Shown: in pieces, positions 1 through 64,000 of the stretch
How the letters are laid out: every line of letters starts with the position of its first letter
Numbering within the stretch: position 1 is the stretch's first letter
DNA from: an alpha proteobacterium BAL199
GTDB taxonomy: Bacteria > Pseudomonadota > Alphaproteobacteria > Thalassobaculales > Thalassobaculaceae
NCBI GenBank assembly: GCA_000171835.1
Contig: ABHC01000011.1
Span: forward strand, 124,001-188,000
Direction: 5' to 3'
DNA: 64,000 nt
Translations under genes and position numbers: made by a program
The notes under the pieces: generated by a model
Told to the model about the DNA's origin: nothing
The model's database searches: none
What the model saw: only the letters and a program-made list of their open reading frames with translations

Positions 1-227
1 CAGAGCAAGGGCGCCTGGTGCGTGACCTGCGACAGCCCCTGCTCGACGTAGACGATCGAACCGATGAAATGCACGGCGATGGTGTCGCTGGAGCCCGCGC
101 GCAGGATGTCGTCCCACAACTGGCGGCACTGCTTGTCGGTCCACGAGTAGGTGCGCTGGTAGATCGGGATCACGAACTGCGGCGACTTCTGCAGGAAGCT
201 CAGCAGCTTGGCTTCGGTAGCTTTCAT
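1..227 (-). CDS. GmrSD-type (DUF262) restriction protein, N-terminal part only
   Basis: Reading the minus strand from an ATG at 227 gives about 75 residues that run off the window edge. The sequence has the DUF262/GmrS hallmark: a helix starting MKATEAKLLSFL, then QFVIPIYQRTYSWTDKQCRQLW, then a segment ending FIGSIVYVEQ. In this family the IPxYQRxYxW motif and the following acidic helix belong to the ParB/Srx-like nucleotide-hydrolysing domain of modification-dependent (type IV) restriction enzymes. The C-terminal half and any HNH (DUF1524) domain lie outside the window. The start lies 36 bp from the IS256 copy at 264, so its native promoter may have been lost. The family call is fairly safe; activity cannot be judged. 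Confidence 0.75.
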   Translation of the reverse strand, partial: MKATEAKLLSFLQKSPQFVIPIYQRTYSWTDKQCRQLWDDILRAGSSDTIAVHFIGSIVYVEQGLSQVTHQAPLL

Positions 228-263
228 CGCACGCTGCCCTTCAGAAACCTCTTGGCCTTCTTA

Positions 264-1693
264 GGGTATGTCCCGGTCGATGTTGAAATAGGGGAGCAGG
301 CGTTGCCCGCCTTGAGCCATTAGGCTCGGGGTGTCGAATCCGCGAAGGAGAGCAACGCCATGAAGAAAGCTACCAGATCTGCCGGCGTGGTGCCGGCGGC
401 AATCGTCGATGAGGCTTGGCAGGAAGTCGGAGCCAGCTTCGATCGTTTCTGCCTGACGGCGGGCCTGGCGACTTTGGCGACGATGATGGATGAGGAGGCG
501 GCCGAGCTGTGCGGCCCGCGCTACGGCCGGGCTGCTGGGCGAGACGGGTATCGCTGGGGCAAGACCAAGGGGAAGGTCGGCTTCCACGGCGGCAAGGTCG
601 AGATCGATCGTCCTCGCGTTCGTGCTCGCGACGGCGGCGAGCTGGCGCTGCCGAGCTGGGAGGCGGCGCAGTCGGAAGACCTGCTCGGCAAGTGGGCGCT
701 GAACCTGATGCTGATCAACGTCTCGACCCGCAAGTTCGGCCGCGCCGTCCGCCTGCCGGGCGGCGACATCCCGGCGGCCCCCGGGTCGGGAGTGTCGAAG
801 TCGGCGGTGTCGCGGCGGTTCGTGGCGCTGTCGGCGGAACGCATGAAGGAATGGATGGCCGCCGACTTGTCCGCCCTGGACCTGCTGGCGATCCAGATCG
901 ACGGCATCCACATCGAGGAAGACCTGATGCTGCTGGCCGCCGTCGGCATCGACGGCATCGGCGACAAGCATCCGCTCGGCGTGATCGAGGGGGCCAGCGA
1001 GAACGCCGCCGTGGCCCAGGCGCTGCTCGACAACCTGGTCGGCCGCGGCCTCGATCCCGCGGTCTGCCGACTGTTCATCATCGACGGCGCCAAGGCGCTG
1101 TCGAAGGCGATTCGCAACACCTTCGGCCGCGACACCCCGATCCAGCGCTGCCAGGTCCACAAGGCCCGCAACATCGCAGAGCGCCTGCCCAAGTCCTTGC
1201 AGGCCGGCGTCCGCAAGGCGCTGCGTCAGGCCTGGGAACTGGACGACGCCGACAAGGCCGAGAAGCTGATCCGCAACCTCGCCCGTCGCCTGGAGCGCGA
1301 CGCCCCGGGCGTGTCGGCCAGCATCCTGGAGGGCCTCGACGAGATCCTCACCGTCACCCGCCTCGGTCTGCCAGTCGAACTACGCCGGTCGCTCGCCTGC
1401 ACCAACATCATCGAGAACATGAACGGAACCGTCCGCCGGGTCTGCCGCAACGTCAAACGCTGGCAGGACGCGGCCATGGCGCTGCGCTGGACCGCCGCTG
1501 CCATGCTCGAGGCCGCCAAGGGTTTCCGCCGCCTCAAGGCCCACAAGCAACTCCCGAGCCTGCGCCGAGCCCTGGCGGCCCACCAGGACAGGAACGCGAT
1601 CAACCACGACCTTGAACAGCAGGCGGTCGCCGCATAGCATCGTCAACCAACAGCGCCTGCCGAGCAAATTTCAACACGGCGAGGGACATCCCC
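264..1693 (+). mobile_element. IS256-family insertion sequence, copy 1 (1430 bp)
   Basis: The element is bounded by imperfect terminal inverted repeats: the left end begins GGGTATGTCCC and the right end, read inward, begins GGGGATGTCCC, with similarity continuing into TGTTGAAAT. Its length matches copy 2 at 16922-18351 exactly. The flanking 8-mers differ (CCTTCTTA on the left, CCTCTACG on the right), so there is no target duplication. At least one flank has therefore been replaced since insertion, by deletion or recombination. It separates the GmrSD fragment from the truncated end of the carotenoid operon. Confidence 0.9.
360..1637 (+). CDS. IS256-family (Mutator type) transposase
   Basis: A 425-residue DDE transposase of the IS256/Mutator class, close to the usual length. 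Visible landmarks are IQIDGIHIEED around the first catalytic Asp, LFIIDGAKAL around the second, the CQVHKARNIAERLP signature, and TNIIENMNG with the catalytic Glu. It is preceded by GAAGGAGAGCAACGCC, which supplies a ribosome binding site for the ATG at 360. The protein is identical to that of the second copy at 17018-18295, which implies recent transposition. Confidence 0.95.
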   Translation: MKKATRSAGVVPAAIVDEAWQEVGASFDRFCLTAGLATLATMMDEEAAELCGPRYGRAAGRDGYRWGKTKGKVGFHGGKVEIDRPRVRARDGGELALPSWEAAQSEDLLGKWALNLMLINVSTRKFGRAVRLPGGDIPAAPGSGVSKSAVSRRFVALSAERMKEWMAADLSALDLLAIQIDGIHIEEDLMLLAAVGIDGIGDKHPLGVIEGASENAAVAQALLDNLVGRGLDPAVCRLFIIDGAKALSKAIRNTFGRDTPIQRCQVHKARNIAERLPKSLQAGVRKALRQAWELDDADKAEKLIRNLARRLERDAPGVSASILEGLDEILTVTRLGLPVELRRSLACTNIIENMNGTVRRVCRNVKRWQDAAMALRWTAAAMLEAAKGFRRLKAHKQLPSLRRALAAHQDRNAINHDLEQQAVAA

Positions 1694-1828
1694 CCTCTAC
1701 GCTATCCGTCGCAGATGACCCAGATGGGGGAAATGGCGAACTTTCGCCAACCCAATTTCAAGAATTCGCTAAATCGTGCTTTATTGCATTGGGAGTCAAA
1801 GTAATCCCCAGTTTTTATGACAAGGTAG
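1694..1828. other. Unassigned stretch between the IS256 right end and the truncated fni
   Basis: This short segment is less GC-rich than the chromosome. It separates the IS256 terminus from the point where the isopentenyl-diphosphate isomerase reading frame stops resembling its family. A plus-strand frame reads through it as SPTQFQEFAKSCFIALGVKV, which could be a fragment of a foreign gene, but no start or family is recognisable. It probably marks a deletion or recombination junction. Confidence 0.4.
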
Positions 1829-2005
1829 CGCCAGCCGTTTGCCTAAGAATTGAACCGACAAGTCAATGTCGGCAAGTTGTAGCTCTGGCAAGGCTTCAGG
1901 AACAAAATGGATATTCTCAAAGCCCGCCGTCTTGTCGCGATAATTCACGCGGCCAGAAAGCACCGAGTCCACATGGGCGTTCTTGCGGTGAACATCGTCA
2001 GTCAC
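1829..2005 (-). pseudogene. fni: Type 2 isopentenyl-diphosphate delta-isomerase, N-terminal fragment
   Basis: Starting from a GTG at 2005, which overlaps the blh stop by 8 bp, the minus strand encodes VTDDVHRKNAHVDSVLSG, then TAGFENIHFVPEALPELQLADIDLSVQFLGKRLALP. This matches the N-terminus of FMN-dependent type 2 IPP isomerases (R/K-K-x-x-H-I, then TGFxxIxxxHxALPELxxxDIDxSxxFLGxxLxxP). After LALP the frame reads CHKNWGLL and stops, where the family should continue with LLIxxMTGG. Only about 58 of roughly 340 residues remain. An isomerase is a common last gene of proteorhodopsin-retinal operons, so the operon was cut here. The host must supply this step from elsewhere. Confidence 0.72.
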
Positions 2006-2867
2006 GCGGGCGGCCTTCCAGAATGATGGCAAGAACCATGTGCGGAACGGTTAAAGCTGCCAGTCCAATAAACACGGCTTTCTGCATGGACGCGATCATC
2101 TCATTCGCAGGCCCAAATGCGAGTATGGCAGCCAGAGCCATTAGCAAGGAGGCAACCGTATAAAAGCCAGCAATCCTTGCAGCTTGCCGCCGGTATGCAC
2201 TGGCACGCCAGATTGCTAGGAAATGCCGTGGGCTATGCAGTGCACAAAAGTAGATGAGAAAGAATATGAGCGGTGGTAAAAACAGCGCGCCGATTAGCAG
2301 GATTGCAATTTCAAGCGCGTCCCACGGTTGCTTCTGCCAGACGAATCCGATGATGGAGCCACTAATGATCAAGAGCCAAAGGGGGGCGAGCCAAAGCTGG
2401 GCTTGGGCAATCTGGCGCGCACCTTCACCCGAAAGCAGCACATAAATGTCACTGACCGCGCTCACATGGAACATGGCAGGCAGACTTAAAACAGATGCGC
2501 CGATGGCTAAACGCTGGGCAAAAGGCTTATCCAGCCAGTCGCCGGCAAAGTGATGGGCTGAGTAGATCAGAAAGATCACAAGTGCCAGCACGGGTGCTGT
2601 AAACCAGAACGCCAGAACCAACCCAACGGTTGCCAGATAGGCAGCATGGAAAAGTATCACCGCACGCCAATCACTCATGAGCCCGGCGCGCCGGGCAAGC
2701 AGAGGGTCCAACGCCCCATGGGGTAGGCCGATCAATGCCACTCCAAGTGCAAGAGCAAATGTTTGCATGGCAGCACTGGGCGCGGGCATGACCAAGAGAG
2801 TGGCCGCGATGGCGGCAAAGCTCAGCCCCGCATGCAGAAAAGTTTCCACAGTAGGATGTTTCGTCAT
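1998..2867 (-). CDS. blh: Brp/Blh-family beta-carotene 15,15'-dioxygenase
   Basis: A 289-residue integral membrane protein of the Brp/Blh family, which cleaves beta-carotene symmetrically into two retinals, the chromophore of proteorhodopsin. Motifs seen are LIGLPHGALDPLLARR near residue 50, with the metal-binding His of GxPHGxxD, and IYSAHHFAGDW around residue 100. Several hydrophobic helices follow, ending in a PHM motif near the C-terminus. The ATG overlaps the crtY stop by 4 bp (ATGA), so it is translationally coupled in the crt operon. Length is normal for the family. Confidence 0.93.
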   Translation of the reverse strand: MTKHPTVETFLHAGLSFAAIAATLLVMPAPSAAMQTFALALGVALIGLPHGALDPLLARRAGLMSDWRAVILFHAAYLATVGLVLAFWFTAPVLALVIFLIYSAHHFAGDWLDKPFAQRLAIGASVLSLPAMFHVSAVSDIYVLLSGEGARQIAQAQLWLAPLWLLIISGSIIGFVWQKQPWDALEIAILLIGALFLPPLIFFLIYFCALHSPRHFLAIWRASAYRRQAARIAGFYTVASLLMALAAILAFGPANEMIASMQKAVFIGLAALTVPHMVLAIILEGRPRD

Positions 2868-4069
2868 GCAAACCCCTTTAGGCCGACACGGGCAGCCGCT
2901 GAAAGGAAGGGCATGGGGGGAAGTGCCGTCATGAGATGGGCAAGATCACGGCTGCGCGCGGCGTCTGACATGAAGCGGGCAAAGGCATCGGGAGTGAGCG
3001 CACGAGCCATTCGCAAGAAATAGTCGGCAGCTGAGGTGGGTTGCTTGGTGAGGGCGGACAGAAATACGGCATCTAGCCAAGCCCGCAAAGGTGGCTCGGG
3101 CTGTTGCGCCAGCGGTGGGCCGCCGCGCGCCATGGAGGCGGCACAGGCTTCGGCCCAGTTCTGGATCCGCAAAAAGCCATAGCCCGTTGCCGATCGCAAA
3201 GCACCCGCACCTGCACCCGCACGGACCCATCGGGGATCCTTGGATGGGGGCTCAATCACCTGTCCCATCGGCAGAACCCCATACTCGCGCCGCAGGATGC
3301 GCGCTCTGTTTAGTCCCCGCTGCGCCAATAGAGCTTGAAGTTGGCTGTCGAGGGATGTGGCACTCATGGCGATAGGGCTGAAGCGTGTGAATTCGATCAA
3401 GGCGCGACGAGATGAAAAGGGCAGGGTGTAGGTGAAGTGAAAACCGTATTCATCACATCCCATATCCTCCATCAGGCCCGCTTGGCCAAGTTCGAAACGA
3501 TCAATCTCGGTTTCCACTTCGACGCCGGAGAAAACTTGGAACAGCTTGGCTGTTATGTGTGGCGGTGTTCTTGTATCCACAACATTTCGGGCAAGCACGC
3601 GGTCTTCTCCGATAAGCAGCCGAACCCGGTCTGCATCTAGGGCCAATTCGCGCACGGTCTCACCGAGCCTCAGTTGAAAACCTGCATTCTCAATCCGATG
3701 CAGCGTTGACTTGTAAAAACGCTCGGCGCGCACGCAGGCATATTGCGAAAGCTCGGCGTGATGCGTGATGGCTCGGCCTTCCACATTTGAGAAACGCCAG
3801 CTTTGCCAACGCTTATCGATGAGGTGCTCGACTGGCGTATTGCCTGCTGACCAGAAGCACCAGGTGCGATCATCTTCAAATGTTTGGCGCGGGTCGATCA
3901 GCACAATTTTCAAATGTGGAGATATGTCAGCCAGACGCGCTGCCAGCGAAAGCCCCGCGCAGCCTGCGCCAATAATGGCAAGATCGTGCGTTTCCTCAGC
4001 CAAGTGCTTGGCCCCCCGCAAGGTTTGCCCCCGGGCGGTGCTGGATGGCGGCGTGTAAGCGAGGATCAT
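2864..4069 (-). CDS. crtY: Lycopene beta-cyclase
   Basis: An FAD/NAD(P)-dependent enzyme of the CrtY family that closes both ends of lycopene to make beta-carotene. The dinucleotide-binding motif DLAIIGAGCAGLSLAARL lies near residue 30, followed by ETFEDDRTWCFWS, the family's DxTW region. A later TGYGFLRI segment fits the C-terminal FAD-contacting part. The ATG at 4069 overlaps crtB by 74 bp; a TTG at 4003 would give a more typical N-terminus (LAEETHDLAIIG) and only an 8-bp overlap, so the true start may be there. The gene overlaps blh by 4 bp. Codon use and base composition are less GC-rich than in the core genes. Confidence 0.92.
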   Translation of the reverse strand: MILAYTPPSSTARGQTLRGAKHLAEETHDLAIIGAGCAGLSLAARLADISPHLKIVLIDPRQTFEDDRTWCFWSAGNTPVEHLIDKRWQSWRFSNVEGRAITHHAELSQYACVRAERFYKSTLHRIENAGFQLRLGETVRELALDADRVRLLIGEDRVLARNVVDTRTPPHITAKLFQVFSGVEVETEIDRFELGQAGLMEDMGCDEYGFHFTYTLPFSSRRALIEFTRFSPIAMSATSLDSQLQALLAQRGLNRARILRREYGVLPMGQVIEPPSKDPRWVRAGAGAGALRSATGYGFLRIQNWAEACAASMARGGPPLAQQPEPPLRAWLDAVFLSALTKQPTSAADYFLRMARALTPDAFARFMSDAARSRDLAHLMTALPPMPFLSAAARVGLKGFA

Positions 4070-4943
4070 GTTGATGATGCTGGCTGTGCAAATGACGTTG
4101 CAGCACGAAAGCCGCTCCCGCTTTCAGGCCAATCGCAATTTTTCGGCCACCCGAAACAACAGCGCGCCGTTCCCAAGGACGATAGCCTTCCGAGGCAATG
4201 CGTGTTCCGATGGCGCGATAGACCCTTGCGGCTGTCAAAATGGCAAGTCGCGCACGCGGCGGCAAAAAACCTAGCCCCGCTTCACCGCTTTCATAATAGC
4301 GTTCAGCAAGTTGAAGCGTCCGCTCTACCGCTTGGTGCGCGCGAGCCTCAAGCGCGCTATTGGGTTTCACCAGAGCATCGGGCGCGATCTCGCCGACCCA
4401 AGATGCGGGCAGGTATCGCCGAGCAAGCCCAGCATCCGTGCCAACATCGCGCGCGATGTTGGTAAGCTGCATGGCAATGCCCAGATCAATGGCGAAAGGA
4501 TATGCTTTCGGATCGTCAACATCCAGAACCGCGCACATCATCAGCCCGACAGTACCTGCAACCGCATAGGCATAATCCAGAAGGGCAGCTTCATCAGCCA
4601 ATGCCACTGGCTTCAAGTCCGTGCGTACACCTGCAATGAGTGCCTGTAATGCGCCTAATTGAAGTCCGGTTTCGTCACGAAGTGTTAACGCGGCGGCGAC
4701 GAGGGGATCGCTACGATCACCACTTGAAATCGCATTGGAAAGTGACGCTAACTTTTCATCAGCTGAATTGGGGTCAGTTGCTTCATCTGCCAGATCATCA
4801 ATAGCCCGGCAGAGCGCATAGAGGCGTGCTGCCCGTTCGCCGTGGCGGGCGCCAAGAAGATGCGAGGCGAAGTGGAAGCTGCGCCCATGCTTTTTCAGAA
4901 CTACCTTTGCCGCGCCAGAATGCACCTGCGAAACGAATGCCAT
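3996..4943 (-). CDS. crtB: Phytoene synthase
   Basis: Condenses two geranylgeranyl diphosphates to phytoene. Squalene/phytoene synthase motifs are clear: LYALCRAIDDLADEATD (first Asp-rich motif), then DLGIAMQLTNIARDVGTDA (second Asp-rich motif), then RYLPASW. The ATG at 4943 (MAFVSQVHSG) lies 4 bp after the crtI stop and is preferred over an upstream in-frame ATG at 4979 that would overlap crtI. The length, 315 residues, is normal. The last roughly 25 residues overlap the annotated crtY start. Confidence 0.93.
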   Translation of the reverse strand: MAFVSQVHSGAAKVVLKKHGRSFHFASHLLGARHGERAARLYALCRAIDDLADEATDPNSADEKLASLSNAISSGDRSDPLVAAALTLRDETGLQLGALQALIAGVRTDLKPVALADEAALLDYAYAVAGTVGLMMCAVLDVDDPKAYPFAIDLGIAMQLTNIARDVGTDAGLARRYLPASWVGEIAPDALVKPNSALEARAHQAVERTLQLAERYYESGEAGLGFLPPRARLAILTAARVYRAIGTRIASEGYRPWERRAVVSGGRKIAIGLKAGAAFVLQRHLHSQHHQHDPRLHAAIQHRPGANLAGGQALG

Positions 4944-4947
4944 GGCT

Positions 4948-6435
4948 CTACACCGTGCCCATAGAAGCAGACGGGGCAAGCAAGCGGTCTAGCACCTTGG
5001 CGGAGCTGATGACGCCTGGCAATCCGGCACCCGGATGTGTGCCTGCTCCCACGAGGTATAGTCCTTCTGGGCCTTCGGCCTTGTTGTGGAAGCGAAACCA
5101 AGCCGATTGCATGAAGGTGGGCGCAATGGAAAAGCCAGCGCCAGCGGGGCTCAAATAATCATGGGCGAAATCAGCAGGCGTCATGTGAAATGGCGCGCGC
5201 ACAGACTGCAAGATTCCGGGAAGAACTTTGCGGTCAAGCTCGGCGATCACCCGTGCTTGAAAGCGTGGGCCTTCAACCGACCAATCGATATCCGCATCCA
5301 GGTTTGGAACGGGTACAAGAGCATAGAAACTGTCGCAGCCTGGGGGTGCGAAGGAGGGATCGGTGGCAGTTGGCCTATGAAGATAAATCGACATATCTTG
5401 CGCTAGTGTCTTGCGCTTGAAGATATCGCTCAACAGCCCTTCATAGCGCGGCCCCAGCACAATGGTGTGGTGGGCCACATCCGGCCATTGACGGTCTGCG
5501 CCAAAGAACACCACAAATAGCCCCATGGATTTGCGCGCATGGCGCGTTTTGAAGCGGGCCGATAGCTTGGTGTCCTTGCGTTCCAGCATATGGGCATAAA
5601 GATGGGCGGGGTCTGCATTGGAGATCACGGCGTTGGCCTTCAGCCGCTCACCGCTTTCTAACCGAACAGCCGTAACGCTACCTTGGGCCGTCTCGATTTT
5701 CGCTATGGTTTCGCCAAGCCGGATTGTAATTCCTTGGCGTCGCATCAGGCCCTCAAGGGCTGCCACCAGCGCACCTGTGCCGCCCATACAGAAATGAACG
5801 CCATGTGCGCGCTCCAGAAAGTGGATTAGGGCGTAAATGCAGGTCGTGTCGAATGGGTTGCCGCCAACCAGCAGCGGTTGGATGGAAAAGGCTTGTCGCA
5901 GCTTTTCTGATTTTAGATGGGCGCAAACCAGTTGCCAGACACTGCGATGCGCGCCAAGGCGCAGCATGGCGGGCACGGCGGCAATCATGCGGGTGAGCTT
6001 GTGAAATGGCCTATCCGCCAACTCTTCAAATCCCACGGCATAGATTTCCTTGGAAGCAGAAAGCAGGTTTTGATAGCCGTCCACATCGTCTGGTGCGACA
6101 CGCCTGATCTCGGAAAGTGTTTCCGCAATCGTGCCGCCATAATCGAAGGTACTGCGGTCTTCATAGATGAAGCGGTACCAGGGCTTCATCGGCACCAGTT
6201 GAGCATGGTCACGCAGGTTCTCGCCAAAGAGTTCGAAAAGTTCTTCAAACAGGAAAGGTGCGGTGAGGACCGTGGGGCCGGCATCATGGCGGAAGCCTTC
6301 GCGTTCCAACACCTGCGCGCGTCCGCCAAGCTTGGGTGCGCGGTCGATGAGGGTGACGGTCCAGCCTTTGGCCCTTGCGCGTAAGGCCGCCGCCATGCCG
6401 CCAAAGCCGCCGCCAATAACGATGGCGTGGCTCAT
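4948..6435 (-). CDS. crtI: Phytoene desaturase
   Basis: A bacterial CrtI-type desaturase of 495 residues that converts phytoene to lycopene using FAD. The N-terminus carries the Rossmann motif AIVIGGGFGGMAAALRARAKG followed by LIDRAPKLGGRA. The C-terminus has GLYLVGAGTHPGAGLPGV, the bacterial-type phytoene dehydrogenase signature. Start and stop both couple to neighbours: ATGA overlap with crtE upstream and 4 bp to crtB downstream. Confidence 0.95.
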   Translation of the reverse strand: MSHAIVIGGGFGGMAAALRARAKGWTVTLIDRAPKLGGRAQVLEREGFRHDAGPTVLTAPFLFEELFELFGENLRDHAQLVPMKPWYRFIYEDRSTFDYGGTIAETLSEIRRVAPDDVDGYQNLLSASKEIYAVGFEELADRPFHKLTRMIAAVPAMLRLGAHRSVWQLVCAHLKSEKLRQAFSIQPLLVGGNPFDTTCIYALIHFLERAHGVHFCMGGTGALVAALEGLMRRQGITIRLGETIAKIETAQGSVTAVRLESGERLKANAVISNADPAHLYAHMLERKDTKLSARFKTRHARKSMGLFVVFFGADRQWPDVAHHTIVLGPRYEGLLSDIFKRKTLAQDMSIYLHRPTATDPSFAPPGCDSFYALVPVPNLDADIDWSVEGPRFQARVIAELDRKVLPGILQSVRAPFHMTPADFAHDYLSPAGAGFSIAPTFMQSAWFRFHNKAEGPEGLYLVGAGTHPGAGLPGVISSAKVLDRLLAPSASMGTV

Positions 6436-7283
6436 GCCGTTTCCGGCTGCAAGCCCAGTGCCAGTCTGATGGGTGCCGCGCGCGCGACCAGTGAATGAGC
6501 CAGTCCGGCTGGCAATTCAGCCGCGGTTTGTTCGAAGGCCTCCAGCCGAGCGACGGCTGCTTCGCGCACAGCGCGGCGTGGGTTGGTAATGCCTTTGGCA
6601 GCATAGACGGCAACGGCGTTCAATGAGCCATTGGCGGCATCGCGGTCAGCGTCGCCCAAATCATCGAGCATTTGATAGGCAATGGCGAATAGCGTAGCGG
6701 CGCGACTGGCAGCCCCCAGAAGCGGCTCTCGGCCCGCTGCTATCAACGCAAGTTCCAGCGGTAGTGCAAGAAGGGGGCCTGATTTGGCCGCGGCAATCTG
6801 TTCGTAGGCTTCTGGATCGTTACAGGTCCCGCCGAGACGCAAGTCCTCGCACTGTCCGGAAATGACATGTGCTACCCGCAGATGCACATGCGTGATCATG
6901 GATGCGGCTTTCGGGCCTGCTTGCGCCAAGGCTGCATAAGCGGATGAGAGCATCAAGTCGCCAGCGCAGATGGCGATGGCTTCTCCGTGCGCTAACCACA
7001 TGGATGGCGCGTTGCGCCGCATGCCATCGCGGTCCTGCAGGTCATCATGCACGAGTGATGCGTTATGGAGAAGTTCGCACCCGCTGGCGAGTGCGACGCA
7101 GATGGTCTGTGAAAGGCCAAGGGCCGAACCGGCTTGCAATGCAATGCGGGCGCGTACGCGACTGCCGCCGGCTGAGAAATGGTTGCGGACAATGCCTGCA
7201 AGCGAGCCCGGCTCGCCAGTGCAGAGCGTGTCTATCAACGCCTCCACTTTGGTGAGGAGACTGGCCAGCTCATTGTCAGTCAT
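6432..7283 (-). CDS. crtE: Geranylgeranyl diphosphate synthase (polyprenyl synthetase)
   Basis: A trans-isoprenyl diphosphate synthase that makes the C20 precursor for phytoene. The first Asp-rich motif is seen in ELLHNASLVHDDLQDRD, and a second motif in AYQMLDDLGDADRD. The ATG at 7283 (MTDNELASLL) is chosen over an ATG 33 bp upstream because the extra residues do not look like the family. It is the first enzyme gene after the rhodopsin, 107 bp downstream, and overlaps crtI by 4 bp. The carotenoid genes crtE-I-B-Y-blh are complete and form one transcription unit. Confidence 0.92.
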   Translation of the reverse strand: MTDNELASLLTKVEALIDTLCTGEPGSLAGIVRNHFSAGGSRVRARIALQAGSALGLSQTICVALASGCELLHNASLVHDDLQDRDGMRRNAPSMWLAHGEAIAICAGDLMLSSAYAALAQAGPKAASMITHVHLRVAHVISGQCEDLRLGGTCNDPEAYEQIAAAKSGPLLALPLELALIAAGREPLLGAASRAATLFAIAYQMLDDLGDADRDAANGSLNAVAVYAAKGITNPRRAVREAAVARLEAFEQTAAELPAGLAHSLVARAAPIRLALGLQPETA

Positions 7284-7390
7284 TTTGCTGCCTTTGAAAT
7301 TCGCCCCGGCTTGCATGAAGAAAGGCGGAGCGATGCCTTGATGGTGGATGCGGAGGCCGAAGCCTCCGCATCTGATCGTTTTACTTAGCC

Positions 7391-8158
7391 TTATGCCTTT
7401 GCAGGCGAGTCCGATTCATTTTCGGACTTACGCACGGCGATCATGTAGATCAACAGGCCGAACACGGCTTTCGCGGTGATGTCCGCAATCGTGTAACCGA
7501 CTTCGATCAAGGCGAAGGCCGCGCCACCGTCCATCGGAATGACGAACGGCAGGAAGTAAACAATCGGATAGAAGAACCACGACACGACAACCAGCGAGCG
7601 TGCCATGCTGACAAGTCCACGCACGTTCTCCGGCTGTTGGTCGATGGATTTGGAAAGCCCCGAGTACAACGTCATCACGATGTAGAGGAAGGGGATCATC
7701 GACAGCGCGCCCCAGATGAGGCGTGTTGATTCCATGCCTTCTGAGACTTCACCAGGATAGCCCAGCACGATCATCAATGCTGCGGCACCGCCGAGCTTGA
7801 TGGAGCGTGACATGGTTTCGGCTTGGCTCAGACGCATCACAAGGATGAGTTCAATGAGCAAAAGCGGAACTGTGAGAAGCCAGTCAACATAGCGATAAGC
7901 TCTGTTGTAGGCGATCCCGGTCGCTTCAATGGTGCCGTTGACAACATTGAAAGCTGCATCCCAGCTCTCGAACATACGCCAGTAGTGATAGAGTGCAATG
8001 AAGGTCACAAGTCCGGTGATCGTCACTGCGGTACGGTAGTTCGCGCTGCATTGGCTGCGGCCGAACCAGAAGAACAGTGTTGCGGCCGCAAAAGTTGCGA
8101 TAGTGAAGGAAAGTGAATTATAGACCAAATAGTACTGGCTTGCTGTAATGGCCTGCAT
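7391..8158 (-). CDS. Proteorhodopsin, green-type light-driven proton pump
   Basis: A seven-helix microbial rhodopsin of 255 residues. In helix C, RYVDWLLTVPLLLIELILVM gives the proton-pump triad Asp92, Thr96 and Glu103 (97/101/108 in marine proteorhodopsin numbering). Leu100 occupies the spectral-tuning site (105), which predicts green absorption. His58 in LYHYWRM matches the conserved His75 partner of the counterion. Lys230 in IADITAKAVFG is the Schiff-base lysine for retinal. The start is the ATG at 8158, because GGAGGG lies just upstream of it; the ATG at 8170 contains that ribosome binding site. A longer open frame runs into the adjacent IS1380 but is not coding. It heads the crtE-I-B-Y-blh operon that makes its retinal. 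Confidence 0.96.
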   Translation of the reverse strand: MQAITASQYYLVYNSLSFTIATFAAATLFFWFGRSQCSANYRTAVTITGLVTFIALYHYWRMFESWDAAFNVVNGTIEATGIAYNRAYRYVDWLLTVPLLLIELILVMRLSQAETMSRSIKLGGAAALMIVLGYPGEVSEGMESTRLIWGALSMIPFLYIVMTLYSGLSKSIDQQPENVRGLVSMARSLVVVSWFFYPIVYFLPFVIPMDGGAAFALIEVGYTIADITAKAVFGLLIYMIAVRKSENESDSPAKA

Positions 8159-8162
8159 GAGA

Positions 8163-8168
8163 CCCTCC
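8163..8168 (-). promoter_or_regulatory. Ribosome binding site deciding the proteorhodopsin start
   Basis: On the minus strand GGAGGG precedes the ATG at 8158 by 4 bases. It lies inside codons of the alternative upstream ATG (8170), which argues for initiation at 8158. Only 18 bp separate the start codon from the end of IS1380 copy A, so there is no room for a native promoter. Confidence 0.7.
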
Positions 8169-8176
8169 ATCCTGAT

Positions 8177-9847
8177 CCGACATTCCCCAAGCGGCGTGCC
8201 GACTGACGTGAAGATCGCCTCAATCCGACCTCTGGACAATCGTTTTTTGCCCCAAGCGGCGTCAGGGGTCGCGCAGGCTGCTGTAACAGGGCGGATCAGA
8301 CCGGGAAGCCGCTGTGTCCTGGCCCAGGGGCGGTGTTTTTCAGCGCAGTGGATAGACCTGTCCTGCCGCTTTCGTTCAGTTTGGGTCCGGATCGCGGTCA
8401 TGCGCATAGCGGTGGCGCTCGCAATCGGCGGATAGCGGCGAGGATGGCGCGCACCATCGGGCCGGTGACGGCCACCTCGGCCAACTGGAAGGTAATGGCG
8501 CGGGCGTGGCGCACGACGCGTGCCCCGATCTTGATCAGCTTGAGCTGCAGGCTGGTTAGCGACCAGTCGGCCATCGCCTCGGGTAGCTCGATGCAGCGCA
8601 GGAAGGTGGCCAGGTTGTAGGCCAGTGCGTGCAACTGCAGCCGCACCTCGTTGTCGCGGAACTTCCGGCATGACAGCCGCGTCCAGTGAAAGGCATGCTT
8701 GCCTTCCTTGATATGCTGCTCGGCGGTGCCGCGGCGATTGTAAAAGCGGGTGATCTCGTCCGGCTCCATCGGCAGGTTGGTGACGATGAAGCCGACCTTG
8801 GGGAACAGTTCGCCCGGATGCCATTCGATCTTGGCGATCACGCGGCGTGGCTTGTCCCAACTCTGAGCCTGATACTGGAAGTCCTCGTAGAACCGCTTCA
8901 CCTTGGTCTTTGACGGCCGCCCAACGGGGCGGGTTAACCGATGAGCGATGCAGCCTTCGAGAACGGCGTTCTTCTTCATCCGGATGGCGTAGAAATAGCC
9001 TGCCCCTTCCAGTCGCTCATAGAGTGCCGGGATCGCATAGGCGGCATCGGCCCGGAAGAAGCGGCCACCAAGGTTGCGACCAGCGTAGCGGGTGATCACC
9101 GGATCAAGGACGTTCCGCCAGCCGTCGGCGCTGTGGACGTTGCCATTGCGCAGGGCGCAGCGTTCCAGCATGCCGAACTGGTTGAACAAGAAGTTGGGAT
9201 GATAGCAGTTGCAGTCGAAATGCCCGTTCCACGCCGCTCCTTCCTGATCGCCATGCGTCGGGCTGACCGAGCTGTCCATGTCCAGCACGATATACTTGAG
9301 CCCGTTGCGGTCATGAAACCGGTCAATCCATCGGCCATTCAGGTCGGCCAGCGCCGCCCGGTTCTCAGGCAAGGCCAGTGTCTCGGTCTCGAACCGCCCC
9401 ATCTGCGATGCTGAAGCTGCTTGCGCATCGACGGCCCTGCCGCCGACAACCTGACGCATCACCGGGTCGAGCGCGAGACGGTCAGCATCGTTCACATCCC
9501 CATATCCGGCCAGCCGCCCGAACACCGATTGCCGGAACAGCCCGTCAAGACGATGGACCGTGTTCCTTCCGATACGATTGTCGCGCAGCGAAGCTGATGC
9601 CAGATTGGACAGCCCAAGCGCATCGTCAAGCTCGCGCATCACCAGCAGGCCGCCGTCCGAACTGATCTGCGTGCCACGAAATTCCAGCCGCACGCGAGGG
9701 TCGAAATCCACCCGATCTGCCCGCTGTAATCCCGCACCCTCTGGGTGATCCATGAAATACGCCCCTCGCAGCCATCAACACCATGATTTGTATAGGTAAT
9801 GTTGAGTTCAAGACAGCGAAATCAGCCGGCTACTCGGGGAATGCGGG
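8177..9847 (-). mobile_element. IS1380-family insertion sequence, copy A (1671 bp)
   Basis: The element is delimited by inverted ends: CCGACATTCCCCAAG on the left, and CCCGCATTCCCCGAG read inward from the right. The same 1671-bp unit occurs at 27919-29589 and 29983-31653. The flanking tetramers (TGAT left, TTGG right) do not match, so this copy lacks its target duplication and joins DNA that was not originally adjacent: the rhodopsin upstream region on one side and an IS1595 remnant on the other. Its transposase reads toward the rhodopsin operon. Confidence 0.92.
8398..9753 (-). CDS. IS1380-family transposase (copy A)
   Basis: A 451-residue DDE transposase, identical in sequence to those of copies B and C. 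IS1380 features include SDGGLLVMRELDDALGL near the N-terminus, YIVLDMDSSVSPTHGDQEGA around the catalytic Asp, and RFYNRRGTAEQHIKEGKHA with the conserved Y-x-x-R-x-x-x-E-x-x-I-K-E-x-K signature. About 220 bp of non-coding IS DNA follow its stop before the end of the element at 8177. Confidence 0.94.
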   Translation of the reverse strand: MDHPEGAGLQRADRVDFDPRVRLEFRGTQISSDGGLLVMRELDDALGLSNLASASLRDNRIGRNTVHRLDGLFRQSVFGRLAGYGDVNDADRLALDPVMRQVVGGRAVDAQAASASQMGRFETETLALPENRAALADLNGRWIDRFHDRNGLKYIVLDMDSSVSPTHGDQEGAAWNGHFDCNCYHPNFLFNQFGMLERCALRNGNVHSADGWRNVLDPVITRYAGRNLGGRFFRADAAYAIPALYERLEGAGYFYAIRMKKNAVLEGCIAHRLTRPVGRPSKTKVKRFYEDFQYQAQSWDKPRRVIAKIEWHPGELFPKVGFIVTNLPMEPDEITRFYNRRGTAEQHIKEGKHAFHWTRLSCRKFRDNEVRLQLHALAYNLATFLRCIELPEAMADWSLTSLQLKLIKIGARVVRHARAITFQLAEVAVTGPMVRAILAAIRRLRAPPLCA

Positions 9848-10027
9848 TTGGTAAAGGCCACGCGACTGGACGACGCTGTGATCCCGCCCGCCGCAGGCTG
9901 GGCACACGAAGCCGGTTGGCCAGCGCAGGCTGAACACCGCGGCGCGGCATCGATCTTCCGTTCCGTAGAGTTCATTGAATTGCGCCTCGCTGAGACCCTT
10001 CTGAAATTAAACCTTGTTGCGTGCCAT
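9848..10027 (-). pseudogene. IS1595-family transposase, N-terminal fragment with a nonsense codon
   Basis: From an ATG at 10027 the minus strand reads MARNKV, a TAA stop, then FQKGLSEAQFNELYGTEDRC, then FVCPACGGRDHSVVQSRGLYQ, and is cut by IS1380 copy A. The zinc-ribbon CPACG and the preceding LSEAxFxxxYGTExxCxxA pattern are typical of IS1595/ISXO2-like transposases, in which codon 7 would be expected to encode Gln (CAA rather than TAA). The gene is dead twice over: a stop at codon 7 and loss of everything after the zinc ribbon. Confidence 0.72.
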
Positions 10028-10548
10028 AGCCCAACCCCGCATGAACGTTCATTTGTTCATGATTTGTACGATTTGAGGTCGGCTGACGATAGTGCGTAAT
10101 CAGGTAGATTTTTTGGTGCGATCCATTACAGAGAGTGTTGGATTCGAGGCTTCTTCCCTCCGCCAATATCCTGTTGCGAACTGCCGCAACCCCTCCCGCG
10201 ACGCCGAATTTTTCCCAAGTTTCAAAGGGGTTTGCGAGGTTGGGCCGAACCTCGAAGACTCGCATACCCCTGATTTTCGGTCTCTGAACCGCCACCTGTC
10301 TCGTTCCGACCGAACCTCTCCCATTTTGGTTCGGTTGGACAAAATTACTTATTCTCAATCAGTTATCGACCATGCCAAGCTGAACCTTCCGCCGCCGATC
10401 CCTCGGCTGCCATCCGGGACCAGAGAACGCGCGGTAGGCGTAGCCTAACGACAAGGTACGTGGCGAACCGTATTGTCACGGCCTCCAGTTGCCGGGGAAG
10501 GGACGCTGCGGCTGTCACCGACTCGCCGACCGACGCTTTACTGTCGCG
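10028..10548. other. Non-coding stretch upstream of the SNF2 helicase gene
   Basis: No convincing gene is seen on either strand. It holds a perfect 12-bp palindrome ATGAACGTTCAT at 10041-10052 next to a further TTCATGA, probably in the left part of the IS1595 remnant. Several ACCGAACC or GGTTCGG motifs lie between 10250 and 10340. The promoter for the helicase gene should lie in the last 100 bp, but no clear -35/-10 pair could be picked. Confidence 0.4.
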
Positions 10549-13500
10549 ATGGACACTGACTTGAACCAGCGCCTTGACCGCCCCAGCGCCACGCCAGACG
10601 ACCTCGCTGAGGCCGAACGTCTGCTGCTGCACCTTAAATACCTCCTCCTCTTCCCCACGCCGAACGGACAATTCGTCGAATGCCTCAAGGCGATGGGCGC
10701 CAAGACGCCAGAGGGACGACAATGGTCCTACGTCGCCGCCCAGCCGGTGCTCGATCGACTGTCAAAAAAGCGCCTGCTGGCCGTCGACCACGGCTGCCTC
10801 CCCGCGCTGTCGCATGACATCACTGGGCAGGCCATGGCCGCGCCGGGGGCAGAGCGCATGGTTGCCGCAATTTGCAAGGTGCTGCCGGTGCAGCCACCCT
10901 GGTCCAGCTATTATCTCGCGCCCGATCAGGTCGCGCTGTGTCGTCTGTTGCGGCTCGCAGCCTATGCAAACGACGCCTATGCCGACGACGCGACTGCATT
11001 CGACGCTCTCGCCACCTTGGGCGACAAGCGGCTTGGACCCGCCAGCAACGTGTCTTTCTTCGGCAATCTGTTCGTCGTCTCACCACCCCCGGCAGCCTGG
11101 TTCGCCAGCCGCGCGCCGCGGATGCTGCCCACGCTTCTGCTGGCGCGTCTGCTCGCATTCACGCAGGCGGGGACCGCGGATGACGACTTGCCCGCCATCA
11201 TCGCCCAGGCACGCGCCGGGCTTGGCAACAGCGCCTACGAGTCCTTGCGACCGGTCCTGCTGCGCTGCGACCTGCTCGCCAACCGCCTCGACGCCATGTG
11301 CGCCGATTTCGTCGGCAGCGATGATGACCGCCTGGCGCTGGACGGCACGATGGCTTTCCTCGAGGGCCGCAACGACGCCGCATTGGCGTTGTATCGCGAC
11401 GCCCTGAAGGCGCGGCGCAAGCGGCTGGGCAAGCGCAAGCTGTTCCTGCCAGACGAGCACGGCATGTTCTTCCTGCTGGCGCTGCTGCGCGCCAACGACG
11501 CCGCCCTGCACGCCGAACTCCAGACAGGGATCGAGGCGGCGCTGTTTGAACTGCCGGAGGTGGCCAACAGCGCGGGCTGGCGGGCGATCCAGGCCATGCT
11601 CTGGATGGCGCAGGGGTTGGAGGTCAAGGCGCAGGCCGAGGTGATGCAACTGCTCCATTACGGATCGCCAGGCCCGTTCGGCGATGCCTGCGTCGCCCTG
11701 GCGGAATACACCGTCGACCCGGCGCTCAGCCGGCGGCGCGCCGGCGCGCTGGACGCGGCCTTCAAGGCCCTGGCCAAAGCGGCGCCACTGGCAGCCCGCG
11801 TTCTGGCGGAAATCCTGGCCGCGATCGAATCGGACCCGAAGCCCTATCTGACCTGGCTCGACACGCCCGCGGCGGCTTGTGGCGTCACCTTCACCCGCCT
11901 GATCGCCGTCCGCCAACCTTGGGAGCGTGCGCTGGAGAGCCTGGACGCGCTGCTGGACACCAGGGCTACCAAGGCCACCGCCGCCAAGGCGCCGCGCCGC
12001 TCCAAGCGTCTGGCCTGGTTCGTCGATCCGGACGCCTGGGATGTCCACGCGGTGGAACAATCCCCCAAGGGCAAGGATGGTTGGACCGACGGCCGCCCCG
12101 TCAGCATGAAGCGGCTTCGCGACCTCGATCCCCGGCTGGACTACCTCACGGAACAAGACCGCTCGGCGCTGCGCCATATCCGCAAGGACAGCGGCGGCTG
12201 GCACGGCGAGGACCAGTACGCATTCGACGTCGATCGCACCATCGCCGCGCTGGTCGGCCATCCGCTGGTGTTCGACGCCCGCAAGCGCTCGCAGCGCCTC
12301 GATCTGGTGTCCTATCCGCTGGAACTGCTGGTGACCGAGCACCGTGGCGGCTATCGCATCGCATTGTCGCACTCGGCCACCGACGCGAGCGTGTTCCTGG
12401 AACCGGAGACCCCGTCGCGGTACCGGGTGGTCGAGTTCCCGAAATCACTGTTGCCGGTTCAGGAACTGCTGGGGCCGAATGGCCTGACCGTGCCGGCCGC
12501 GGCGCGTGACCGCGTCATCGCCCTGGCGCAGCGCGACAACCCTGCACTGCCGGTCCGCGCCGAGATCGCCGAGGCGCAACCCGGGATCGACGGACTGACC
12601 GCACCGGTGCTGCAACTTTCACCCGAGGGCGAGGGCCTGCGCGTCTGCCTGCTGGTGCGACCCTTTGGCTCCAGCGGCCCCGCCTATGTCGCCGGCCTGG
12701 GCGGGCGGTCGGTGTTGGCGACCATCGACGGTTGCCAGTTGCGCGCGGTCCGCGACCTGCCGCGGGAAGTCGCGGACCGCGCCGCCGTGATCGCTGCGTG
12801 CCCGACCCTGCGCGACCGCCTGGGCAGTGACTCGCATGAGCTGACAGTCGACGACCTGGACGGCAGCCTGGAGTTGTTGCTGGAGCTACGCGACTGTGCC
12901 GTGCCGCTGACGGTGGAGTGGCCAGAGGGCCGCACGCTGCGTGTCAGTCCGGTCGAGCCCCGCAAGCTGCGGGTCAACGTGACCCAGGAGCGCGACTGGT
13001 TCAGCGTCGACGGCTCGGTCCCGCTGGACGAGGACCAGGTGCTGGAAATGCGCTTCCTGCTCGACCGCCTGGGACAGGCGCGCGGCCGGTTCGTGCCACT
13101 GGGCGACGGACAGTTCGTGGCGCTGTCACGGCACTTGCAGATGCAGCTCGAGCGACTCGCCGCGGTGTCGGAGCCGCATCGCAACGGCCGTCGCGTGCAT
13201 GCACTGGGCGCGCCGGCGCTGGACGCGGTGCTGGACGATGCGGGCAAGGTCAGCGCCGACGCCGCCTGGAAGAAGCACGTCGCGCGCATCCGCGCCGCCG
13301 AGGGTTGGACACCACGTCTGCCGGAGACGTTGCAGGCCGAATTGCGCGACTATCAGATCGAGGGCTTCGTCTGGATGTCGCGCCTGGCGCGCTGGGGCGC
13401 CGGCGCCTGCCTCGCCGATGACATGGGCTTGGGCAAGACGGTGCAGGCGATCGCCGTGCTGCTGGACCAGGCCGAGGAGGGCCCGTGCCTGGTCGTCGCG

Positions 13501-14706
13501 CCGACCTCGGTGTGCCCGAACTGGCATGCCGAGATCGCCCGCTTCGCCCCGACCCTGCGCACCCATGCGTTGGCCGGCGACCGGGCGGCGCTGGTCAACG
13601 GGCTCAGCTCGCGCGACGTGCTGATTTGCAGCTACACCCTCCTCCACCTCGCCGCCGAGGAGCTCGGCACTCGGCCCTGGCGGATGGTGGTGCTGGACGA
13701 AGCGCAGGCGATCAAGAACGCCGAAACAAGACGCGCCCAGGCGACGTCATCGTTGCAAGCGGACTTCCGGCTGGCGCTGACCGGCACGCCGGTGGAGAAC
13801 TACCTGGACGAGTTGTGGAGCCTGTTCGCCTTCGTCAATCCTGGTTTTCTGGGCTCGCGGGAGGGGTTTCAGAAGCGCTTCGCCCGCCCGATCGAGCGCG
13901 ACCGCGACCCGGCGGCACGACAGGCGCTGCGCGCGCTGATCCGCCCGTTCATGCTGCGCCGGACCAAGGCCATGGTGCTGCATGAACTGCCGCCGCGCAC
14001 CGAGCAGACGATGCGGATCGAGATGGAGGACGGCGAGCGCGCCTTCTACGAGGCATTGCGCCGCCAGTCGCTGGATCGCCTCGCCGCAGTGGATGCCCCC
14101 GCTGGGCAGCGCAAGATCCAGATCCTGGCGGAGATCACCCGGCTGCGCCGAGCCTGCTGCAATCCCGCACTGATCGACCAGGACGCGGGCGTGCCCAGCG
14201 GCAAGCTGGCGGCGTTCCTGGACCTGGTGGACGATCTGGTGCGCAACCGCCATCGCGCGCTGGTGTTCAGCCAGTTCGTCGCGCACCTGGCGCTGGTCCG
14301 CGCCGCGCTGGACGCGCGCGGCATCCGCTATGAATACCTCGACGGTAGTACACCAGCCGCCGACCGCGAACGCCGCGTCGCCGCCTTCCAGGCCGGAACG
14401 GCCGATGTCTTCCTTATCAGCCTACGCGCCGGCGGCACCGGGCTGAACCTGACCGCCGCGGACTATGTCGTGCATCTCGACCCCTGGTGGAACCCGGCGG
14501 TGGAAGACCAAGCCTCGGACCGCGTCCACCGCATCGGGCAGGAGCGGCCGGTCACCATCTATCGCCTGATCATGCAGGACAGCATCGAGGAACAGATCCT
14601 GCGCCTGCACCGCGACAAGCGCGATCTGGCCGCCGACATCCTGGAAGGCGGCGAGGTCTCCGCCAGGCTGAGCGAGGACGACCTGCTGGCATTGATCAAG
14701 GGATAG
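10549..14706 (+). CDS. SNF2-family DEAD/DEAH-box helicase, 1385 residues
   Basis: The ATG at 10549 (MDTDLNQRLD) is preferred; a frame-open ATG at 10489 adds 20 unlikely residues. The C-terminal third is a complete SNF2 ATPase: CLADDMGLGKT (Walker A, Lys near residue 961), VVLDEAQAIKN (DEAQ box near 1050), LTGTPVENYLDELWSLF, then the helicase C domain with YLDGSTPAADRERRVAAF, LRAGGTGLNLTAADYV and ASDRVHRIGQ. The first roughly 900 residues have no recognised domain. SNF2 proteins translocate on double-stranded DNA; in bacteria they occur in DNA repair, RapA-like roles and several defence systems. Position inside an IS-rich island with a GmrSD gene is suggestive of defence but not proof. The 3' end overlaps the convergent HTH gene by 11 bp. 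Confidence 0.88.
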   Translation: MDTDLNQRLDRPSATPDDLAEAERLLLHLKYLLLFPTPNGQFVECLKAMGAKTPEGRQWSYVAAQPVLDRLSKKRLLAVDHGCLPALSHDITGQAMAAPGAERMVAAICKVLPVQPPWSSYYLAPDQVALCRLLRLAAYANDAYADDATAFDALATLGDKRLGPASNVSFFGNLFVVSPPPAAWFASRAPRMLPTLLLARLLAFTQAGTADDDLPAIIAQARAGLGNSAYESLRPVLLRCDLLANRLDAMCADFVGSDDDRLALDGTMAFLEGRNDAALALYRDALKARRKRLGKRKLFLPDEHGMFFLLALLRANDAALHAELQTGIEAALFELPEVANSAGWRAIQAMLWMAQGLEVKAQAEVMQLLHYGSPGPFGDACVALAEYTVDPALSRRRAGALDAAFKALAKAAPLAARVLAEILAAIESDPKPYLTWLDTPAAACGVTFTRLIAVRQPWERALESLDALLDTRATKATAAKAPRRSKRLAWFVDPDAWDVHAVEQSPKGKDGWTDGRPVSMKRLRDLDPRLDYLTEQDRSALRHIRKDSGGWHGEDQYAFDVDRTIAALVGHPLVFDARKRSQRLDLVSYPLELLVTEHRGGYRIALSHSATDASVFLEPETPSRYRVVEFPKSLLPVQELLGPNGLTVPAAARDRVIALAQRDNPALPVRAEIAEAQPGIDGLTAPVLQLSPEGEGLRVCLLVRPFGSSGPAYVAGLGGRSVLATIDGCQLRAVRDLPREVADRAAVIAACPTLRDRLGSDSHELTVDDLDGSLELLLELRDCAVPLTVEWPEGRTLRVSPVEPRKLRVNVTQERDWFSVDGSVPLDEDQVLEMRFLLDRLGQARGRFVPLGDGQFVALSRHLQMQLERLAAVSEPHRNGRRVHALGAPALDAVLDDAGKVSADAAWKKHVARIRAAEGWTPRLPETLQAELRDYQIEGFVWMSRLARWGAGACLADDMGLGKTVQAIAVLLDQAEEGPCLVVAPTSVCPNWHAEIARFAPTLRTHALAGDRAALVNGLSSRDVLICSYTLLHLAAEELGTRPWRMVVLDEAQAIKNAETRRAQATSSLQADFRLALTGTPVENYLDELWSLFAFVNPGFLGSREGFQKRFARPIERDRDPAARQALRALIRPFMLRRTKAMVLHELPPRTEQTMRIEMEDGERAFYEALRRQSLDRLAAVDAPAGQRKIQILAEITRLRRACCNPALIDQDAGVPSGKLAAFLDLVDDLVRNRHRALVFSQFVAHLALVRAALDARGIRYEYLDGSTPAADRERRVAAFQAGTADVFLISLRAGGTGLNLTAADYVVHLDPWWNPAVEDQASDRVHRIGQERPVTIYRLIMQDSIEEQILRLHRDKRDLAADILEGGEVSARLSEDDLLALIKG

Positions 14707-15115
14707 ATCGGCTCCACGTCTGTCGTCCAGACCGATCGAACACGATCCCCATCTGCTCCGCCCACGGCCGGGCGGCGACGTCGGCCAAGTCGTAGAGCGA
14801 GAGCGCCGACGGTACGCGCCTGATCACGAGGTATTCGAGAACCTCCGGCGAGAGATAGGCGAGCCGCATCATCCGGCTCACGAACCGGTCGGAGACCTTC
14901 TCGGCGGCGGCGATATCCAGGATGGTGGAAGCGGCACCGGTTTCCAGCTGCCGCCGCCAACTCCAGGCGCGGGCAATGGCGCGCAGTACATGCGGATCCT
15001 GTGCCCGGCCATCCCGCAGGCCGATATCGTCGGGCGGCAGGATCTTCGGCCGCCCGTTGCGCTTGCGGATCGTCAGCGGGATGACGACGCGGATTGTTCC
15101 CCTCGAGCCGCTCAT
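14696..15115 (-). CDS. Putative HTH protein of the recombinase cassette
   Basis: A 139-residue protein starting MSGSRGTIRVVIPLTIRKRNGRPKILPPDD. A central segment, ASTILDIAAAEKVSDRFVSRMMRLAYLSPEVLEYLV, looks like a helix-turn-helix of the ParB/KorB-like type (IAxxxxVSxxxVSRxxxLAxLxPxxxxxIL). The ATG overlaps the recombinase stop by 4 bp, so it is the last gene of a coupled cassette. A role as DNA-binding partner or regulator of the recombinase is inferred from context only. Confidence 0.65.
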   Translation of the reverse strand: MSGSRGTIRVVIPLTIRKRNGRPKILPPDDIGLRDGRAQDPHVLRAIARAWSWRRQLETGAASTILDIAAAEKVSDRFVSRMMRLAYLSPEVLEYLVIRRVPSALSLYDLADVAARPWAEQMGIVFDRSGRQTWSRSIP

Positions 15116-16449
15116 GCGGCGGTCTCCGTCTGGCGGGGCGCCATCATTTCCCGGACAACCGATCCCAACCCCTCATGGCGCAGATCGACGGCGATGCCGT
15201 CCTCGCCGACGATCACCCGCTCGACCAGAAGCTGGACGATGCGGGCCTGCTCCGCCGGATAGAGCGCTGCCCAGAGCTGATCGAACTCGCCGAGGGCCCT
15301 GACGACCGCCTTCTCGTCGACGGGTGGGCTGTCTTCCCGCATCAGCTTGATCGTCCGTGCCGCGATCTCGGGCGCGCGGATCATGCGGCGGATTTCACCG
15401 ACAACGGCGTCCTCGACCATGCCCGCCGGCAAGCGCAGCGGACCGGAGGCATCGCCGGTCGGACGGTTGCGGATCAGATCCATCGACGCGTAGTAGCGGT
15501 AGAGGCGCGTGCCCTTCTTCGTCGCCGTCGGCGTCATCGCCGTGCCTGTCTCGGTGAAGATGATCCCCTTCAGCAGAGCCGGCGTTTGGCGGCGCGTGTT
15601 CTTTGCCCGCAGGCGTGGGCTCTCCTGCAGGATTGTGTGAACCTTGTCCCATAGGGCCTGATAAATGATGGCCTCGTGCTCGCCGGGATAGGCCGTGCCC
15701 TTGTGGACGGCATCGCCCAGATAGACCCGGTTGTTGATGAGCTTGTAGAGGAAGCCTTTGTCGATCAGCTTGCATCGCTTGTTCAGCACGCCTTCGGCCG
15801 CCAGCGCTTTGGCCAGCGTCGTTGCGGAGCCGATGGCGACGAACCGCTCGAAGATCATCCTGACCGTTGCGGCATCAGCCTGGTTGATGACCAGCTTGCG
15901 ATCGCGCACGTCGTAGCCGAGCGGCACGTGGCCGCCCATCCACATGCCGCGCTTGCGGGACGCTGCGACCTTGTCGCGGATACGCTCGCCGATCACCTCG
16001 CGCTCGAACTGAGCGAAGGACAGCAGGATGTTTAGGGTCAGGCGGCCCATCGACGTCGTGGTGTTGAACGCCTGCGTCACCGACACGAAGGTCACCTGAT
16101 GGCGGTCGAAGATCTCGACCAGCTTGGCGAAGTCCATCAGGGAGCGCGACAGCCGGTCGATCTTGTAGACCACGATCACGTCGATCAGGCCGGCCTCGAC
16201 GTCCTGGATGAGGCGCTTCAGGCCGGGCCGCTCCAGCGTCCCGCCAGAGACGCCCCCGTCGTCGTAGCGCTCGCGGATGGCCGCCCATCCCTCCGCCTTC
16301 TGACTTGTCACATAAGCCCCGCAAGCCTCTCGCTGGGCGTCGAGGCTGTTGAACGCCATGTCGAGCCCTTCCTCGCTCGACTTGCGGGTGTAGATGGCGC
16401 AGCGCTGGCGGCGCGGCATGATTGCGATAGATTCCGAGGAGCGGCTCAT
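15112..16449 (-). CDS. Large serine recombinase
   Basis: A 445-residue site-specific recombinase. The resolvase catalytic domain begins RRQRCAIYTRKSSEEGLD, with the nucleophilic Ser in YTRKSS. It continues with SLDAQREAC, YDDGGVSGGTLERPGL, VVYKIDRLSRSLMDFAKLV and FNTTTSMGRLTLNILLSFAQFEREVIGERIRDK. A recombinase domain (GYDVRDRKLVINQADAATVRMIFERF) and a zinc-ribbon-like region follow. The ATG at 16449 overlaps the DUF2924 stop by 4 bp, and a longer frame upstream is a shadow of that gene. Such enzymes integrate or excise phages and islands; its attachment sites were not identified. The upstream gene is broken by IS256 copy 2, so expression may be altered. Confidence 0.92.
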   Translation of the reverse strand: MSRSSESIAIMPRRQRCAIYTRKSSEEGLDMAFNSLDAQREACGAYVTSQKAEGWAAIRERYDDGGVSGGTLERPGLKRLIQDVEAGLIDVIVVYKIDRLSRSLMDFAKLVEIFDRHQVTFVSVTQAFNTTTSMGRLTLNILLSFAQFEREVIGERIRDKVAASRKRGMWMGGHVPLGYDVRDRKLVINQADAATVRMIFERFVAIGSATTLAKALAAEGVLNKRCKLIDKGFLYKLINNRVYLGDAVHKGTAYPGEHEAIIYQALWDKVHTILQESPRLRAKNTRRQTPALLKGIIFTETGTAMTPTATKKGTRLYRYYASMDLIRNRPTGDASGPLRLPAGMVEDAVVGEIRRMIRAPEIAARTIKLMREDSPPVDEKAVVRALGEFDQLWAALYPAEQARIVQLLVERVIVGEDGIAVDLRHEGLGSVVREMMAPRQTETAA

Positions 16450-16921
16450 CGATCGTCCCTCCGGGCCTCGCGCAGGCCGAAGAAGCGGTAGCCGTTCCAC
16501 TGCGTCCCGGTGATCGCCCGCGCCGCCGCCGACAGCGATTTGAACTTTCGTCCCTGCCAGTCGAACCCGTCCTTCATTACGGTGACGGTGTGTTCGACAC
16601 CGTCCCATTCGCGGATGAGCCTCGTGCCGACGACCGGGTTACGGGGATCGGCGATGATCGCTTTGCGTCCGATCCTGCCCTCGATCTCGTCTGCCAGCAG
16701 GTCCAGTGTTCGCCGCGTCTCGCGCGTGAGACCGCCAAGGATCAGTTCCTGGATCCGGTAACCGATCCTCAGTTCGAGGTAGCTGCGGCTGTTGTTCGGG
16801 GCCGGCGCGCTGAAGAGGCTCGCCCACTTCGCTTTCAGTTCGGCCACGGACATCCGCTTCAGCTCCGCCAGTTCCGCGACCACGCTCGCGTCCGCCGCTG
16901 TGGCGGTTCGTCGCTCTGGCT
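16446..16921 (-). pseudogene. DUF2924 protein, 3' part, interrupted by IS256 copy 2
   Basis: The minus strand encodes VVAELAELKRMSVAELKAKW, then RSYLELRIGYRIQELILGGL, then a C-terminal segment GTRLIREWDGVEHTVTVMKDGFDWQGRKFKSLSAAARAITGTQWNGYRFFGL. This is the DUF2924 family, which recurs beside serine recombinases in Alphaproteobacteria. Removing the IS and one copy of the 8-bp duplication joins this part in frame to MPRTIKRSVAEPERR from 18390-18352, giving an intact 168-residue protein. Internal GTG codons could still allow a shortened product (from 16883, 145 residues). The function of the family is unknown. Confidence 0.85.
16914..16921. repeat. Target-site duplication, left copy (CTCTGGCT)
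   Basis: The 8-mer CTCTGGCT directly precedes the left end of IS256 copy 2 and recurs directly after its right end at 18352-18359. Eight or nine base pairs is the usual duplication for this family. Confidence 0.9.
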
Positions 16922-18351
16922 GGGTATGTCCCGGTCGATGTTGAAATAGGGGAGCAGGCGTTGCCCGCCTTGAGCCATTAGGCTCGGGGTGTCGAATCCG
17001 CGAAGGAGAGCAACGCCATGAAGAAAGCTACCAGATCTGCCGGCGTGGTGCCGGCGGCAATCGTCGATGAGGCTTGGCAGGAAGTCGGAGCCAGCTTCGA
17101 TCGTTTCTGCCTGACGGCGGGCCTGGCGACTTTGGCGACGATGATGGATGAGGAGGCGGCCGAGCTGTGCGGCCCGCGCTACGGCCGGGCTGCTGGGCGA
17201 GACGGGTATCGCTGGGGCAAGACCAAGGGGAAGGTCGGCTTCCACGGCGGCAAGGTCGAGATCGATCGTCCTCGCGTTCGTGCTCGCGACGGCGGCGAGC
17301 TGGCGCTGCCGAGCTGGGAGGCGGCGCAGTCGGAAGACCTGCTCGGCAAGTGGGCGCTGAACCTGATGCTGATCAACGTCTCGACCCGCAAGTTCGGCCG
17401 CGCCGTCCGCCTGCCGGGCGGCGACATCCCGGCGGCCCCCGGGTCGGGAGTGTCGAAGTCGGCGGTGTCGCGGCGGTTCGTGGCGCTGTCGGCGGAACGC
17501 ATGAAGGAATGGATGGCCGCCGACTTGTCCGCCCTGGACCTGCTGGCGATCCAGATCGACGGCATCCACATCGAGGAAGACCTGATGCTGCTGGCCGCCG
17601 TCGGCATCGACGGCATCGGCGACAAGCATCCGCTCGGCGTGATCGAGGGGGCCAGCGAGAACGCCGCCGTGGCCCAGGCGCTGCTCGACAACCTGGTCGG
17701 CCGCGGCCTCGATCCCGCGGTCTGCCGACTGTTCATCATCGACGGCGCCAAGGCGCTGTCGAAGGCGATTCGCAACACCTTCGGCCGCGACACCCCGATC
17801 CAGCGCTGCCAGGTCCACAAGGCCCGCAACATCGCAGAGCGCCTGCCCAAGTCCTTGCAGGCCGGCGTCCGCAAGGCGCTGCGTCAGGCCTGGGAACTGG
17901 ACGACGCCGACAAGGCCGAGAAGCTGATCCGCAACCTCGCCCGTCGCCTGGAGCGCGACGCCCCGGGCGTGTCGGCCAGCATCCTGGAGGGCCTCGACGA
18001 GATCCTCACCGTCACCCGCCTCGGTCTGCCAGTCGAACTACGCCGGTCGCTCGCCTGCACCAACATCATCGAGAACATGAACGGAACCGTCCGCCGGGTC
18101 TGCCGCAACGTCAAACGCTGGCAGGACGCGGCCATGGCGCTGCGCTGGACCGCCGCTGCCATGCTCGAGGCCGCCAAGGGTTTCCGCCGCCTCAAGGCCC
18201 ACAAGCAACTCCCGAGCCTGCGCCGAGCCCTGGCGGCCCACCAGGACAGGAACGCGATCAACCACGACCTTGAACAGCAGGCGGTCGCCGCATAGCATCG
18301 TCAACCAACAGCGCCTGCCGAGCAAATTTCAACACGGCGAGGGACATCCCC
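16922..18351 (+). mobile_element. IS256-family insertion sequence, copy 2 (1430 bp)
   Basis: Same length and ends as copy 1 (GGGTATGTCCC; GGGGATGTCCC read inward), flanked by a perfect 8-bp duplication CTCTGGCT. It therefore inserted here by simple transposition and has not recombined since. It sits about codon 11-13 of the DUF2924 gene, opposite to that gene's direction. Confidence 0.93.
17018..18295 (+). CDS. IS256-family transposase (copy 2)
   Basis: Identical over all 425 residues to the copy at 360-1637, with the same ribosome binding site. The catalytic Asp/Asp/Glu contexts (IQIDG, IIDGAKAL, NIIENMNG) are intact, so this copy should be active. Confidence 0.95.
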   Translation: MKKATRSAGVVPAAIVDEAWQEVGASFDRFCLTAGLATLATMMDEEAAELCGPRYGRAAGRDGYRWGKTKGKVGFHGGKVEIDRPRVRARDGGELALPSWEAAQSEDLLGKWALNLMLINVSTRKFGRAVRLPGGDIPAAPGSGVSKSAVSRRFVALSAERMKEWMAADLSALDLLAIQIDGIHIEEDLMLLAAVGIDGIGDKHPLGVIEGASENAAVAQALLDNLVGRGLDPAVCRLFIIDGAKALSKAIRNTFGRDTPIQRCQVHKARNIAERLPKSLQAGVRKALRQAWELDDADKAEKLIRNLARRLERDAPGVSASILEGLDEILTVTRLGLPVELRRSLACTNIIENMNGTVRRVCRNVKRWQDAAMALRWTAAAMLEAAKGFRRLKAHKQLPSLRRALAAHQDRNAINHDLEQQAVAA

Positions 18352-18359
18352 CTCTGGCT
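18352..18359. repeat. Target-site duplication, right copy (CTCTGGCT)
   Basis: Right-hand partner of the 8-mer at 16914-16921, immediately outside the end of IS256 copy 2. Confidence 0.9.
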
Positions 18360-18390
18360 CGGCGACACTCCTTTTGATCGTTCTTGGCAT
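18352..18390 (-). pseudogene. DUF2924 protein, 5' part (start codon and 12 codons)
   Basis: On the minus strand the ATG at 18390 opens MPRTIKRSVAEPE and runs into the IS256 end. It overlaps the TGA of the preceding small gene (TGATG), a translational coupling that mirrors the ATGA junctions further down the cassette. This fragment supplies the true start of the gene whose remainder lies at 16446-16913. Confidence 0.75.
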
Positions 18391-18614
18391 CAGTGCCCTC
18401 CAATCCGGTTGCTCGGTTTGCGACGACCAACACGGCGTTTGAGGGCGAGAATGTCGAATGAACTGTCTTCACCAGGCGCAGATAAAGAACTGGACTGTTC
18501 CGGCTGAATACGCATCAACCCCGCCGTAATAATGCACGCAAGTTCATCGAGGCGATCGTCCGCTGACAGACGGGCGGCCAACAGAGGGTTCGGACCGGAT
18601 CGGGCGTCTTGCAT
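18390..18614 (-). CDS. Small hypothetical protein heading the DUF2924-recombinase cassette
   Basis: A 74-residue frame, MQDARSGPNPLLAARLSADDRLDELACIITAGLMRI followed by a Ser-rich tail ending in LKRRVGRRKPSNRIGGH. The amphipathic stretch RLSADDRLDELACIITAGLMR looks like a genuine helix. Its stop overlaps the DUF2924 start (TGATG), which supports translation. No known domain is recognised, and function is unknown. It would be the first gene of the coupled set small protein - DUF2924 - recombinase - HTH. Confidence 0.55.
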   Translation of the reverse strand: MQDARSGPNPLLAARLSADDRLDELACIITAGLMRIQPEQSSSLSAPGEDSSFDILALKRRVGRRKPSNRIGGH

Positions 18615-18760
18615 GAGACCGTTCGCTACAGAAGATGATCAGAAAACGGTAGTCGCAAAACGGAAATAGACAAACGAATTCAATGCGTTATCGCAACACA
18701 GCGGAATCATTAGAAACTGCGCGAAAATTAACAAGCAGATGCTGGAAAATGCTGCGTGGG

Positions 18761-19834
18761 CTATGATATTGCTCTCGCGAAGGATGGCATCGACCCTCCT
18801 GACACGGTTGAGGCGAATCGTCTGCAATCCCCAACAAGCTTTCTTGTCTCGGCCTCGCTGAAACCAAGGGATTCATCTAGCTTGGCTATAAAACCATATT
18901 CCGACTCTCCCTCGAGCGGCCCATACCTTGATGATGCTTGGTATATTTTCACAGCCATCGTCTGCAAGATTTTCCTGAGATGGTTGTTCCCCGCCCCATC
19001 CATCGTCGAAAGGCACGCTCGTGCGATGGCCCACCTAGACATTACGATTAGAAAGAATAAATCATCTGGGATCAGGCTCTGCCGTCGGTCGAGATCCAGC
19101 TTGTCGATCAAAGGTCCAGTGCGACCGCCGACCCAGATCGTTTGCAGGATACGTCCCGCCCTGACTGCGAACGCGAGTTCTCGATCTGAGTTTGAATCAG
19201 GGGCGAACACCATTAGACGTACCGGCGCACCCTCAGTTCGATAGTGGTCCTTCGTACAGGCGAACACCATCAGGTTGAGGATAAATGCTGTCTGCGCGGC
19301 CAATCGGCTCGAGACGGTGCTCGACTCCGCAGAAAACTTCTCCAGCATTTGTTCGAAGCCGCTGATAGCCTTCTTTAGTTGTGATTTCCGCCGGTCGATC
19401 TGCGCCTGTGTAAAGATTCGTTGAATCGGCTCGTGCTGTGACGGCGGGGAATCAGCTGCAGGATATTGAGGATTCTCTTCGGTCAGCTCGTCTCCATCCT
19501 CTTTTTCGCCGGCGTGAAGATCTGCATCTTCCTCTTTGTCCTGGCGCCGGCGAGCTTCTCGTCCGCCGACATCCGTGACCCCGCGAAGGATTATCGTCAG
19601 AAGGTCTAGCAGGCCTGGATCCTCAATACTGAAGCGGCCGGACGCACCATTGGCCGGTTTCAGGGAAACAGCGTCACGAAACTCCTCGGAGGTCAGATAG
19701 TCTTTTCTCTCACGGCACTTTCCCCGAGCCGCACCTCGCTCACATCGCGCCGATCGCGCACCGGCACATAAACATGCAAGGGCGGATCCGGTTTGCGGTC
19801 GAGGAACACGCCCATCTCGCACGCCGGAGGGCAC
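18761..19834 (-). CDS. Hypothetical protein, possibly frameshifted near its start
   Basis: The convincing part runs from about 19710 down to 18761: KDYLTSEEFRDAVSLKPANG, a charged linker rich in Glu/Asp/Lys, then a mostly helical C-terminal region (IFTQAQIDRRKSQLKKAISGFEQML, FILNLMVFACTKDHYRTEGAPVRLMVF, RAGRILQTIWVGGRTGPLIDKLDLD). The first roughly 45 residues in this frame are Arg/Cys/Ala-rich and implausible. The neighbouring frame over 19705-19815 instead reads MGVFLDRKPDPPLHVYVPVRDRRDVSEVRLGESAVRE. A one-base slip at the AAAA run near 19710 would join the two. No family is recognised. It lies upstream of the recombinase cassette in the same direction. Confidence 0.5.
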   Translation of the reverse strand: MPSGVRDGRVPRPQTGSALACLCAGARSARCERGAARGKCRERKDYLTSEEFRDAVSLKPANGASGRFSIEDPGLLDLLTIILRGVTDVGGREARRRQDKEEDADLHAGEKEDGDELTEENPQYPAADSPPSQHEPIQRIFTQAQIDRRKSQLKKAISGFEQMLEKFSAESSTVSSRLAAQTAFILNLMVFACTKDHYRTEGAPVRLMVFAPDSNSDRELAFAVRAGRILQTIWVGGRTGPLIDKLDLDRRQSLIPDDLFFLIVMSRWAIARACLSTMDGAGNNHLRKILQTMAVKIYQASSRYGPLEGESEYGFIAKLDESLGFSEAETRKLVGDCRRFASTVSGGSMPSFARAIS

Positions 19835-19851
19835 GATAACAGGAAAGGGTG

Positions 19852-19866
19852 CTAAGCTATTGAAAT
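19852..19866. repeat. 15-bp direct repeat CTAAGCTATTGAAAT, first copy
   Basis: The same 15-mer recurs at 19895-19909, 43 bp downstream in the same orientation, just before the ISAs1 remnant. It could be a duplication left by an excised element or a short tandem binding site; no further copies were noticed. Confidence 0.6.
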
Positions 19867-19894
19867 ATCGCAGACCCTGATTCTGCCAGTCATT

Positions 19895-19909
19895 CTAAGC
19901 TATTGAAAT
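19895..19909. repeat. 15-bp direct repeat CTAAGCTATTGAAAT, second copy
   Basis: Second copy of the 15-mer at 19852-19866, lying at the boundary with the ISAs1-like transposase remnant. Confidence 0.6.
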
Positions 19910-19936
19910 CCCAGGCGATCCTTACCGGTACTTTCG

Positions 19937-20170
19937 GGGAAAGTGGTACGGAAACCCCTCGACGTCGTCTTTGGAGACGACCGGGCCCGCCTGCGAACCG
20001 GGCACGGAGCCAAGAACATGGCCGTCGTCAGACACTTCGCAATCAACCTCGTCCGTACCGCAACCGACAAGAAAAGCATCAGGCTCAGGCGAAAGATCGC
20101 CGGCTGGGACACCGGCTACCTCGCATCAATCCTTGGACTCAAAGCGCGTCAACCTGGATTCGGAGCCCTG
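19937..20170 (+). pseudogene. ISAs1-family transposase, C-terminal remnant (copy 1)
   Basis: The plus strand reads RKPLDVVFGDDRARLRTGHGAKNMAVVRHFAINLVR, then KKSIRLRRKIAGWDTGYLASILG. This matches the C-terminal part of ISAs1/H-repeat transposases (LDVVFxEDxxRxRxGxxAxNMxxxRHxALNLL, then a KxKRxxAGWDxxYL segment). The last 101 bp (20070-20170) recur inverted at 27818-27918 with two mismatches noted. Both copies end at the same point, CAGGGCTCCGAATCC read inward, which looks like the right terminal repeat of the element. The N-terminal two thirds are missing. Confidence 0.75.
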
Positions 20171-20195
20171 CCGGACACACGGCCCGCCGATGCGC

Positions 20196-23100
20196 TCAAT
20201 AGACGCCCCCGACATCGGCCGCCGGCTCTACCGCGGCCCCGCGCGTCCTGCTCAATTCCTCGATCCGGGCGCGCCCGACCAAGCTGAACAGCACCGGCGT
20301 CAGCACGGTGTCCATGACCATGGCGCTGGCGAGCCCGCCGAATATCGTCACCGCAACCGGATGCAGGACCTCCTTGCCCGGCGTCTCGGCCCCGATCAGC
20401 AGCGGGATCAGCGCCAGGCCGGTGGACAGCGTGGTCATCGCCACCGGTGCGACCCGCTCGTCGCAGCCCCGAAGGATCAGATGGCGCCCGAAGCTCTCGC
20501 CCTCGTGGAGTGCAAGGTTGAGGAAGTGGCTGACCTTCAGGATGCCGTTGCGGGCGCTGATGCCGGCCAGGGCGACGAATCCGACCATGCTGGCGAGCGA
20601 AAGCGGCTGGCCGGACAGCCAGACCGCGAAGACGCCTCCGATCAGCGCCAGCGGGATGTTCGCCATGATCACGAGGCTGAGGGCGGTCGACTGATAGCGG
20701 TTGTAGAGCAGCGTGAACACGATCAGGACCGCCGCGCCGAACAGCAGGGCGATGATCCGAGCCGCTTCCTCCTGCTGCTTGTAGGAGCCCTCGACCACGG
20801 CGAAGTAGCCGGTCGGCAGACCGGCGACCGCCAGCCGCTTCTCGATCTCGCCGACCACCGCGCCCATCTCGCTCGGCTCGGCGTTCGCCTGGATCAGGAT
20901 CCGGCGCCGGCCATTCTCGCGGTAGATGCTGTTGGGGCCGTCAGTATCCTCGACCACAGCGAAGTTGCCGAGCGGCACCTTGCCATTCGGGGTCTCGATC
21001 AGCAGATCGCGCAGGGTCACCGCACGACGCGCCGGGTCGGAGATCCGCAGCATCAGGTCGAAACGCCGCTGCCCCTCCAGGATCTGCGAGACTTCGCGGC
21101 CGCCGGACAGCACCTCCAGCGCATTGGTGACCGAGGCCGGCGTGACTCCCAGGTTGGCCGCCCACTCGTAGTCGACCACCACCTTGATCTGCGGGATCCG
21201 GACCTGCGCCTCGACCGACAGGTCGCGGATGCCCGGAATGCCGGCGAAGTTGGCGCGCAGGTCCTCGGCCTGCGACCGCAGCTTGTCGAGGTCGTCGCCG
21301 AACAGCTTGACGACGATGCTGGTCCGGCCACCGGTCAGCATGATCCCCATGCGGTGCGACATCGGCTGGTCGAGCATCAGCCGAACCGGCAGGACGGCGA
21401 GCCTACGGCGGATCAACTCGCGCAGCTCGCCGCGTGTGCGGTCGGTCTCGGCGAAGTCGACATAGATGTCGGAGAAGTTGACGCCCTCGACATGCTCGTC
21501 GAACTCGGCCCGCCCGGTGCGCCGCCCGACCAGCCTGACCTCCGGCATCTCGAGCAGCAGGTTCTCGGCCACCCGGGCGATCCGGCCCGCCTCGACCAGC
21601 GAGATGCCGGGCCGCGATTCGATCAGGACCACCATCGGGCCCTCGTTGAAGGGCGGCAGGAACACCCGCGGCAACGCCACCATCAGGGCGAGGGCCAGCA
21701 GGGCGACGCCGCCGATCCCGAACAGCACAGACCGGCCGTTGTCCAGCGCCCAGCCGACCACCCGACGGTTGAGCCGCTTGGCCATCGCCAGCACCCGGCC
21801 GTCGGCCTCCGCCGCCGGCCGCTCGGCCAGGCCGGGCAGCAGGTAGTAGCAGAGCACCGGCGTGATGGTGACCGCGGTCAGCATGCTGGCCAGGATCGAC
21901 AGGACGTAGGCGCCGCCGAGTGCGCTGAACAGGCGGCCTTCCAGCCCGGACAGGAAGAACAGCGGCACGACCGCCAGCACCACGATCAGGGTGGCGTAGA
22001 CGATCCCACTCCGGACCTCGACCGAGGCCCGCGCCACCACCTCGATGACCGGCAACGGGGCGGCGAGCCGACGGTTCTCCCGCAGCCGGCGGAACACGTT
22101 CTCGACGTCGACCACCGCGTCGTCGACGAGCGCGCCGATGGCGATCGCCATGCCGCCCAGGGTCATGGTGTTGGCCGACTGCCCCATGACCTTCAGGACC
22201 AGCAGCGTGACGAGCACCGAGATCGGGATCGCGATCACCGAGATCACGGTCGCCCGGACATTGCTCAGGAAGATGAACAAGATGACGGTGACGAACACCG
22301 CGGCCTCGACGATGGCGTCGGCGAGATTGTCGATCGAGGCCTCGATGAAGTCGGACTGCTTGTACAGCACCTCGCCGATCTCGATGCCCTCGGGCATGCT
22401 GCGCTGCAGTTCGCTGATCACGACCTCGATGTCGCGGACCAGCGACACGGTGTCGACCCAGGGCTGCTTCTTGACGGCCACAAGGATCGCCGGCTCCCCC
22501 ATGAAGCCGGCCTCGCCTCGCGGGAACTGCTGGCCGAAGTGGACCTCGGCAATCTGCCGCAGCAAGATCGGATGGCGGCCGCGCTGTCCGACCACCAGGT
22601 TGCGCAGGTCCTCCAGGCGGTTGGTGCGGCCGATGTTCCGGATCACGTATTCCTGGTTGCCCTGGTTGAGGAACCCGCCGCCGGAGTTCTCCGCGAAGTG
22701 GGTGAGCGAGGACTGCAGGTCGTTCAGCGAGATGTCGGCCTGCTTCATCAGGGTCACGTTCGGGGTGACCCGGTACTGACGGACCTTGCCGCCGATTGTC
22801 AGCACCTGGGTGACGCCGCTGACCGCCATCAGCCGCGGCCGGACCACCCAGTCGGCCAGCTCCCTGGCCGTCATCATGTCGGTGTCGACGCTGCGCACCG
22901 TGAACACCAGGATCTCGCCCATCACCGACTGGATCGGCCCCATGTGGACCTCGGTCCCGGGCGGCAGCTGCCGGCCGAGCCGGTCCATCCGCTCGGTCAC
23001 GGTCTGCCGGGCGCGGAACACGTCGGTGTTCCAGTCGAATTCCACATAGACGATCGCCAGGCCGGCGGTCGAGGCGCTGCGGACCCGGATCACCCCGGGC

Positions 23101-23327
23101 AGGCCGAGCATCGTCGACTCAATCGGGAACGAGACCAGGGCCTCGATCTCCTCGGGCGCCAGCCCCGGCGCCTCGGTCATCAGGGTCACGGTCGGGCGGT
23201 TGACGTCCGGCAGCGCGTCCACGCTCATGTCGCGGACCGTGACGACGCCGAACACCATCAGCGCGAAGGCGACGCCCGCGACGATCAGGCGGTTCTGCAG
23301 GCTCGCGAGAATGAGCGACTTGAACAT
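20196..23327 (-). CDS. RND efflux permease, heavy-metal (CzcA/CusA-like) type
   Basis: An inner-membrane proton-driven pump of 1043 residues. The N-terminus MFKSLILASLQNRLIVAG gives TM1 and is followed by SVDALPDVNRPTVTLMTEAPGLAPEEIEALVSFPIE, the CzcA-like porter entry. TM4 contains AIAIGALVDDAVVDVENVFRRLRENR, with acidic residues as in metal-exporting RNDs, although the VDDAVVDVEN spacing differs from classic CzcA and CusA. The second half repeats the fold and ends in a TM cluster. The ATG at 23327 follows the preceding gene's stop by 4 bp; an upstream extension is shadow. No TolC-like outer-membrane factor lies in the cluster. Metal specificity is not determinable here; the HupE neighbour hints at nickel or cobalt. 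Confidence 0.88.
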   Translation of the reverse strand: MFKSLILASLQNRLIVAGVAFALMVFGVVTVRDMSVDALPDVNRPTVTLMTEAPGLAPEEIEALVSFPIESTMLGLPGVIRVRSASTAGLAIVYVEFDWNTDVFRARQTVTERMDRLGRQLPPGTEVHMGPIQSVMGEILVFTVRSVDTDMMTARELADWVVRPRLMAVSGVTQVLTIGGKVRQYRVTPNVTLMKQADISLNDLQSSLTHFAENSGGGFLNQGNQEYVIRNIGRTNRLEDLRNLVVGQRGRHPILLRQIAEVHFGQQFPRGEAGFMGEPAILVAVKKQPWVDTVSLVRDIEVVISELQRSMPEGIEIGEVLYKQSDFIEASIDNLADAIVEAAVFVTVILFIFLSNVRATVISVIAIPISVLVTLLVLKVMGQSANTMTLGGMAIAIGALVDDAVVDVENVFRRLRENRRLAAPLPVIEVVARASVEVRSGIVYATLIVVLAVVPLFFLSGLEGRLFSALGGAYVLSILASMLTAVTITPVLCYYLLPGLAERPAAEADGRVLAMAKRLNRRVVGWALDNGRSVLFGIGGVALLALALMVALPRVFLPPFNEGPMVVLIESRPGISLVEAGRIARVAENLLLEMPEVRLVGRRTGRAEFDEHVEGVNFSDIYVDFAETDRTRGELRELIRRRLAVLPVRLMLDQPMSHRMGIMLTGGRTSIVVKLFGDDLDKLRSQAEDLRANFAGIPGIRDLSVEAQVRIPQIKVVVDYEWAANLGVTPASVTNALEVLSGGREVSQILEGQRRFDLMLRISDPARRAVTLRDLLIETPNGKVPLGNFAVVEDTDGPNSIYRENGRRRILIQANAEPSEMGAVVGEIEKRLAVAGLPTGYFAVVEGSYKQQEEAARIIALLFGAAVLIVFTLLYNRYQSTALSLVIMANIPLALIGGVFAVWLSGQPLSLASMVGFVALAGISARNGILKVSHFLNLALHEGESFGRHLILRGCDERVAPVAMTTLSTGLALIPLLIGAETPGKEVLHPVAVTIFGGLASAMVMDTVLTPVLFSLVGRARIEELSRTRGAAVEPAADVGGVY

Positions 23328-23331
23328 GCGG

Positions 23332-23985
23332 TCAGTCGCGCCGGCGGCTGCGGCGGAAGGATGCCGGCAGCGAGACGGTCGCCCAGCGCGACAGCGGTGC
23401 CGGCAGCGACCCGGCAAACAGCAGGCTGGACGCGATCAGGATCGCCCCGGCGACCAGCAGCGCGGTGACGACCCGGCCGGTGTCCCCGGTCAGGAGCGTC
23501 CATGGGTCGATGCCGGCGTCGCCGGCCGCCGCCTGGAGCTGCGCGGCCGCCGCGTCGTCGAGCTTGAAATCGACGATCAGCAGGTCGTCGACGTCGCCGG
23601 CGATCACCGAGAACATCAGGCTGCTGACCCCCGGCCCGGGCAGCCAGCCGGTCGTGGTGTAGATCCCGGGTGCCGCCTCCTCGAGGAGGTGCTGGCTGTC
23701 GGCGACGTCCAGCTCGATCGTCGCGCCGACCACCGGTCGGTTGGTGACGGCGTTATCCAGGAACGCCACCAGGCGGCCGCGGTCGACCAGCACCACCAGT
23801 TCGAAGGCCTCGGTCATGGTGACGGCGCGTGGCGCCACCTCGCGCGGCGGCTCGAGCGCCTCGAGCAGGTGGTGCGCGCCGCCCGCGGACGCGCCCTGGC
23901 CGGTCAGCAGAACCGCGCCGGACAGGACCGCAGCCGCAATCGCCGCGCGGATCCGGCCGAAATTCGGGAAGCTGGTACCAGCCAT
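23332..23985 (-). CDS. Hypothetical membrane-anchored periplasmic protein of the RND cluster
   Basis: 217 residues with an N-terminal signal-like segment (IRAAIAAAVLSGAVLLTGQGASA), a domain with VVLVDRGRLVAFLDNAVTNRPVVGATIELDVA and APGIYTTTGWLPGPGVSSLMFSV, and a C-terminal transmembrane helix (VVTALLVAGAILIASSLLFAG) with a basic tail. The first part resembles small beta-sandwich domains of the kind seen in FixH- or CopC-like accessory proteins, but no family is claimed. Its ATG abuts the adaptor stop and its stop is 4 bp from the RND start, so it is almost certainly part of the pump system. Confidence 0.72.
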   Translation of the reverse strand: MAGTSFPNFGRIRAAIAAAVLSGAVLLTGQGASAGGAHHLLEALEPPREVAPRAVTMTEAFELVVLVDRGRLVAFLDNAVTNRPVVGATIELDVADSQHLLEEAAPGIYTTTGWLPGPGVSSLMFSVIAGDVDDLLIVDFKLDDAAAAQLQAAAGDAGIDPWTLLTGDTGRVVTALLVAGAILIASSLLFAGSLPAPLSRWATVSLPASFRRSRRRD

Positions 23986-25605
23986 CTAACGCACCTGGTT
24001 GAGGACGTGGGCGCCCGCCGTCACGAGGCGTTCGGAACTGTCCAGCCCCGAGATCACCAGCACGGTATCGCCGTCCAGGGGCTCGGTGTTGACCTGCCGG
24101 GGCTCGAAGCGTTCGGGCGTGACATGGGCGAACACGATCTGCTGACCGCTCGAGCCGCGGACCACCGCGTCGCTCGGCACCACCAGGCCGGAGACCTGAC
24201 GCCCGGTCCGCAGATAGACGGTCACCGGCTGATCGACCACCAGCGTGTCGTCGCTGACCACGATTCTGAACTGCAGCGGGATCGCCTGCTGCTCGAGCCG
24301 CCGGCCCCGCCCGACGTAGGCAAGGCGGAACGACCGGCCGTCGGCGGTGACCGCATAGGCGTCCGTCACGCCGTCGATCTGCGCGCCGGAATAGGCCACC
24401 GCCTCGACCCACAGGTTGGCCGGGTCGACGATCTCCCACAGGACGTCGTTGGCCGATACCACCTCGCCGATCTCGCCCTCGGCGGACGAGACGATGCCGC
24501 TGGCCGACGCCCGCAGTTCCTCGACCCGATCCAGCGCGCTCAGCACCGCGTCACGTTGCTTGCGCAGCTTGTCGAGCTGCAGTCGCAGGCTGAGGATCCG
24601 GCCAGCGCGAAACGGGACGATCGGGAACTCGCGCAGCCGGAGCAGCGACAGCTCCGTCTTGGTGATCTCGCCCTCGAGCTCGGCCGCGGCGGCGTTGATG
24701 TCGGCGACCTTGGTCACCGGCAGGACCGGCCGCAATACCGCGAGCGTCTCGCCCTTGGTGACGCGCATGCCGATATACGGGAACACGTCGCCCGCCGCCT
24801 CGAGCCGGCCCGGCTGGCTGGCCTGCACGATGCCGGTACTGATCCGGTCGGCGGTCACCCGGCCGGACAGCCGCTCGCCGATCCGGGCTTCGCCGCTGCA
24901 CGGCAGGGCGGTGCGGATCATCATCAGGCGCTGCGTCGTCTTCGGCACGAAAAGCGTGCCGTCGGGCATCTGCCGGGGGCTGTCCGCGATGTTCTTCAAT
25001 TGCCCGACCATCTTCTTGACCTGGTCGAAATCCGCGTCGTCGACCTTGCCGTCGTCGAAGCCGCAAGCCGTCCGGTCCGGCGGAATGGCCGCCGCGTCCT
25101 TGAAGGTGATCGCCAGGTCGCCCTTCGGCACCGGCGGAGCCTTGGCCGGCCGCGGCACGACCGCCGCCTGCAGGCTGACCGGGCTGGCGCTCGACAGGTC
25201 CTGGCCGAACAGCGTCGGCAGCGGCGGCGTCACCGTCTGGCCGATGCGGCCGACCTGGATTTCGATCGCGCGATCCAGTTCCGGGCTGACCAGCGGAGCG
25301 TTCGGCTGGGAGCCGGATACGATCCCTAGCACCCGGGCGGCCAGGTCGCCCGACCAGGACACGGCCCCGTAGGTCGACACGCCGGCCGAGTAGAGGGTCG
25401 ACATCGTGGCGTTGTAGGCGTCGCCGAAACCGACATAGGTGTCGATCATGGCACGCGACATCGGGTCCTCGATGCGGTCGATCGGCGCGCCACCGGTCTG
25501 CTGCGCGGCCGCCGGCCCACCTAGCACAATCGACAGCAGGAGGAGCGGCGCGCCGATCTTGGTTTGCCAAGGCCAGCCACGCTGGTTACCTTCGGATCGG
25601 CGCAA
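23986..25605 (-). CDS. RND periplasmic adaptor (membrane fusion protein) with an unusual N-terminal region
   Basis: The C-terminal part has HlyD-family adaptor features: VFPYIGMRVTKGETLAVLRPVL (first lipoyl half), a coiled-coil hairpin around AAAELEGEITKTELSLLRL and LRLQLDKLRKQRDAVLSALDRVEELRA, then SGIVSSAEGEIGEVVSANDVLWEIVDPANLWVEA (second lipoyl half), and a beta-barrel ending VVPSDAVVRGSSGQQIVFAHV. The first roughly 230 residues have no adaptor features. The start is uncertain. A TTG at 25605 with GGGAGG upstream leads directly into a signal sequence (KIGAPLLLLSIVLGGPAAAQQ). An ATG at 25641 is possible but overlaps a divergent small gene. It links the pump at 20196 to an outer-membrane channel. 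Confidence 0.78.
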   Translation of the reverse strand: MRRSEGNQRGWPWQTKIGAPLLLLSIVLGGPAAAQQTGGAPIDRIEDPMSRAMIDTYVGFGDAYNATMSTLYSAGVSTYGAVSWSGDLAARVLGIVSGSQPNAPLVSPELDRAIEIQVGRIGQTVTPPLPTLFGQDLSSASPVSLQAAVVPRPAKAPPVPKGDLAITFKDAAAIPPDRTACGFDDGKVDDADFDQVKKMVGQLKNIADSPRQMPDGTLFVPKTTQRLMMIRTALPCSGEARIGERLSGRVTADRISTGIVQASQPGRLEAAGDVFPYIGMRVTKGETLAVLRPVLPVTKVADINAAAAELEGEITKTELSLLRLREFPIVPFRAGRILSLRLQLDKLRKQRDAVLSALDRVEELRASASGIVSSAEGEIGEVVSANDVLWEIVDPANLWVEAVAYSGAQIDGVTDAYAVTADGRSFRLAYVGRGRRLEQQAIPLQFRIVVSDDTLVVDQPVTVYLRTGRQVSGLVVPSDAVVRGSSGQQIVFAHVTPERFEPRQVNTEPLDGDTVLVISGLDSSERLVTAGAHVLNQVR

Positions 25606-25639
25606 CAGGGCCTTCCTCCCTACATCGCAGGAGCGCGAC

Positions 25640-25888
25640 ATGAACTGGTTACTGCTGACCGCCGTGTTCGCAGGCTTGATGGCCGGCGATGTCGCCGTGG
25701 AAGTGTTCGCGGAGACGTCGGCCTCGAGCTTCCTGCAAGCCTCCGACAACTGGTTCTGGTCGTTCCCGACCGACCCTACGTCATCCGACGCGGCGCTGGC
25801 CGCGGAGCGGACGTTGAACGAGGACGAGTATCTCCGGCAGCTGTGCTCGCCCACGGGGCCGCTCTCTGCTTCGGCGACGCTGCGGTAG
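25640..25888 (+). CDS. Small putative secreted protein, divergent from the adaptor gene
   Basis: An 82-residue frame: MNWLLLTAVFAGLMAGDVAVEVFAETSAS, then a Trp/Asp/Glu-containing region ending CSPTGPLSASATLR. The N-terminus looks like a signal or anchor helix, and CAGGAGCGCGAC supplies a ribosome binding site. The opposite-strand frame here is Ser-rich, as expected for a shadow. It lies head to head with the adaptor gene inside the metal cluster. No homologue is recognised, so it is a moderate-confidence call. Confidence 0.42.
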   Translation: MNWLLLTAVFAGLMAGDVAVEVFAETSASSFLQASDNWFWSFPTDPTSSDAALAAERTLNEDEYLRQLCSPTGPLSASATLR

Positions 25889-25966
25889 TCGACGCACTCG
25901 GTCACAGCCGCCGGAGCAGGGACCAGGCGTCCAGAACCTCCGGCGGATCGCGTCATATTCCCCGTC

Positions 25967-26419
25967 TCACTCGCCGATCGGCACGAAGCGGGCCTGCAGC
26001 GGACGCTGGTCCGGCACCTGCAGCCGGATCACAGCCTTCAGGCTGGCGTCGGGCGTCGCCGCACTCCGGCCACTCAGCGTCACCGCGTCGCCGGCTTCCA
26101 GCTTCACCGTCTCCTTGGCGCTGTTGATCAGCAGGATCGCCTCGGCGCCGATTCTGGCGACCGGCAGCGGATCGCCGTAATGGCCGGTGGCCAGCTTGAC
26201 CTCGGAGTCGTACAGCCGGACCGACAGCGTCGTCCCGTCGATCACCAGTTCGATGTGATAGGGGCCGGCATCGGCGATGGCGCCGCCATGCGGTCCCGGC
26301 TCATGGTCCGCGAGCCCCTTGAGGCGCGGTGCCTCGGCCAAGGCGACGCCCGCCGGAACCAGCAGGGCGAGACCCGCCAGGACCGGCAGCACCCACGGTC
26401 GAAGGGAGGACAAGATCAC
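25967..26419 (-). CDS. Periplasmic protein with HGG motif, RND/HupE cluster
   Basis: 150 residues from a GTG at 26419, which overlaps the hupE-like stop (GTGA). A signal peptide (LRPWVLPVLAGLALLVPAGVALAEA) is followed by DHEPGPHGGAIADAGPYHIELVIDGTTLSVRLYDSEVKLATGHYGD. The PHGG...HIELV...V(Y/R)L(Y)D pattern is found in periplasmic metal-binding segments that accompany, or are fused to, metal RND adaptors. The rest (AILLINSAKETVKLEAGDAVTLSGRS) is a small beta domain. Likely a periplasmic metal chaperone or adaptor accessory; this is inference from motif and context. Confidence 0.7.
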   Translation of the reverse strand: MILSSLRPWVLPVLAGLALLVPAGVALAEAPRLKGLADHEPGPHGGAIADAGPYHIELVIDGTTLSVRLYDSEVKLATGHYGDPLPVARIGAEAILLINSAKETVKLEAGDAVTLSGRSAATPDASLKAVIRLQVPDQRPLQARFVPIGE

Positions 26420-27570
26420 AGCAGCGTCCTCTCGACCAGCCAGTAGACGCCCAGCAGGCCGATGATGCCGGACAGGCCGTAGATCAGTATCGCGTTGCGC
26501 GGCATCGCCGCGGTGCCGTCGGCCGCGATCTGCGGCTCCGCCGGCCCGGCCGACATGGACCGCAGCCCCCGCTCGACCAGCAGCAGTGCCGGCAGGAAGA
26601 TCGCGATGATCGCCACCTGCCCGATCTCGACCCCGACGTTGAACGTCACCAGCGCCGTCGCCAGGGCGTCGCTCGGCAAGCCGAACTCCTTCAGCACGCC
26701 GGCGAACCCGAATCCGTGGATCAGCCCGATGAAGAAGGTGTACTTCCAGCGCCGCTCCATGTTCCGGGAGAAGAAGTTCTCGACCGCCACGAACACGATC
26801 GAGGCGGCGATCAGCGGTTCGATGATTTCGCCGGGAATGTCGACGACGTCCAACACCGCCAGCGACAGCGTGATCGAGTGCGCGATGGTGAACGAGGTCG
26901 CGACCTTGATCACCGGCCAGACCCGGCTGGCCCAGAGCAGCACGCCGATGATGAAGGCGATGTGATCGTAGCCGATGAAGATGTGCATGATACCGGAGTA
27001 GGTGTACTGCATCACCACGTCGAACAGGCGCGGCGGCGGCCCGGTTACGCTCACCTCGGTCTTGTCGGCCGTCAATTGCACCTGGCCCGCGTCCACGTCG
27101 TCTCCGAGTACGACGATCTGCCGGGCCGTCGGCTCGATCGCCGTCAGGATGTCGGAGCGGTAGACGATCTCGCCAGGGATCGCCGAGCAGTCCCAACTGA
27201 CCAGCGTGGTGACATGGTCGGCCTCGGCGATCATCCGGTCGACGGTCATCGGGCAGGCCTGCCCGTCGACACCCAGCAGGAGCGCATGCTCCTTGAAGTA
27301 GGCGCGGATCGTGGCCTCGGACGCGGCGAGCGCGTCGGACTTCGCCAGATCGGAGGCCTTGTCGTGGATGGCGGTGCCGGCGACGCGGTCGACGTCGCTG
27401 CCCTTCAGGCGGATCTCGGCACTGAACTGCCGGTCCTCGCCGATGCTGAACAGCGTGGACACGAGATTGACTTCATGGGCCTGGACCGGCGTCGGACCGA
27501 TCAGAAGGACGGCGAGCAAGCCGATCGCGCCAAGCCCGCGCATCGTCAGCCATGATTTCCGCAAAACCAT
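26416..27570 (-). CDS. HupE/UreJ-family membrane protein
   Basis: 384 residues: a signal-like N-terminus (GLGAIGLLAVLLIGPTPVQAHE), a roughly 170-residue periplasmic domain, then a six- to seven-helix membrane domain with YSGIMHIFIGYDHIAFIIGVLLW, SFTIAHSITLSLAVL and FFIGLIHGFGFAGVLKEFG. The GxxHIxxGxDHxxF and FTxxHSxTL motifs are diagnostic of the HupE/UreJ_2 family, whose members include nickel/cobalt permeases. The periplasmic extension is typical of the UreJ_2 subtype. It is the first gene of the transport cluster and overlaps the next gene by 4 bp. It could import or deliver the metal handled by the pump; direction is unknown. Confidence 0.82.
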   Translation of the reverse strand: MVLRKSWLTMRGLGAIGLLAVLLIGPTPVQAHEVNLVSTLFSIGEDRQFSAEIRLKGSDVDRVAGTAIHDKASDLAKSDALAASEATIRAYFKEHALLLGVDGQACPMTVDRMIAEADHVTTLVSWDCSAIPGEIVYRSDILTAIEPTARQIVVLGDDVDAGQVQLTADKTEVSVTGPPPRLFDVVMQYTYSGIMHIFIGYDHIAFIIGVLLWASRVWPVIKVATSFTIAHSITLSLAVLDVVDIPGEIIEPLIAASIVFVAVENFFSRNMERRWKYTFFIGLIHGFGFAGVLKEFGLPSDALATALVTFNVGVEIGQVAIIAIFLPALLLVERGLRSMSAGPAEPQIAADGTAAMPRNAILIYGLSGIIGLLGVYWLVERTLL

Positions 27571-27817
27571 CGTTCATACCCCCCCATGTCCGGGCGCACC
27601 GACGCATCCGCACAATTCATGATCGGCCGTCAAGCCCGATAAGCCGTCGAGATCATAGATCACCTGCTCCAGCGGTGTACCATCAGCATTCGCTGGATCG
27701 GCGGCGAATTGATCACGCGATTACCTAACCATGTCAAACCGTCGAAGTTGCCAGTAGCGGGCACGCTTGTCTCGCGCATGCAGCATGCCACATTGGCGAT
27801 CCACGGCCCCCGTCGCC
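27571..27817. other. Upstream region of the transport cluster
   Basis: No gene is seen. This stretch must hold the promoter for the hupE-adaptor-RND genes. No clear hexamer pair or metal-regulator operator was recognised. It ends where the inverted ISAs1 terminus begins. Confidence 0.4.
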
Positions 27818-27918
27818 CAGGGCTCCGAATCCAGGTTGACGCGCTTTGAGGCCAAGGATTGATGCGAGGTAGCCGGTGTCCCAGCCGGCAATCTTTCGCC
27901 TGAGCCTGATGCTTTTCT
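27818..27918 (-). pseudogene. ISAs1-family transposase 3' end remnant (copy 2, inverted)
   Basis: 101 bp reading on the minus strand KSIRLRRKIAGWDTGYLASILGLKARQPGFGAL. It is nearly identical to 20070-20170 in opposite orientation. It ends outward at CAGGGCTCCGAATCC, the presumed right terminal repeat, and is cut on its other side by IS1380 copy B. With copy 1 it brackets the 7.6-kb transport cluster. Confidence 0.75.
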
Positions 27919-29589
27919 CCGACATTCCCCAAGCGGCGTGCCGACTGACGTGAAGATCGCCTGAATCCGACCTCTGGACAATCGTTTTTTGCCCCAAGCG
28001 GCGTCAGGGGTCGCGCAGGCTGCTGTAACAGGGCGGATCAGACCGGGAAGCCGCTGTGTCCTGGCCCAGGGGCGGTGTTTTTCAGCGCAGTGGATAGACC
28101 TGTCCTGCCGCTTTCGTTCAGTTTGGGTCCGGATCGCGGTCATGCGCATAGCGGTGGCGCTCGCAATCGGCGGATAGCGGCGAGGATGGCGCGCACCATC
28201 GGGCCGGTGACGGCCACCTCGGCCAACTGGAAGGTAATGGCGCGGGCGTGGCGCACGACGCGTGCCCCGATCTTGATCAGCTTGAGCTGCAGGCTGGTTA
28301 GCGACCAGTCGGCCATCGCCTCGGGTAGCTCGATGCAGCGCAGGAAGGTGGCCAGGTTGTAGGCCAGTGCGTGCAACTGCAGCCGCACCTCGTTGTCGCG
28401 GAACTTCCGGCATGACAGCCGCGTCCAGTGAAAGGCATGCTTGCCTTCCTTGATATGCTGCTCGGCGGTGCCGCGGCGATTGTAAAAGCGGGTGATCTCG
28501 TCCGGCTCCATCGGCAGGTTGGTGACGATGAAGCCGACCTTGGGGAACAGTTCGCCCGGATGCCATTCGATCTTGGCGATCACGCGGCGTGGCTTGTCCC
28601 AACTCTGAGCCTGATACTGGAAGTCCTCGTAGAACCGCTTCACCTTGGTCTTTGACGGCCGCCCAACGGGGCGGGTTAACCGATGAGCGATGCAGCCTTC
28701 GAGAACGGCGTTCTTCTTCATCCGGATGGCGTAGAAATAGCCTGCCCCTTCCAGTCGCTCATAGAGTGCCGGGATCGCATAGGCGGCATCGGCCCGGAAG
28801 AAGCGGCCACCAAGGTTGCGACCAGCGTAGCGGGTGATCACCGGATCAAGGACGTTCCGCCAGCCGTCGGCGCTGTGGACGTTGCCATTGCGCAGGGCGC
28901 AGCGTTCCAGCATGCCGAACTGGTTGAACAAGAAGTTGGGATGATAGCAGTTGCAGTCGAAATGCCCGTTCCACGCCGCTCCTTCCTGATCGCCATGCGT
29001 CGGGCTGACCGAGCTGTCCATGTCCAGCACGATATACTTGAGCCCGTTGCGGTCATGAAACCGGTCAATCCATCGGCCATTCAGGTCGGCCAGCGCCGCC
29101 CGGTTCTCAGGCAAGGCCAGTGTCTCGGTCTCGAACCGCCCCATCTGCGATGCTGAAGCTGCTTGCGCATCGACGGCCCTGCCGCCGACAACCTGACGCA
29201 TCACCGGGTCGAGCGCGAGACGGTCAGCATCGTTCACATCCCCATATCCGGCCAGCCGCCCGAACACCGATTGCCGGAACAGCCCGTCAAGACGATGGAC
29301 CGTGTTCCTTCCGATACGATTGTCGCGCAGCGAAGCTGATGCCAGATTGGACAGCCCAAGCGCATCGTCAAGCTCGCGCATCACCAGCAGGCCGCCGTCC
29401 GAACTGATCTGCGTGCCACGAAATTCCAGCCGCACGCGAGGGTCGAAATCCACCCGATCTGCCCGCTGTAATCCCGCACCCTCTGGGTGATCCATGAAAT
29501 ACGCCCCTCGCAGCCATCAACACCATGATTTGTATAGGTAATGTTGAGTTCAAGACAGCGAAATCAGCCGGCTACTCGGGGAATGCGGG
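27919..29589 (-). mobile_element. IS1380-family insertion sequence, copy B (1671 bp)
   Basis: Same ends and length as copies A and C. At 27963 it has G where the other two copies read C on the corresponding strand. Flanks are TTCT on the left and TTAG on the right, which do not match. The right flank TTAG is, however, the complement of the outer flank of copy C (CTAA), which shows that B and C have exchanged flanks by inversion. Confidence 0.93.
28140..29495 (-). CDS. IS1380-family transposase (copy B)
   Basis: 451 residues, identical to copies A and C, with the intact YIVLDMDSSVS and RGTAEQHIKEGKHA motifs. It reads away from the inverted segment, toward the transport cluster's upstream region. 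Confidence 0.94.
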   Translation of the reverse strand: MDHPEGAGLQRADRVDFDPRVRLEFRGTQISSDGGLLVMRELDDALGLSNLASASLRDNRIGRNTVHRLDGLFRQSVFGRLAGYGDVNDADRLALDPVMRQVVGGRAVDAQAASASQMGRFETETLALPENRAALADLNGRWIDRFHDRNGLKYIVLDMDSSVSPTHGDQEGAAWNGHFDCNCYHPNFLFNQFGMLERCALRNGNVHSADGWRNVLDPVITRYAGRNLGGRFFRADAAYAIPALYERLEGAGYFYAIRMKKNAVLEGCIAHRLTRPVGRPSKTKVKRFYEDFQYQAQSWDKPRRVIAKIEWHPGELFPKVGFIVTNLPMEPDEITRFYNRRGTAEQHIKEGKHAFHWTRLSCRKFRDNEVRLQLHALAYNLATFLRCIELPEAMADWSLTSLQLKLIKIGARVVRHARAITFQLAEVAVTGPMVRAILAAIRRLRAPPLCA

Positions 29590-29643
29590 TTAGAAGATGG
29601 TGCTGTTGGCCAGATTTGAGGCCAGCAAGCACATAGTAAGCGC

Positions 29644-29982
29644 ATGATGGAATTTGGCGACCTGATTCGGCCCGGTGTTGGCGCTGTCGTTGGCTTCTTG
29701 CTGGCGCAACTCGTCAATGTTGCGGTTCTTGTATGGAGGCGGCGACAGCGGCCCCGCTTGGTAATCGAACTCCCGGATGAGCGTAGCAAAGTCCTTGCCC
29801 ACAGCACCGAGGCACGCCAAGGCGAAATTCTACGGGAGGAGATCTACGGATTCTACGTCCGCAATGTTGGGCGTCGGCTCGCGACAGGCGTTCGATTTCA
29901 GCTCATTAAGATCGAGCATCGGCGGTCCGAGAGGCATTTGTTCAGCGAAATTTCGGACCACGCTTTCGAACTAACCTTGTAT
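29644..29982 (+). pseudogene. Membrane-anchored hypothetical protein, C-terminus removed by IS1380 copy C
   Basis: The plus frame reads MMEFGDLIRPGVGAVVGFLLAQLVNVAVLVWRRRQRPRLVIE, a single N-terminal transmembrane helix with a basic stop-transfer. A soluble part with EEIYGFYVRNVGRRLATGVRFQLIKIEHRRSERHLF follows. The frame continues 6 codons into the IS end and stops there, so the natural C-terminus is missing. The domain looks like the small beta-rich extracytoplasmic or cytosolic domains seen in orphan membrane proteins; no function can be given. The whole 393-bp segment between copies B and C appears inverted relative to its original orientation. Confidence 0.6.
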
Positions 29983-31653
29983 CCCGCATTCCCCGAGTAG
30001 CCGGCTGATTTCGCTGTCTTGAACTCAACATTACCTATACAAATCATGGTGTTGATGGCTGCGAGGGGCGTATTTCATGGATCACCCAGAGGGTGCGGGA
30101 TTACAGCGGGCAGATCGGGTGGATTTCGACCCTCGCGTGCGGCTGGAATTTCGTGGCACGCAGATCAGTTCGGACGGCGGCCTGCTGGTGATGCGCGAGC
30201 TTGACGATGCGCTTGGGCTGTCCAATCTGGCATCAGCTTCGCTGCGCGACAATCGTATCGGAAGGAACACGGTCCATCGTCTTGACGGGCTGTTCCGGCA
30301 ATCGGTGTTCGGGCGGCTGGCCGGATATGGGGATGTGAACGATGCTGACCGTCTCGCGCTCGACCCGGTGATGCGTCAGGTTGTCGGCGGCAGGGCCGTC
30401 GATGCGCAAGCAGCTTCAGCATCGCAGATGGGGCGGTTCGAGACCGAGACACTGGCCTTGCCTGAGAACCGGGCGGCGCTGGCCGACCTGAATGGCCGAT
30501 GGATTGACCGGTTTCATGACCGCAACGGGCTCAAGTATATCGTGCTGGACATGGACAGCTCGGTCAGCCCGACGCATGGCGATCAGGAAGGAGCGGCGTG
30601 GAACGGGCATTTCGACTGCAACTGCTATCATCCCAACTTCTTGTTCAACCAGTTCGGCATGCTGGAACGCTGCGCCCTGCGCAATGGCAACGTCCACAGC
30701 GCCGACGGCTGGCGGAACGTCCTTGATCCGGTGATCACCCGCTACGCTGGTCGCAACCTTGGTGGCCGCTTCTTCCGGGCCGATGCCGCCTATGCGATCC
30801 CGGCACTCTATGAGCGACTGGAAGGGGCAGGCTATTTCTACGCCATCCGGATGAAGAAGAACGCCGTTCTCGAAGGCTGCATCGCTCATCGGTTAACCCG
30901 CCCCGTTGGGCGGCCGTCAAAGACCAAGGTGAAGCGGTTCTACGAGGACTTCCAGTATCAGGCTCAGAGTTGGGACAAGCCACGCCGCGTGATCGCCAAG
31001 ATCGAATGGCATCCGGGCGAACTGTTCCCCAAGGTCGGCTTCATCGTCACCAACCTGCCGATGGAGCCGGACGAGATCACCCGCTTTTACAATCGCCGCG
31101 GCACCGCCGAGCAGCATATCAAGGAAGGCAAGCATGCCTTTCACTGGACGCGGCTGTCATGCCGGAAGTTCCGCGACAACGAGGTGCGGCTGCAGTTGCA
31201 CGCACTGGCCTACAACCTGGCCACCTTCCTGCGCTGCATCGAGCTACCCGAGGCGATGGCCGACTGGTCGCTAACCAGCCTGCAGCTCAAGCTGATCAAG
31301 ATCGGGGCACGCGTCGTGCGCCACGCCCGCGCCATTACCTTCCAGTTGGCCGAGGTGGCCGTCACCGGCCCGATGGTGCGCGCCATCCTCGCCGCTATCC
31401 GCCGATTGCGAGCGCCACCGCTATGCGCATGACCGCGATCCGGACCCAAACTGAACGAAAGCGGCAGGACAGGTCTATCCACTGCGCTGAAAAACACCGC
31501 CCCTGGGCCAGGACACAGCGGCTTCCCGGTCTGATCCGCCCTGTTACAGCAGCCTGCGCGACCCCTGACGCCGCTTGGGGCAAAAAACGATTGTCCAGAG
31601 GTCGGATTGAGGCGATCTTCACGTCAGTCGGCACGCCGCTTGGGGAATGTCGG
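29983..31653 (+). mobile_element. IS1380-family insertion sequence, copy C (1671 bp)
   Basis: Inverted relative to copy B, 393 bp away. Left end CCCGCATTCCCC at 29983; right end GGGGAATGTCGG at 31653. Flanks are GTAT and CTAA. Flipping the segment between B and C would place CTAA on both sides of C, the expected 4-bp duplication. Confidence 0.93.
30077..31432 (+). CDS. IS1380-family transposase (copy C)
   Basis: 451 residues, identical to copies A and B. It reads toward the pentapeptide-repeat fragment and the core chromosome, so readthrough could reach the gene at 32053. Confidence 0.94.
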   Translation: MDHPEGAGLQRADRVDFDPRVRLEFRGTQISSDGGLLVMRELDDALGLSNLASASLRDNRIGRNTVHRLDGLFRQSVFGRLAGYGDVNDADRLALDPVMRQVVGGRAVDAQAASASQMGRFETETLALPENRAALADLNGRWIDRFHDRNGLKYIVLDMDSSVSPTHGDQEGAAWNGHFDCNCYHPNFLFNQFGMLERCALRNGNVHSADGWRNVLDPVITRYAGRNLGGRFFRADAAYAIPALYERLEGAGYFYAIRMKKNAVLEGCIAHRLTRPVGRPSKTKVKRFYEDFQYQAQSWDKPRRVIAKIEWHPGELFPKVGFIVTNLPMEPDEITRFYNRRGTAEQHIKEGKHAFHWTRLSCRKFRDNEVRLQLHALAYNLATFLRCIELPEAMADWSLTSLQLKLIKIGARVVRHARAITFQLAEVAVTGPMVRAILAAIRRLRAPPLCA

Positions 31654-32037
31654 CTAATATACAACAAGCGTGTTTTGAATCTCATGACTTTTCGATCAAA
31701 AAATTTAATTTCATCATCTTGGATAAATTGTCATTTTACAAATAATTATTTTGATGATGTAAAATTAAATGAATCAGATTTTTCTAATACGGTATTTATA
31801 AATAGTGAATTTACAAAAACATCATTTAATGGGGCTAATCTCAGTGGAACAACTTTCATAAACTGCAATTTTACAAAAGTAGATCTGCGTTTTTATGAAC
31901 CACAAATGTGCGATACAGATCGTAAATTTGTTAATTTAAATGATAATTTACGAAAGCCGCGTCTATTAAATTGCGTTATTGAGCGCAGCATTCTTCCAAA
32001 ATTCTACAGGGACAGGTTCGTCGTGGAGTCTGAATAA
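31654..32037 (+). pseudogene. Pentapeptide-repeat protein, AT-rich C-terminal fragment
   Basis: Very AT-rich DNA, sharply different from everything around it, encodes repeated five-residue units with Phe/Leu at the centre: SSSWINCHFTNNYFDDVKLN, ESDFSNTVFINSEFTKTSF, NGANLSGTTFINCNFTKVDL. The frame enters directly from the IS1380 end with no start of its own; a possible internal ATG is at 31684. It ends at a TAA at 32037. Pentapeptide-repeat proteins form right-handed beta-helices. The gene's 5' end is lost. Composition argues for transfer from a low-GC source. Confidence 0.75.
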
Positions 32038-32039
32038 AA

Positions 32040-32052
32040 TGGGAAATGTCGG
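32040..32052. repeat. Possible relict IS1380-type terminal repeat
   Basis: TGGGAAATGTCGG matches the outer 13 bp of the IS1380 right end (TGGGGAATGTCGG) at 12 of 13 positions, in the same orientation as copy C. It falls exactly between the AT-rich foreign fragment and the start codon of the chromosomal gene at 32053. No further IS sequence is visible inward, so it would be only a scar. Confidence 0.4.
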
Positions 32053-33957
32053 ATGAAGCGTCTTGGTGGTCTTCTGGTCGCGGGCGCGACCGTCCTTGCC
32101 GTCGCGTTTCCCGCCTCGGCACAGCCTCGTCCGGCGTCGCCGCCACCGGGCGGCGAGGTGCAGGCGGCGATGGCGGACCTCACCAACTGGATCCGCGTGT
32201 CAGGGGGCGGCGAACTGGTGACATCGGGGCCGGTGACGGTCACGCCCGGGCCGGTCGGTGACCTCATTCGCCTCCCCGGGCTGACCTTGCGGGCGCTGGA
32301 CGCGGAGGTGAGCTTCGGGGACGTCGACTTGGTCCACGGCACCGGCCTTCCCGGCGGGTTGTGGCGGCTCACCGGTTCCCTTCCGACGCGGGTCACGGTG
32401 GCGATGCCGGGGTTGCCGGCAGCGGTTGTCTCGACCGGCGGGTCGGCCTTCGACGTCGAGATCGACCCGCGTAACGGGATGATCGGCAACGCGCGGATCA
32501 GCGCCTCCGACGCCGCGGTGGTTTTCGAGCCGATCGGGCGCGTGGCGATCGCCGGGATCGAGCTGGGCAGTGACCTGCGGGTTGCCGGTGACGGCAAGAC
32601 CACGGTGACCTCCACCTATCGCCTCGACGGGCTGCGCGTGCAGGCGGAGCCGGAGTCCGCTGGCGCTGCACCCGCCGATCTCGCCAGAGCGGGCTCGATC
32701 ACCAGCACCGTGCGCCTCGACGGGGTGGATTGGGATCGGCTGGCCGAGTTGCAGACCTTCGCGCTCGCCAATCAGGTCGCGATCGCCGCCGGCGACCAGT
32801 CAGATCTGGCCAAGCGCTTCGAGGCTTTGCTCACCACGCCCGACCTGATCGCCGACGGAGTCGAGGTCCGGTTCGGCCTGACCGACCTCTGGATCGGCGA
32901 GATCGACGGCACGGGGCCGGTCTCGCTGGCCAGCGGCGGGTTCCACGTCGGGGTGTCGGGGCTGACGGGCGCCAGCGCCGGCGCTAGCATCGGCTACGCC
33001 CACGAGGGCCTTTCGGTTCTCAGCCCGCTGCCCGTCGACGCCGCCGCCATGCCGGAGGCGCTGGCAATCGAGATCGCGGTCGAGCGGCTTCCGGGCGCCC
33101 GGCTGATCGGCGTTCTCGGCTCCGGCGACGACGAGGAGCGCAGGATGCTGGCGGCGCTCGGCGAGGCCGGGACCACCGCCCGGGTGACCGGCGCCCGGAT
33201 CCGCATGAACGGCAGCGGGGCCGATCTCGACCTGGAGCTCTCGGCCTCCGCCACCGCGCCAGATGGCGTGGTCGGAAGGGCCGACCTGTCGGTGCTCAAC
33301 CTCGACCGCATCGTGGCGGCGCTGGGGCCGCTGGTGACCGACGAACTGGCCGCGATCCAGCTCGCCGCTGCCCTCGGACAGCGCTCGGAGGGTGCCGGCG
33401 GCGTCACGCATCGCTGGCTGATGGCGCGTGGCGTCGATGGGCTGACCACCCTCAACGGCAACGACGTCAGCGCGATCGTCGGGGACGGCATGGCGATGCT
33501 GGACTCCGGTGCCGACATCGATACCGACGAGACGGAAGAGCAGCGTGTGTCGGCGGGCACGTCGGCGGCGTTCATCGCCGAGCGTCTCGAGGAGTTCGGG
33601 GTCGCCACCACCGTCGAGCCGGACAGCGCCGGCGACCCCTCGATCAGCGGCGCCCTCGGCGGCCCGCTCGACGGCCGGACGCTGGGGGTGCAGTTCTTCG
33701 ACTGCGCTGCCGACGGGGTTTGCGACAGCGCGATGCTCTACCTCGGCCTGGAGAGCGGGCAGCCGGTTCCGCTCGCCCGCCTCAACGACTGGAACCGCAA
33801 CGAGCGCTGGGTGCGCGCCTACCGGTCGGACGACAGCGAGGTCTGGCTCGAGATGGACGTGCCGGGCGGAGTGTCGGCCGCCATCGTCGATGCCGCGATC
33901 GAGCGGTTTCTGGAATCCGCCGAGCGGTTCGTGGACGAGGGGGTGGCCGGGCGGTGA
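32053..33957 (+). CDS. Secreted protein with C-terminal YbjN domain
   Basis: 634 residues. A clear signal peptide (KRLGGLLVAGATVLAVAFPASAQP) is followed by a long beta-rich region with no firm family, where repeats such as LTLRALDAEVSFGDVDL and ADGVEVRFGLTDLWIGEIDG suggest a DUF2125-like periplasmic fold. The last roughly 130 residues are YbjN-like: IAERLEEFGVATTVEPDSAGDPSISG, VQFFDCAADGVCDSAMLYLGLES, PLARLNDWNRNERWVRAYRSDDSEVWLEMDVPGGVS. The normal 5' flank has been replaced by foreign AT-rich DNA right up to the ATG, so the native promoter is probably gone. Confidence 0.78.
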   Translation: MKRLGGLLVAGATVLAVAFPASAQPRPASPPPGGEVQAAMADLTNWIRVSGGGELVTSGPVTVTPGPVGDLIRLPGLTLRALDAEVSFGDVDLVHGTGLPGGLWRLTGSLPTRVTVAMPGLPAAVVSTGGSAFDVEIDPRNGMIGNARISASDAAVVFEPIGRVAIAGIELGSDLRVAGDGKTTVTSTYRLDGLRVQAEPESAGAAPADLARAGSITSTVRLDGVDWDRLAELQTFALANQVAIAAGDQSDLAKRFEALLTTPDLIADGVEVRFGLTDLWIGEIDGTGPVSLASGGFHVGVSGLTGASAGASIGYAHEGLSVLSPLPVDAAAMPEALAIEIAVERLPGARLIGVLGSGDDEERRMLAALGEAGTTARVTGARIRMNGSGADLDLELSASATAPDGVVGRADLSVLNLDRIVAALGPLVTDELAAIQLAAALGQRSEGAGGVTHRWLMARGVDGLTTLNGNDVSAIVGDGMAMLDSGADIDTDETEEQRVSAGTSAAFIAERLEEFGVATTVEPDSAGDPSISGALGGPLDGRTLGVQFFDCAADGVCDSAMLYLGLESGQPVPLARLNDWNRNERWVRAYRSDDSEVWLEMDVPGGVSAAIVDAAIERFLESAERFVDEGVAGR

Positions 33958-33973
33958 TCGCGTCCGGCCCGCC

Positions 33974-34396
33974 TCAGGCGTCGGCGGACGGTTGCCCGCG
34001 GGTGACCGTGACCTTCCGCCGGATTTCCCGGTCGGTGATGTAGAGACCGCTCGCCACGATCACCCCGGCCCCGACGAAGGTCCAGACGTCGGGAAAGGTG
34101 CCGAACGCCAGCCAACTCAGCACCGTCGCCATGATCAGCTGGCCGTAGGCGAACGGCGACAGCACCGAGGCCTCGCCGATCTGGAACGCCTGGATGATGA
34201 AGTAGTGGCCGATCCCGCCGATCAGGCCGAGCAGGCAGAACAACCCGAGGTCCAGGGCCGAGCGGGTCGTCACCCAGTCGAACGGCACCACGATCGACGA
34301 CAGCACCGCGCCGACCACGGCGATGTAGGTGATCGAGGTTTCCGGGGTGTCGACGGACGAGGTCTTGCGGGTGACGATCTGGTAGAGCGCGCAGGT
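33974..34396 (-). pseudogene. EamA/DMT-superfamily transporter, C-terminal half only
   Basis: The minus strand reads CALYQIVTRKTSSVDTPETSITYIAVVGAVLSSIVVPFDW, then LGLFCLLGLIGGIGHYFIIQAFQIGEASVLSPFAYGQLIMATVLSWLAFGTFPDVWTFVGAGVIVASGLYI. This is the second EamA repeat of a drug/metabolite transporter, with about five helices. The first repeat is missing: upstream of the Cys-Ala-Leu-Tyr the sequence changes abruptly, in another frame, into a phage terminase. The gene is therefore broken by a phage-related rearrangement. Confidence 0.82.
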
Positions 34397-34866
34397 GCGC
34401 CCGCGGCGATCAGCGCGGGCTTGCGGTGCTCGGGGTGCCGGGTGGCGCAGGACGGGCAGTGCCAAGCCGCCTCGTCGATCTGGCCTCCCGGCCAGCGGAT
34501 ATCCCGCCACAGAATCTGGTGGCGCTCACCGCAGCCATCGCAGGGCACGGCGAACACGCGCCGGTCGCTCTCCAGGTACGCCGCCTCGATCCGGCTGAAC
34601 CCCTTCAGTGTCGGTGTCGACACCATCAGGATCTTGCGGTTCAGGAAGGTTGCAGCACGCTGGATCGCCAGTGCTACCGGATCGCCCTCTCCGTCAGCGT
34701 CGCCCGGATAGCCGTCGACCTCGTCGAGGAACAGGTAGCGAACCGGCATCGAGCGCAGACCGACCGCCGAGTTGGCGCCGGTCAGGATCAGCACCCCACC
34801 CGGAAACTCCTTCATCAGCACCGTGTTGCCGCTGTCGCGCGAGCGCGGATCGCGGACCCGGGCGGC
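34397..34866 (-). pseudogene. Phage terminase large subunit (GpA family), internal fragment
   Basis: The minus strand reads ARVRDPRSRDSGNTVLMKEFPGGVLILTGANSAVGLRSMPVRYLFLDEVDGYPGD, then DPVALAIQRAATFLNRKILMVSTPTLKGFSRIEAAYLESDRR, then a zinc-finger-like VPCDGCGERHQILWRDIRWPGG...WHCPSCATRH. LFLDEVDGYP is the Walker B region of GpA-type terminases. Both ends are cut: the N-terminal side at the rmuC stop/IS630 insertion and the C-terminal side at the EamA junction. No other phage genes lie nearby, so this is a scar of a lost prophage or of recombination with phage DNA. Confidence 0.85.
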
Positions 34867-34868
34867 TA

Positions 34869-36017
34869 GTGGATAAAATCCGACATTAGAATCCCGCTCA
34901 GGATTCCCGCGGGTTCGGTGGCGTGCGAGTCTGGGGCATGCGCACCGGGATCAGCTTCACCGTCAGTACCGCCGATCGCGCCCGCCTGGAGGCGATCGTG
35001 GCGGACCGCAACAGCCCGCAAAAGCACGTCTGGCGCTGCCGGATCGTGCTGCTCACCGCCGCGGGCCTGGGCACCAACGCGATCATGCGCGAGGCCGGGG
35101 TCGCCAAGACGGCGGTCTGGCGCTGGCAGGAGCGCTTCGCCGCCGAAGGCGTGGACGGGCTGCTGCGGGACAAGACGCGCCCGTCGCGGATCCCGCCGCT
35201 GGACCCCTCGGTGGCCGAGCGCGTCGTCGCCCTGACCCTGACCGATCCGCCCGGCGAGACGACCCACTGGACCGCCGCAACGATGGCGGCACAGACCGGC
35301 ATCTCGGTTAGTTCGGTGCAGCGGATCTGGCGTGCTCACGGTTTGGCCCCGCATCGGATCCGGCAGTTCAAGCTCTCGAACGACCCGGAGTTCGTGACCA
35401 AGCTGCGCGACGTGGTCGGGCTCTATGTCGACCCGCCGGCCCACGCCATCGTGCTCAGCGTCGACGAGAAGAGCCAGATCCAGGCGCTCGACCGCACCCA
35501 GCCCGGCCTGCCGCTGAAGAAGGGCCGCGCCGGCACCATGACCCACGACTACAAGCGCCATGGCACCACCACCTTGTTCGCTGCCCTCAACGTGCTCGAC
35601 GGCACCGTCATCGGCCGCAACATGCAGCGTCACCGCCACCAGGAGTTCATCCGCTTCCTCAACCACATCGAGGCCCAGGTTCCGGCCGGCAAGGTGATCC
35701 ACGCCGTCCTCGACAACTACGCCGCCCACAAGCACCCCAAGGTCCGCGCCTGGCTGCACCGCCATCCCCGCTGGACCTTCCACTTCGTGCCGACCTCATG
35801 TTCCTGGCTCAACGCCGTCGAAGGCTTCTTCGCCAGGCTCGCCAAGCGCCGCCTCAAGCGCGGCGTCTTCCGCTCTGTCGCCGACCTCCAGGCCGCCATC
35901 AACCGCTTCCTCGACGAGCACAACGCCTCAGATCCGAAGCCCTTCAACTGGACAGCCGATCCCGACAAAATCATCGCCGCCGTCAGGCGTGGGCACCAAG
36001 TGTTGGATTCTATCCAC
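34869..36017 (+). mobile_element. IS630-family insertion sequence (1149 bp)
   Basis: Terminal inverted repeats are GTGGATAAAATCCGAC on the left and GTGGATAGAATCCAAC read inward from the right. A TA dinucleotide on each side (34867-34868 and 36018-36019) is the standard IS630 target duplication. Removing the element and one TA restores rmuC's TAG stop directly followed by the terminase fragment. Confidence 0.92.
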
Positions 36018-36020
36018 TAG
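34938..36020 (+). CDS. IS630-family transposase
   Basis: About 360 residues (start at ATG 34938; another in-frame ATG at 34923). An N-terminal helix-turn-helix (LGTNAIMREAGVAKTAVWRWQERF) precedes a DDE domain: VLSVDEKSQIQALDRTQP, then KVIHAVLDNYAAHKHPKVRAWL, then SCSWLNAVEGFFARLAKRRLKRG, the usual IS630 D-D-E contexts. The stop codon TAG is completed by the duplicated target TA, so the frame ends exactly at the element boundary. Confidence 0.93.
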   Translation: MRTGISFTVSTADRARLEAIVADRNSPQKHVWRCRIVLLTAAGLGTNAIMREAGVAKTAVWRWQERFAAEGVDGLLRDKTRPSRIPPLDPSVAERVVALTLTDPPGETTHWTAATMAAQTGISVSSVQRIWRAHGLAPHRIRQFKLSNDPEFVTKLRDVVGLYVDPPAHAIVLSVDEKSQIQALDRTQPGLPLKKGRAGTMTHDYKRHGTTTLFAALNVLDGTVIGRNMQRHRHQEFIRFLNHIEAQVPAGKVIHAVLDNYAAHKHPKVRAWLHRHPRWTFHFVPTSCSWLNAVEGFFARLAKRRLKRGVFRSVADLQAAINRFLDEHNASDPKPFNWTADPDKIIAAVRRGHQVLDSIH

Positions 36021-37201
36021 TCGCCGGTCAGCAGGCGTGGCGCGGCGACCGGTGCGGTCACCCGTTCGGGCTCGTCGACCTCGACCTCGCGGATCCGTTC
36101 GGCGCGCTTGTCGATCTTCTCGGTCGAGATCCGGACCTGCTTCATGTCCTCGTCAGCCTGGCGGAAATGGGTCTGCAGCTTGCCGACCCGCTCGTCGAGG
36201 CGGCGCACGTCGTCCAGCAGGCGGCCGACCTCAGCCTGCAGCAGTCCGGCCTGCTCGCTGATCTTGGCGTCCTTCAGTACCGCGCGCACGGTGTTCAGGG
36301 TCGCCATCAGGGTGGTCGGAGAGACGATCCACACCCGGCGGCGGAACGCGTCCTGCACCACCGAGGTCAGGTTGGCGTGCAACTCGGCGTACACCGCCTC
36401 CGATGGCAGGAACATGAGCGCGGAATCAGCGGTCTCGCCGGGGACGATGTAGCGCTCGGCGATGTCCTTGACGTGCTTGGTGATGGCCTGGGCGAGGCCG
36501 CGCCGCGCGGCATCACGCTCGGCGTCGGAGCCGGCGTCGCGCAGTGTCTGGTAGGCTTCGAGAGGGAACTTGGCGTCGATCGCGATGGCGCCCGGCGGGT
36601 TCGGCAGGGTCAGCAGGCAGTCGACCCGCCGTCCGCTCGCCAGGGTCGCCTGGAAGGCGTAGGCGCTGGGCGGCAGGGCCTGGATCACCAGGTCGTTCAG
36701 CTGGATCTCGCCGAATGCGCCGCGCGCCTGCTTGTTGGACAGGATGTCCTGCAGGCCGACCACCTGGGTTGACAGGGTGGTGATGTTTTTCTGGGCGACG
36801 TCGATGACCGCCAGCCGTTCCTTCAGGTCGGTCATGGTGGTCTGGGTGGTGACGCTGGATTTCTCCAGGCTCTCGCCGATCCGCCGGGTCACGTCGGCCA
36901 GCCGTTCCTCCAGCTTCTTTGCCAGTTCGCGTTCCTGGATTTGCAGTTGCTCGGCGATCCGGGCCTGGGCGGCTGCCTGGCTCTCGGCGATCTGGGCGAG
37001 GCGCCCGGCCAGTTCGGCCTGACTGTGGGCCAGCCGTTCGGCGGCGGCGGTCTGCCTATGCTCGCTGTCGGCAAGAGCGTCTTCCACGCCGGAACTGCCG
37101 GTCCACAGCCGCCAGGCGATCAGCAACAGCGTACCGAGCACGCAGGCGCCGAGAATCAGCAGGATCAGGTCGGGCGGCAGCGGAAGGTGGAGATCGGACA
37201 T
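36017..37201 (-). CDS. rmuC: RmuC-family protein (DNA recombination)
   Basis: 394 residues: an N-terminal transmembrane helix (LILLILGACVLGTLLLIAWRLW), a long coiled coil (residues about 50-170, rich in Ala/Gln/Glu), then the RmuC nuclease-like domain with QVVGLQDILSNKQARGAFGEIQLNDLV, YAFQATLASGRRVDCLLTLPNPPGAIAIDAKFPLEAYQTL and FLPSEAVYAELHANL. RmuC limits rearrangements at inverted repeats in E. coli. The reading frame ends TGD-TAG, where TA is the IS630 target; the stop is preserved, so the protein is intact. Confidence 0.92.
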   Translation of the reverse strand: MSDLHLPLPPDLILLILGACVLGTLLLIAWRLWTGSSGVEDALADSEHRQTAAAERLAHSQAELAGRLAQIAESQAAAQARIAEQLQIQERELAKKLEERLADVTRRIGESLEKSSVTTQTTMTDLKERLAVIDVAQKNITTLSTQVVGLQDILSNKQARGAFGEIQLNDLVIQALPPSAYAFQATLASGRRVDCLLTLPNPPGAIAIDAKFPLEAYQTLRDAGSDAERDAARRGLAQAITKHVKDIAERYIVPGETADSALMFLPSEAVYAELHANLTSVVQDAFRRRVWIVSPTTLMATLNTVRAVLKDAKISEQAGLLQAEVGRLLDDVRRLDERVGKLQTHFRQADEDMKQVRISTEKIDKRAERIREVEVDEPERVTAPVAAPRLLTGD

Positions 37202-37318
37202 AGCCAGAATCTAGCATGTTGCGACCCGAGCTTGCCGGGCCGTCCGGCAGGCGCGGAAATCTTGACGGTTCCGGCCGGTTCGCCTACCTCAGGGGATCTT
37301 GAAACCGGGCGAATCGCA

Positions 37319-37846
37319 ATGGCCATCCTGCCGATCATCTGGGCACCCGATCCTGTGCTGAAAACCAAGTGCCGTTCGGTCGACGTGGTCGACGACGAGG
37401 TGCGGCGGCTGATCGATGACATGTTCCAGACCATGTATTTCGCACCGGGGGTCGGGCTGGCGGCACCGCAGGTCGGCGTGACCAAGCGCGTGATCGTGGT
37501 CGACGTCGCCGGCAAGGACGAGAAGCCGCAGCCGATCGCCCTGGTCAACCCGGAGATCGTTTGGCGTTCCGACGCCACCCAGATCTACGAGGAAGGCTGC
37601 CTGTCGCTGCCTGAGCTGTATGCCGATGTCGAGCGCGCGTCGCACGTGAAGGTCCGCTATCTCGACCGCGACGGGGCTGAACAAAAGATCGAGGGTGAGG
37701 GATTGCTGGCGGTGTGCCTGCAGCACGAAATCGACCACATCGACGGTGTGCTGTTCGTCGATCACATCTCGGCGCTGAAGCGCAACATCATGATGAAGAA
37801 GATGGTGAAGGCGAAGAAGCAGCGCGCCCGCGAGCAGGCGGCGTGA
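37319..37846 (+). CDS. def: Peptide deformylase
   Basis: Removes the formyl group from nascent N-terminal methionine. 175 residues with the three metal-site motifs: [17 protein letters not shown] and [12 protein letters not shown]. The ATG at 37319 ([14 protein letters not shown]) is the family start; the longer open frame upstream is shadow of the divergent rmuC. It overlaps the fmt GTG start by 4 bp, the usual def-fmt pairing. Confidence 0.96.
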
Positions 37847-38799
37847 GCGAAGTTGGAGTCCTGACTGTCCGACCGTTGCGCATCGCCTTTCTTGGCAGTC
37901 CCGATTTCGCGGTTCCGACTCTGCGTGCGCTGATCGATGCCGGTCACGACGTGGTGTGCGTGTACGCCCAGCCGCCACGCCCGGCTGGCCGTGGCAAGCA
38001 CGATCGGCCGACCCCGGTGCACAGCGCCGCCGAATCAGTCGGGATCGAGGTGCGCACCCCCCGGACCCTGCGCGATCCGGATGCCCAGGCGGCGTTCGCA
38101 GCCCTCGACCTGGACGTTGCCGTTGTGGTCGCTTACGGGCTGATCCTGCCTCCGGCGATCCTGACGGCACCGCGTCTCGGTTGCGTCAACGTGCACGCCT
38201 CGCTGCTGCCGCGTTGGCGCGGGGCAGCGCCGATCCAGCGGGCGATCCTGGCGGGCGACCGCGAGACCGGCGTGACCATCATGCAGATGGACGAGGGGCT
38301 GGACACCGGGGCGATGCTGCTCCACTGCCCGGTCCCGATCGAGCCCGACACCACGGCGTCGCATCTGCACGACACGCTGTCGGCGCTGGGCGCCGAGTCG
38401 ATCGTTCCGGCGCTGGCCGGCCTGGAGTCCGGAACGCTGACGCCGGTGCCGCAGCCGGAGATGGGCGTCACCTACGCCAAGAAGCTGGAGCGCGACGAGG
38501 GACGGCTCGACTTTGGCCGTCCGGCGGCCGATCTGGAGCGGCAGATCCGAGCTTTTGATCCGTGGCCGGGAGCGTTTTTCGACCTCGGCGGCGAGCGTTT
38601 CAAGGTCTTGTCGGCCCAAGTGCTGACGATCGGTGCGCTGGCCAACGCGCCGGGTACCGTGCTCGACCACGAACTCACCATCGCCTGCGGCGTCGATGCC
38701 CTGCGCCCGACCCGGATCCAGCGGGCCGGCAAGGCGCCGATGGCGACCGAGGCGCTGCTGCGCGGGTTCCCGGTGGCGCCCGGCGTCATTGTGGGCTGA
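37843..38799 (+). CDS. fmt: Methionyl-tRNA formyltransferase
   Basis: Formylates initiator Met-tRNA. 318 residues from a GTG at 37843 that overlaps the def stop (GTGA); the first certain family residues are [20 protein letters not shown]. Active-site context [22 protein letters not shown] is intact. The C-terminal OB-like domain ends in [11 protein letters not shown]. truA starts 3 bp after the stop. Confidence 0.95.
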
Positions 38800-38802
38800 G
38801 CC

Positions 38803-39549
38803 ATGACGCGTTACCGGCTCACGGTCGAGTACGATGGTGCCCCGTTCGTCGGGTGGCAGCGCCAGGACAATGGTGCGACCGTGCAGGGCGCCATCGAGGA
38901 TGCGGTGTTTGCATTCTCGGGGCAGCGGGTCGAGGTGGCCGGAGCCGGCCGCACCGACACAGGCGTGCATGCCGAGGGGCAGGTCGCTCACATCGACCTA
39001 GCAACCGACCGTTTCGACGCCGTCACGGTGATGAACGCCATCAACGCGCACCTGCGGCCGCTGCCGGTTGCGGTGGTGTCCGCATCGGTGGCCAGCCCGG
39101 ATTTCCACGCCCGGTTCTCGGCGATCTGGCGGTCGTACCGCTACGTCATCGTGAACCGGCGCGCACCCCTGGCGCTGGACCTGGGGCGAGCCTGGAGCGT
39201 GCTGGCCCCGCTTGACGTGGCCGCCATGTCGGCGGGGGCCGAGCGGCTGATCGGCCATCACGACTTCACCAGTTTCCGGGCGGTCCACTGCCAGTCCAAG
39301 TCTCCGATGAAGACCCTGGACGTGCTGCAGGTGTCCCGTCATGGCGAGCGCATCGTGGTCGAGGCTCGGGCCCGGTCGTTCCTGCACCATCAAGTGCGCA
39401 ACATGGTCGGAACGCTGCGGCTGGTGGGGGAGGGCAAATGGCAGCCGGATGACGTCACCGCGGCCCTGAAGGCCCGAGACCGGGTGGCAGCCGGCCCGAC
39501 CGCCCCGGCGGACGGGCTGACGCTGACCGCGGTCGGGTACCCCGACTGA
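38803..39549 (+). CDS. truA: tRNA pseudouridine(38-40) synthase
   Basis: 248 residues. N-terminus RYRLTVEYDGAPFVGWQRQ and the catalytic GAGRTDTGVHAEGQVAH, with Asp in RTDTGVH, identify TruA. FLHHQVRNMVGTLRLVGEG near the C-terminus is also conserved. It is the third gene of the def-fmt-truA operon. Confidence 0.96.
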   Translation: MTRYRLTVEYDGAPFVGWQRQDNGATVQGAIEDAVFAFSGQRVEVAGAGRTDTGVHAEGQVAHIDLATDRFDAVTVMNAINAHLRPLPVAVVSASVASPDFHARFSAIWRSYRYVIVNRRAPLALDLGRAWSVLAPLDVAAMSAGAERLIGHHDFTSFRAVHCQSKSPMKTLDVLQVSRHGERIVVEARARSFLHHQVRNMVGTLRLVGEGKWQPDDVTAALKARDRVAAGPTAPADGLTLTAVGYPD

Positions 39550-39554
39550 CCAGT

Positions 39555-40130
39555 CTACAGCAACGGCGACAGCACCGTGCCGACCATCCAGTCGAACATC
39601 ACGGTCCCCACCACCACAGCCACCGCTTCCCGGCCCTTGATGCCAAGGCCGACGCGGGCAATGAACCAGCGCGACCACAGCATCAGCACCAGGAAGCCGA
39701 GGGCCAGCAGGTTTTCCAGCACCGACGGCAACAGGCCGGTGGCCCGGATCAAGGTCAGCGCCATGTACGCGTAAGACAACGGGACGGTGGTCCAGAAGTA
39801 CGCTGCCATGTACCCGTCGAAGCGGGCGGGCCATCCGAAGTTCTGCATCAGGTAGTACGCCAGCAACGCGTAACCGAACCAGCCGATCGCCAGGATTTCA
39901 GCCTCACGAATCGTGTCGTCGAGCCCGAACGACGGCTGGGCACCATCGTTAATGTGGACCGCAAGGGTCAGCAGGTGGGCGGGAATCACCAGAACGATCG
40001 CCCAGGCGGCCGACCAGAATCCCTCCCTCCCGGCCCGGAAGTATGCGCCGCCGGCGGCATCGCCGCAGATCAACCGCCAGGCTCCGTACAGCGCGGTGGC
40101 AATCTCGATCCGATCGGGTGGCGATGCCAT
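39555..40130 (-). CDS. Hypothetical membrane protein
   Basis: 191 residues with about five hydrophobic helices (for example FWSAAWAIVLVIPAHLLTLAV, AEILAIGWFGYALLAYYLM and LENLLALGFLVLMLWSRWFIARVGLGI). The layout resembles Yip1-like small membrane proteins found next to dapE in related genomes, but the assignment is not secure. It lies 10 bp after the dapE stop in the same direction and converges on truA. Confidence 0.72.
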   Translation of the reverse strand: MASPPDRIEIATALYGAWRLICGDAAGGAYFRAGREGFWSAAWAIVLVIPAHLLTLAVHINDGAQPSFGLDDTIREAEILAIGWFGYALLAYYLMQNFGWPARFDGYMAAYFWTTVPLSYAYMALTLIRATGLLPSVLENLLALGFLVLMLWSRWFIARVGLGIKGREAVAVVVGTVMFDWMVGTVLSPLL

Positions 40131-40140
40131 TGCGGGTCGG

Positions 40141-41322
40141 CTAAGCGAGAAACCGCCGCAGCAGCGCGGCGTAGATGTCGGTCAAAGATCGGATGTCGGC
40201 GATGGCGACCCGTTCGTCCACCTTGTGCATGGTCTGGCCGACCAAGCCGAACTCGACCACCGGGCACATCCGGCAGATGAACCGGGCGTCGGAGGTTCCG
40301 CCGGTGGTGCTCAATTCCGGGCGCCGGCCGACCACGGATTCTGCAGCGTCGGCGATCAGCGTGCTCAACCGTCCCGGCTCAGTCAGGAAGCTTTCGCCCG
40401 AGCACGATGTGACAAGCTCATAGCGCGCGCCCTTCTGGTCGAAGCTGTCGCGCAGCATCCGCTCCAGCGATTGTGAGTTGTGGGCGTCGTTGAAGCGGAT
40501 GTTGAACACCGCCGTCGCTTTCGCCGGAACCACGTTACTGGCCGGATTGCCGACGTCGATGGTGGTGACCGCCAGGGTGCTCGGCTGAAAGTGTGCCGTA
40601 CCTTCATCAAGCTGACCGTGGGCGAACGGTTCGAGCATGCGCAGCAGGTGATGGATCGGATTGTCGGCCAGGTGCGGATAGGCGACGTGGCCCTGGGTCC
40701 CGAGCACGGTGAGCGTGCCGGTCAGGCTGCCGCGGCGGCCGATCTTCATCATGTCGCCGAGCGCGTTCGGGTTGGTCGGCTCGCCGACCACGCAGGCGTC
40801 GGGGATCTCGCCGGCGGCTTCCATCCAGTCCAGCACCTTGGTGGTGCCGTTGACTGCCGGACCTTCCTCGTCGCCGGTGATCAGCAGGCTGATCGAGCCG
40901 GGAGGGTTGCCGCCATGCTCGCCGATGATCCGGGCGGCGGCGGCCACGAAGGCGGCGATCCCGCCCTTCATGTCGGCCGCCCCTCGGCCCCATAACAATC
41001 CGTCCCGCACCGCGCCGTCGAACGGGCCGACGGTCCAGGCAGCGGCGTCGCCGACCGGCACCACGTCGGTGTGTCCGGCAAAGCAGAAATGCGGCGCCGC
41101 CGTTCCGATCCGGGCATACAGATTGTCGATCGGATCGGTGCCGGCCTCTTCGAACCGCAGCCGATGGCAGGTGAACCCCAGGGCGCCGAGCGTCGACTCC
41201 AGCACGTCGATCGCCCCGCCTTCAGCCGGTGTGACGCTGGGGCAGCGGATCAGATGGCCGGCAAAGTCGACGGCGTCGACCGCGACGGTACTGTCGGCGC
41301 CTTCGTTGCCAGCCTCGGGCAT
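40141..41322 (-). CDS. dapE: Succinyl-diaminopimelate desuccinylase
   Basis: An M20-family zinc hydrolase of 393 residues in lysine/diaminopimelate synthesis. Motifs: [14 protein letters not shown] with the first metal His, [18 protein letters not shown] with the bridging Asp, [15 protein letters not shown] with the catalytic Glu pair, and a C-terminal [10 protein letters not shown]. It follows dapD by 14 bp in the same direction, forming a dapD-dapE operon. Confidence 0.95.
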
Positions 41323-41336
41323 TGCCGTGTCTCCGC

Positions 41337-42209
41337 TCAGTCGCGCAGCAGATCGTTGATCGAGGTCTTCGAGCGGGTCTGCTCGTCGACCTGCTTCACG
41401 ATTACCGCGCAGTAGAGCGACGGCCCCGGCTGACCGTTCGGCAGCGGCTTGCCCGGCATGGAGCCCGGGACCACCACCGAATAGGCCGGTACCCGGCCCA
41501 TCGACACTTCGCCGGTGTCGCGGTTCACGATGCGGGTGGTCTTACTGAGGTAGACGCCCATCGACAGCACGGCGCCGGTTTCGACGATCACGCCCTCGAC
41601 CACTTCGCTGCGGGCGCCGATGAAGCAGTTGTCCTCGATGATCACCGGATCGGCCTGCAGCGGCTCCAGCACGCCGCCGATACCGACGCCGCCCGACAGG
41701 TGGCAGTTCTTACCGATCTGCGCGCAGGAGCCGACCGTTGCCCAGGTGTCGACCATGGTGCCGGTGTCGACATAGGCACCGACGTTCACGAAGCTCGGCA
41801 TGAGGATGACGTTGGCAGCGATGTGGGCGGAGCGGCGGACCACGCAGTTCGGCACCGCGCGGAAGCCGGCCTCCCGGAATCGGTTCTCGCCCCAGCCGGC
41901 GAACTTGGACGGGACCTTGTCCCACCACACCGACGGGCCGCGTTCCGGATCGTTCGGGCCGCCGGGGATCACCTCCATGTCGAACAGCCGGAACGACAGC
42001 AGCACGGCTTTCTTGAGCCACTGGTTGACGGTCCATTGATGATCGCCGTCCGGCGTCGCGACCCGCAGGCTCCCGTTGTCGAGGCCCTCGAGTGCCGCTT
42101 CCACGGCATCGCGTACCTCGCCCTTGGTGGCCGTCCCGATCTCGGTGCGGCGTTCCCAGGCGGCGTCGATCACAGCTTGCATTTGGCTCGTGCTCATCGG
42201 TTCCGTCAT
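41337..42209 (-). CDS. dapD: Tetrahydrodipicolinate N-succinyltransferase
   Basis: 290 residues with a left-handed beta-helix of hexapeptide repeats ([56 protein letters not shown]). [21 protein letters not shown] and VDGxx-type helix N-terminal elements match DapD. It makes N-succinyl-2-amino-6-oxopimelate, the step before the DapC/DapE reactions. An ATG 12 bp downstream (MSTSQMQAV) is an equally good start. Confidence 0.95.
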
Positions 42210-42273
42210 CGGCTGTCAATAGGTGCTGAACAGGCAGAAATCCGCGCCACAATGGCCGGGCACCCAAAGGCTG

Positions 42274-42990
42274 TCAACGCGAGTCGCGGGCGGTCCCGAC
42301 CACGGTCTCCAGAAACGCCAGAACGTCGTCGGCCACATGATGGACGTGGCTCGCCTCGGCGCCGTCGCGGGCCCAATCGTGCTCGGAGCGCAGCCAGACG
42401 GTCTGCATGCCGAGGGCGGCGGCGGGCGCCAAGTTCTTCGCCATATCCTCGACCATCACCGCGTTGGTCGGCTCGATTCCGGCGACCTCGACCAGTTGGG
42501 CATAGGGTCGGGGGTCCGGTTTGGGAACGTAGTCGGCGGCAACGATGTCGAATACCGAGTCGAAATGATGCGCTACGCCAAGCCGGTTCATCACCCGCTC
42601 GGCGTGCGGCACCGAGCCGTTGGTGAACACCAGCTTGCGACCCGGCAAAGCGCCCAGCAGGACGTCGAGCCGTGGCGACGGGTCGATCGGCGTAACGTCG
42701 ATGTCGTGCACGTAGTCGAGGAAAGCGCCGGGCGCGATCCCATGCTCGCTCATCAGCCCCCGCAAGGTCGTGCCGTGCCGCCGGAACAGATCGCGCTGCA
42801 ACTCGCGGGCCGGCTCGTGGTCCAGCTTGAAATGCGACTGGATGAACTCGGTCATCCGCGCTGAAACCTGCATGAACAGATTGCAGCGCGCCGGGTACAA
42901 GGTGTTGTCCAGGTCGAACAGCCAAGTCTCGACCGAGCCGGCATCGAGCCGTCGAATATTGGCCTGGGGCAATGGAGTGTTAACGCTCAT
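42274..42990 (-). CDS. HAD-family pyrimidine 5'-nucleotidase
   Basis: 238 residues from ATG 42990 (a longer frame is shadow of the divergent GGDEF gene). The HAD motifs are ETWLFDLDNTLYPARCNLF (I), KLVFTNGSVPHAERVM (II), and KPDPRPYAQLVE with AVMVEDMAKNLAPAAALGMQTVW (III/IV). The DLDNTLYP form is that of the Sdt1/PyrF-like nucleotidases that dephosphorylate pyrimidine monophosphates. Substrate is inferred from family. Confidence 0.88.
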   Translation of the reverse strand: MSVNTPLPQANIRRLDAGSVETWLFDLDNTLYPARCNLFMQVSARMTEFIQSHFKLDHEPARELQRDLFRRHGTTLRGLMSEHGIAPGAFLDYVHDIDVTPIDPSPRLDVLLGALPGRKLVFTNGSVPHAERVMNRLGVAHHFDSVFDIVAADYVPKPDPRPYAQLVEVAGIEPTNAVMVEDMAKNLAPAAALGMQTVWLRSEHDWARDGAEASHVHHVADDVLAFLETVVGTARDSR

Positions 42991-43044
42991 GCCGCTACAG
43001 TGGCGTCCGCGGGCGTGGCAGGCAAGGACGGGAGGCGGTTGAGG

Positions 43045-44730
43045 ATGGGCGAGGAGGACGGTTTGGCCGCCGATCTGGTCCATTTGATCGACGAAGGGCC
43101 GCTCGGTGACCATCCGGGCCCGATCCTGCTTGTAGACATCGACGGCGAGGTTCTGGCTCGCAACATTCCAGGCGCTCCCCTCGCGCATCGGTTTCTGACG
43201 GGCGAACTGCCGGCGGTCACCGCGATGGTATCGGCTGTCACGGCGGGAACCGGGTCGCAGAGTTTCAAGATTTCAGACGAGGACACCGGCCGGACGATCG
43301 ATCTGGCCGCGATCCCGGTCAACGATCGGCTGGCCCTGTTGGTCGGTCGCGATGTCTCGCTGGACCACAATCTGCGCGCCGCATTGGTCGATTCCCGGCA
43401 GCGCTACAAGGATCTGGTGGAGATATCCTCCGACTTTGCCTGGGAGACCGGGCCGACCGGGCAGTTTGTCTTCGTCTCGGCGGCTGGCGCCCTCGGATAC
43501 GATCCGGACGAGATGGTCGGTCGATCGGCTGAGACCTTCCTGGTCGTGCCGGAAGGGTTGGCGATCGTCAGCCCGTTCGACACGCGCGAACCGGTGCAGG
43601 GCGTGGAAGTGCGGTTTCGCCGGGTTGATGGCGGCGTCTCGACCCTGGAGGCGTCGGCGGCGCCGTTGTTCGATGATCAGGGTCGTTGGAGCGGTGCGCG
43701 CGGGGTTTGCCGCGATGTCACCGAAGCCCGATTGCGCGATCTGGCGCTCAGCCGGGCCCGCAGCCGTGAGCGGCTGACGACGTACATCGTACGCACCATA
43801 CGCGATGAGGTTGAGCCGGATCGCATGCTGGATGCGGCTGCCGAAGCGTTGACACGGGCGCTCTCGGCGGATGGCTGTTCGCTGTTCCGGATTGTGCCCG
43901 GAGCGGGCCTCGACCTCGCCGTGCGGATCGGCGAGAGCGTGCCGTCCCGTGTGATCGACGATCTGCGCGAAGCCATTGTCGCCACGCGGGATCCGGTCCT
44001 GGCCGAGATCGAGGAGGGAGCAGCGCTCGCGCACCAGCTCTCGTATCACCAGGAGATGAACGGCACCGTGGTTCTGTGGCGGTCCGGGGCGACCGCCGTC
44101 TGGGATGAGGAGGAGGTGGCGCTGCTGGTCGAGGTGGCCGATCAGCTTGGCATCGCGTTGCAGCAGGTTGCCGCCCACGAGCATCTGCGGACGCTGTCAT
44201 CGGTCGACGCGATGACCGGCCTGCTGAACCGCCGGGCCTTCGACGAGGCGATCACCGCACGCCTGAACCCGTCGACCTCCACTGCCGCGGGGCCGGGGAC
44301 TTTGGTCTATGTCGATCTGGACAACTTCAAGAAGGTCAACGATACCCGAGGCCACCAAGTGGGTGACAAGGCGCTCATCCATCTGGCGGACATCCTGAAG
44401 CGACAGTCTCATACAGGCGATATCGGTGCCCGCCTCGGCGGTGACGAGTTCGCGCTTTGGATGGAAGGAATCGATACCTCGACCGCACCCGAACGGGCGG
44501 AGCGGATCATCGAGATGGGCAAGGAACTTCTGACGTATTCCGGAAGCCCGGATCACCCGATCGGCCTGTCGATCGGGATGGCGGTGTTCGAACCCGGCTC
44601 GGGTGAAACCAGGGAGAATCTGATCGCGCGCGCCGACGCGGTCATGTACGAAATCAAGCGGAGCGGCAAGGGATGGTACCGGCTCGCCGCCGCTCCGGGC
44701 GCCACGGTATCCGATCGCTGCGAGGCCTGA
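43045..44730 (+). CDS. PAS-GAF diguanylate cyclase
   Basis: 561 residues. A PAS domain runs roughly 125-245 (YKDLVEISSDFAWETGPTGQFVFVSAAGALGYDPDEMVGR...GVCRDVTEARLRD), then a GAF domain (about 260-395, DRMLDAAAEALTRALSADGCSLFRIV), then GGDEF (about 405-555) with TLVYVDLDNFKKVND and an intact RLGGDEFALWME active site. It should make cyclic di-GMP; no EAL domain is present. No signal peptide or membrane helix is seen, so it is probably cytoplasmic. Its TGA overlaps the next gene's ATG (TGATG). Confidence 0.9.
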   Translation: MGEEDGLAADLVHLIDEGPLGDHPGPILLVDIDGEVLARNIPGAPLAHRFLTGELPAVTAMVSAVTAGTGSQSFKISDEDTGRTIDLAAIPVNDRLALLVGRDVSLDHNLRAALVDSRQRYKDLVEISSDFAWETGPTGQFVFVSAAGALGYDPDEMVGRSAETFLVVPEGLAIVSPFDTREPVQGVEVRFRRVDGGVSTLEASAAPLFDDQGRWSGARGVCRDVTEARLRDLALSRARSRERLTTYIVRTIRDEVEPDRMLDAAAEALTRALSADGCSLFRIVPGAGLDLAVRIGESVPSRVIDDLREAIVATRDPVLAEIEEGAALAHQLSYHQEMNGTVVLWRSGATAVWDEEEVALLVEVADQLGIALQQVAAHEHLRTLSSVDAMTGLLNRRAFDEAITARLNPSTSTAAGPGTLVYVDLDNFKKVNDTRGHQVGDKALIHLADILKRQSHTGDIGARLGGDEFALWMEGIDTSTAPERAERIIEMGKELLTYSGSPDHPIGLSIGMAVFEPGSGETRENLIARADAVMYEIKRSGKGWYRLAAAPGATVSDRCEA

Positions 44731-46010
44731 TGACTGATACGCCACCTCTCCGTCGCGCCGACGACAATCCGGTCGACGCACGGGCTCTGGAACAAGCGAT
44801 GGTGATCGCCCGCAGCGGCGATGCCGCCGAGCGCCGCAAGCTGGCAGCGCGGGCGGACATGCCACCGGAGCTGCTGTTCTTCCTGGCGGAGGACGCTGAC
44901 GACGGGGTCCGGCGCGCGGTTGCGAAAAACCCATCGACACCGCGCCGTGCCGACACGTTCCTGGCGCGCGATCCGGACGAAACCGTGCGCCAATCGGTGG
45001 CCGTGCGAGTGGCGCTGGACGTAGCCGGTATCGGCAGCGAGCGGCGGTCCCAACACCGCAAGATCACGTTGGAGGTGATGGAGACTCTGGCGCTCGACGC
45101 GGCTGAGAAGGTGCGCAGCCGGCTGTCGAACGCGGTCAAGGACGCAGCCAGCGCGCCACCGGAAGTGATCCGGCGGGTGATCGAGGTTCTGGCTCGCGAC
45201 ACCGCGCTTGAGGTTGCCGGACCAGTCCTGCAGCATTCGCCGCTGCTCTCGGATGAGTTCCTGATCGGGATCATCAAGGCGCCGAGAAACACCGGTGCGG
45301 TTACCGCGGTGTCCCGGCGCGATGGTGTGTCGTCCAGGGTTTCCGACGCGGTTGCCGCCAGCGGCGACGACGCGGCGATTGCCGCGTTGTTGGCTAATGA
45401 TTCCGCCCAGATACGCGAAGCGACGCTCGACAGCCTGATCGATCTGGCGCCGTCGCGCCCGACATGGCACGCGCCGTTGGTGGCACGCCCGAAGCTGTCG
45501 GCCGGCCACGTCGGCAAGCTGGCCCGGTTCGTCGCGATGGCGTTGGTCGAGGAACTGCGCAAGCGCACCGATCTGGATGATGAGGCATCGGCCCAACTCG
45601 CTGACGCCATGAGCAAGCGGATCGAGGAAGCCGGGACTCGCACCACCGCGACCACGGCGGAGGGTACCCGGGCGTTGGCGATGCATGGCCAGGGCCAGCT
45701 CGACGAGATGGCCCTGGGCGAGGCGTTGACCGCCGGCCGACGGGCCTTCGTCATTGCCGCGCTGTCGGTCCGGTCGGGTCTGACCGAGGCGGTCGTGCAT
45801 TCGATGATGAGCTCGGGCAACGCAAAGGCCGTGACGGCGCTGTCGTGGAAGGCGGGCATGTCCATGGAGTTCGCCGAACAACTCCAGCTTCGTCTGGCCT
45901 ATATCGAGCCCAAGGATGTGCTGCGCGCGACCTACGGCACGCGGTATCCGCTGGAAGACGAGCAATTGGAGTGGCAGATCAAGATGGCGGCCGAAGGCGG
46001 CGCCCAATAG
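44730..46010 (+). CDS. DUF2336 protein (HEAT-like repeats)
   Basis: 426 residues of helical repeats: AERRKLAARADMPPELLFFLAEDADDGVRRAVAKNPSTPRRADTFLARDPDETVRQSVAVRVA, typical of DUF2336 proteins of Alphaproteobacteria. Related proteins have been tied to cyclic di-GMP signalling. The start codon overlaps the stop of the diguanylate cyclase gene, so the two are co-translated and likely act together. Confidence 0.87.
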   Translation: MTDTPPLRRADDNPVDARALEQAMVIARSGDAAERRKLAARADMPPELLFFLAEDADDGVRRAVAKNPSTPRRADTFLARDPDETVRQSVAVRVALDVAGIGSERRSQHRKITLEVMETLALDAAEKVRSRLSNAVKDAASAPPEVIRRVIEVLARDTALEVAGPVLQHSPLLSDEFLIGIIKAPRNTGAVTAVSRRDGVSSRVSDAVAASGDDAAIAALLANDSAQIREATLDSLIDLAPSRPTWHAPLVARPKLSAGHVGKLARFVAMALVEELRKRTDLDDEASAQLADAMSKRIEEAGTRTTATTAEGTRALAMHGQGQLDEMALGEALTAGRRAFVIAALSVRSGLTEAVVHSMMSSGNAKAVTALSWKAGMSMEFAEQLQLRLAYIEPKDVLRATYGTRYPLEDEQLEWQIKMAAEGGAQ

Positions 46011-46019
46011 GGGTGTTTT

Positions 46020-46040
46020 AGGAAGGCCTCCGGCCTGCCT
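46020..46040. terminator. Weak convergent hairpin between the DUF2336 gene and argB
   Basis: AGGAAGGCC - TCC - GGCCTGCCT forms a nearly perfect 9-bp stem between two convergent genes. There is no strong T-run on either side, so this is only a possible terminator. Confidence 0.35.
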
Positions 46041-46947
46041 AGTCCCGCCGGATCCAGGTGCCCATGCCGTGGCTGGTGAACAGTTCCAGCAGCACGCCGT
46101 GCTGCACCCGGCCGTCTATGATCACGGCACCCTCGGCACCACCCTGCACGGCCTCGATGCAGGTCTCGATCTTCGGGATCATTCCGCCGGAGATCGTGCC
46201 ATCGGCGATCAGCGCGCGGGCTTCGGCGACCGACAGTTCCGGCATCAGCCGGCCTTCCTTGTCGAGCACGCCCTCGACGTCGGTCAGCAGCATGAAGCGG
46301 ATGGCGTCGACCGCGGCGGCAACCGCGCCGGCCGCGGTGTCGGCGTTGATGTTGAAGGTTTCGCCGTTCTCGCCGGCGCCGATCGGGGCCACCACCGGGA
46401 TCAGGTCCTGAGCGACCAGCCGGCGCAGCATATCGCCCTCGACCTTCGTCGGCTCGCCAACGAAGCCCAGGTCCAGCACCTTCTCGATGTTGCTGTCGGG
46501 GTCGACCTTGGTGCGGCGCAGCTGCCGTGCCTGGATCAGGTTGCCATCCTTGCCGGACAGGCCGATGGCACGCCCGCCGGCGGCGTTGATGGCGGCGACG
46601 ATGCCTTTGTTGATGGCACCGGACAGCACCATCTCGACGATCTCGACGGTCGCCTGGTCGGTGACCCGCAGGCCGTCGACGAATTCACTCTTGATGGCCA
46701 GCCGTTCCAGCATGCGGCCGATCTGCGGGCCACCGCCGTGGACGACGATCGGGTGCATGCCGACCTGCTTCATCAGCACGATGTCGGCGGCAAATTTCCG
46801 TGCCAGATCGTCGTTGCCCATGGCGTGACCGCCGTACTTCACAACGACGGTCTGATCGTTGTAGCGGCGCATGAACGGCAGCGCCTCGGTCAGGATTCCG
46901 GCCTTGGAGAGCCATTCGGCCCGGCGTTTGAGGTCGATCCGTTTCAT
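46039..46947 (-). CDS. argB: Acetylglutamate kinase
   Basis: 302 residues, second step of arginine synthesis. Motifs: [46 protein letters not shown] for ATP and substrate binding, and [38 protein letters not shown] near the end. It is separated from engB by 106 bp and converges on the DUF2336 gene. Confidence 0.96.
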
Positions 46948-47053
46948 GAGGCGGTCCCGCTGGCGACGATGCGGTGAATAGAGCGCAAATTTACGCTGCA
47001 GCGCAACCCTGCGCTGGGCACCAATCCATCAAGAGAAACTCGGGTCGCCGCCG

Positions 47054-47698
47054 TCAGATGGCGAAGCGGGCGAGTTCAGCGCGCAACTCGGCAATGCCAT
47101 CGCCTGAGAAGCTGCTGGTCGCCCGGATCTGCGGGTGGGCCGCCGGTCGTTTGGCGAGTGCTGCGCCGAGGGATTCAATCAACTCAGCCAGCTCCGACGG
47201 CTTCGGCTTGTCGGCCTTGGTCAGAATGATCTGGTACGACAGTGCCGCCCGATCGAACAGGTCCATCGCCTCGTTGTCGATGTCCTTCGGCCCGTGCCGG
47301 GAGTCGATCAACAGGTTGACCCGATGCAGGCTGGTGCGGCCGCGCAGATAGGCGAACAGCGTGTCGGTCCACAGCTGCACCTTGGTCTTTGAGACCTTGG
47401 CGTAGCCGTAACCGGGCAGGTCGACGAGCTGCAGCCGGCTGCCCAAGTCGAAGAAGATCAGTTCCTGGGTCCGTCCGGGCGTATTGGACGTGCGGGCCAG
47501 CGACTTCCGGCCGGTCAGCGCGTTCACCAAACTCGACTTGCCGACGTTGGAACGGCCGGCGAACGCCACTTCCGGCAGGCCGAGCGGCGGCAATTGCTGG
47601 GTCGTGGCGGCCGCCCACTTGAACGTGCATTCCTGGGCGAACAGGACCCGCGCCGCCTCGATCTCGGCGGCTGAGAACTCCGGGTCCGCTTCGGTCAC
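47054..47698 (-). CDS. engB: Ribosome biogenesis GTPase EngB/YihA
   Basis: 214 residues from a GTG at 47698 overlapping the yidC stop (GTGA). G motifs: [21 protein letters not shown] (G1), TSNTPGRTQ (G2), [12 protein letters not shown] (G3), ILTKADK (G4). It acts in large-subunit assembly. It is the last gene of the rpmH-rnpA-yidD-yidC-engB unit. Confidence 0.95.
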
Positions 47699-49449
47699 GA
47701 CAGGACCTTTTTGATGCCCATGCGGCGCATGATGATCCACTGCTGGGTGATCGACAGCAGGTTGTTCCAGGTCCAGTAGATCACCAACCCGGCGGCGAAA
47801 TGCCCGAGCAGGAAAGTGAACATCAGCGGCAGGAACATGAATATCTTCGCCTGCACTGGGTCGGCCGGGGCCGGGTTCAGTTTTTGCTGCAGGAACATGG
47901 TGATGCCCATCAGCACCGGCCAGATGCCGATCATCAGGAACTGCGGCGGGTCCCACGGGATCACACCGAGCAGGTTGAAGATCGTGGTCGGGTCGGGCGC
48001 CGACAGGTCCTTGATCCAGCCGTAGAACGGCGCGTGCCGCATCTCGATGTTGACGAACAAGGTCTTGTACAGCGCGAAGAAAACCGGGATCTGGATCACG
48101 ATCGGCAGACAGCCGGCGGCCGGGTTGACCTTCTCGCGCTTGTACAGCGCCATCATCTCATCGTTCAGACGCTGGCGGTCGTCACCGTGCTTCTCGCGCA
48201 TCTCCTGGAGTTTCGGCGTCAGCGCCTTCATCTTGGCCATCGACGCGTACGACTTGTTGGCGAGCGGGAAGAACAGCAGCTTGACGCAGATCGTCAGCCC
48301 GAGGATCGCGAGGCCGAAGTTGCCGAGCAGGGCGTGCAGCCATGTCAGCACGTAGAAGAACGGCTTGGTCAGGAAGTAGAACCAGCCGAAGTCGATCGCG
48401 AGGTCGAAGTTCGCGACGCCGTACTGCTCCTCGTAGCGGTCGAGCACCTTGACCAGCTTGGCGCCGGCGAACAGCCGGTTCTCGGTCGAGGCGGTTTCAC
48501 CGGCTGCGATCGATGTCGCTTCACCCAGGAAGTCGACCTGGTAGCGGTCGCTCTGGTTGCGAACGCTGTGCCGGAAATTGTAGTTCCACGTCTGCCCCTG
48601 GCCGGGCACCAGGGCAGCGAGCCAGTACTTGTCGGTGATGCCGATCCAGCCGCCGGTTGCAGCGCGCTGGACGTCTCCGTCCTCGCGCAGGTCGGAATAG
48701 TTGATCTCGGTCAGCGTGTCGTTGAACACGCCGAGCGGCCCTTCGTGCAAGATGTAGAAGTCCAGGGTCTCGGGCGTGCCGCCGCGGCTGATCAGCCCGT
48801 AGGGATAGAGCGTGATCGCATCGGTGCTTTTGTTGACCACGCGCTGCGACACCGTGAACATGTAGTCCTTATCGATCGCGATGGTGCGTTCGAAAGTCTG
48901 GCCCTGACCGTTCGACCAGGACAGCGTCACCGGCCTTTCCGGGGTCAGCGTGGTCGAGTCGGTGGTCCAGATTGTCTCCGGAGTCGGGACTGCGACTGAC
49001 GAGCCGCTGGCCGCCACCCAGCCGAATTCGGCGTAATAGGGGTGCTTCAGCCCAGTCGGATCGAGCAGATGGATCGGCGGGCTCTTGGGGTCGATGGTGA
49101 CGCGGTAGTCGGTCAGGACGACATCGTCGATGCGCGCGCCCTTCAGCGCGATCGATCCCTGCACCCGAGGCGTGCTGATGGTGATGCGCGGCGACAGCGC
49201 CAGGGCGGCCTCGCGGCTCTCACCAGCGGTCTGGCCGGCGCTGTCCCGGGCAGCGCCGGGAGCGGACGGCGCGGTGCTCTGTCCGGGCACAGGAACGCTG
49301 GATCCGTCGGCCTGCGAGGTCTGACCCTGTTGCTGAGCCTGCTGCTGGCGCTGCTGGTCGATCTTCGGGCGTTCCACCAGGAACTGGAACCCGAGCAAGA
49401 TCAGCACGGACAGCACGATCGCAAGGATCATGTTCTTTTGGTCGGTCAT
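47695..49449 (-). CDS. yidC: Membrane protein insertase YidC
   Basis: 584 residues. An N-terminal TM ([19 protein letters not shown]), a Gln-rich linker, a large periplasmic P1 domain (to about residue 350) with [31 protein letters not shown], and the conserved five-helix core with [66 protein letters not shown]. It inserts proteins into the inner membrane with or without SecYEG. Upstream it overlaps yidD by 4 bp. Confidence 0.96.
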
Positions 49450-49730
49450 CGCGGGGATCCGTCGGTGAGGCCGCGCGTCGGCAGCGTGAACGTTTGGTCG
49501 AGATCGATGGTGGCCAGCGGCGGCACCGGATCGTACCCGTCGCTACCCCACGGATGGCAGCGTAGCAAGCGCCGAGCCGCGAGTGCTAAGCCGCGCAACG
49601 GCCCGTGCACAGCGATCGCCTCCAGGGCGTAGGCCGAACAACTCGGCGCAAACCGGCAGGCCGGACCGAGCAGCGGGGACAGCAGGAGCCGGTAGGCGTG
49701 GATCGGGGCGCTGATCAGCGCGCGGATCAC
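49446..49730 (-). CDS. yidD: Membrane protein insertion efficiency factor YidD
   Basis: 94 residues with the YidD core [58 protein letters not shown], including the Cys-rich CRFxPSCSxY motif. It is located between rnpA and yidC, overlapping both by 4 bp. Confidence 0.95.
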
Positions 49731-50107
49731 GATCGCCGCCCTTTGCCTGAGCGGGCGCGGTCGAGAGCTTTGCCGAGATCGGCCAGCAATTCGTCATAGG
49801 TCCGCTCGGCGGTACCGGCCCGCGCGATTAGCACATAGTCGAATCCCGCCTCGGCGCGTGCCGACAGAACGTCGGTCACTGCCGCGCGCAAACGACGACG
49901 GGAACGATTGCGGACCACCGCATTGCCGACCTTGCGGCTGGCGGTAAAACCGACGCGCGGACGCGTATCGTCACCGGTTTCGTCGGGCGACCGGCGCCGA
50001 ACCTGGAGAACCAGGCCGGGAGCCACGGCTTTCACGCCACGAGCGGCGCGCAGGAAATCGGCGCGGCTGAGAAGCCGCGACAATGCAGGTGCGCCGGTCG
50101 TTCGCAT
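49727..50107 (-). CDS. rnpA: Ribonuclease P protein component
   Basis: 126 residues. [25 protein letters not shown] and [27 protein letters not shown] carry the RNR motif ([14 protein letters not shown]) that binds the RNase P RNA. It lies 30 bp downstream of rpmH. Confidence 0.94.
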
Positions 50108-50137
50108 CGCTTCACCGTTCGACGCCGTCGAACGGTA

Positions 50138-50272
50138 TCAGGCGGAAAGGCGCTTGCGACCCTTGGATCGGCGGGTGGCGATCACGCGGCGGCCACCGAC
50201 GGTGGCCATTCGCGAGCGAAAGCCATGCCGACGCTTGCGGACCAGGACGCTAGGTTGATAGGTGCGCTTCAC
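50138..50272 (-). CDS. rpmH: 50S ribosomal protein L34
   Basis: A 44-residue protein read on the minus strand from a GTG at 50272: [20 protein letters not shown], then [24 protein letters not shown]. This is the complete, standard-length L34. The GTG start is supported because the family always begins MKRTxQPS and no ATG is available. It heads the rnpA-yidD-yidC-engB operon. Confidence 0.95.
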
Positions 50273-50365
50273 GGGAAGTCTCCGTCACGTCGACGTGCCA
50301 TAGGTTTGGCGAGGGCGCGTGTATATCGGCTGTACCGCGCCGAGTCAACGCCCAGGCTGACAGCG

Positions 50366-50959
50366 TTACAGGGCCTGCCGTGCCCGCAGCGCCTGGGCGA
50401 GTGTTCCGTCGTCCAGATAGTCCAACTCGCCACCGACCGGGACCCCGTGAGCCAGGCGCGAAACCTTCACGCCGGTCGACGCCAGCCGGTCGGCGAGATA
50501 GTGCGCGGTGGTCTGGCCGTCGACCGTGGCGTTCATCGCCAGGATCACCTCGTTCACCGCCGGGTCGGCGGCACGCAGGACCAGCCCGTCGACGTTCAGG
50601 TCACCCGGTCCGATCCCGTCGAGAGCCGACAGCACGCCGCCGATCACATGGTAGCGGCCCTTGAAGGCGACGGCACGCTCCAGCGCCCACACGTCTGCCA
50701 CGTCCTCGACCACACAGATCGCCTGCGGGTCGCGGCGCGGGTCGCTGCAGATGCCGCACGGGTCGACGGTGTCGAGGTTGCCGCAGGTGGTGCACGGCCG
50801 GACCGAGCGGGCAGCGGCGGCCAGCGCTTCGGCCAGCGGCAGCATCAGGGAGTCCCGTCGTTTCATCAGATGCAGGATGGCGCGCCGGGCCGACCGGGGC
50901 CCGAGGCCCGGCAACTTCGCCAGAAACTGCATTGCACGGTCGAGTTCGCCGACAGCCAC
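50366..50959 (-). CDS. recR: Recombination protein RecR
   Basis: 197 residues: a helix-hairpin-helix ([22 protein letters not shown]), a zinc finger ([16 protein letters not shown]), and a Toprim domain ([42 protein letters not shown]). It works with RecF/RecO in gap repair. It follows ybaB and dnaX in the common dnaX-ybaB-recR order. Confidence 0.96.
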
Positions 50960-50972
50960 GGCCAGCAGCCTC

Positions 50973-51296
50973 TCAGAACGGCAGCTTGAAGCCGGGCGGC
51001 AGGCTAAGCCCGCCTGTCAGGCTCTGCATCTCCTCGGCCGAGCGGGCGTCGGCCTTGCCCCGCGCGTCGTTGATCGCGGCGACCAGCAGGTCTTCCAGGA
51101 CCTCGGTCTCGGCCGGATCGACCAGCGCGCGATCGATCGTGACCTTGCGGGCTTCGCCCTTGCCGGTGAGCACGACCTCGACCATGCCGCCGCCGGAACG
51201 GCCGGTGACCTCAAGAGCGGACAGCCGCTCCTGCATCTCCTGCACCTTGCCCTGCATTTCCTGAGCCTGCTTCATGAGCTGGCCGAGGTTTTTCAT
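50973..51296 (-). CDS. ybaB: YbaB/EbfC-family nucleoid-associated protein
   Basis: 107 residues from ATG 51296: [26 protein letters not shown], then [32 protein letters not shown], and a Pro-rich tail ending LPPGFKLPF. This is the normal length for the family, a homodimeric DNA-binding protein. It lies 7 bp after dnaX and 13 bp before recR. Confidence 0.94.
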
Positions 51297-51303
51297 GTCT
51301 GCC

Positions 51304-53136
51304 TCACGCTTGGTTTGCCTTGCTTTCGGGCGCTTCGTCGTCGAACGCGATCGTGTCGGCGTCGTCCAGTGCCTCGTCGTCCGGATCGGCACTGGCCTGG
51401 GGCGGAGGCGCCGTCACTTCTTCAATGCGTGCCCCCGGGAACAGTTCAAGCACTTTGGAGACCACCGGGTGCTCGGCCAGCTTGGCGAAGTGCTCGGCCT
51501 TGGCCGTCACCGCCTGTTCGCGCAGGGTTGCTTCACCATCCTCGCGCGAGATCCGGACATCCCAGGGCTGGCCGGTCCAGCGGCCGAGATGGGCCGCGAT
51601 CTGAGCAGCGAACCGTGGATCGGTACCGTTCTGCGGGCGAATGTCGATCCGGCCCGGCGCGTAGGACACGCAATGCACCGACCCGGAGAGTTGTGCCGAC
51701 AGAACCGGTTCGCCGCGCGCGTGAAACAACTCGGCGAGTGCCTTGAACGTCGCCGGGACCTCGGCGCGGGCATCTTCAGGTTCTTGTGCATCGGCTGGTG
51801 GCGGGCCGTCCATGACATACGACGGCGAACCGTCCGGCTCGGCCGGCGGTGATGCGGCCGCAACGGGCAGCGTCGATGTTGTTGCCGTGGCTGCGTTTGT
51901 AACGGCCGGCGCCGCGGCGCCGGTCGCGACCGCTCCGGATCCGTCTGTCAGGAACCGGATCAGATCGGCCGGGTCCGGCAGGTCGGCGGCATAGCCGAGG
52001 CGGATCAGCACCATCTCGGCGGCGGCGACCGGCGCCGTTGCGTTCTGAACCTCACCCAGCCCCTTGGACAGCATCTGCCAGGAACGGGTCAGAGCGGGCA
52101 CCGGCAGGGTCTCCGCCAGCTTGCGGCCGCGATCGCGTTCAGCCTCGCCAAGATCGTTGGCACCGGAAGCCTTCGGCGCCGCCTTCATGCGGGTGATGGC
52201 GTGGGTCAACTCCATCAGGTCCTGGATGACCACCACCGGATCGGCGCCGCCGTCATACAGCATCCGCAGCACGTCGAGCGCTTCGGAGATCCGGCCGGCC
52301 ATCACCGCCTCGAACAGGTCGTAGACCCTCTCGCGGTCGACCAGGCCGAGCATGTCGCGGACCTGGACGGCGGTGACCGGCCCGGTGGCCAGTGCCATCG
52401 CCTGGTCGAGGATCGACAGTCCGTCGCGGGCCGAGCCGTCGGCCGCGCGCGCGATCATCCGCAGCGCCTCGGCTTCGGCCTCCACGGCTTCGGCGGCGCA
52501 GACCTTCTCGAACAGCTCGCTCAGGACCGCCACGTCGATGCGGCGCAGGTCGAAGCGCTGGCAGCGCGACAGCACCGTGATCGGGACTTTTCGGATCTCG
52601 GTGGTCGCGAAGATGAACTTCACGTGCTCGGGCGGTTCCTCCAGTGTCTTCAGCAGCGCGTTGAAGGCGTTGCGGGTCAGCATGTGGACCTCGTCCACGA
52701 TGTAGACCTTGTAGCGCGCCGATACCGGCCGGTAGCGGACGCTCTCGATGATCTCGCGGATGTCGTCGACGCCGGTGCGCGATGCCGCGTCCATCTCCAG
52801 CACGTCGACGTGACGGTCGCCGGCGATCGCCACGCAGTTGTCGCAGGTCCCGCACGGCGTCATGGTCGGACCGCCGGTGCCGTCCGGCCCGATGCAGTTC
52901 AGGCCCTTGGCAACGATGCGGGCGGTCGTGGTCTTGCCGACCCCGCGCACGCCTGTCAGTACGAAGGCGTGGTGGATGCGATTTTGCGCAAACGCATTGC
53001 GCAGGGTGCGGACCAGGGTCTCCTGGCCGACCAGATCCTCGAAGGTCTGCGGACGGTATTTGCGCGCCAGGACCCGGTATTCGGTCGCTGGAGCAGGGGC
53101 GCCGGTGACGGCGTCGTCGGAAGAGACATCGGTCAT
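51304..53136 (-). CDS. dnaX: DNA polymerase III subunits gamma/tau
   Basis: 610 residues from ATG 53136 (MTDVSSDDAV). AAA+ motifs: YRPQTFEDLVGQETLVRTLRNAF, GVRGVGKTTTARIVAKGLNC (Walker A), a zinc module CGTCDNCVAI, YIVDEVHMLTRNAFNALLKTLEEPPEHVKFIFATTEIRKVP (Walker B and SRC region). An Ala/Pro-rich linker and a tau-like C-terminal domain follow. Clamp-loader ATPase. No obvious slippery run for a gamma-producing frameshift was noticed. Confidence 0.96.
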   Translation of the reverse strand: MTDVSSDDAVTGAPAPATEYRVLARKYRPQTFEDLVGQETLVRTLRNAFAQNRIHHAFVLTGVRGVGKTTTARIVAKGLNCIGPDGTGGPTMTPCGTCDNCVAIAGDRHVDVLEMDAASRTGVDDIREIIESVRYRPVSARYKVYIVDEVHMLTRNAFNALLKTLEEPPEHVKFIFATTEIRKVPITVLSRCQRFDLRRIDVAVLSELFEKVCAAEAVEAEAEALRMIARAADGSARDGLSILDQAMALATGPVTAVQVRDMLGLVDRERVYDLFEAVMAGRISEALDVLRMLYDGGADPVVVIQDLMELTHAITRMKAAPKASGANDLGEAERDRGRKLAETLPVPALTRSWQMLSKGLGEVQNATAPVAAAEMVLIRLGYAADLPDPADLIRFLTDGSGAVATGAAAPAVTNAATATTSTLPVAAASPPAEPDGSPSYVMDGPPPADAQEPEDARAEVPATFKALAELFHARGEPVLSAQLSGSVHCVSYAPGRIDIRPQNGTDPRFAAQIAAHLGRWTGQPWDVRISREDGEATLREQAVTAKAEHFAKLAEHPVVSKVLELFPGARIEEVTAPPPQASADPDDEALDDADTIAFDDEAPESKANQA

Positions 53137-53185
53137 GCGGTGATCATACGGCGCCGCGGCCGGCCATGAAACCGACGATAAGGGA

Positions 53186-53283
53186 GTAAGGTGGAAGACC
53201 GGCAGCGACCCGGACCGAAACTCGTTACGGCTGCTTCCTTCCGGACCTGACCGAATTGGCGAGGAGCCCGTCCGCGCCAGCCT
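53186..53283 (-). ncRNA. ffs: Signal recognition particle RNA (4.5S, small type)
   Basis: The minus strand contains GGTCAGGTCCGGAAGGAAGC followed by AGCCGTAACGAG. This is the invariant SRP RNA helix-8 loop with the GGAA tetraloop and the asymmetric loop that binds Ffh. Flanking strands (CGGACGGGCTCCTCGCC on one side, GGTCCGGGTCGCTGCCGGTC on the other) can pair to extend the hairpin. The size of about 95-100 nt fits the small bacterial type, and the position upstream of dnaX is its usual neighbourhood. Exact ends are approximate. Confidence 0.9.
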
Positions 53284-53407
53284 TCCGATGCGGGATATAG
53301 GATGGGCGGGTGGGGCAGCGCAAGGGCGGGCTGCGATTGCGATGCCGGCTTGTGCACGGGTCCGCAGGTCCCTAGCTTCGCCGGAACAGGTGGCAATGGA
53401 GATCCCG

Positions 53408-54031
53408 ATGAACGTCCGCGATATCCTGAAGGCCGGCCCGGTGATCCCGGTCGTGACCATCGACGATGCGGCGCAGGCGCCGGGCCTTGCCAAGGCACTG
53501 ATGGCCGGCGGCATCCGGGTGATCGAGATCACCCTGCGCACCCCGGCGGCGCTCGATGCGGTGCGGGCGATCCGCGAACAGGTTCCGGACATGATCGTCG
53601 GGATCGGGACGTTGCTGGATGCCGAGCAGGTGGCGGCGGCGGTCGAGGCTGGCGCGGTGTTTGCGGTATCGCCCGGCTTCGACCAGGCGCTGGTTGCCCA
53701 GGTGGCGGCGGCCGGCCTCGCCTATCTTCCGGGCATCCAGACGGTGTCGGAGGCGATGGCGGCACGCCGGGCCGGGCTGGACACCCTGAAGTTCTTCCCG
53801 GCCAAGGCGGCCGGCGGTACTTACGGCCTGGACCAGATCCGTCCGGTCCTTCCTGACATCGCGTTCTGCCCGACCGGCGGAATCGGCGCCGAAGATGCGC
53901 CGGCCTACCTCGCCCTGCCGAACGTTCTGTGCGTCGGCGGCAGCTTCCCGGCTCCGGCGGACGCGATTCGCGACGGCGATTGGGCACGGATCGAGGATTT
54001 GGCGCGCAGGGCGGCTGCGCTTCGTGGTTAG
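53408..54031 (+). CDS. eda: 2-dehydro-3-deoxy-phosphogluconate aldolase
   Basis: 207 residues from ATG 53408, preceded by GGAG; an ATG 12 bp upstream is possible. Class I aldolase motifs: GGIRVIEITLRTPAALDAVRAI with the catalytic Glu, and DTLKFFPAKAAGGTYGLDQIRPVLPDIAFCPTGGI with the Schiff-base Lys in FFPAKAAGG. It cleaves KDPG to pyruvate and glyceraldehyde-3-phosphate in the Entner-Doudoroff pathway; related KDPGal aldolases cannot be excluded. Confidence 0.9.
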   Translation: MNVRDILKAGPVIPVVTIDDAAQAPGLAKALMAGGIRVIEITLRTPAALDAVRAIREQVPDMIVGIGTLLDAEQVAAAVEAGAVFAVSPGFDQALVAQVAAAGLAYLPGIQTVSEAMAARRAGLDTLKFFPAKAAGGTYGLDQIRPVLPDIAFCPTGGIGAEDAPAYLALPNVLCVGGSFPAPADAIRDGDWARIEDLARRAAALRG

Positions 54032-54118
54032 AAATGATGTTCGCTGTTTGTTCTTGAAATTGTGATCGCGACCAAACTATCGTGCCGCTCATGCTTTCCG
54101 AGCGAATGGAGTCCGGCC

Positions 54119-54751
54119 ATGGCCGACGGTTCTGAACTGATCCTGTATCACGCGGCACCATCGCGATCGTCGATCGCCCACTGGATGCTCGAAGAGGTCG
54201 GTCGGCCCTACGAGATGCGGATTCTCGACCTGAAGAAACAGGAAAATCGCACCCCGGAGTATCTGGCAGTCAACCCGATGGGCAAGGTGCCGGCGCTGGT
54301 CCACGGCGGGACCGTGATCACCGAGTCGGCAGCGATCTGCTGCCATCTCGCCGATGCGTTCACGGAAGCCCGGTTGAACTTCCCGGTCGGCGATCCGCGG
54401 CGCGGGCCCTACCTGAAGTGGCTGTTCTTCGGACCGAGTTGCATCGAGCCGGCGATGATCGACCGGATGATGCAGCGTGAGACTGGGCCGCGCTCGGCGG
54501 TTGGCTACGGCGACTATGACACCACCATGGGGGTGGTCGCCGACGCCTTGCGGCTGGGGCCCTACCTGTTCGGCGAGACGTTCACCGCCGCCGACGTGGT
54601 GATCGGCTCCACCCTGCGCTGGGGGATGCTGTTCGAGCTGATTCCCGACCGCGAGGAGTTCAAGTCCTATGTCGCGCGTCTCGGCGAGCGGCCGGCCTTG
54701 AAGCGATCGCAGGCGACTGATGCCGAGTTGGCCCCGCCACCGGCCAGCTGA
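54119..54751 (+). CDS. Glutathione S-transferase family protein
   Basis: 210 residues. The thioredoxin-like N-terminal domain reads LILYHAAPSRSSIAHWMLEEVGRPYEMRILDLKKQENRTPEYLAVNPMGKVPALVHGGTVITESAAICCHLAD, with the ES glutathione-binding pair. The helical C-terminal domain has TFTAADVVIGSTLRW. The ATG at 54119 is preferred over an upstream ATG because the family alignment starts near SELILYHA. Confidence 0.9.
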   Translation: MADGSELILYHAAPSRSSIAHWMLEEVGRPYEMRILDLKKQENRTPEYLAVNPMGKVPALVHGGTVITESAAICCHLADAFTEARLNFPVGDPRRGPYLKWLFFGPSCIEPAMIDRMMQRETGPRSAVGYGDYDTTMGVVADALRLGPYLFGETFTAADVVIGSTLRWGMLFELIPDREEFKSYVARLGERPALKRSQATDAELAPPPAS

Positions 54752-54760
54752 GATCGCCGG

Positions 54761-55717
54761 TCATCCGGAGGCAGCTTCGGCGCGGGACTTCAGAAAGCTG
54801 TTCACGTCGTCGCGGTTCGGCGCGCCCAAGCGACCGCCGAACCGCGTGACCTTCACGGCAGCGGCGGCTGATGCAAAATGCATGGCATCGCCGACGGGCT
54901 GGCCTTCGGCGACGCCGAGGGCATAGGCGCCGTGGAAGACATCGCCGGCCGACAGCGTGTCGACGGCGTCGACCGGGAAACCGGCCTGCCGCTGCCGCAC
55001 CCCGTCGGCAATCCACTCGACCCCGGCCGCACCGAGGGTGACGGCGACCACCTTCGCTCTGGGGAGCGTCGCCGCCAGCGCTTCGAGATCGCCCGACGAC
55101 TGCAGTAGGGCAAGGCCAGGCTCCGAGCACACTACGTGATCGGCCCGTGCCGCGAGGTCGCGCAGCACCGCCGGATCGGCAACGTCGGCATCCAGGATCG
55201 CCGGCACCCGCGCGGCAAACGCGGCTTCCAGCGCAGCGGCGGCGCCCGTCGGCCAGCGCGTATCGACCAGGACCGCTCCCGCCCCGGTGAGCGTATCGAG
55301 CGGCAGCCAGCCCGGGTCGTGGGAGAGTTCCGGGTCGTAGAACGGGACGATGAGGCGTTCGCCTGCCGCGTCGACGATGATGGTGGAGATCGCTGTGCGA
55401 CGACCCGCCTCGACGCGGACCGCCGAGACGTCGACGCCCTCACCGGCAAGGTCGGCGCGCCAGCGCCGTCCGGCATCGTCGTCGCCGATCCGCGCCCAGA
55501 TCCCGGCACGGCCGCCCAGCCGGGCGATCGAAGCTGCCGCTGCCGACGCCATGCCGGCACCGAACACCGCGCAGGCGTCGGCCAGCACCTTGCCGTGCGG
55601 CGGAATCGCCGGCACCCGCAGCACCGTGTCGAGCGTCGCCGCGCCCAGGCATTGCACGTAGGGAGCCGCCCGGGCCGGTTGCGTTCCGGTGCCCTGCATT
55701 GTCGTCGTGTCGGCCAT
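54761..55717 (-). CDS. PfkB-family carbohydrate kinase
   Basis: 318 residues. Ribokinase-fold landmarks: VQCLGAATLDTVLRVPAIPPHGKVLA at the N-terminus, a central GRRTAISTIIVDAAGERLIVPFYDPEL, and AVDTLSAGDVFHGAYALGVAEG, the family's DTxxAGDxFxG with the catalytic Asp (here SAGD rather than GAGD). The substrate is not predictable; the nearby KDPG aldolase would fit a sugar-acid kinase but lies on the other strand. Confidence 0.85.
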   Translation of the reverse strand: MADTTTMQGTGTQPARAAPYVQCLGAATLDTVLRVPAIPPHGKVLADACAVFGAGMASAAAASIARLGGRAGIWARIGDDDAGRRWRADLAGEGVDVSAVRVEAGRRTAISTIIVDAAGERLIVPFYDPELSHDPGWLPLDTLTGAGAVLVDTRWPTGAAAALEAAFAARVPAILDADVADPAVLRDLAARADHVVCSEPGLALLQSSGDLEALAATLPRAKVVAVTLGAAGVEWIADGVRQRQAGFPVDAVDTLSAGDVFHGAYALGVAEGQPVGDAMHFASAAAAVKVTRFGGRLGAPNRDDVNSFLKSRAEAASG

Positions 55718-55860
55718 GCGTGAATTTCCTATGGCGCATGAGTGCGGATACGATTACCTGTGCGGATACTGCATCAGAGGACGCCCACGGGCCATGACCC
55801 AGCCGACGAGCCGAGATCAGCAACGACGACGAACCGTGCGACGACGCGCGTTCGGTTGAC

Positions 55861-55883
55861 CCCGCCCGGCTGTGCCGGAGCGG
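55861..55883. terminator. Stem-loop upstream of the GNAT gene
   Basis: CCCGC-CCGG...CCGG-GCGGG folds into a strong hairpin followed on the plus strand by CTTTGCTTT. It looks like a rho-independent terminator, but no plus-strand gene ends just before it. It could be an attenuator in the leader of the GNAT-TauE unit or the end of an unseen transcript. Confidence 0.4.
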
Positions 55884-55915
55884 GCTTTGCTTTCCCTCTC
55901 CGACAGGTAGCCCCA

Positions 55916-56479
55916 ATGTTTCAGATCCGCTCCGAAATCCCGTCCGATGGCGCCGCCGTCGAAACCCTCAATGACCTTGGCTTTGGGGTAGAGCGGCGCG
56001 GACGCACGGTCTACCGGCTGCGCCTCGGCGCGCCCACGCTCAGCTTCATCGCCGCCGATCCGGTGAGCGACCAGCCGCTGGCCACCCTGCGGTTCTGGCC
56101 GGTGATGGTCGGGCTCGATCGTCCGGCCCTGCTGCTCGGGCCGTTGGCGGTGATCCCGGAACGGCGTGGCGAAGGGCTTGGCCGCGCACTGGTCGGCCAT
56201 GGCTTGTCCGTTGCGCGTGATCGCGGCTGGCGGCTCTGCCTGGTGTCGGGCGACCGGGACTACTACCGGCCGTTCGGCTTCGAGCCGGCGGCGCCCTATG
56301 GGTTCGCGATGCCCGGCCCGATCGAGGCCGGCCGCCTGCAGGTTAAGGCGCTGACCTCCGAGGCGTTGGACACCCTGCCACGCGGCGCGACCCTGCCACT
56401 CCTGCCCTGGAGGGGGCATCGAGGAGGCAATACCGACGGGGACGACGTCGTGAGCCACCGGCGGCTGCGCGTCGGCTGA
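55916..56479 (+). CDS. GNAT-family N-acetyltransferase
   Basis: 187 residues from ATG 55916: FQIRSEIPSDGAAVETLNDLGFG, LGPLAVIPERRGEGLGRALVGHGLSVARDRGWRLCLVSGDRDYYRPFGFEPA. The RRGEGLGRAL segment is the acetyl-CoA pyrophosphate-binding motif. The DxxYYxxFGF ending matches YhbS-like acetyltransferases. Substrate unknown. Confidence 0.87.
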   Translation: MFQIRSEIPSDGAAVETLNDLGFGVERRGRTVYRLRLGAPTLSFIAADPVSDQPLATLRFWPVMVGLDRPALLLGPLAVIPERRGEGLGRALVGHGLSVARDRGWRLCLVSGDRDYYRPFGFEPAAPYGFAMPGPIEAGRLQVKALTSEALDTLPRGATLPLLPWRGHRGGNTDGDDVVSHRRLRVG

Positions 56480-56493
56480 CGGCCGGCGTCGGT

Positions 56494-57240
56494 ATGCTGT
56501 TTGGATGGACTCTAGAAATATGGGTCCTCGCCGCAGTCGCGTCCCTGGTGGCGGGCGTGATGCGCGGCTTTACCGGGTTCGGCTTCGCGTTGATCCTGGT
56601 GACCGCGGTCACGGTGCTGGCGCCGCCATCCGACATCGTGCCGGTCTCGTTGCTGCTCGACATCTTTGCCGGCATCCGGATGCTGCCGCATGTTCATGCC
56701 GACATCGACCGGCGCGGCAGCGTGCTGATGGTGCTGGGTGCGCTGCCGGCGATCCCCCTGGGCGCCCTGGCGCTGTCGGCGCTCAGCGACGACGCCATGC
56801 GGCTCGGGATCGGTGTGGCGGTGCTGATTGCGACCCTGGCGATTGCCGCCGGCATCGGGCTCAAGCGGGTGCCCGGCACCGGCCTGAAGCTGGCGACTGG
56901 TGCGACCATGGGCCTGTTGTCTGGGGCCGCCGGCATCCCCGGTCCTCCGGTCATCCTGCTCTACCTGTCGTCTCCGCTGCCGGTCGCGACGCTGCGGGCA
57001 ACTGCGGTGGCAGTGTTTCTGGTGACGGATCTGGTCTCGGTGGTGGTGATGGGTTTCTACGGCCTGATCACCGCGCACCTGCTGCTCCACTGCCTGATCC
57101 TGATACCGATCGTGGAGGGCGCGGTGTTGCTGGGCCGCCGGCTGTACGGCCGCGCCGATCCGGCGACCGTAAAGCGCGCGGCGCTGGTTCTGCTCGGCAC
57201 GTTGGCGGTTGTGGTGATCGGCCGATCTGTTCTGGGTTGA
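56494..57240 (+). CDS. TauE/SafE-family permease (putative sulfite/anion exporter)
   Basis: 248 residues with about seven to eight helices. The family pattern is seen in LVAGVMRGFTGFGFALILVTAVTVLAPP at the N-terminus and its inverted repeat KLATGATMGLLSGAAGIPGPPVILLYLSS in the second half. Members move sulfite, sulfoacetate or other organosulfur anions. It starts 14 bp after the GNAT gene. Confidence 0.87.
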   Translation: MLFGWTLEIWVLAAVASLVAGVMRGFTGFGFALILVTAVTVLAPPSDIVPVSLLLDIFAGIRMLPHVHADIDRRGSVLMVLGALPAIPLGALALSALSDDAMRLGIGVAVLIATLAIAAGIGLKRVPGTGLKLATGATMGLLSGAAGIPGPPVILLYLSSPLPVATLRATAVAVFLVTDLVSVVVMGFYGLITAHLLLHCLILIPIVEGAVLLGRRLYGRADPATVKRAALVLLGTLAVVVIGRSVLG

Positions 57241-57276
57241 TCGGCCGACCACAACGCGCAGACCTGATGCCGCCGA

Positions 57277-58230
57277 TCAGTTGTGCTTGTGCTCCTTGCC
57301 GGCATCCATGGCGCCGGCGGCACCGATCGACACATCGACCTCGACAGTGCCAGCATGCTCGAAGGTCAGGGTCAGCGGGAACGACTCCCCCTCCACCAGC
57401 GGTTTGGCCAAGCCCATCATCATGATGTGGTGGCCACCGGGTGCCAGCGTCACTGACTCTCCGGCGGGAACGTCGAGCGCTTCGAGTGGCCGCATCTTCA
57501 TCACCCCGTCCTCCGTCAGGTTGGTGTGCAGCTCCACTCGCCTGGCGGCCGATGACGAGACCGCGAGCAGCCGGTCGGCGTGGCTGCCGGCATTGGTGAC
57601 GGTCAGATAGGCGGCGCCGGTCTTGACCGGGCCGGCGGAAGCGCGGGCCCAGGCGTGCCCGACCTCGATCGGACCTTGGGCGTGGCCGGCGTGAGCGTGG
57701 CCGTGATGGCCGGACTCAGCCGCTGCGGCGATGGTCACGATCGGGGCGGGATGCGCGAGCGAATGCGGGTCCTGGCCGGCTGCGGGTACTTCGACCCAGG
57801 CGACCCTGCCGGCGTCGCACTCCTGCACCGCCGGAAACGCCAGGACGTGGCCAGCCGGAAAGTCCGTGATGTGGCCGCGGAACACGAACTCGTCGTAGAA
57901 CTCGTCCGGCAGGTTGCCGCCGGACCAGACCACTTTCTTCACGCCGGACGAGGTCGGCGTGCCGTAGTAGTCGTAGGTTTTGGCGTAGTCGCCTTTGACG
58001 GTGGTCAACTGCCAGCCGGCCTTGGGCATCGGCTTGACGGCGATCACGCCCTCGGGAATCGCGATGCGAACGGTTCGGGTCGCGGCACCGTCGCAGCCGT
58101 GGGGCACCCGCAGGACCGCCTTGTAAATGGCGTTGGCGCCGGCTTTGCCGGTTTCAAGCGAGGCGTGGGCGTTCGCGAGCGTCGGAATTGCCGCGCACAG
58201 GGCGGCGGCCATAAAGGCATAAGCTTTCAC
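57277..58230 (-). CDS. YcnI-like (DUF1775) domain fused to a PCuAC copper chaperone domain
   Basis: 317 residues with a signal peptide (KAYAFMAAALCAAIPTLANAHAS). Residues about 20-150 are YcnI/DUF1775-like: HASLETGKAGANAIYKAVLRVPHGCDGAATRTVRIAIPEGV, the N-terminal His being the expected copper ligand after cleavage. A His-rich linker (HHGHAHAGHAQG) leads to a PCuAC domain with GAAYLTVTNAG, RVELHTNLTEDGVMKMRPLE and PGGHHIMMMGLAKPL, the Met/His copper(I) site. A His-containing tail (KEHKHN) ends the protein. Probably periplasmic copper delivery to oxidases. Confidence 0.9.
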   Translation of the reverse strand: MKAYAFMAAALCAAIPTLANAHASLETGKAGANAIYKAVLRVPHGCDGAATRTVRIAIPEGVIAVKPMPKAGWQLTTVKGDYAKTYDYYGTPTSSGVKKVVWSGGNLPDEFYDEFVFRGHITDFPAGHVLAFPAVQECDAGRVAWVEVPAAGQDPHSLAHPAPIVTIAAAAESGHHGHAHAGHAQGPIEVGHAWARASAGPVKTGAAYLTVTNAGSHADRLLAVSSSAARRVELHTNLTEDGVMKMRPLEALDVPAGESVTLAPGGHHIMMMGLAKPLVEGESFPLTLTFEHAGTVEVDVSIGAAGAMDAGKEHKHN

Positions 58231-58292
58231 GGGATGTCTCCGTCGTGATCGGGTGAAACGTCGCTGATCGGGACGGCGCCGGGTGGCGCGCG

Positions 58293-58727
58293 TCAGACGA
58301 TCGGCGGCGGGGCCCGGGGACGGACCTCCGTGAAGTGGTTCGCGGAGCGGCCGGCGCTGTCGGTTTCAAGCCAGTCTGCCTGAGCCGTTTGCGACGGCGG
58401 ATCGAGGGTCCAAGTGCCGGACGGCGCCAGGGTCGGGGCACTTCCGCCACCCAGACAGAACGGGCACTTCGGGGCCACCCGCTCGGACGTGCCGCCGGAG
58501 GTGTCGTCCCCATCGCGATAGGCGATCCGAACCAGTCCGTCCGGCGTGCAGAGTTCGGCGAGCTGGGCCAGTGCGGAACGGTCGCCGGCTACGGCTGCCG
58601 GGCCAAACGCCGCCGCAAGGGTACCGAGAAGAATCTGCGCCAGGATCGCATACACCGCGGCCAGCGCGGTCAGGCGGTGCCTGGGCGATCCATCAACGTA
58701 TCCCGGCGCTGTCGGACGTGTAGCCAT
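58293..58727 (-). CDS. DUF2946-like protein
   Basis: 144 residues from ATG 58727. An N-terminal TM (LTALAAVYAILAQILLGTLAAAFG) is followed by LAELCTPDGLVRIAYRDGDDTSG and a CPFC motif in VAPKCPFCLGGGSAP, then a Pro-rich C-terminus ending RPRAPPPIV. DUF2946 proteins accompany copper-handling genes and contain such a CxxC. It lies 62 bp upstream of the YcnI-PCuAC gene in the same direction, probably in one operon. Confidence 0.75.
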   Translation of the reverse strand: MATRPTAPGYVDGSPRHRLTALAAVYAILAQILLGTLAAAFGPAAVAGDRSALAQLAELCTPDGLVRIAYRDGDDTSGGTSERVAPKCPFCLGGGSAPTLAPSGTWTLDPPSQTAQADWLETDSAGRSANHFTEVRPRAPPPIV

Positions 58728-58799
58728 CGCCCGCAGCCTACCCGCGCCGGCCGTCGCGGCAAGTGTCATGGCGCCGCAGGTGGTCTGGTCCAAAAAGAA

Positions 58800-58833
58800 A
58801 GGCCGGCCCCCGAGCGTGAGTAGGGGGCCGGCC
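58800..58833 (-). terminator. Rho-independent terminator after the DUF4170 gene
   Basis: Read on the minus strand, GGGCCGGCCCCC - loop - GGGGGCCGGCC is followed by TTTCTTTTTGG. This is a long perfect GC stem with a U-rich tail. It ends the aceA-DUF4170 transcription and insulates the DUF2946 gene. Confidence 0.85.
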
Positions 58834-58854
58834 CGATCGTCGCGAGCGCTGAGA

Positions 58855-59061
58855 TCAGTTCAACGCCAATCCCTCCCGGACGATCGTGAAGCGCGCGTTG
58901 CAGATGCTGCGGGTTTCGACGGCGACGCTCTCCCAAGCTTTCTTGGCATCGTCGACGTCGCGGTAGGGGCCGAGGATCTGCTTGGTCCCATCCAGCAGCC
59001 GGTCGAAGGCGGTGGTCTCGTACTCGCCGCCGATCACCCAATAGCGTTCAGGCATGGTCAA
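58855..59061 (-). CDS. DUF4170 protein
   Basis: 68 residues: RYWVIGGEYETTAFDRLLDGTKQILGPYRDVDDAKKAWESVAVETRSICNARFTIVREG. The (R)YWVIGGEYxxTxF start and GPYxxxxxAxxxW middle are typical of DUF4170, a small alphaproteobacterial family of unknown function. The start may be the second Met (59055). It lies 21 bp downstream of isocitrate lyase and is followed by a strong terminator. Confidence 0.85.
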   Translation of the reverse strand: MTMPERYWVIGGEYETTAFDRLLDGTKQILGPYRDVDDAKKAWESVAVETRSICNARFTIVREGLALN

Positions 59062-59082
59062 TCCTCCTTTAACTCGGGCCGG

Positions 59083-60384
59083 TCATTCGGCGGCGACGTG
59101 CAGGGACGCCGCCGGCCGGAACTGGGCTTCTTCGGTTGAGTCGTGCAGGGCGGTGGTCGACGATTCGCCGCCCTTGATGGCGACCGACACCGCGTCGAAG
59201 TAGCCGGTGCCGACCTCGCGCTGGTGGCGGGTCGCGGTGTAGCCGTTGGCCTCCGAGGCGAACTCGGCATTCTGCAGCTCGGAGTAGGCGGCCATGCCGC
59301 GTTCCTTGTAGTCGCGCGCCAGCTCGAACATGCCGTGGTTCAGGCTGTGGAAGCCGGCCAGGGTCACGAACTGGAATTTGTAGCCCATGGCGCCGATCTC
59401 GCGCTGGAACCGGGCGATATCGTCCTTGTCCAGGTTGGCCGACCAGTTGAACGACGGTGAGCAGTTGTAGGCCAGCATCTGGTCCGGGAACTCCTTGCGG
59501 ATCGCCTCGGCAAAGCGGCGGGCTTGTTCCAGGTTCGGGGTCGAGGTCTCCATCCACAGCAGATCGGAGTACGGCGCGTAGGCCAGGCCGCGGACCACGC
59601 AGCGCTCGAAGCTGGTGCCGTCCTTCAGGCGGTAAAAGCCTTCAGCGGTACGTTCGCCGGTCAGGAACGGCCGGTCGCGCTCGTCGACGTCGGTGGTGAT
59701 CAGCTTGGCGCTTTCGGCGTCGGTGCGGCACACGATCAGGGTCGGCACGCCCATGACGTCAGCGGCCAGCCGAGCGGCGTTCAGATTGGCGATGTGCTGC
59801 TGCACCGGGATCAGGACCTTACCGCCCATGTGCCCGCACTTCTTCTCGGACGCCAACTGGTCCTCGTAGTGGATGCCGGCGGCGCCAGCCTCGATGTAGG
59901 CCTTGGCAAGCTCGAAGGCGTTCAGCGCGCCGCCGAAGCCGGCCTCACAGTCGGCGACGATCGGGGCGAACCAGTCGACGTCGCCCTGGCCTTCCATGGT
60001 CTGGATCTGGTCGGCGCGCGCCAGTGTGTTGTTGATGCGGCGCACCAGTTCGGGGCCGGAGTTCGCCGGGTAGAGGCTCTGGTCCGGGTACATGGCGCCG
60101 GCCACGTTGGCGTCAGCCGCGACCTGCCAGCCGGAGAGGTAGATCGCCTTCAGCCCGGCTTTCACCTGCTGCATGGCCTGATTGCCGGTCACCGCGCCGA
60201 GGGTGTTCACATAGGGCTCGGTCCTCAGCAGCTCCCACAGCCGCTCGGCGCCGCGCCGGGCCAGGGTGTGCTCGATCCGCAGGGAGCCGGACAGCCGGCG
60301 GACGTCCTCGATGGTGTAGTCGCGGCGGACGTCGGCAAAGCGGCCCGGCGTCGTACGCATTCGATCCTGGAACTCCTGGGTCAT
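59083..60384 (-). CDS. aceA: Isocitrate lyase
   Basis: 433 residues; the ATG at 60384 has a clear family N-terminus (MTQEFQDRM). It carries the active-site signature [12 protein letters not shown], with [12 protein letters not shown] and [44 protein letters not shown]. It splits isocitrate into glyoxylate and succinate, the entry to the glyoxylate shunt. A ScfR/RamB-type regulator gene diverges from it with a shared 244-bp intergenic region. Confidence 0.96.
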
Positions 60385-60563
60385 CGCTCGGTTCTCCTGG
60401 TTGTCGGTTCGGCGACGCACTGTTCGATATCGCGCCGCAACATGACTGTCATGTATTCACTGATGACTGGAGTTGGCCATAACCTATTGCTTGAAAACGA
60501 GTAACGCGGTCTATGAAGTAAAGTTCACGAAATGTAATTTGTCACATTTGTAAATTTCTTCGC

Positions 60564-60573
60564 GTTTGCAAAC
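60564..60573. promoter_or_regulatory. Palindrome GTTTGCAAAC, likely ScfR/RamB-type operator
   Basis: A perfect 10-bp palindrome lies between the divergent aceA and regulator genes, 55 bp before the regulator ATG. A related imperfect one, ATTTGTAAAT, lies at 60545-60554. RamB/ScfR/PccR-type regulators are known to bind TTTGCAAA-like sites in front of glyoxylate-shunt and short-chain acyl-CoA genes. Assignment here is by motif and position. Confidence 0.65.
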
Positions 60574-60628
60574 ACGCTCCAGTAGGATGGCGAAGCGCGA
60601 CGCGAGCGGTCGGAAGGGTCGGAAGCCA

Positions 60629-62074
60629 ATGGCGACGGAACGGTTGGATCGCAAGGCGATGCTCGGTCACAAGATCCGCCGGTTCCGGCTGGATCAGGGA
60701 TTGAGCCAGACCGAAATGGCGGCCCAGATCGGCATCTCGCCGAGCTATCTGAATCTGATCGAGCACAACCAGCGCCCTGTGACCGTGCCGCTGCTGTTCA
60801 AGCTCGGCAACGCCTTCGAAATCGATCTCAAGGAATTCGCCGAGGACGACGACCAGCGGCTGGCCGCTGGGCTGTCGGAGGTATTCGGCGATCCGCTGTT
60901 CGAGGGACAGGCCGTATCCGAGCGGGAGATGCGCGAACTGGTTGCCTCCGCTCCGGCCGCCGCCCAGGGCGTGCTGACGCTGTACCGTGCCTATCGACGG
61001 ATCTGGGAGAACGCCCAGGCGCTGGCGCATGAGGCCGGCGGTGACGGTACCGCCGACGGCCCGCTGTCCCCGGACAACCCCGTTGAAGCTGTCCGAGACG
61101 TGCTGGAGGCGGCGGCCAATCACTTCGACGACCTGGAACGCGCGGCGGAGGAGTTGTGGGAGGATGCCGGCCTCGACCGCGACACCCTGTTCGCCGGTCT
61201 GCGGGTCCACACCAAGGCGGCGCACGGCATCGATGTCCGGGTCATGCCGGTCGAGGTGATGGGCGACACGTTGCGGCGCTGGGACCATCATCGCCGCCGC
61301 ATCCTGATCTCCGAGACCTTGCTGCCGTCGGCGCGGATCTTCCATCTTGGCGTTCAACTGGCGCTGATCAGTCACCGCGAGCGGCTCGACCGGATCGTGG
61401 AGCGGGCCGACCTGCAGAGCGACGACGGCCGCGACCTGTTCCGGATGACGCTCGCCAACTACTTCGCCAGTGCCGTGATGATGCCGTACGGCCCGTTCCT
61501 GCAGGCCGCCAAGGACCTGCGCTACGACATAGAGTTGCTGCGCCGCCGCTTCGGCGCCAGCGTCGAGCAGGTCTGCCATCGCTTGACCACCATGCAGCGC
61601 TCCGGCGCGCGCGGGGTGCCGTTCTTCTTCCTGCGGGTCGACAACGCCGGGAACATCTCCAAGCGCCTGTCCGGCGGAGGCTTCCAGTTCGCGCGGTTCG
61701 GCGGGACCTGCCCGCGTCTGGTGGTGCACGATGTGTTCCGCAGCCCAGGGCAGTTGAACACCCAGGTGGTGCGTTTACCCGACGACACGACGTTCCTGAT
61801 CATTGCGCGCACGCTGGACCCGATCGGCGGCGGCCGCGATCCGCTGCAGCCGCGCTATTCGATCGCGCTGGGCTGCGAGTTGAAGGATTCGCGCCACCTG
61901 ATCTACGGCGATAGCGTGGATCCGAAGCGGCCGGGCGATGTCACTCCGGCGGGCGTCAGTTGCCGCGTTTGCGAGCGACTGGACTGCACCCAGCGCGCCC
62001 ATCCGCCGGTCAACCACAAGCTCCGGGTCGACCAGACCTTGCGCCGGGCGCAGCCCTTCGACTTCGTGCGGTGA
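60629..62074 (+). CDS. XRE/ScfR-family transcriptional regulator of glyoxylate or short-chain fatty acid metabolism
   Basis: 481 residues from ATG 60629 (GGAAG upstream); an ATG at 60587 is possible. An N-terminal Cro/XRE helix-turn-helix (KIRRFRLDQGLSQTEMAAQIGISPSYLNLIEHNQRPVT) is followed by an ImmA/IrrE-like domain (LPSARIFHLGVQLAL, NYFASAVMMPYGPFLQAAK) and a C-terminal ScfR domain with GVSCRVCERLDCTQRAHPPV, a Cys-rich motif shared with RamB and PccR. The HExxH of active ImmA is absent (ISHRERLD). It is divergent from aceA, so regulation of isocitrate lyase is the natural inference. Confidence 0.9.
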   Translation: MATERLDRKAMLGHKIRRFRLDQGLSQTEMAAQIGISPSYLNLIEHNQRPVTVPLLFKLGNAFEIDLKEFAEDDDQRLAAGLSEVFGDPLFEGQAVSEREMRELVASAPAAAQGVLTLYRAYRRIWENAQALAHEAGGDGTADGPLSPDNPVEAVRDVLEAAANHFDDLERAAEELWEDAGLDRDTLFAGLRVHTKAAHGIDVRVMPVEVMGDTLRRWDHHRRRILISETLLPSARIFHLGVQLALISHRERLDRIVERADLQSDDGRDLFRMTLANYFASAVMMPYGPFLQAAKDLRYDIELLRRRFGASVEQVCHRLTTMQRSGARGVPFFFLRVDNAGNISKRLSGGGFQFARFGGTCPRLVVHDVFRSPGQLNTQVVRLPDDTTFLIIARTLDPIGGGRDPLQPRYSIALGCELKDSRHLIYGDSVDPKRPGDVTPAGVSCRVCERLDCTQRAHPPVNHKLRVDQTLRRAQPFDFVR

Positions 62075-62114
62075 CACGGCCCCGCCGATACTGGTAGCCT
62101 GACCTCCCTTTGCC

Positions 62115-62798
62115 ATGTCAAACGACTGCATGCGCACGCTTTTTCATCTCGCCTTGTCACCACAGTCCCGTCTGGTCCGGCTCGTCCTTGGCGAGAAGCG
62201 GATGGAGGCGCATTTGCGCGCCGAGCCGATCTGGGACCGGCGCGAAGAATTCCTGGCGATCAATCCGGCCGGTGAAGTGCCGGTGCTGGTTGAGGACGAC
62301 GGTACCACGATCGCCGGCGCCACGCCGATCGCCGAGTATCTGGAAGAGATCTGCCCGGATCCGGCACTCCTGCACGGCGATGCGGCGGAGCGGGCGGAGA
62401 CCCGACGCCTGATGGCCTGGTTCGACCGCAAGTTCGACCGCGAGGTCACCGACCTGCTGGTCGGCGAGAAGGTCCTGAAGCGGTTCCTGGGGATCGGCGA
62501 GCCGTCCAGCGAGGCGATTCGCGCCGGCCACAGCAACATCGCGATCCATCTGGACTACATCGGCTGGCTGGCCGAGCGGCGGAAATGGCTGGCGGGCGAC
62601 CGGTTCTCGCTCGCCGATGTGGCCGCGGCGACCCATCTGTCCTGCGTGGACTATCTCGGGGACGTTCCGTGGGACCGCAACGCCGAGGCCAAGGGCTGGT
62701 ATGCCCGGGTCAAGTCGCGGCCGAGCTTCCGCCCGCTGTTGGCCGACCACGTCTCCGGTCTGCGTCCAGCCAAGCACTACGCCGATCTGGACTTCTGA
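62115..62798 (+). CDS. Glutathione S-transferase family protein
   Basis: 227 residues: RTLFHLALSPQSRLVRLVLGEKRMEAHLRAEPIWDRREEFLAINPAGEVPVLVEDDGTTIAGATPIAEYLEEICP for the thioredoxin-like domain, and WLAGDRFSLADVAAATHLSCVDYLGDVPW for the helical domain. SPQSR gives the family's catalytic Ser/Cys region. It lies 40 bp after the regulator gene; substrate unknown. Confidence 0.9.
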   Translation: MSNDCMRTLFHLALSPQSRLVRLVLGEKRMEAHLRAEPIWDRREEFLAINPAGEVPVLVEDDGTTIAGATPIAEYLEEICPDPALLHGDAAERAETRRLMAWFDRKFDREVTDLLVGEKVLKRFLGIGEPSSEAIRAGHSNIAIHLDYIGWLAERRKWLAGDRFSLADVAAATHLSCVDYLGDVPWDRNAEAKGWYARVKSRPSFRPLLADHVSGLRPAKHYADLDF

Positions 62799-62806
62799 GG
62801 CGTCAT

Positions 62807-63562
62807 CTATCGCTTGGTGACGTCCATTTCCTCGATTCGGGCGCGCGCTGCCGATGCGGCCGGGCCGTCGGGGTCCAAGTTAAGGACTTCGAGCCAGCTT
62901 TTCCGGGCCGCCGAAAAGTCGCCAGCGAGCTGCTCGAGGATTCCTTGCTCCAGCCAGGCTTCCGGCCGTTTGGGGTCCAGTTTGATGGCGCGTCGGACAT
63001 CCTCTCGCGCCAAGTCGACGGCATCGAGATACCGGTAGGCCGAGGCGCGATACAGCATGGCCTCGGGATCCTGCGGGTCGAGCTCGATGGCGACGTTCAG
63101 GTCGTCGATAGCCTCCCACGACTTGCCGAGAGTGAGCCGGGTGACCGCGCGGTCGACACGAAGCTGCCGGTCGGTCGGCGCAAACTCGATCGCCTGGTTT
63201 TGGAGCTGCTCGGCGCGCTCGACTCGACCAGACAGCTGCCAGGCCTGGGCCGCTTGCGCCAACAGGCCGACACGAAGGCCGGGATCCTGCTTGGCAACCT
63301 CGGTGGACAGGGTCTCCAGGCGGGCGGCCGCCTCGGCGTACTGGCGCGTGCCGACCAGTGCAACCGCGGCACAGTGCCGGGCTGGCAGGCCGCCGCCGGC
63401 CTCGTGCCATGCCAGCGCGTCCGAGTAGGCCGCCGACGGGTCGGACTGTGCTTTAGCCAGGCACCGATTGTAGATGTCGGCCTTCTGCGCGTCGTCGATC
63501 GCGGCCCAGCCGGAAGCCGGGGCAAAAAGCAGCAGGACGGCCAGGGCAAAAATGTTAACCAT
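62807..63562 (-). CDS. Secreted TPR protein
   Basis: 251 residues from ATG 63562. A signal peptide (VNIFALAVLLLFAPASGWAA) is followed by several tetratricopeptide repeats: GTRQYAEAAARLETLSTEVAKQDP, AEQLQNQAIEFAPTDRQLRVDRAV, SWEAIDDLNVAIELDPQDPEAMLYRASAYRYLDAVDLAREDVRRAIKLDPKRPEAWLEQGILEQL. Likely a periplasmic scaffold. The long upstream open frame is shadow of the divergent kinase gene. Confidence 0.85.
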   Translation of the reverse strand: MVNIFALAVLLLFAPASGWAAIDDAQKADIYNRCLAKAQSDPSAAYSDALAWHEAGGGLPARHCAAVALVGTRQYAEAAARLETLSTEVAKQDPGLRVGLLAQAAQAWQLSGRVERAEQLQNQAIEFAPTDRQLRVDRAVTRLTLGKSWEAIDDLNVAIELDPQDPEAMLYRASAYRYLDAVDLAREDVRRAIKLDPKRPEAWLEQGILEQLAGDFSAARKSWLEVLNLDPDGPAASAARARIEEMDVTKR

Positions 63563-63617
63563 TCCGTAACCGCCGGAATTTACACTGATCCGGCGACGGT
63601 ATGAGGCAGTACGGACG

Positions 63618-64000
63618 ATGGAAACTGGATTGAGCTCAGTCGAGGCTGATCGTCGCCTGTCGCGCGAGGCGGCGGCCCAGTTGCGCGAGATCGCGCACGA
63701 GCTGCTCAATCCGTTGAACGCCCTGACTGCCATCGCCGAGATCTTCCGCGACCAGCGATTTGGCCCGTTGCCGGGCGACAAGTACCTGGAATACGCGTCG
63801 CTGGCCCACGGTGCGGCCCAGCGCATGTTGCAGCTGTGCGACCGTCTGGTGCTGGAGGACCCCGCCGCCCGGTCGATCGAGACATCGCCGGTCGGCCAGG
63901 TGTTGAGCGATATTGTCAGCCTGTTCGGGCCGATGGCCGAGGAACGCGGCGTGACCTTGGCGCTCGATCTGCCGGACTCGCTGCCGAAGCTCCAGGTCGA
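63618..64000 (+). CDS. Sensor histidine kinase, N-terminal part (cut by window end)
   Basis: From ATG 63618 the plus strand reads METGLSSVEADRRLSREAAAQLREIAHELLNPLNALTAIAEIFRDQRFGPL, then an open frame to the end (SIVSLFGPMAEERGVTLALDLPDSLPKLQV). IAHELLNPLNAL is a HisKA H-box with the phospho-accepting His. The dimerisation helices and the start of the ATP-binding region follow. No sensor domain or TM precedes the H-box, so this copy may be a soluble kinase or depend on partners. The catalytic domain lies outside the window. Confidence 0.8.
   Translation, partial: METGLSSVEADRRLSREAAAQLREIAHELLNPLNALTAIAEIFRDQRFGPLPGDKYLEYASLAHGAAQRMLQLCDRLVLEDPAARSIETSPVGQVLSDIVSLFGPMAEERGVTLALDLPDSLPKLQV

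Follow-up and report, generated by a model that had tools for sequence, protein, structure and literature searches.

A probable rearranged copy of a NieBA-type heavy-metal RND efflux system between ISAs1 remnants in alpha proteobacterium BAL199, and two protein families conserved with its pump

The window analysed here is a stretch of 64,000 nucleotides from contig ABHC01000011.1 of alpha proteobacterium BAL199. Between two ISAs1 ends, it contains five intact open reading frames on the minus strand, which code for a HupE-type permease, the HGG protein, a periplasmic adaptor, the membrane protein MEM and an RND pump (Table 1). All five show a coding-type GC distribution by codon position. The adaptor gene directly abuts the MEM gene (TAG followed by ATG), 4 nt separate MEM from the pump gene, and hupE shares 4 nt (GTGA) with the HGG gene, which makes co-translation of HupE with a pump helper probable. 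No gene for a TolC-like protein was present in the cluster, as the initial annotation had stated, and neither a TolC nor a regulator gene was found nearby.

Table 1. Genes and insertion sequence remnants of the cluster (positions in the window).
Feature	Position	Strand	Remarks
Left ISAs1 remnant	19958..20170	+	transposase 3' end and right terminal repeat; ~75 bp missing internally
RND pump	20196..23327	-	1043 aa; NieA-like HME type; TM4 motif AIGALVDDAVVDVEN; site residues H612, N617, H658, I662
MEM (membrane protein)	23332..23985	-	217 aa; predicted N-terminal helix, Ig-like beta sandwich and C-terminal TM; family position corresponds to 'cep'
Periplasmic adaptor, HlyD/CzcB type	23986..25605	-	likely TTG start 25605; upper limit ATG 25956
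82-aa exported-type protein	25640..25888	+	opposite strand to cluster; two relatives upstream of adaptor in L036
HGG protein	25967..26419	-	150 aa; signal-type N-terminus and predicted Ig-like beta sandwich; overlaps hupE stop (GTGA)
HupE/UreJ_2-type permease	26416..27570	-	384 aa
Right ISAs1 remnant	27818..27918	-	final 101 bp with terminal repeat; truncated at 27918 by IS1380
IS1380 element truncating right ISAs1 remnant	27919..29596	-

The start of the adaptor gene bears on how the cluster is transcribed. The first 350 bases of the longest possible adaptor frame (start at 25956) show a non-coding GC distribution by codon position, and we rejected an N-terminal extension over positions 25606-25956 because GC at codon position 2 exceeds that at position 1 and because a conserved opposite-strand gene lies in the same stretch. 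The 82-aa product of this gene has a signal-like start and belongs to a family without a Pfam model. Two relatives are located in tandem upstream of the adaptor in a genome of the same family (L036), one with 42% identity (E 7e-8) and the second weakly similar, and the BAL199 genome holds one further relative elsewhere. The suggested TTG start of the adaptor is only 35 bp away from the start of the 82-aa gene, which is awkward for this layout. Because the conserved opposite-strand gene splits the cluster, the single five-gene transcription unit assumed initially is doubtful. The gene order points most likely to two tight groups, hupE-HGG and adaptor-MEM-pump, with the small opposite gene between them, and thus probably not to a single operon.

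The cluster is enclosed by inverted arms of 101 nt (20070-20170 and 27818-27918) with 98% identity at a distance of 7647 nt. Both match the 3' end of ISAs1-family elements from Azospirillum (72-82%) and stop exactly at the terminal repeat of the element, GGATTCGGAGCCCTG, which bears out the near-identical inverted ISAs1 ends recognised before. In both, the same element end is preserved and its terminal repeat points towards the cluster, an arrangement like that of a composite transposon minus its outer ends. Immediately left of the ISAs1 remnant, positions 19723-19962 resemble (73% DNA similarity) the 3'-terminal part of a Tn3-family transposase region on a Thalassobaculum plasmid. The window contains three identical IS1380 copies (8177-9847, 27919-29596 and 29976-31653), two of which are inverted and 379 bp apart at the right edge of the island, and an identical pair of IS256-type transposase genes (360-1637 and 17018-18295) at a distance of 16.7 kb. 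At 10489-16608, a gene for a CcrB-like serine recombinase adjoins one for an SNF2-type helicase, which may represent an integrative element. Activity of ISAs1, IS1380 and IS256 elements has probably put the segment together and later frozen it.

The pump matched the ACR_tran model (2e-234) and TIGR00914 (1.2e-202; 675 bits, slightly below the cut-off of 701 bits), and its best sequence match in the PDB was CusA (2e-126). Judged by its sequence, it is a full-length HME-RND protein of the CusA/CzcA type, in agreement with the metal-type pump originally annotated. Homologous pumps carry the motif EHAEGVH (84 of 103), commonly H-R-[LI]-D-H, and a histidine at alignment column 662 (95 of 103), in agreement with the motifs published for NieA (HAEGVH and HRxDH); by these motifs the window pump, which keeps half of their histidines, is similar to heavy-metal RND proteins of the NieA type. 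At these sites the window pump reads EHVEGVN and SHRMGI, and two of the four motif histidines are gone. The exchange of His617 for Asn is shared with 10 other pumps of the set (n = 103), whereas Ile in place of His662, next to G661, was seen only here among the 103 pumps. Column 662 aligns with Met672 of CusA, a metal ligand, and column 618 with Met623; a position of the metal site has therefore changed in the window pump. The residues aligned to Met573, Met623 and Met672, the metal-binding triad of CusA, are Leu, Phe618 and Ile662, so the triad is not conserved.

To place the cluster among its relatives, the pump alignment was scanned against 84,980 species, and the 80 nearest loci, the best among the matches listed, were compared. 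They belong to Alpha-, Beta- and Gammaproteobacteria, with one labelled Geobacteraceae; because they were chosen by pump similarity, the counts derived from them do not represent a random sample. Profiles for HGG, MEM and the adaptor were trained without the window sequences and recognised the HGG (4e-28) and MEM (2e-45) of the window. Among the listed matches, MEM and the adaptor precede the pump in 73 of the 76 loci with enough upstream DNA, and in those loci as well as in the window the MEM family is located next to the adaptor or fused to it. HGG follows behind the pump in 74/77 loci with enough flanking DNA, and TolC is present in at least 26 of 67. Because such large fractions of the nearest loci carry them, we regard HGG and MEM as core parts of a widespread RND system. 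An interpretation of HGG as a split-off N-terminal domain of CzcB type was dropped; it forms its own family behind the pump.

The BAL199 genome contains a second copy of the system, in which an adaptor with 42% identity forms part of an operon adaptor-MEM-pump-HGG-bestrophin-like protein. Several genomes of the same family also carry the quartet in the order adaptor-MEM-pump-HGG; a gene for a bestrophin-like membrane protein is located behind HGG in two same-family clusters (L026, 4065-4856; L041, 14454-15245). Plasmids of Polaromonas, Thauera, Pseudomonas and Cupriavidus have the genes arranged as TolC-MEM-adaptor-pump-small protein, and Defluviicoccus, Peteryoungia and Methylobacterium show a fusion of MEM to the adaptor N-terminus. 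Azospirillum sp. SYSU D00513 (L109) has a pump of this clade without an adjacent adaptor, and a MEM and an adaptor are found kilobases away. Copper-linked genes, coding for DUF305 proteins, a multicopper oxidase and copper-binding proteins, are found beside relatives of the cluster. The window itself has a second metal-handling gene at 57277-58230, coding for a fused DUF1775-PCu(A)C copper chaperone.

Neither the HGG nor the MEM family gave a convincing match to a Pfam model, and searches of PDB sequences with both profiles found no relative. By hhalign, the two families resemble each other weakly (89%, E 2e-6). AlphaFold modelled both proteins as Ig-like beta sandwiches (pLDDT 82.5 for HGG and 79.7 for MEM), with additional helices at both ends of MEM. 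The best structural match of either model was CrdA of Helicobacter pylori (HGG: VIA Z 10.3, 2.8 Å, 94 residues; MEM: VIA Z 11.9, 2.2 Å, 90 residues), followed by the periplasmic metal-binding proteins FetP, P19, FtrA and Tp34 (Z 8-10 for FetP, P19 and FtrA). Because Foldseek alone gave weaker matches for both models (best E 0.004-0.05), we read the similarity to CrdA as a resemblance in fold and not as proof of function. In many of the family members the signal peptide is followed by His-rich stretches, and the His cluster of the window MEM is weak. The two previously unassigned partners, annotated as periplasmic or membrane proteins, are thus predicted to be secreted or membrane-anchored beta sandwiches, and their retention in more than 70 loci supports their assignment to the pump. 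As judged from these comparisons, HGG and MEM appear to be standing partners of this pump clade, which is new as far as the literature shows; no experimental study of any member of this RND system was found in the literature.

The position of HupE has to be judged separately. Its product contains the HupE_UreJ_2 domain (PF13795, 7.1e-46, above the cut-off), in line with its initial annotation as a HupE/UreJ-type permease. In the initial annotation, it formed with the pump one proposed set of five genes for metal homeostasis, HupE acting as importer or sensor of Ni/Co and the pump as its exporter. The probable co-translation of HupE with a pump helper from the 4-nt overlap argues for such a unit, as does Sphingobium ba1, whose Ni-induced RND cluster includes a hupE-type gene (PMC5557971). 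However, HupE was found in none of ~100 homologous pump clusters among the matches listed, either with the window protein or with a 19-sequence HupE profile; its best full-length relatives in the genomes searched (42-51% identity) are not located near a pump, and the opposite-strand gene separates the two halves of the cluster. The homologous clusters compared thus consistently lack hupE, one of the two absences named beforehand as speaking against the unit, but retain the HGG gene in more than 70 loci. A search of plasmids gave 496 HupE records, none covering 80% of the query, no paper joining HupE UreJ with CzcA was found in the literature, and the gene arrangement of the window occurred nowhere else in the loci searched. 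We consider a true five-gene unit unlikely; as far as gene neighbourhoods tell, HupE is a local addition beside the pump system and no standing part of it. It also appears improbable that HupE, co-translated with the HGG metal carrier and combined with the altered-site pump (Asn617, Ile662), marks a new NieBA-type branch coupling metal uptake or sensing to the efflux of a different substrate.

Because two motif histidines are lost and the His cluster of MEM is weak, the pump may have changed its substrate or be failing, and the exchanges to Asn617 and Ile662 may accordingly reflect either altered specificity or decay. A decaying remnant, stranded by IS activity and losing its metal site and function, would agree with the residues I662, G661 and N617 at conserved site columns, with the truncated elements of the IS-rich island and with the presence of a second, family-typical copy in the genome. 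Against this stand the intactness and coding-type GC of all five reading frames and the tight gene junctions, and we consider loss of function quite unlikely. A composite transposon made of two ISAs1 copies and still able to carry the metal cluster along would account for the same IS end lying inverted on either side, but only 213 and 101 bp remain, both of them inner ends; the outer terminal repeats and the transposase are absent, and the left remnant has no copies in the whole genome beyond the two flanking the cluster. This reading is extremely improbable, and the claim of a working mobile unit is unsupported because all that is left of ISAs1 is decayed ends lacking the outer termini.

The pump, adaptor, MEM and HGG are, in our judgement, probably a rearranged copy of a widespread NieBA-type heavy-metal RND efflux system, in which HGG and MEM bind and hand over the metal, with HupE as a local neighbour. 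The four components are conserved together, and the helpers among them are predicted to be secreted or membrane-anchored; the transfer of metal, its direction and the metal itself are what we infer. The cluster would probably serve periplasmic metal efflux: soluble HGG, and MEM anchored at the adaptor or pump, would bind periplasmic metal and pass it on to the adaptor and pump, which would use the proton gradient to let the metal leave through a TolC encoded elsewhere. HupE, translationally coupled to HGG, may carry Ni/Co, or some other metal, through the inner membrane. Candidate metals are Ni, favoured because of the NieA motif and the presence of HupE, or Cu, favoured because copper-linked genes adjoin the relatives and the predicted folds are CrdA-like.

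We regard the cluster as a local form of an already known pump type and not as a new mobile system. The wider result outweighs the locus itself, namely an RND system across Alpha-, Beta- and Gammaproteobacteria with two conserved periplasmic proteins outside any Pfam family. With their predicted CrdA-like fold, these are candidate carriers of the metal for a class of pumps with a so far only guessed substrate, and the window copy with its altered site offers a natural variant for finding the residues that set the metal.

The CrdAB-CzcBA system of H. pylori confers copper resistance and likewise combines a small periplasmic CrdA-type protein, which the HGG and MEM models resemble in fold, with an adaptor and an HME-RND pump. 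In contrast, the cluster in the window has two proteins with a predicted CrdA-like fold and no crdB gene, and no sequence similarity of HGG or MEM to CrdA was detected. CusCFBA of E. coli also includes an HME-RND pump, an adaptor and a periplasmic helper, whereas the window lacks the Met triad of CusA (HME4, Cu/Ag) and genes for CusF-like or CusC proteins. The description of the cluster as a previously unreported unit is not supported, since the HME-RND kind, the nieBA-type operon and a hupE gene near an RND cluster are already known. The Ni-induced cluster of Sphingobium sp. ba1 contains hupE, RND and nreB genes (PMC5557971); it shares with the window a hupE-type gene near an RND metal pump, but its pump is CnrCBA/NccCBA-like and has a TolC, and no HGG or MEM is reported. 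The operon of TolC, exported protein, adaptor and pump is represented by nieIC-cep-nieBA of Cupriavidus neocaledonicus STM 6070, in which an additional exported-protein gene (cep) accompanies the adaptor and for which a nickel efflux class has been proposed, with the NieA motifs HAEGVH and HR[LI]DH defining 'HME class 6' (PMC7060636). This putative Ni efflux system resembles the window in the exported-protein gene beside the adaptor, the adaptor itself and the HAEGVH/HRxDH-type pump, and MEM would correspond to cep by its position. Unlike it, the cluster in the window has no TolC, its MEM gene separates the adaptor from the pump, HGG is located upstream with hupE, and the equivalents of the NieA histidines at 617 and 662 are replaced.
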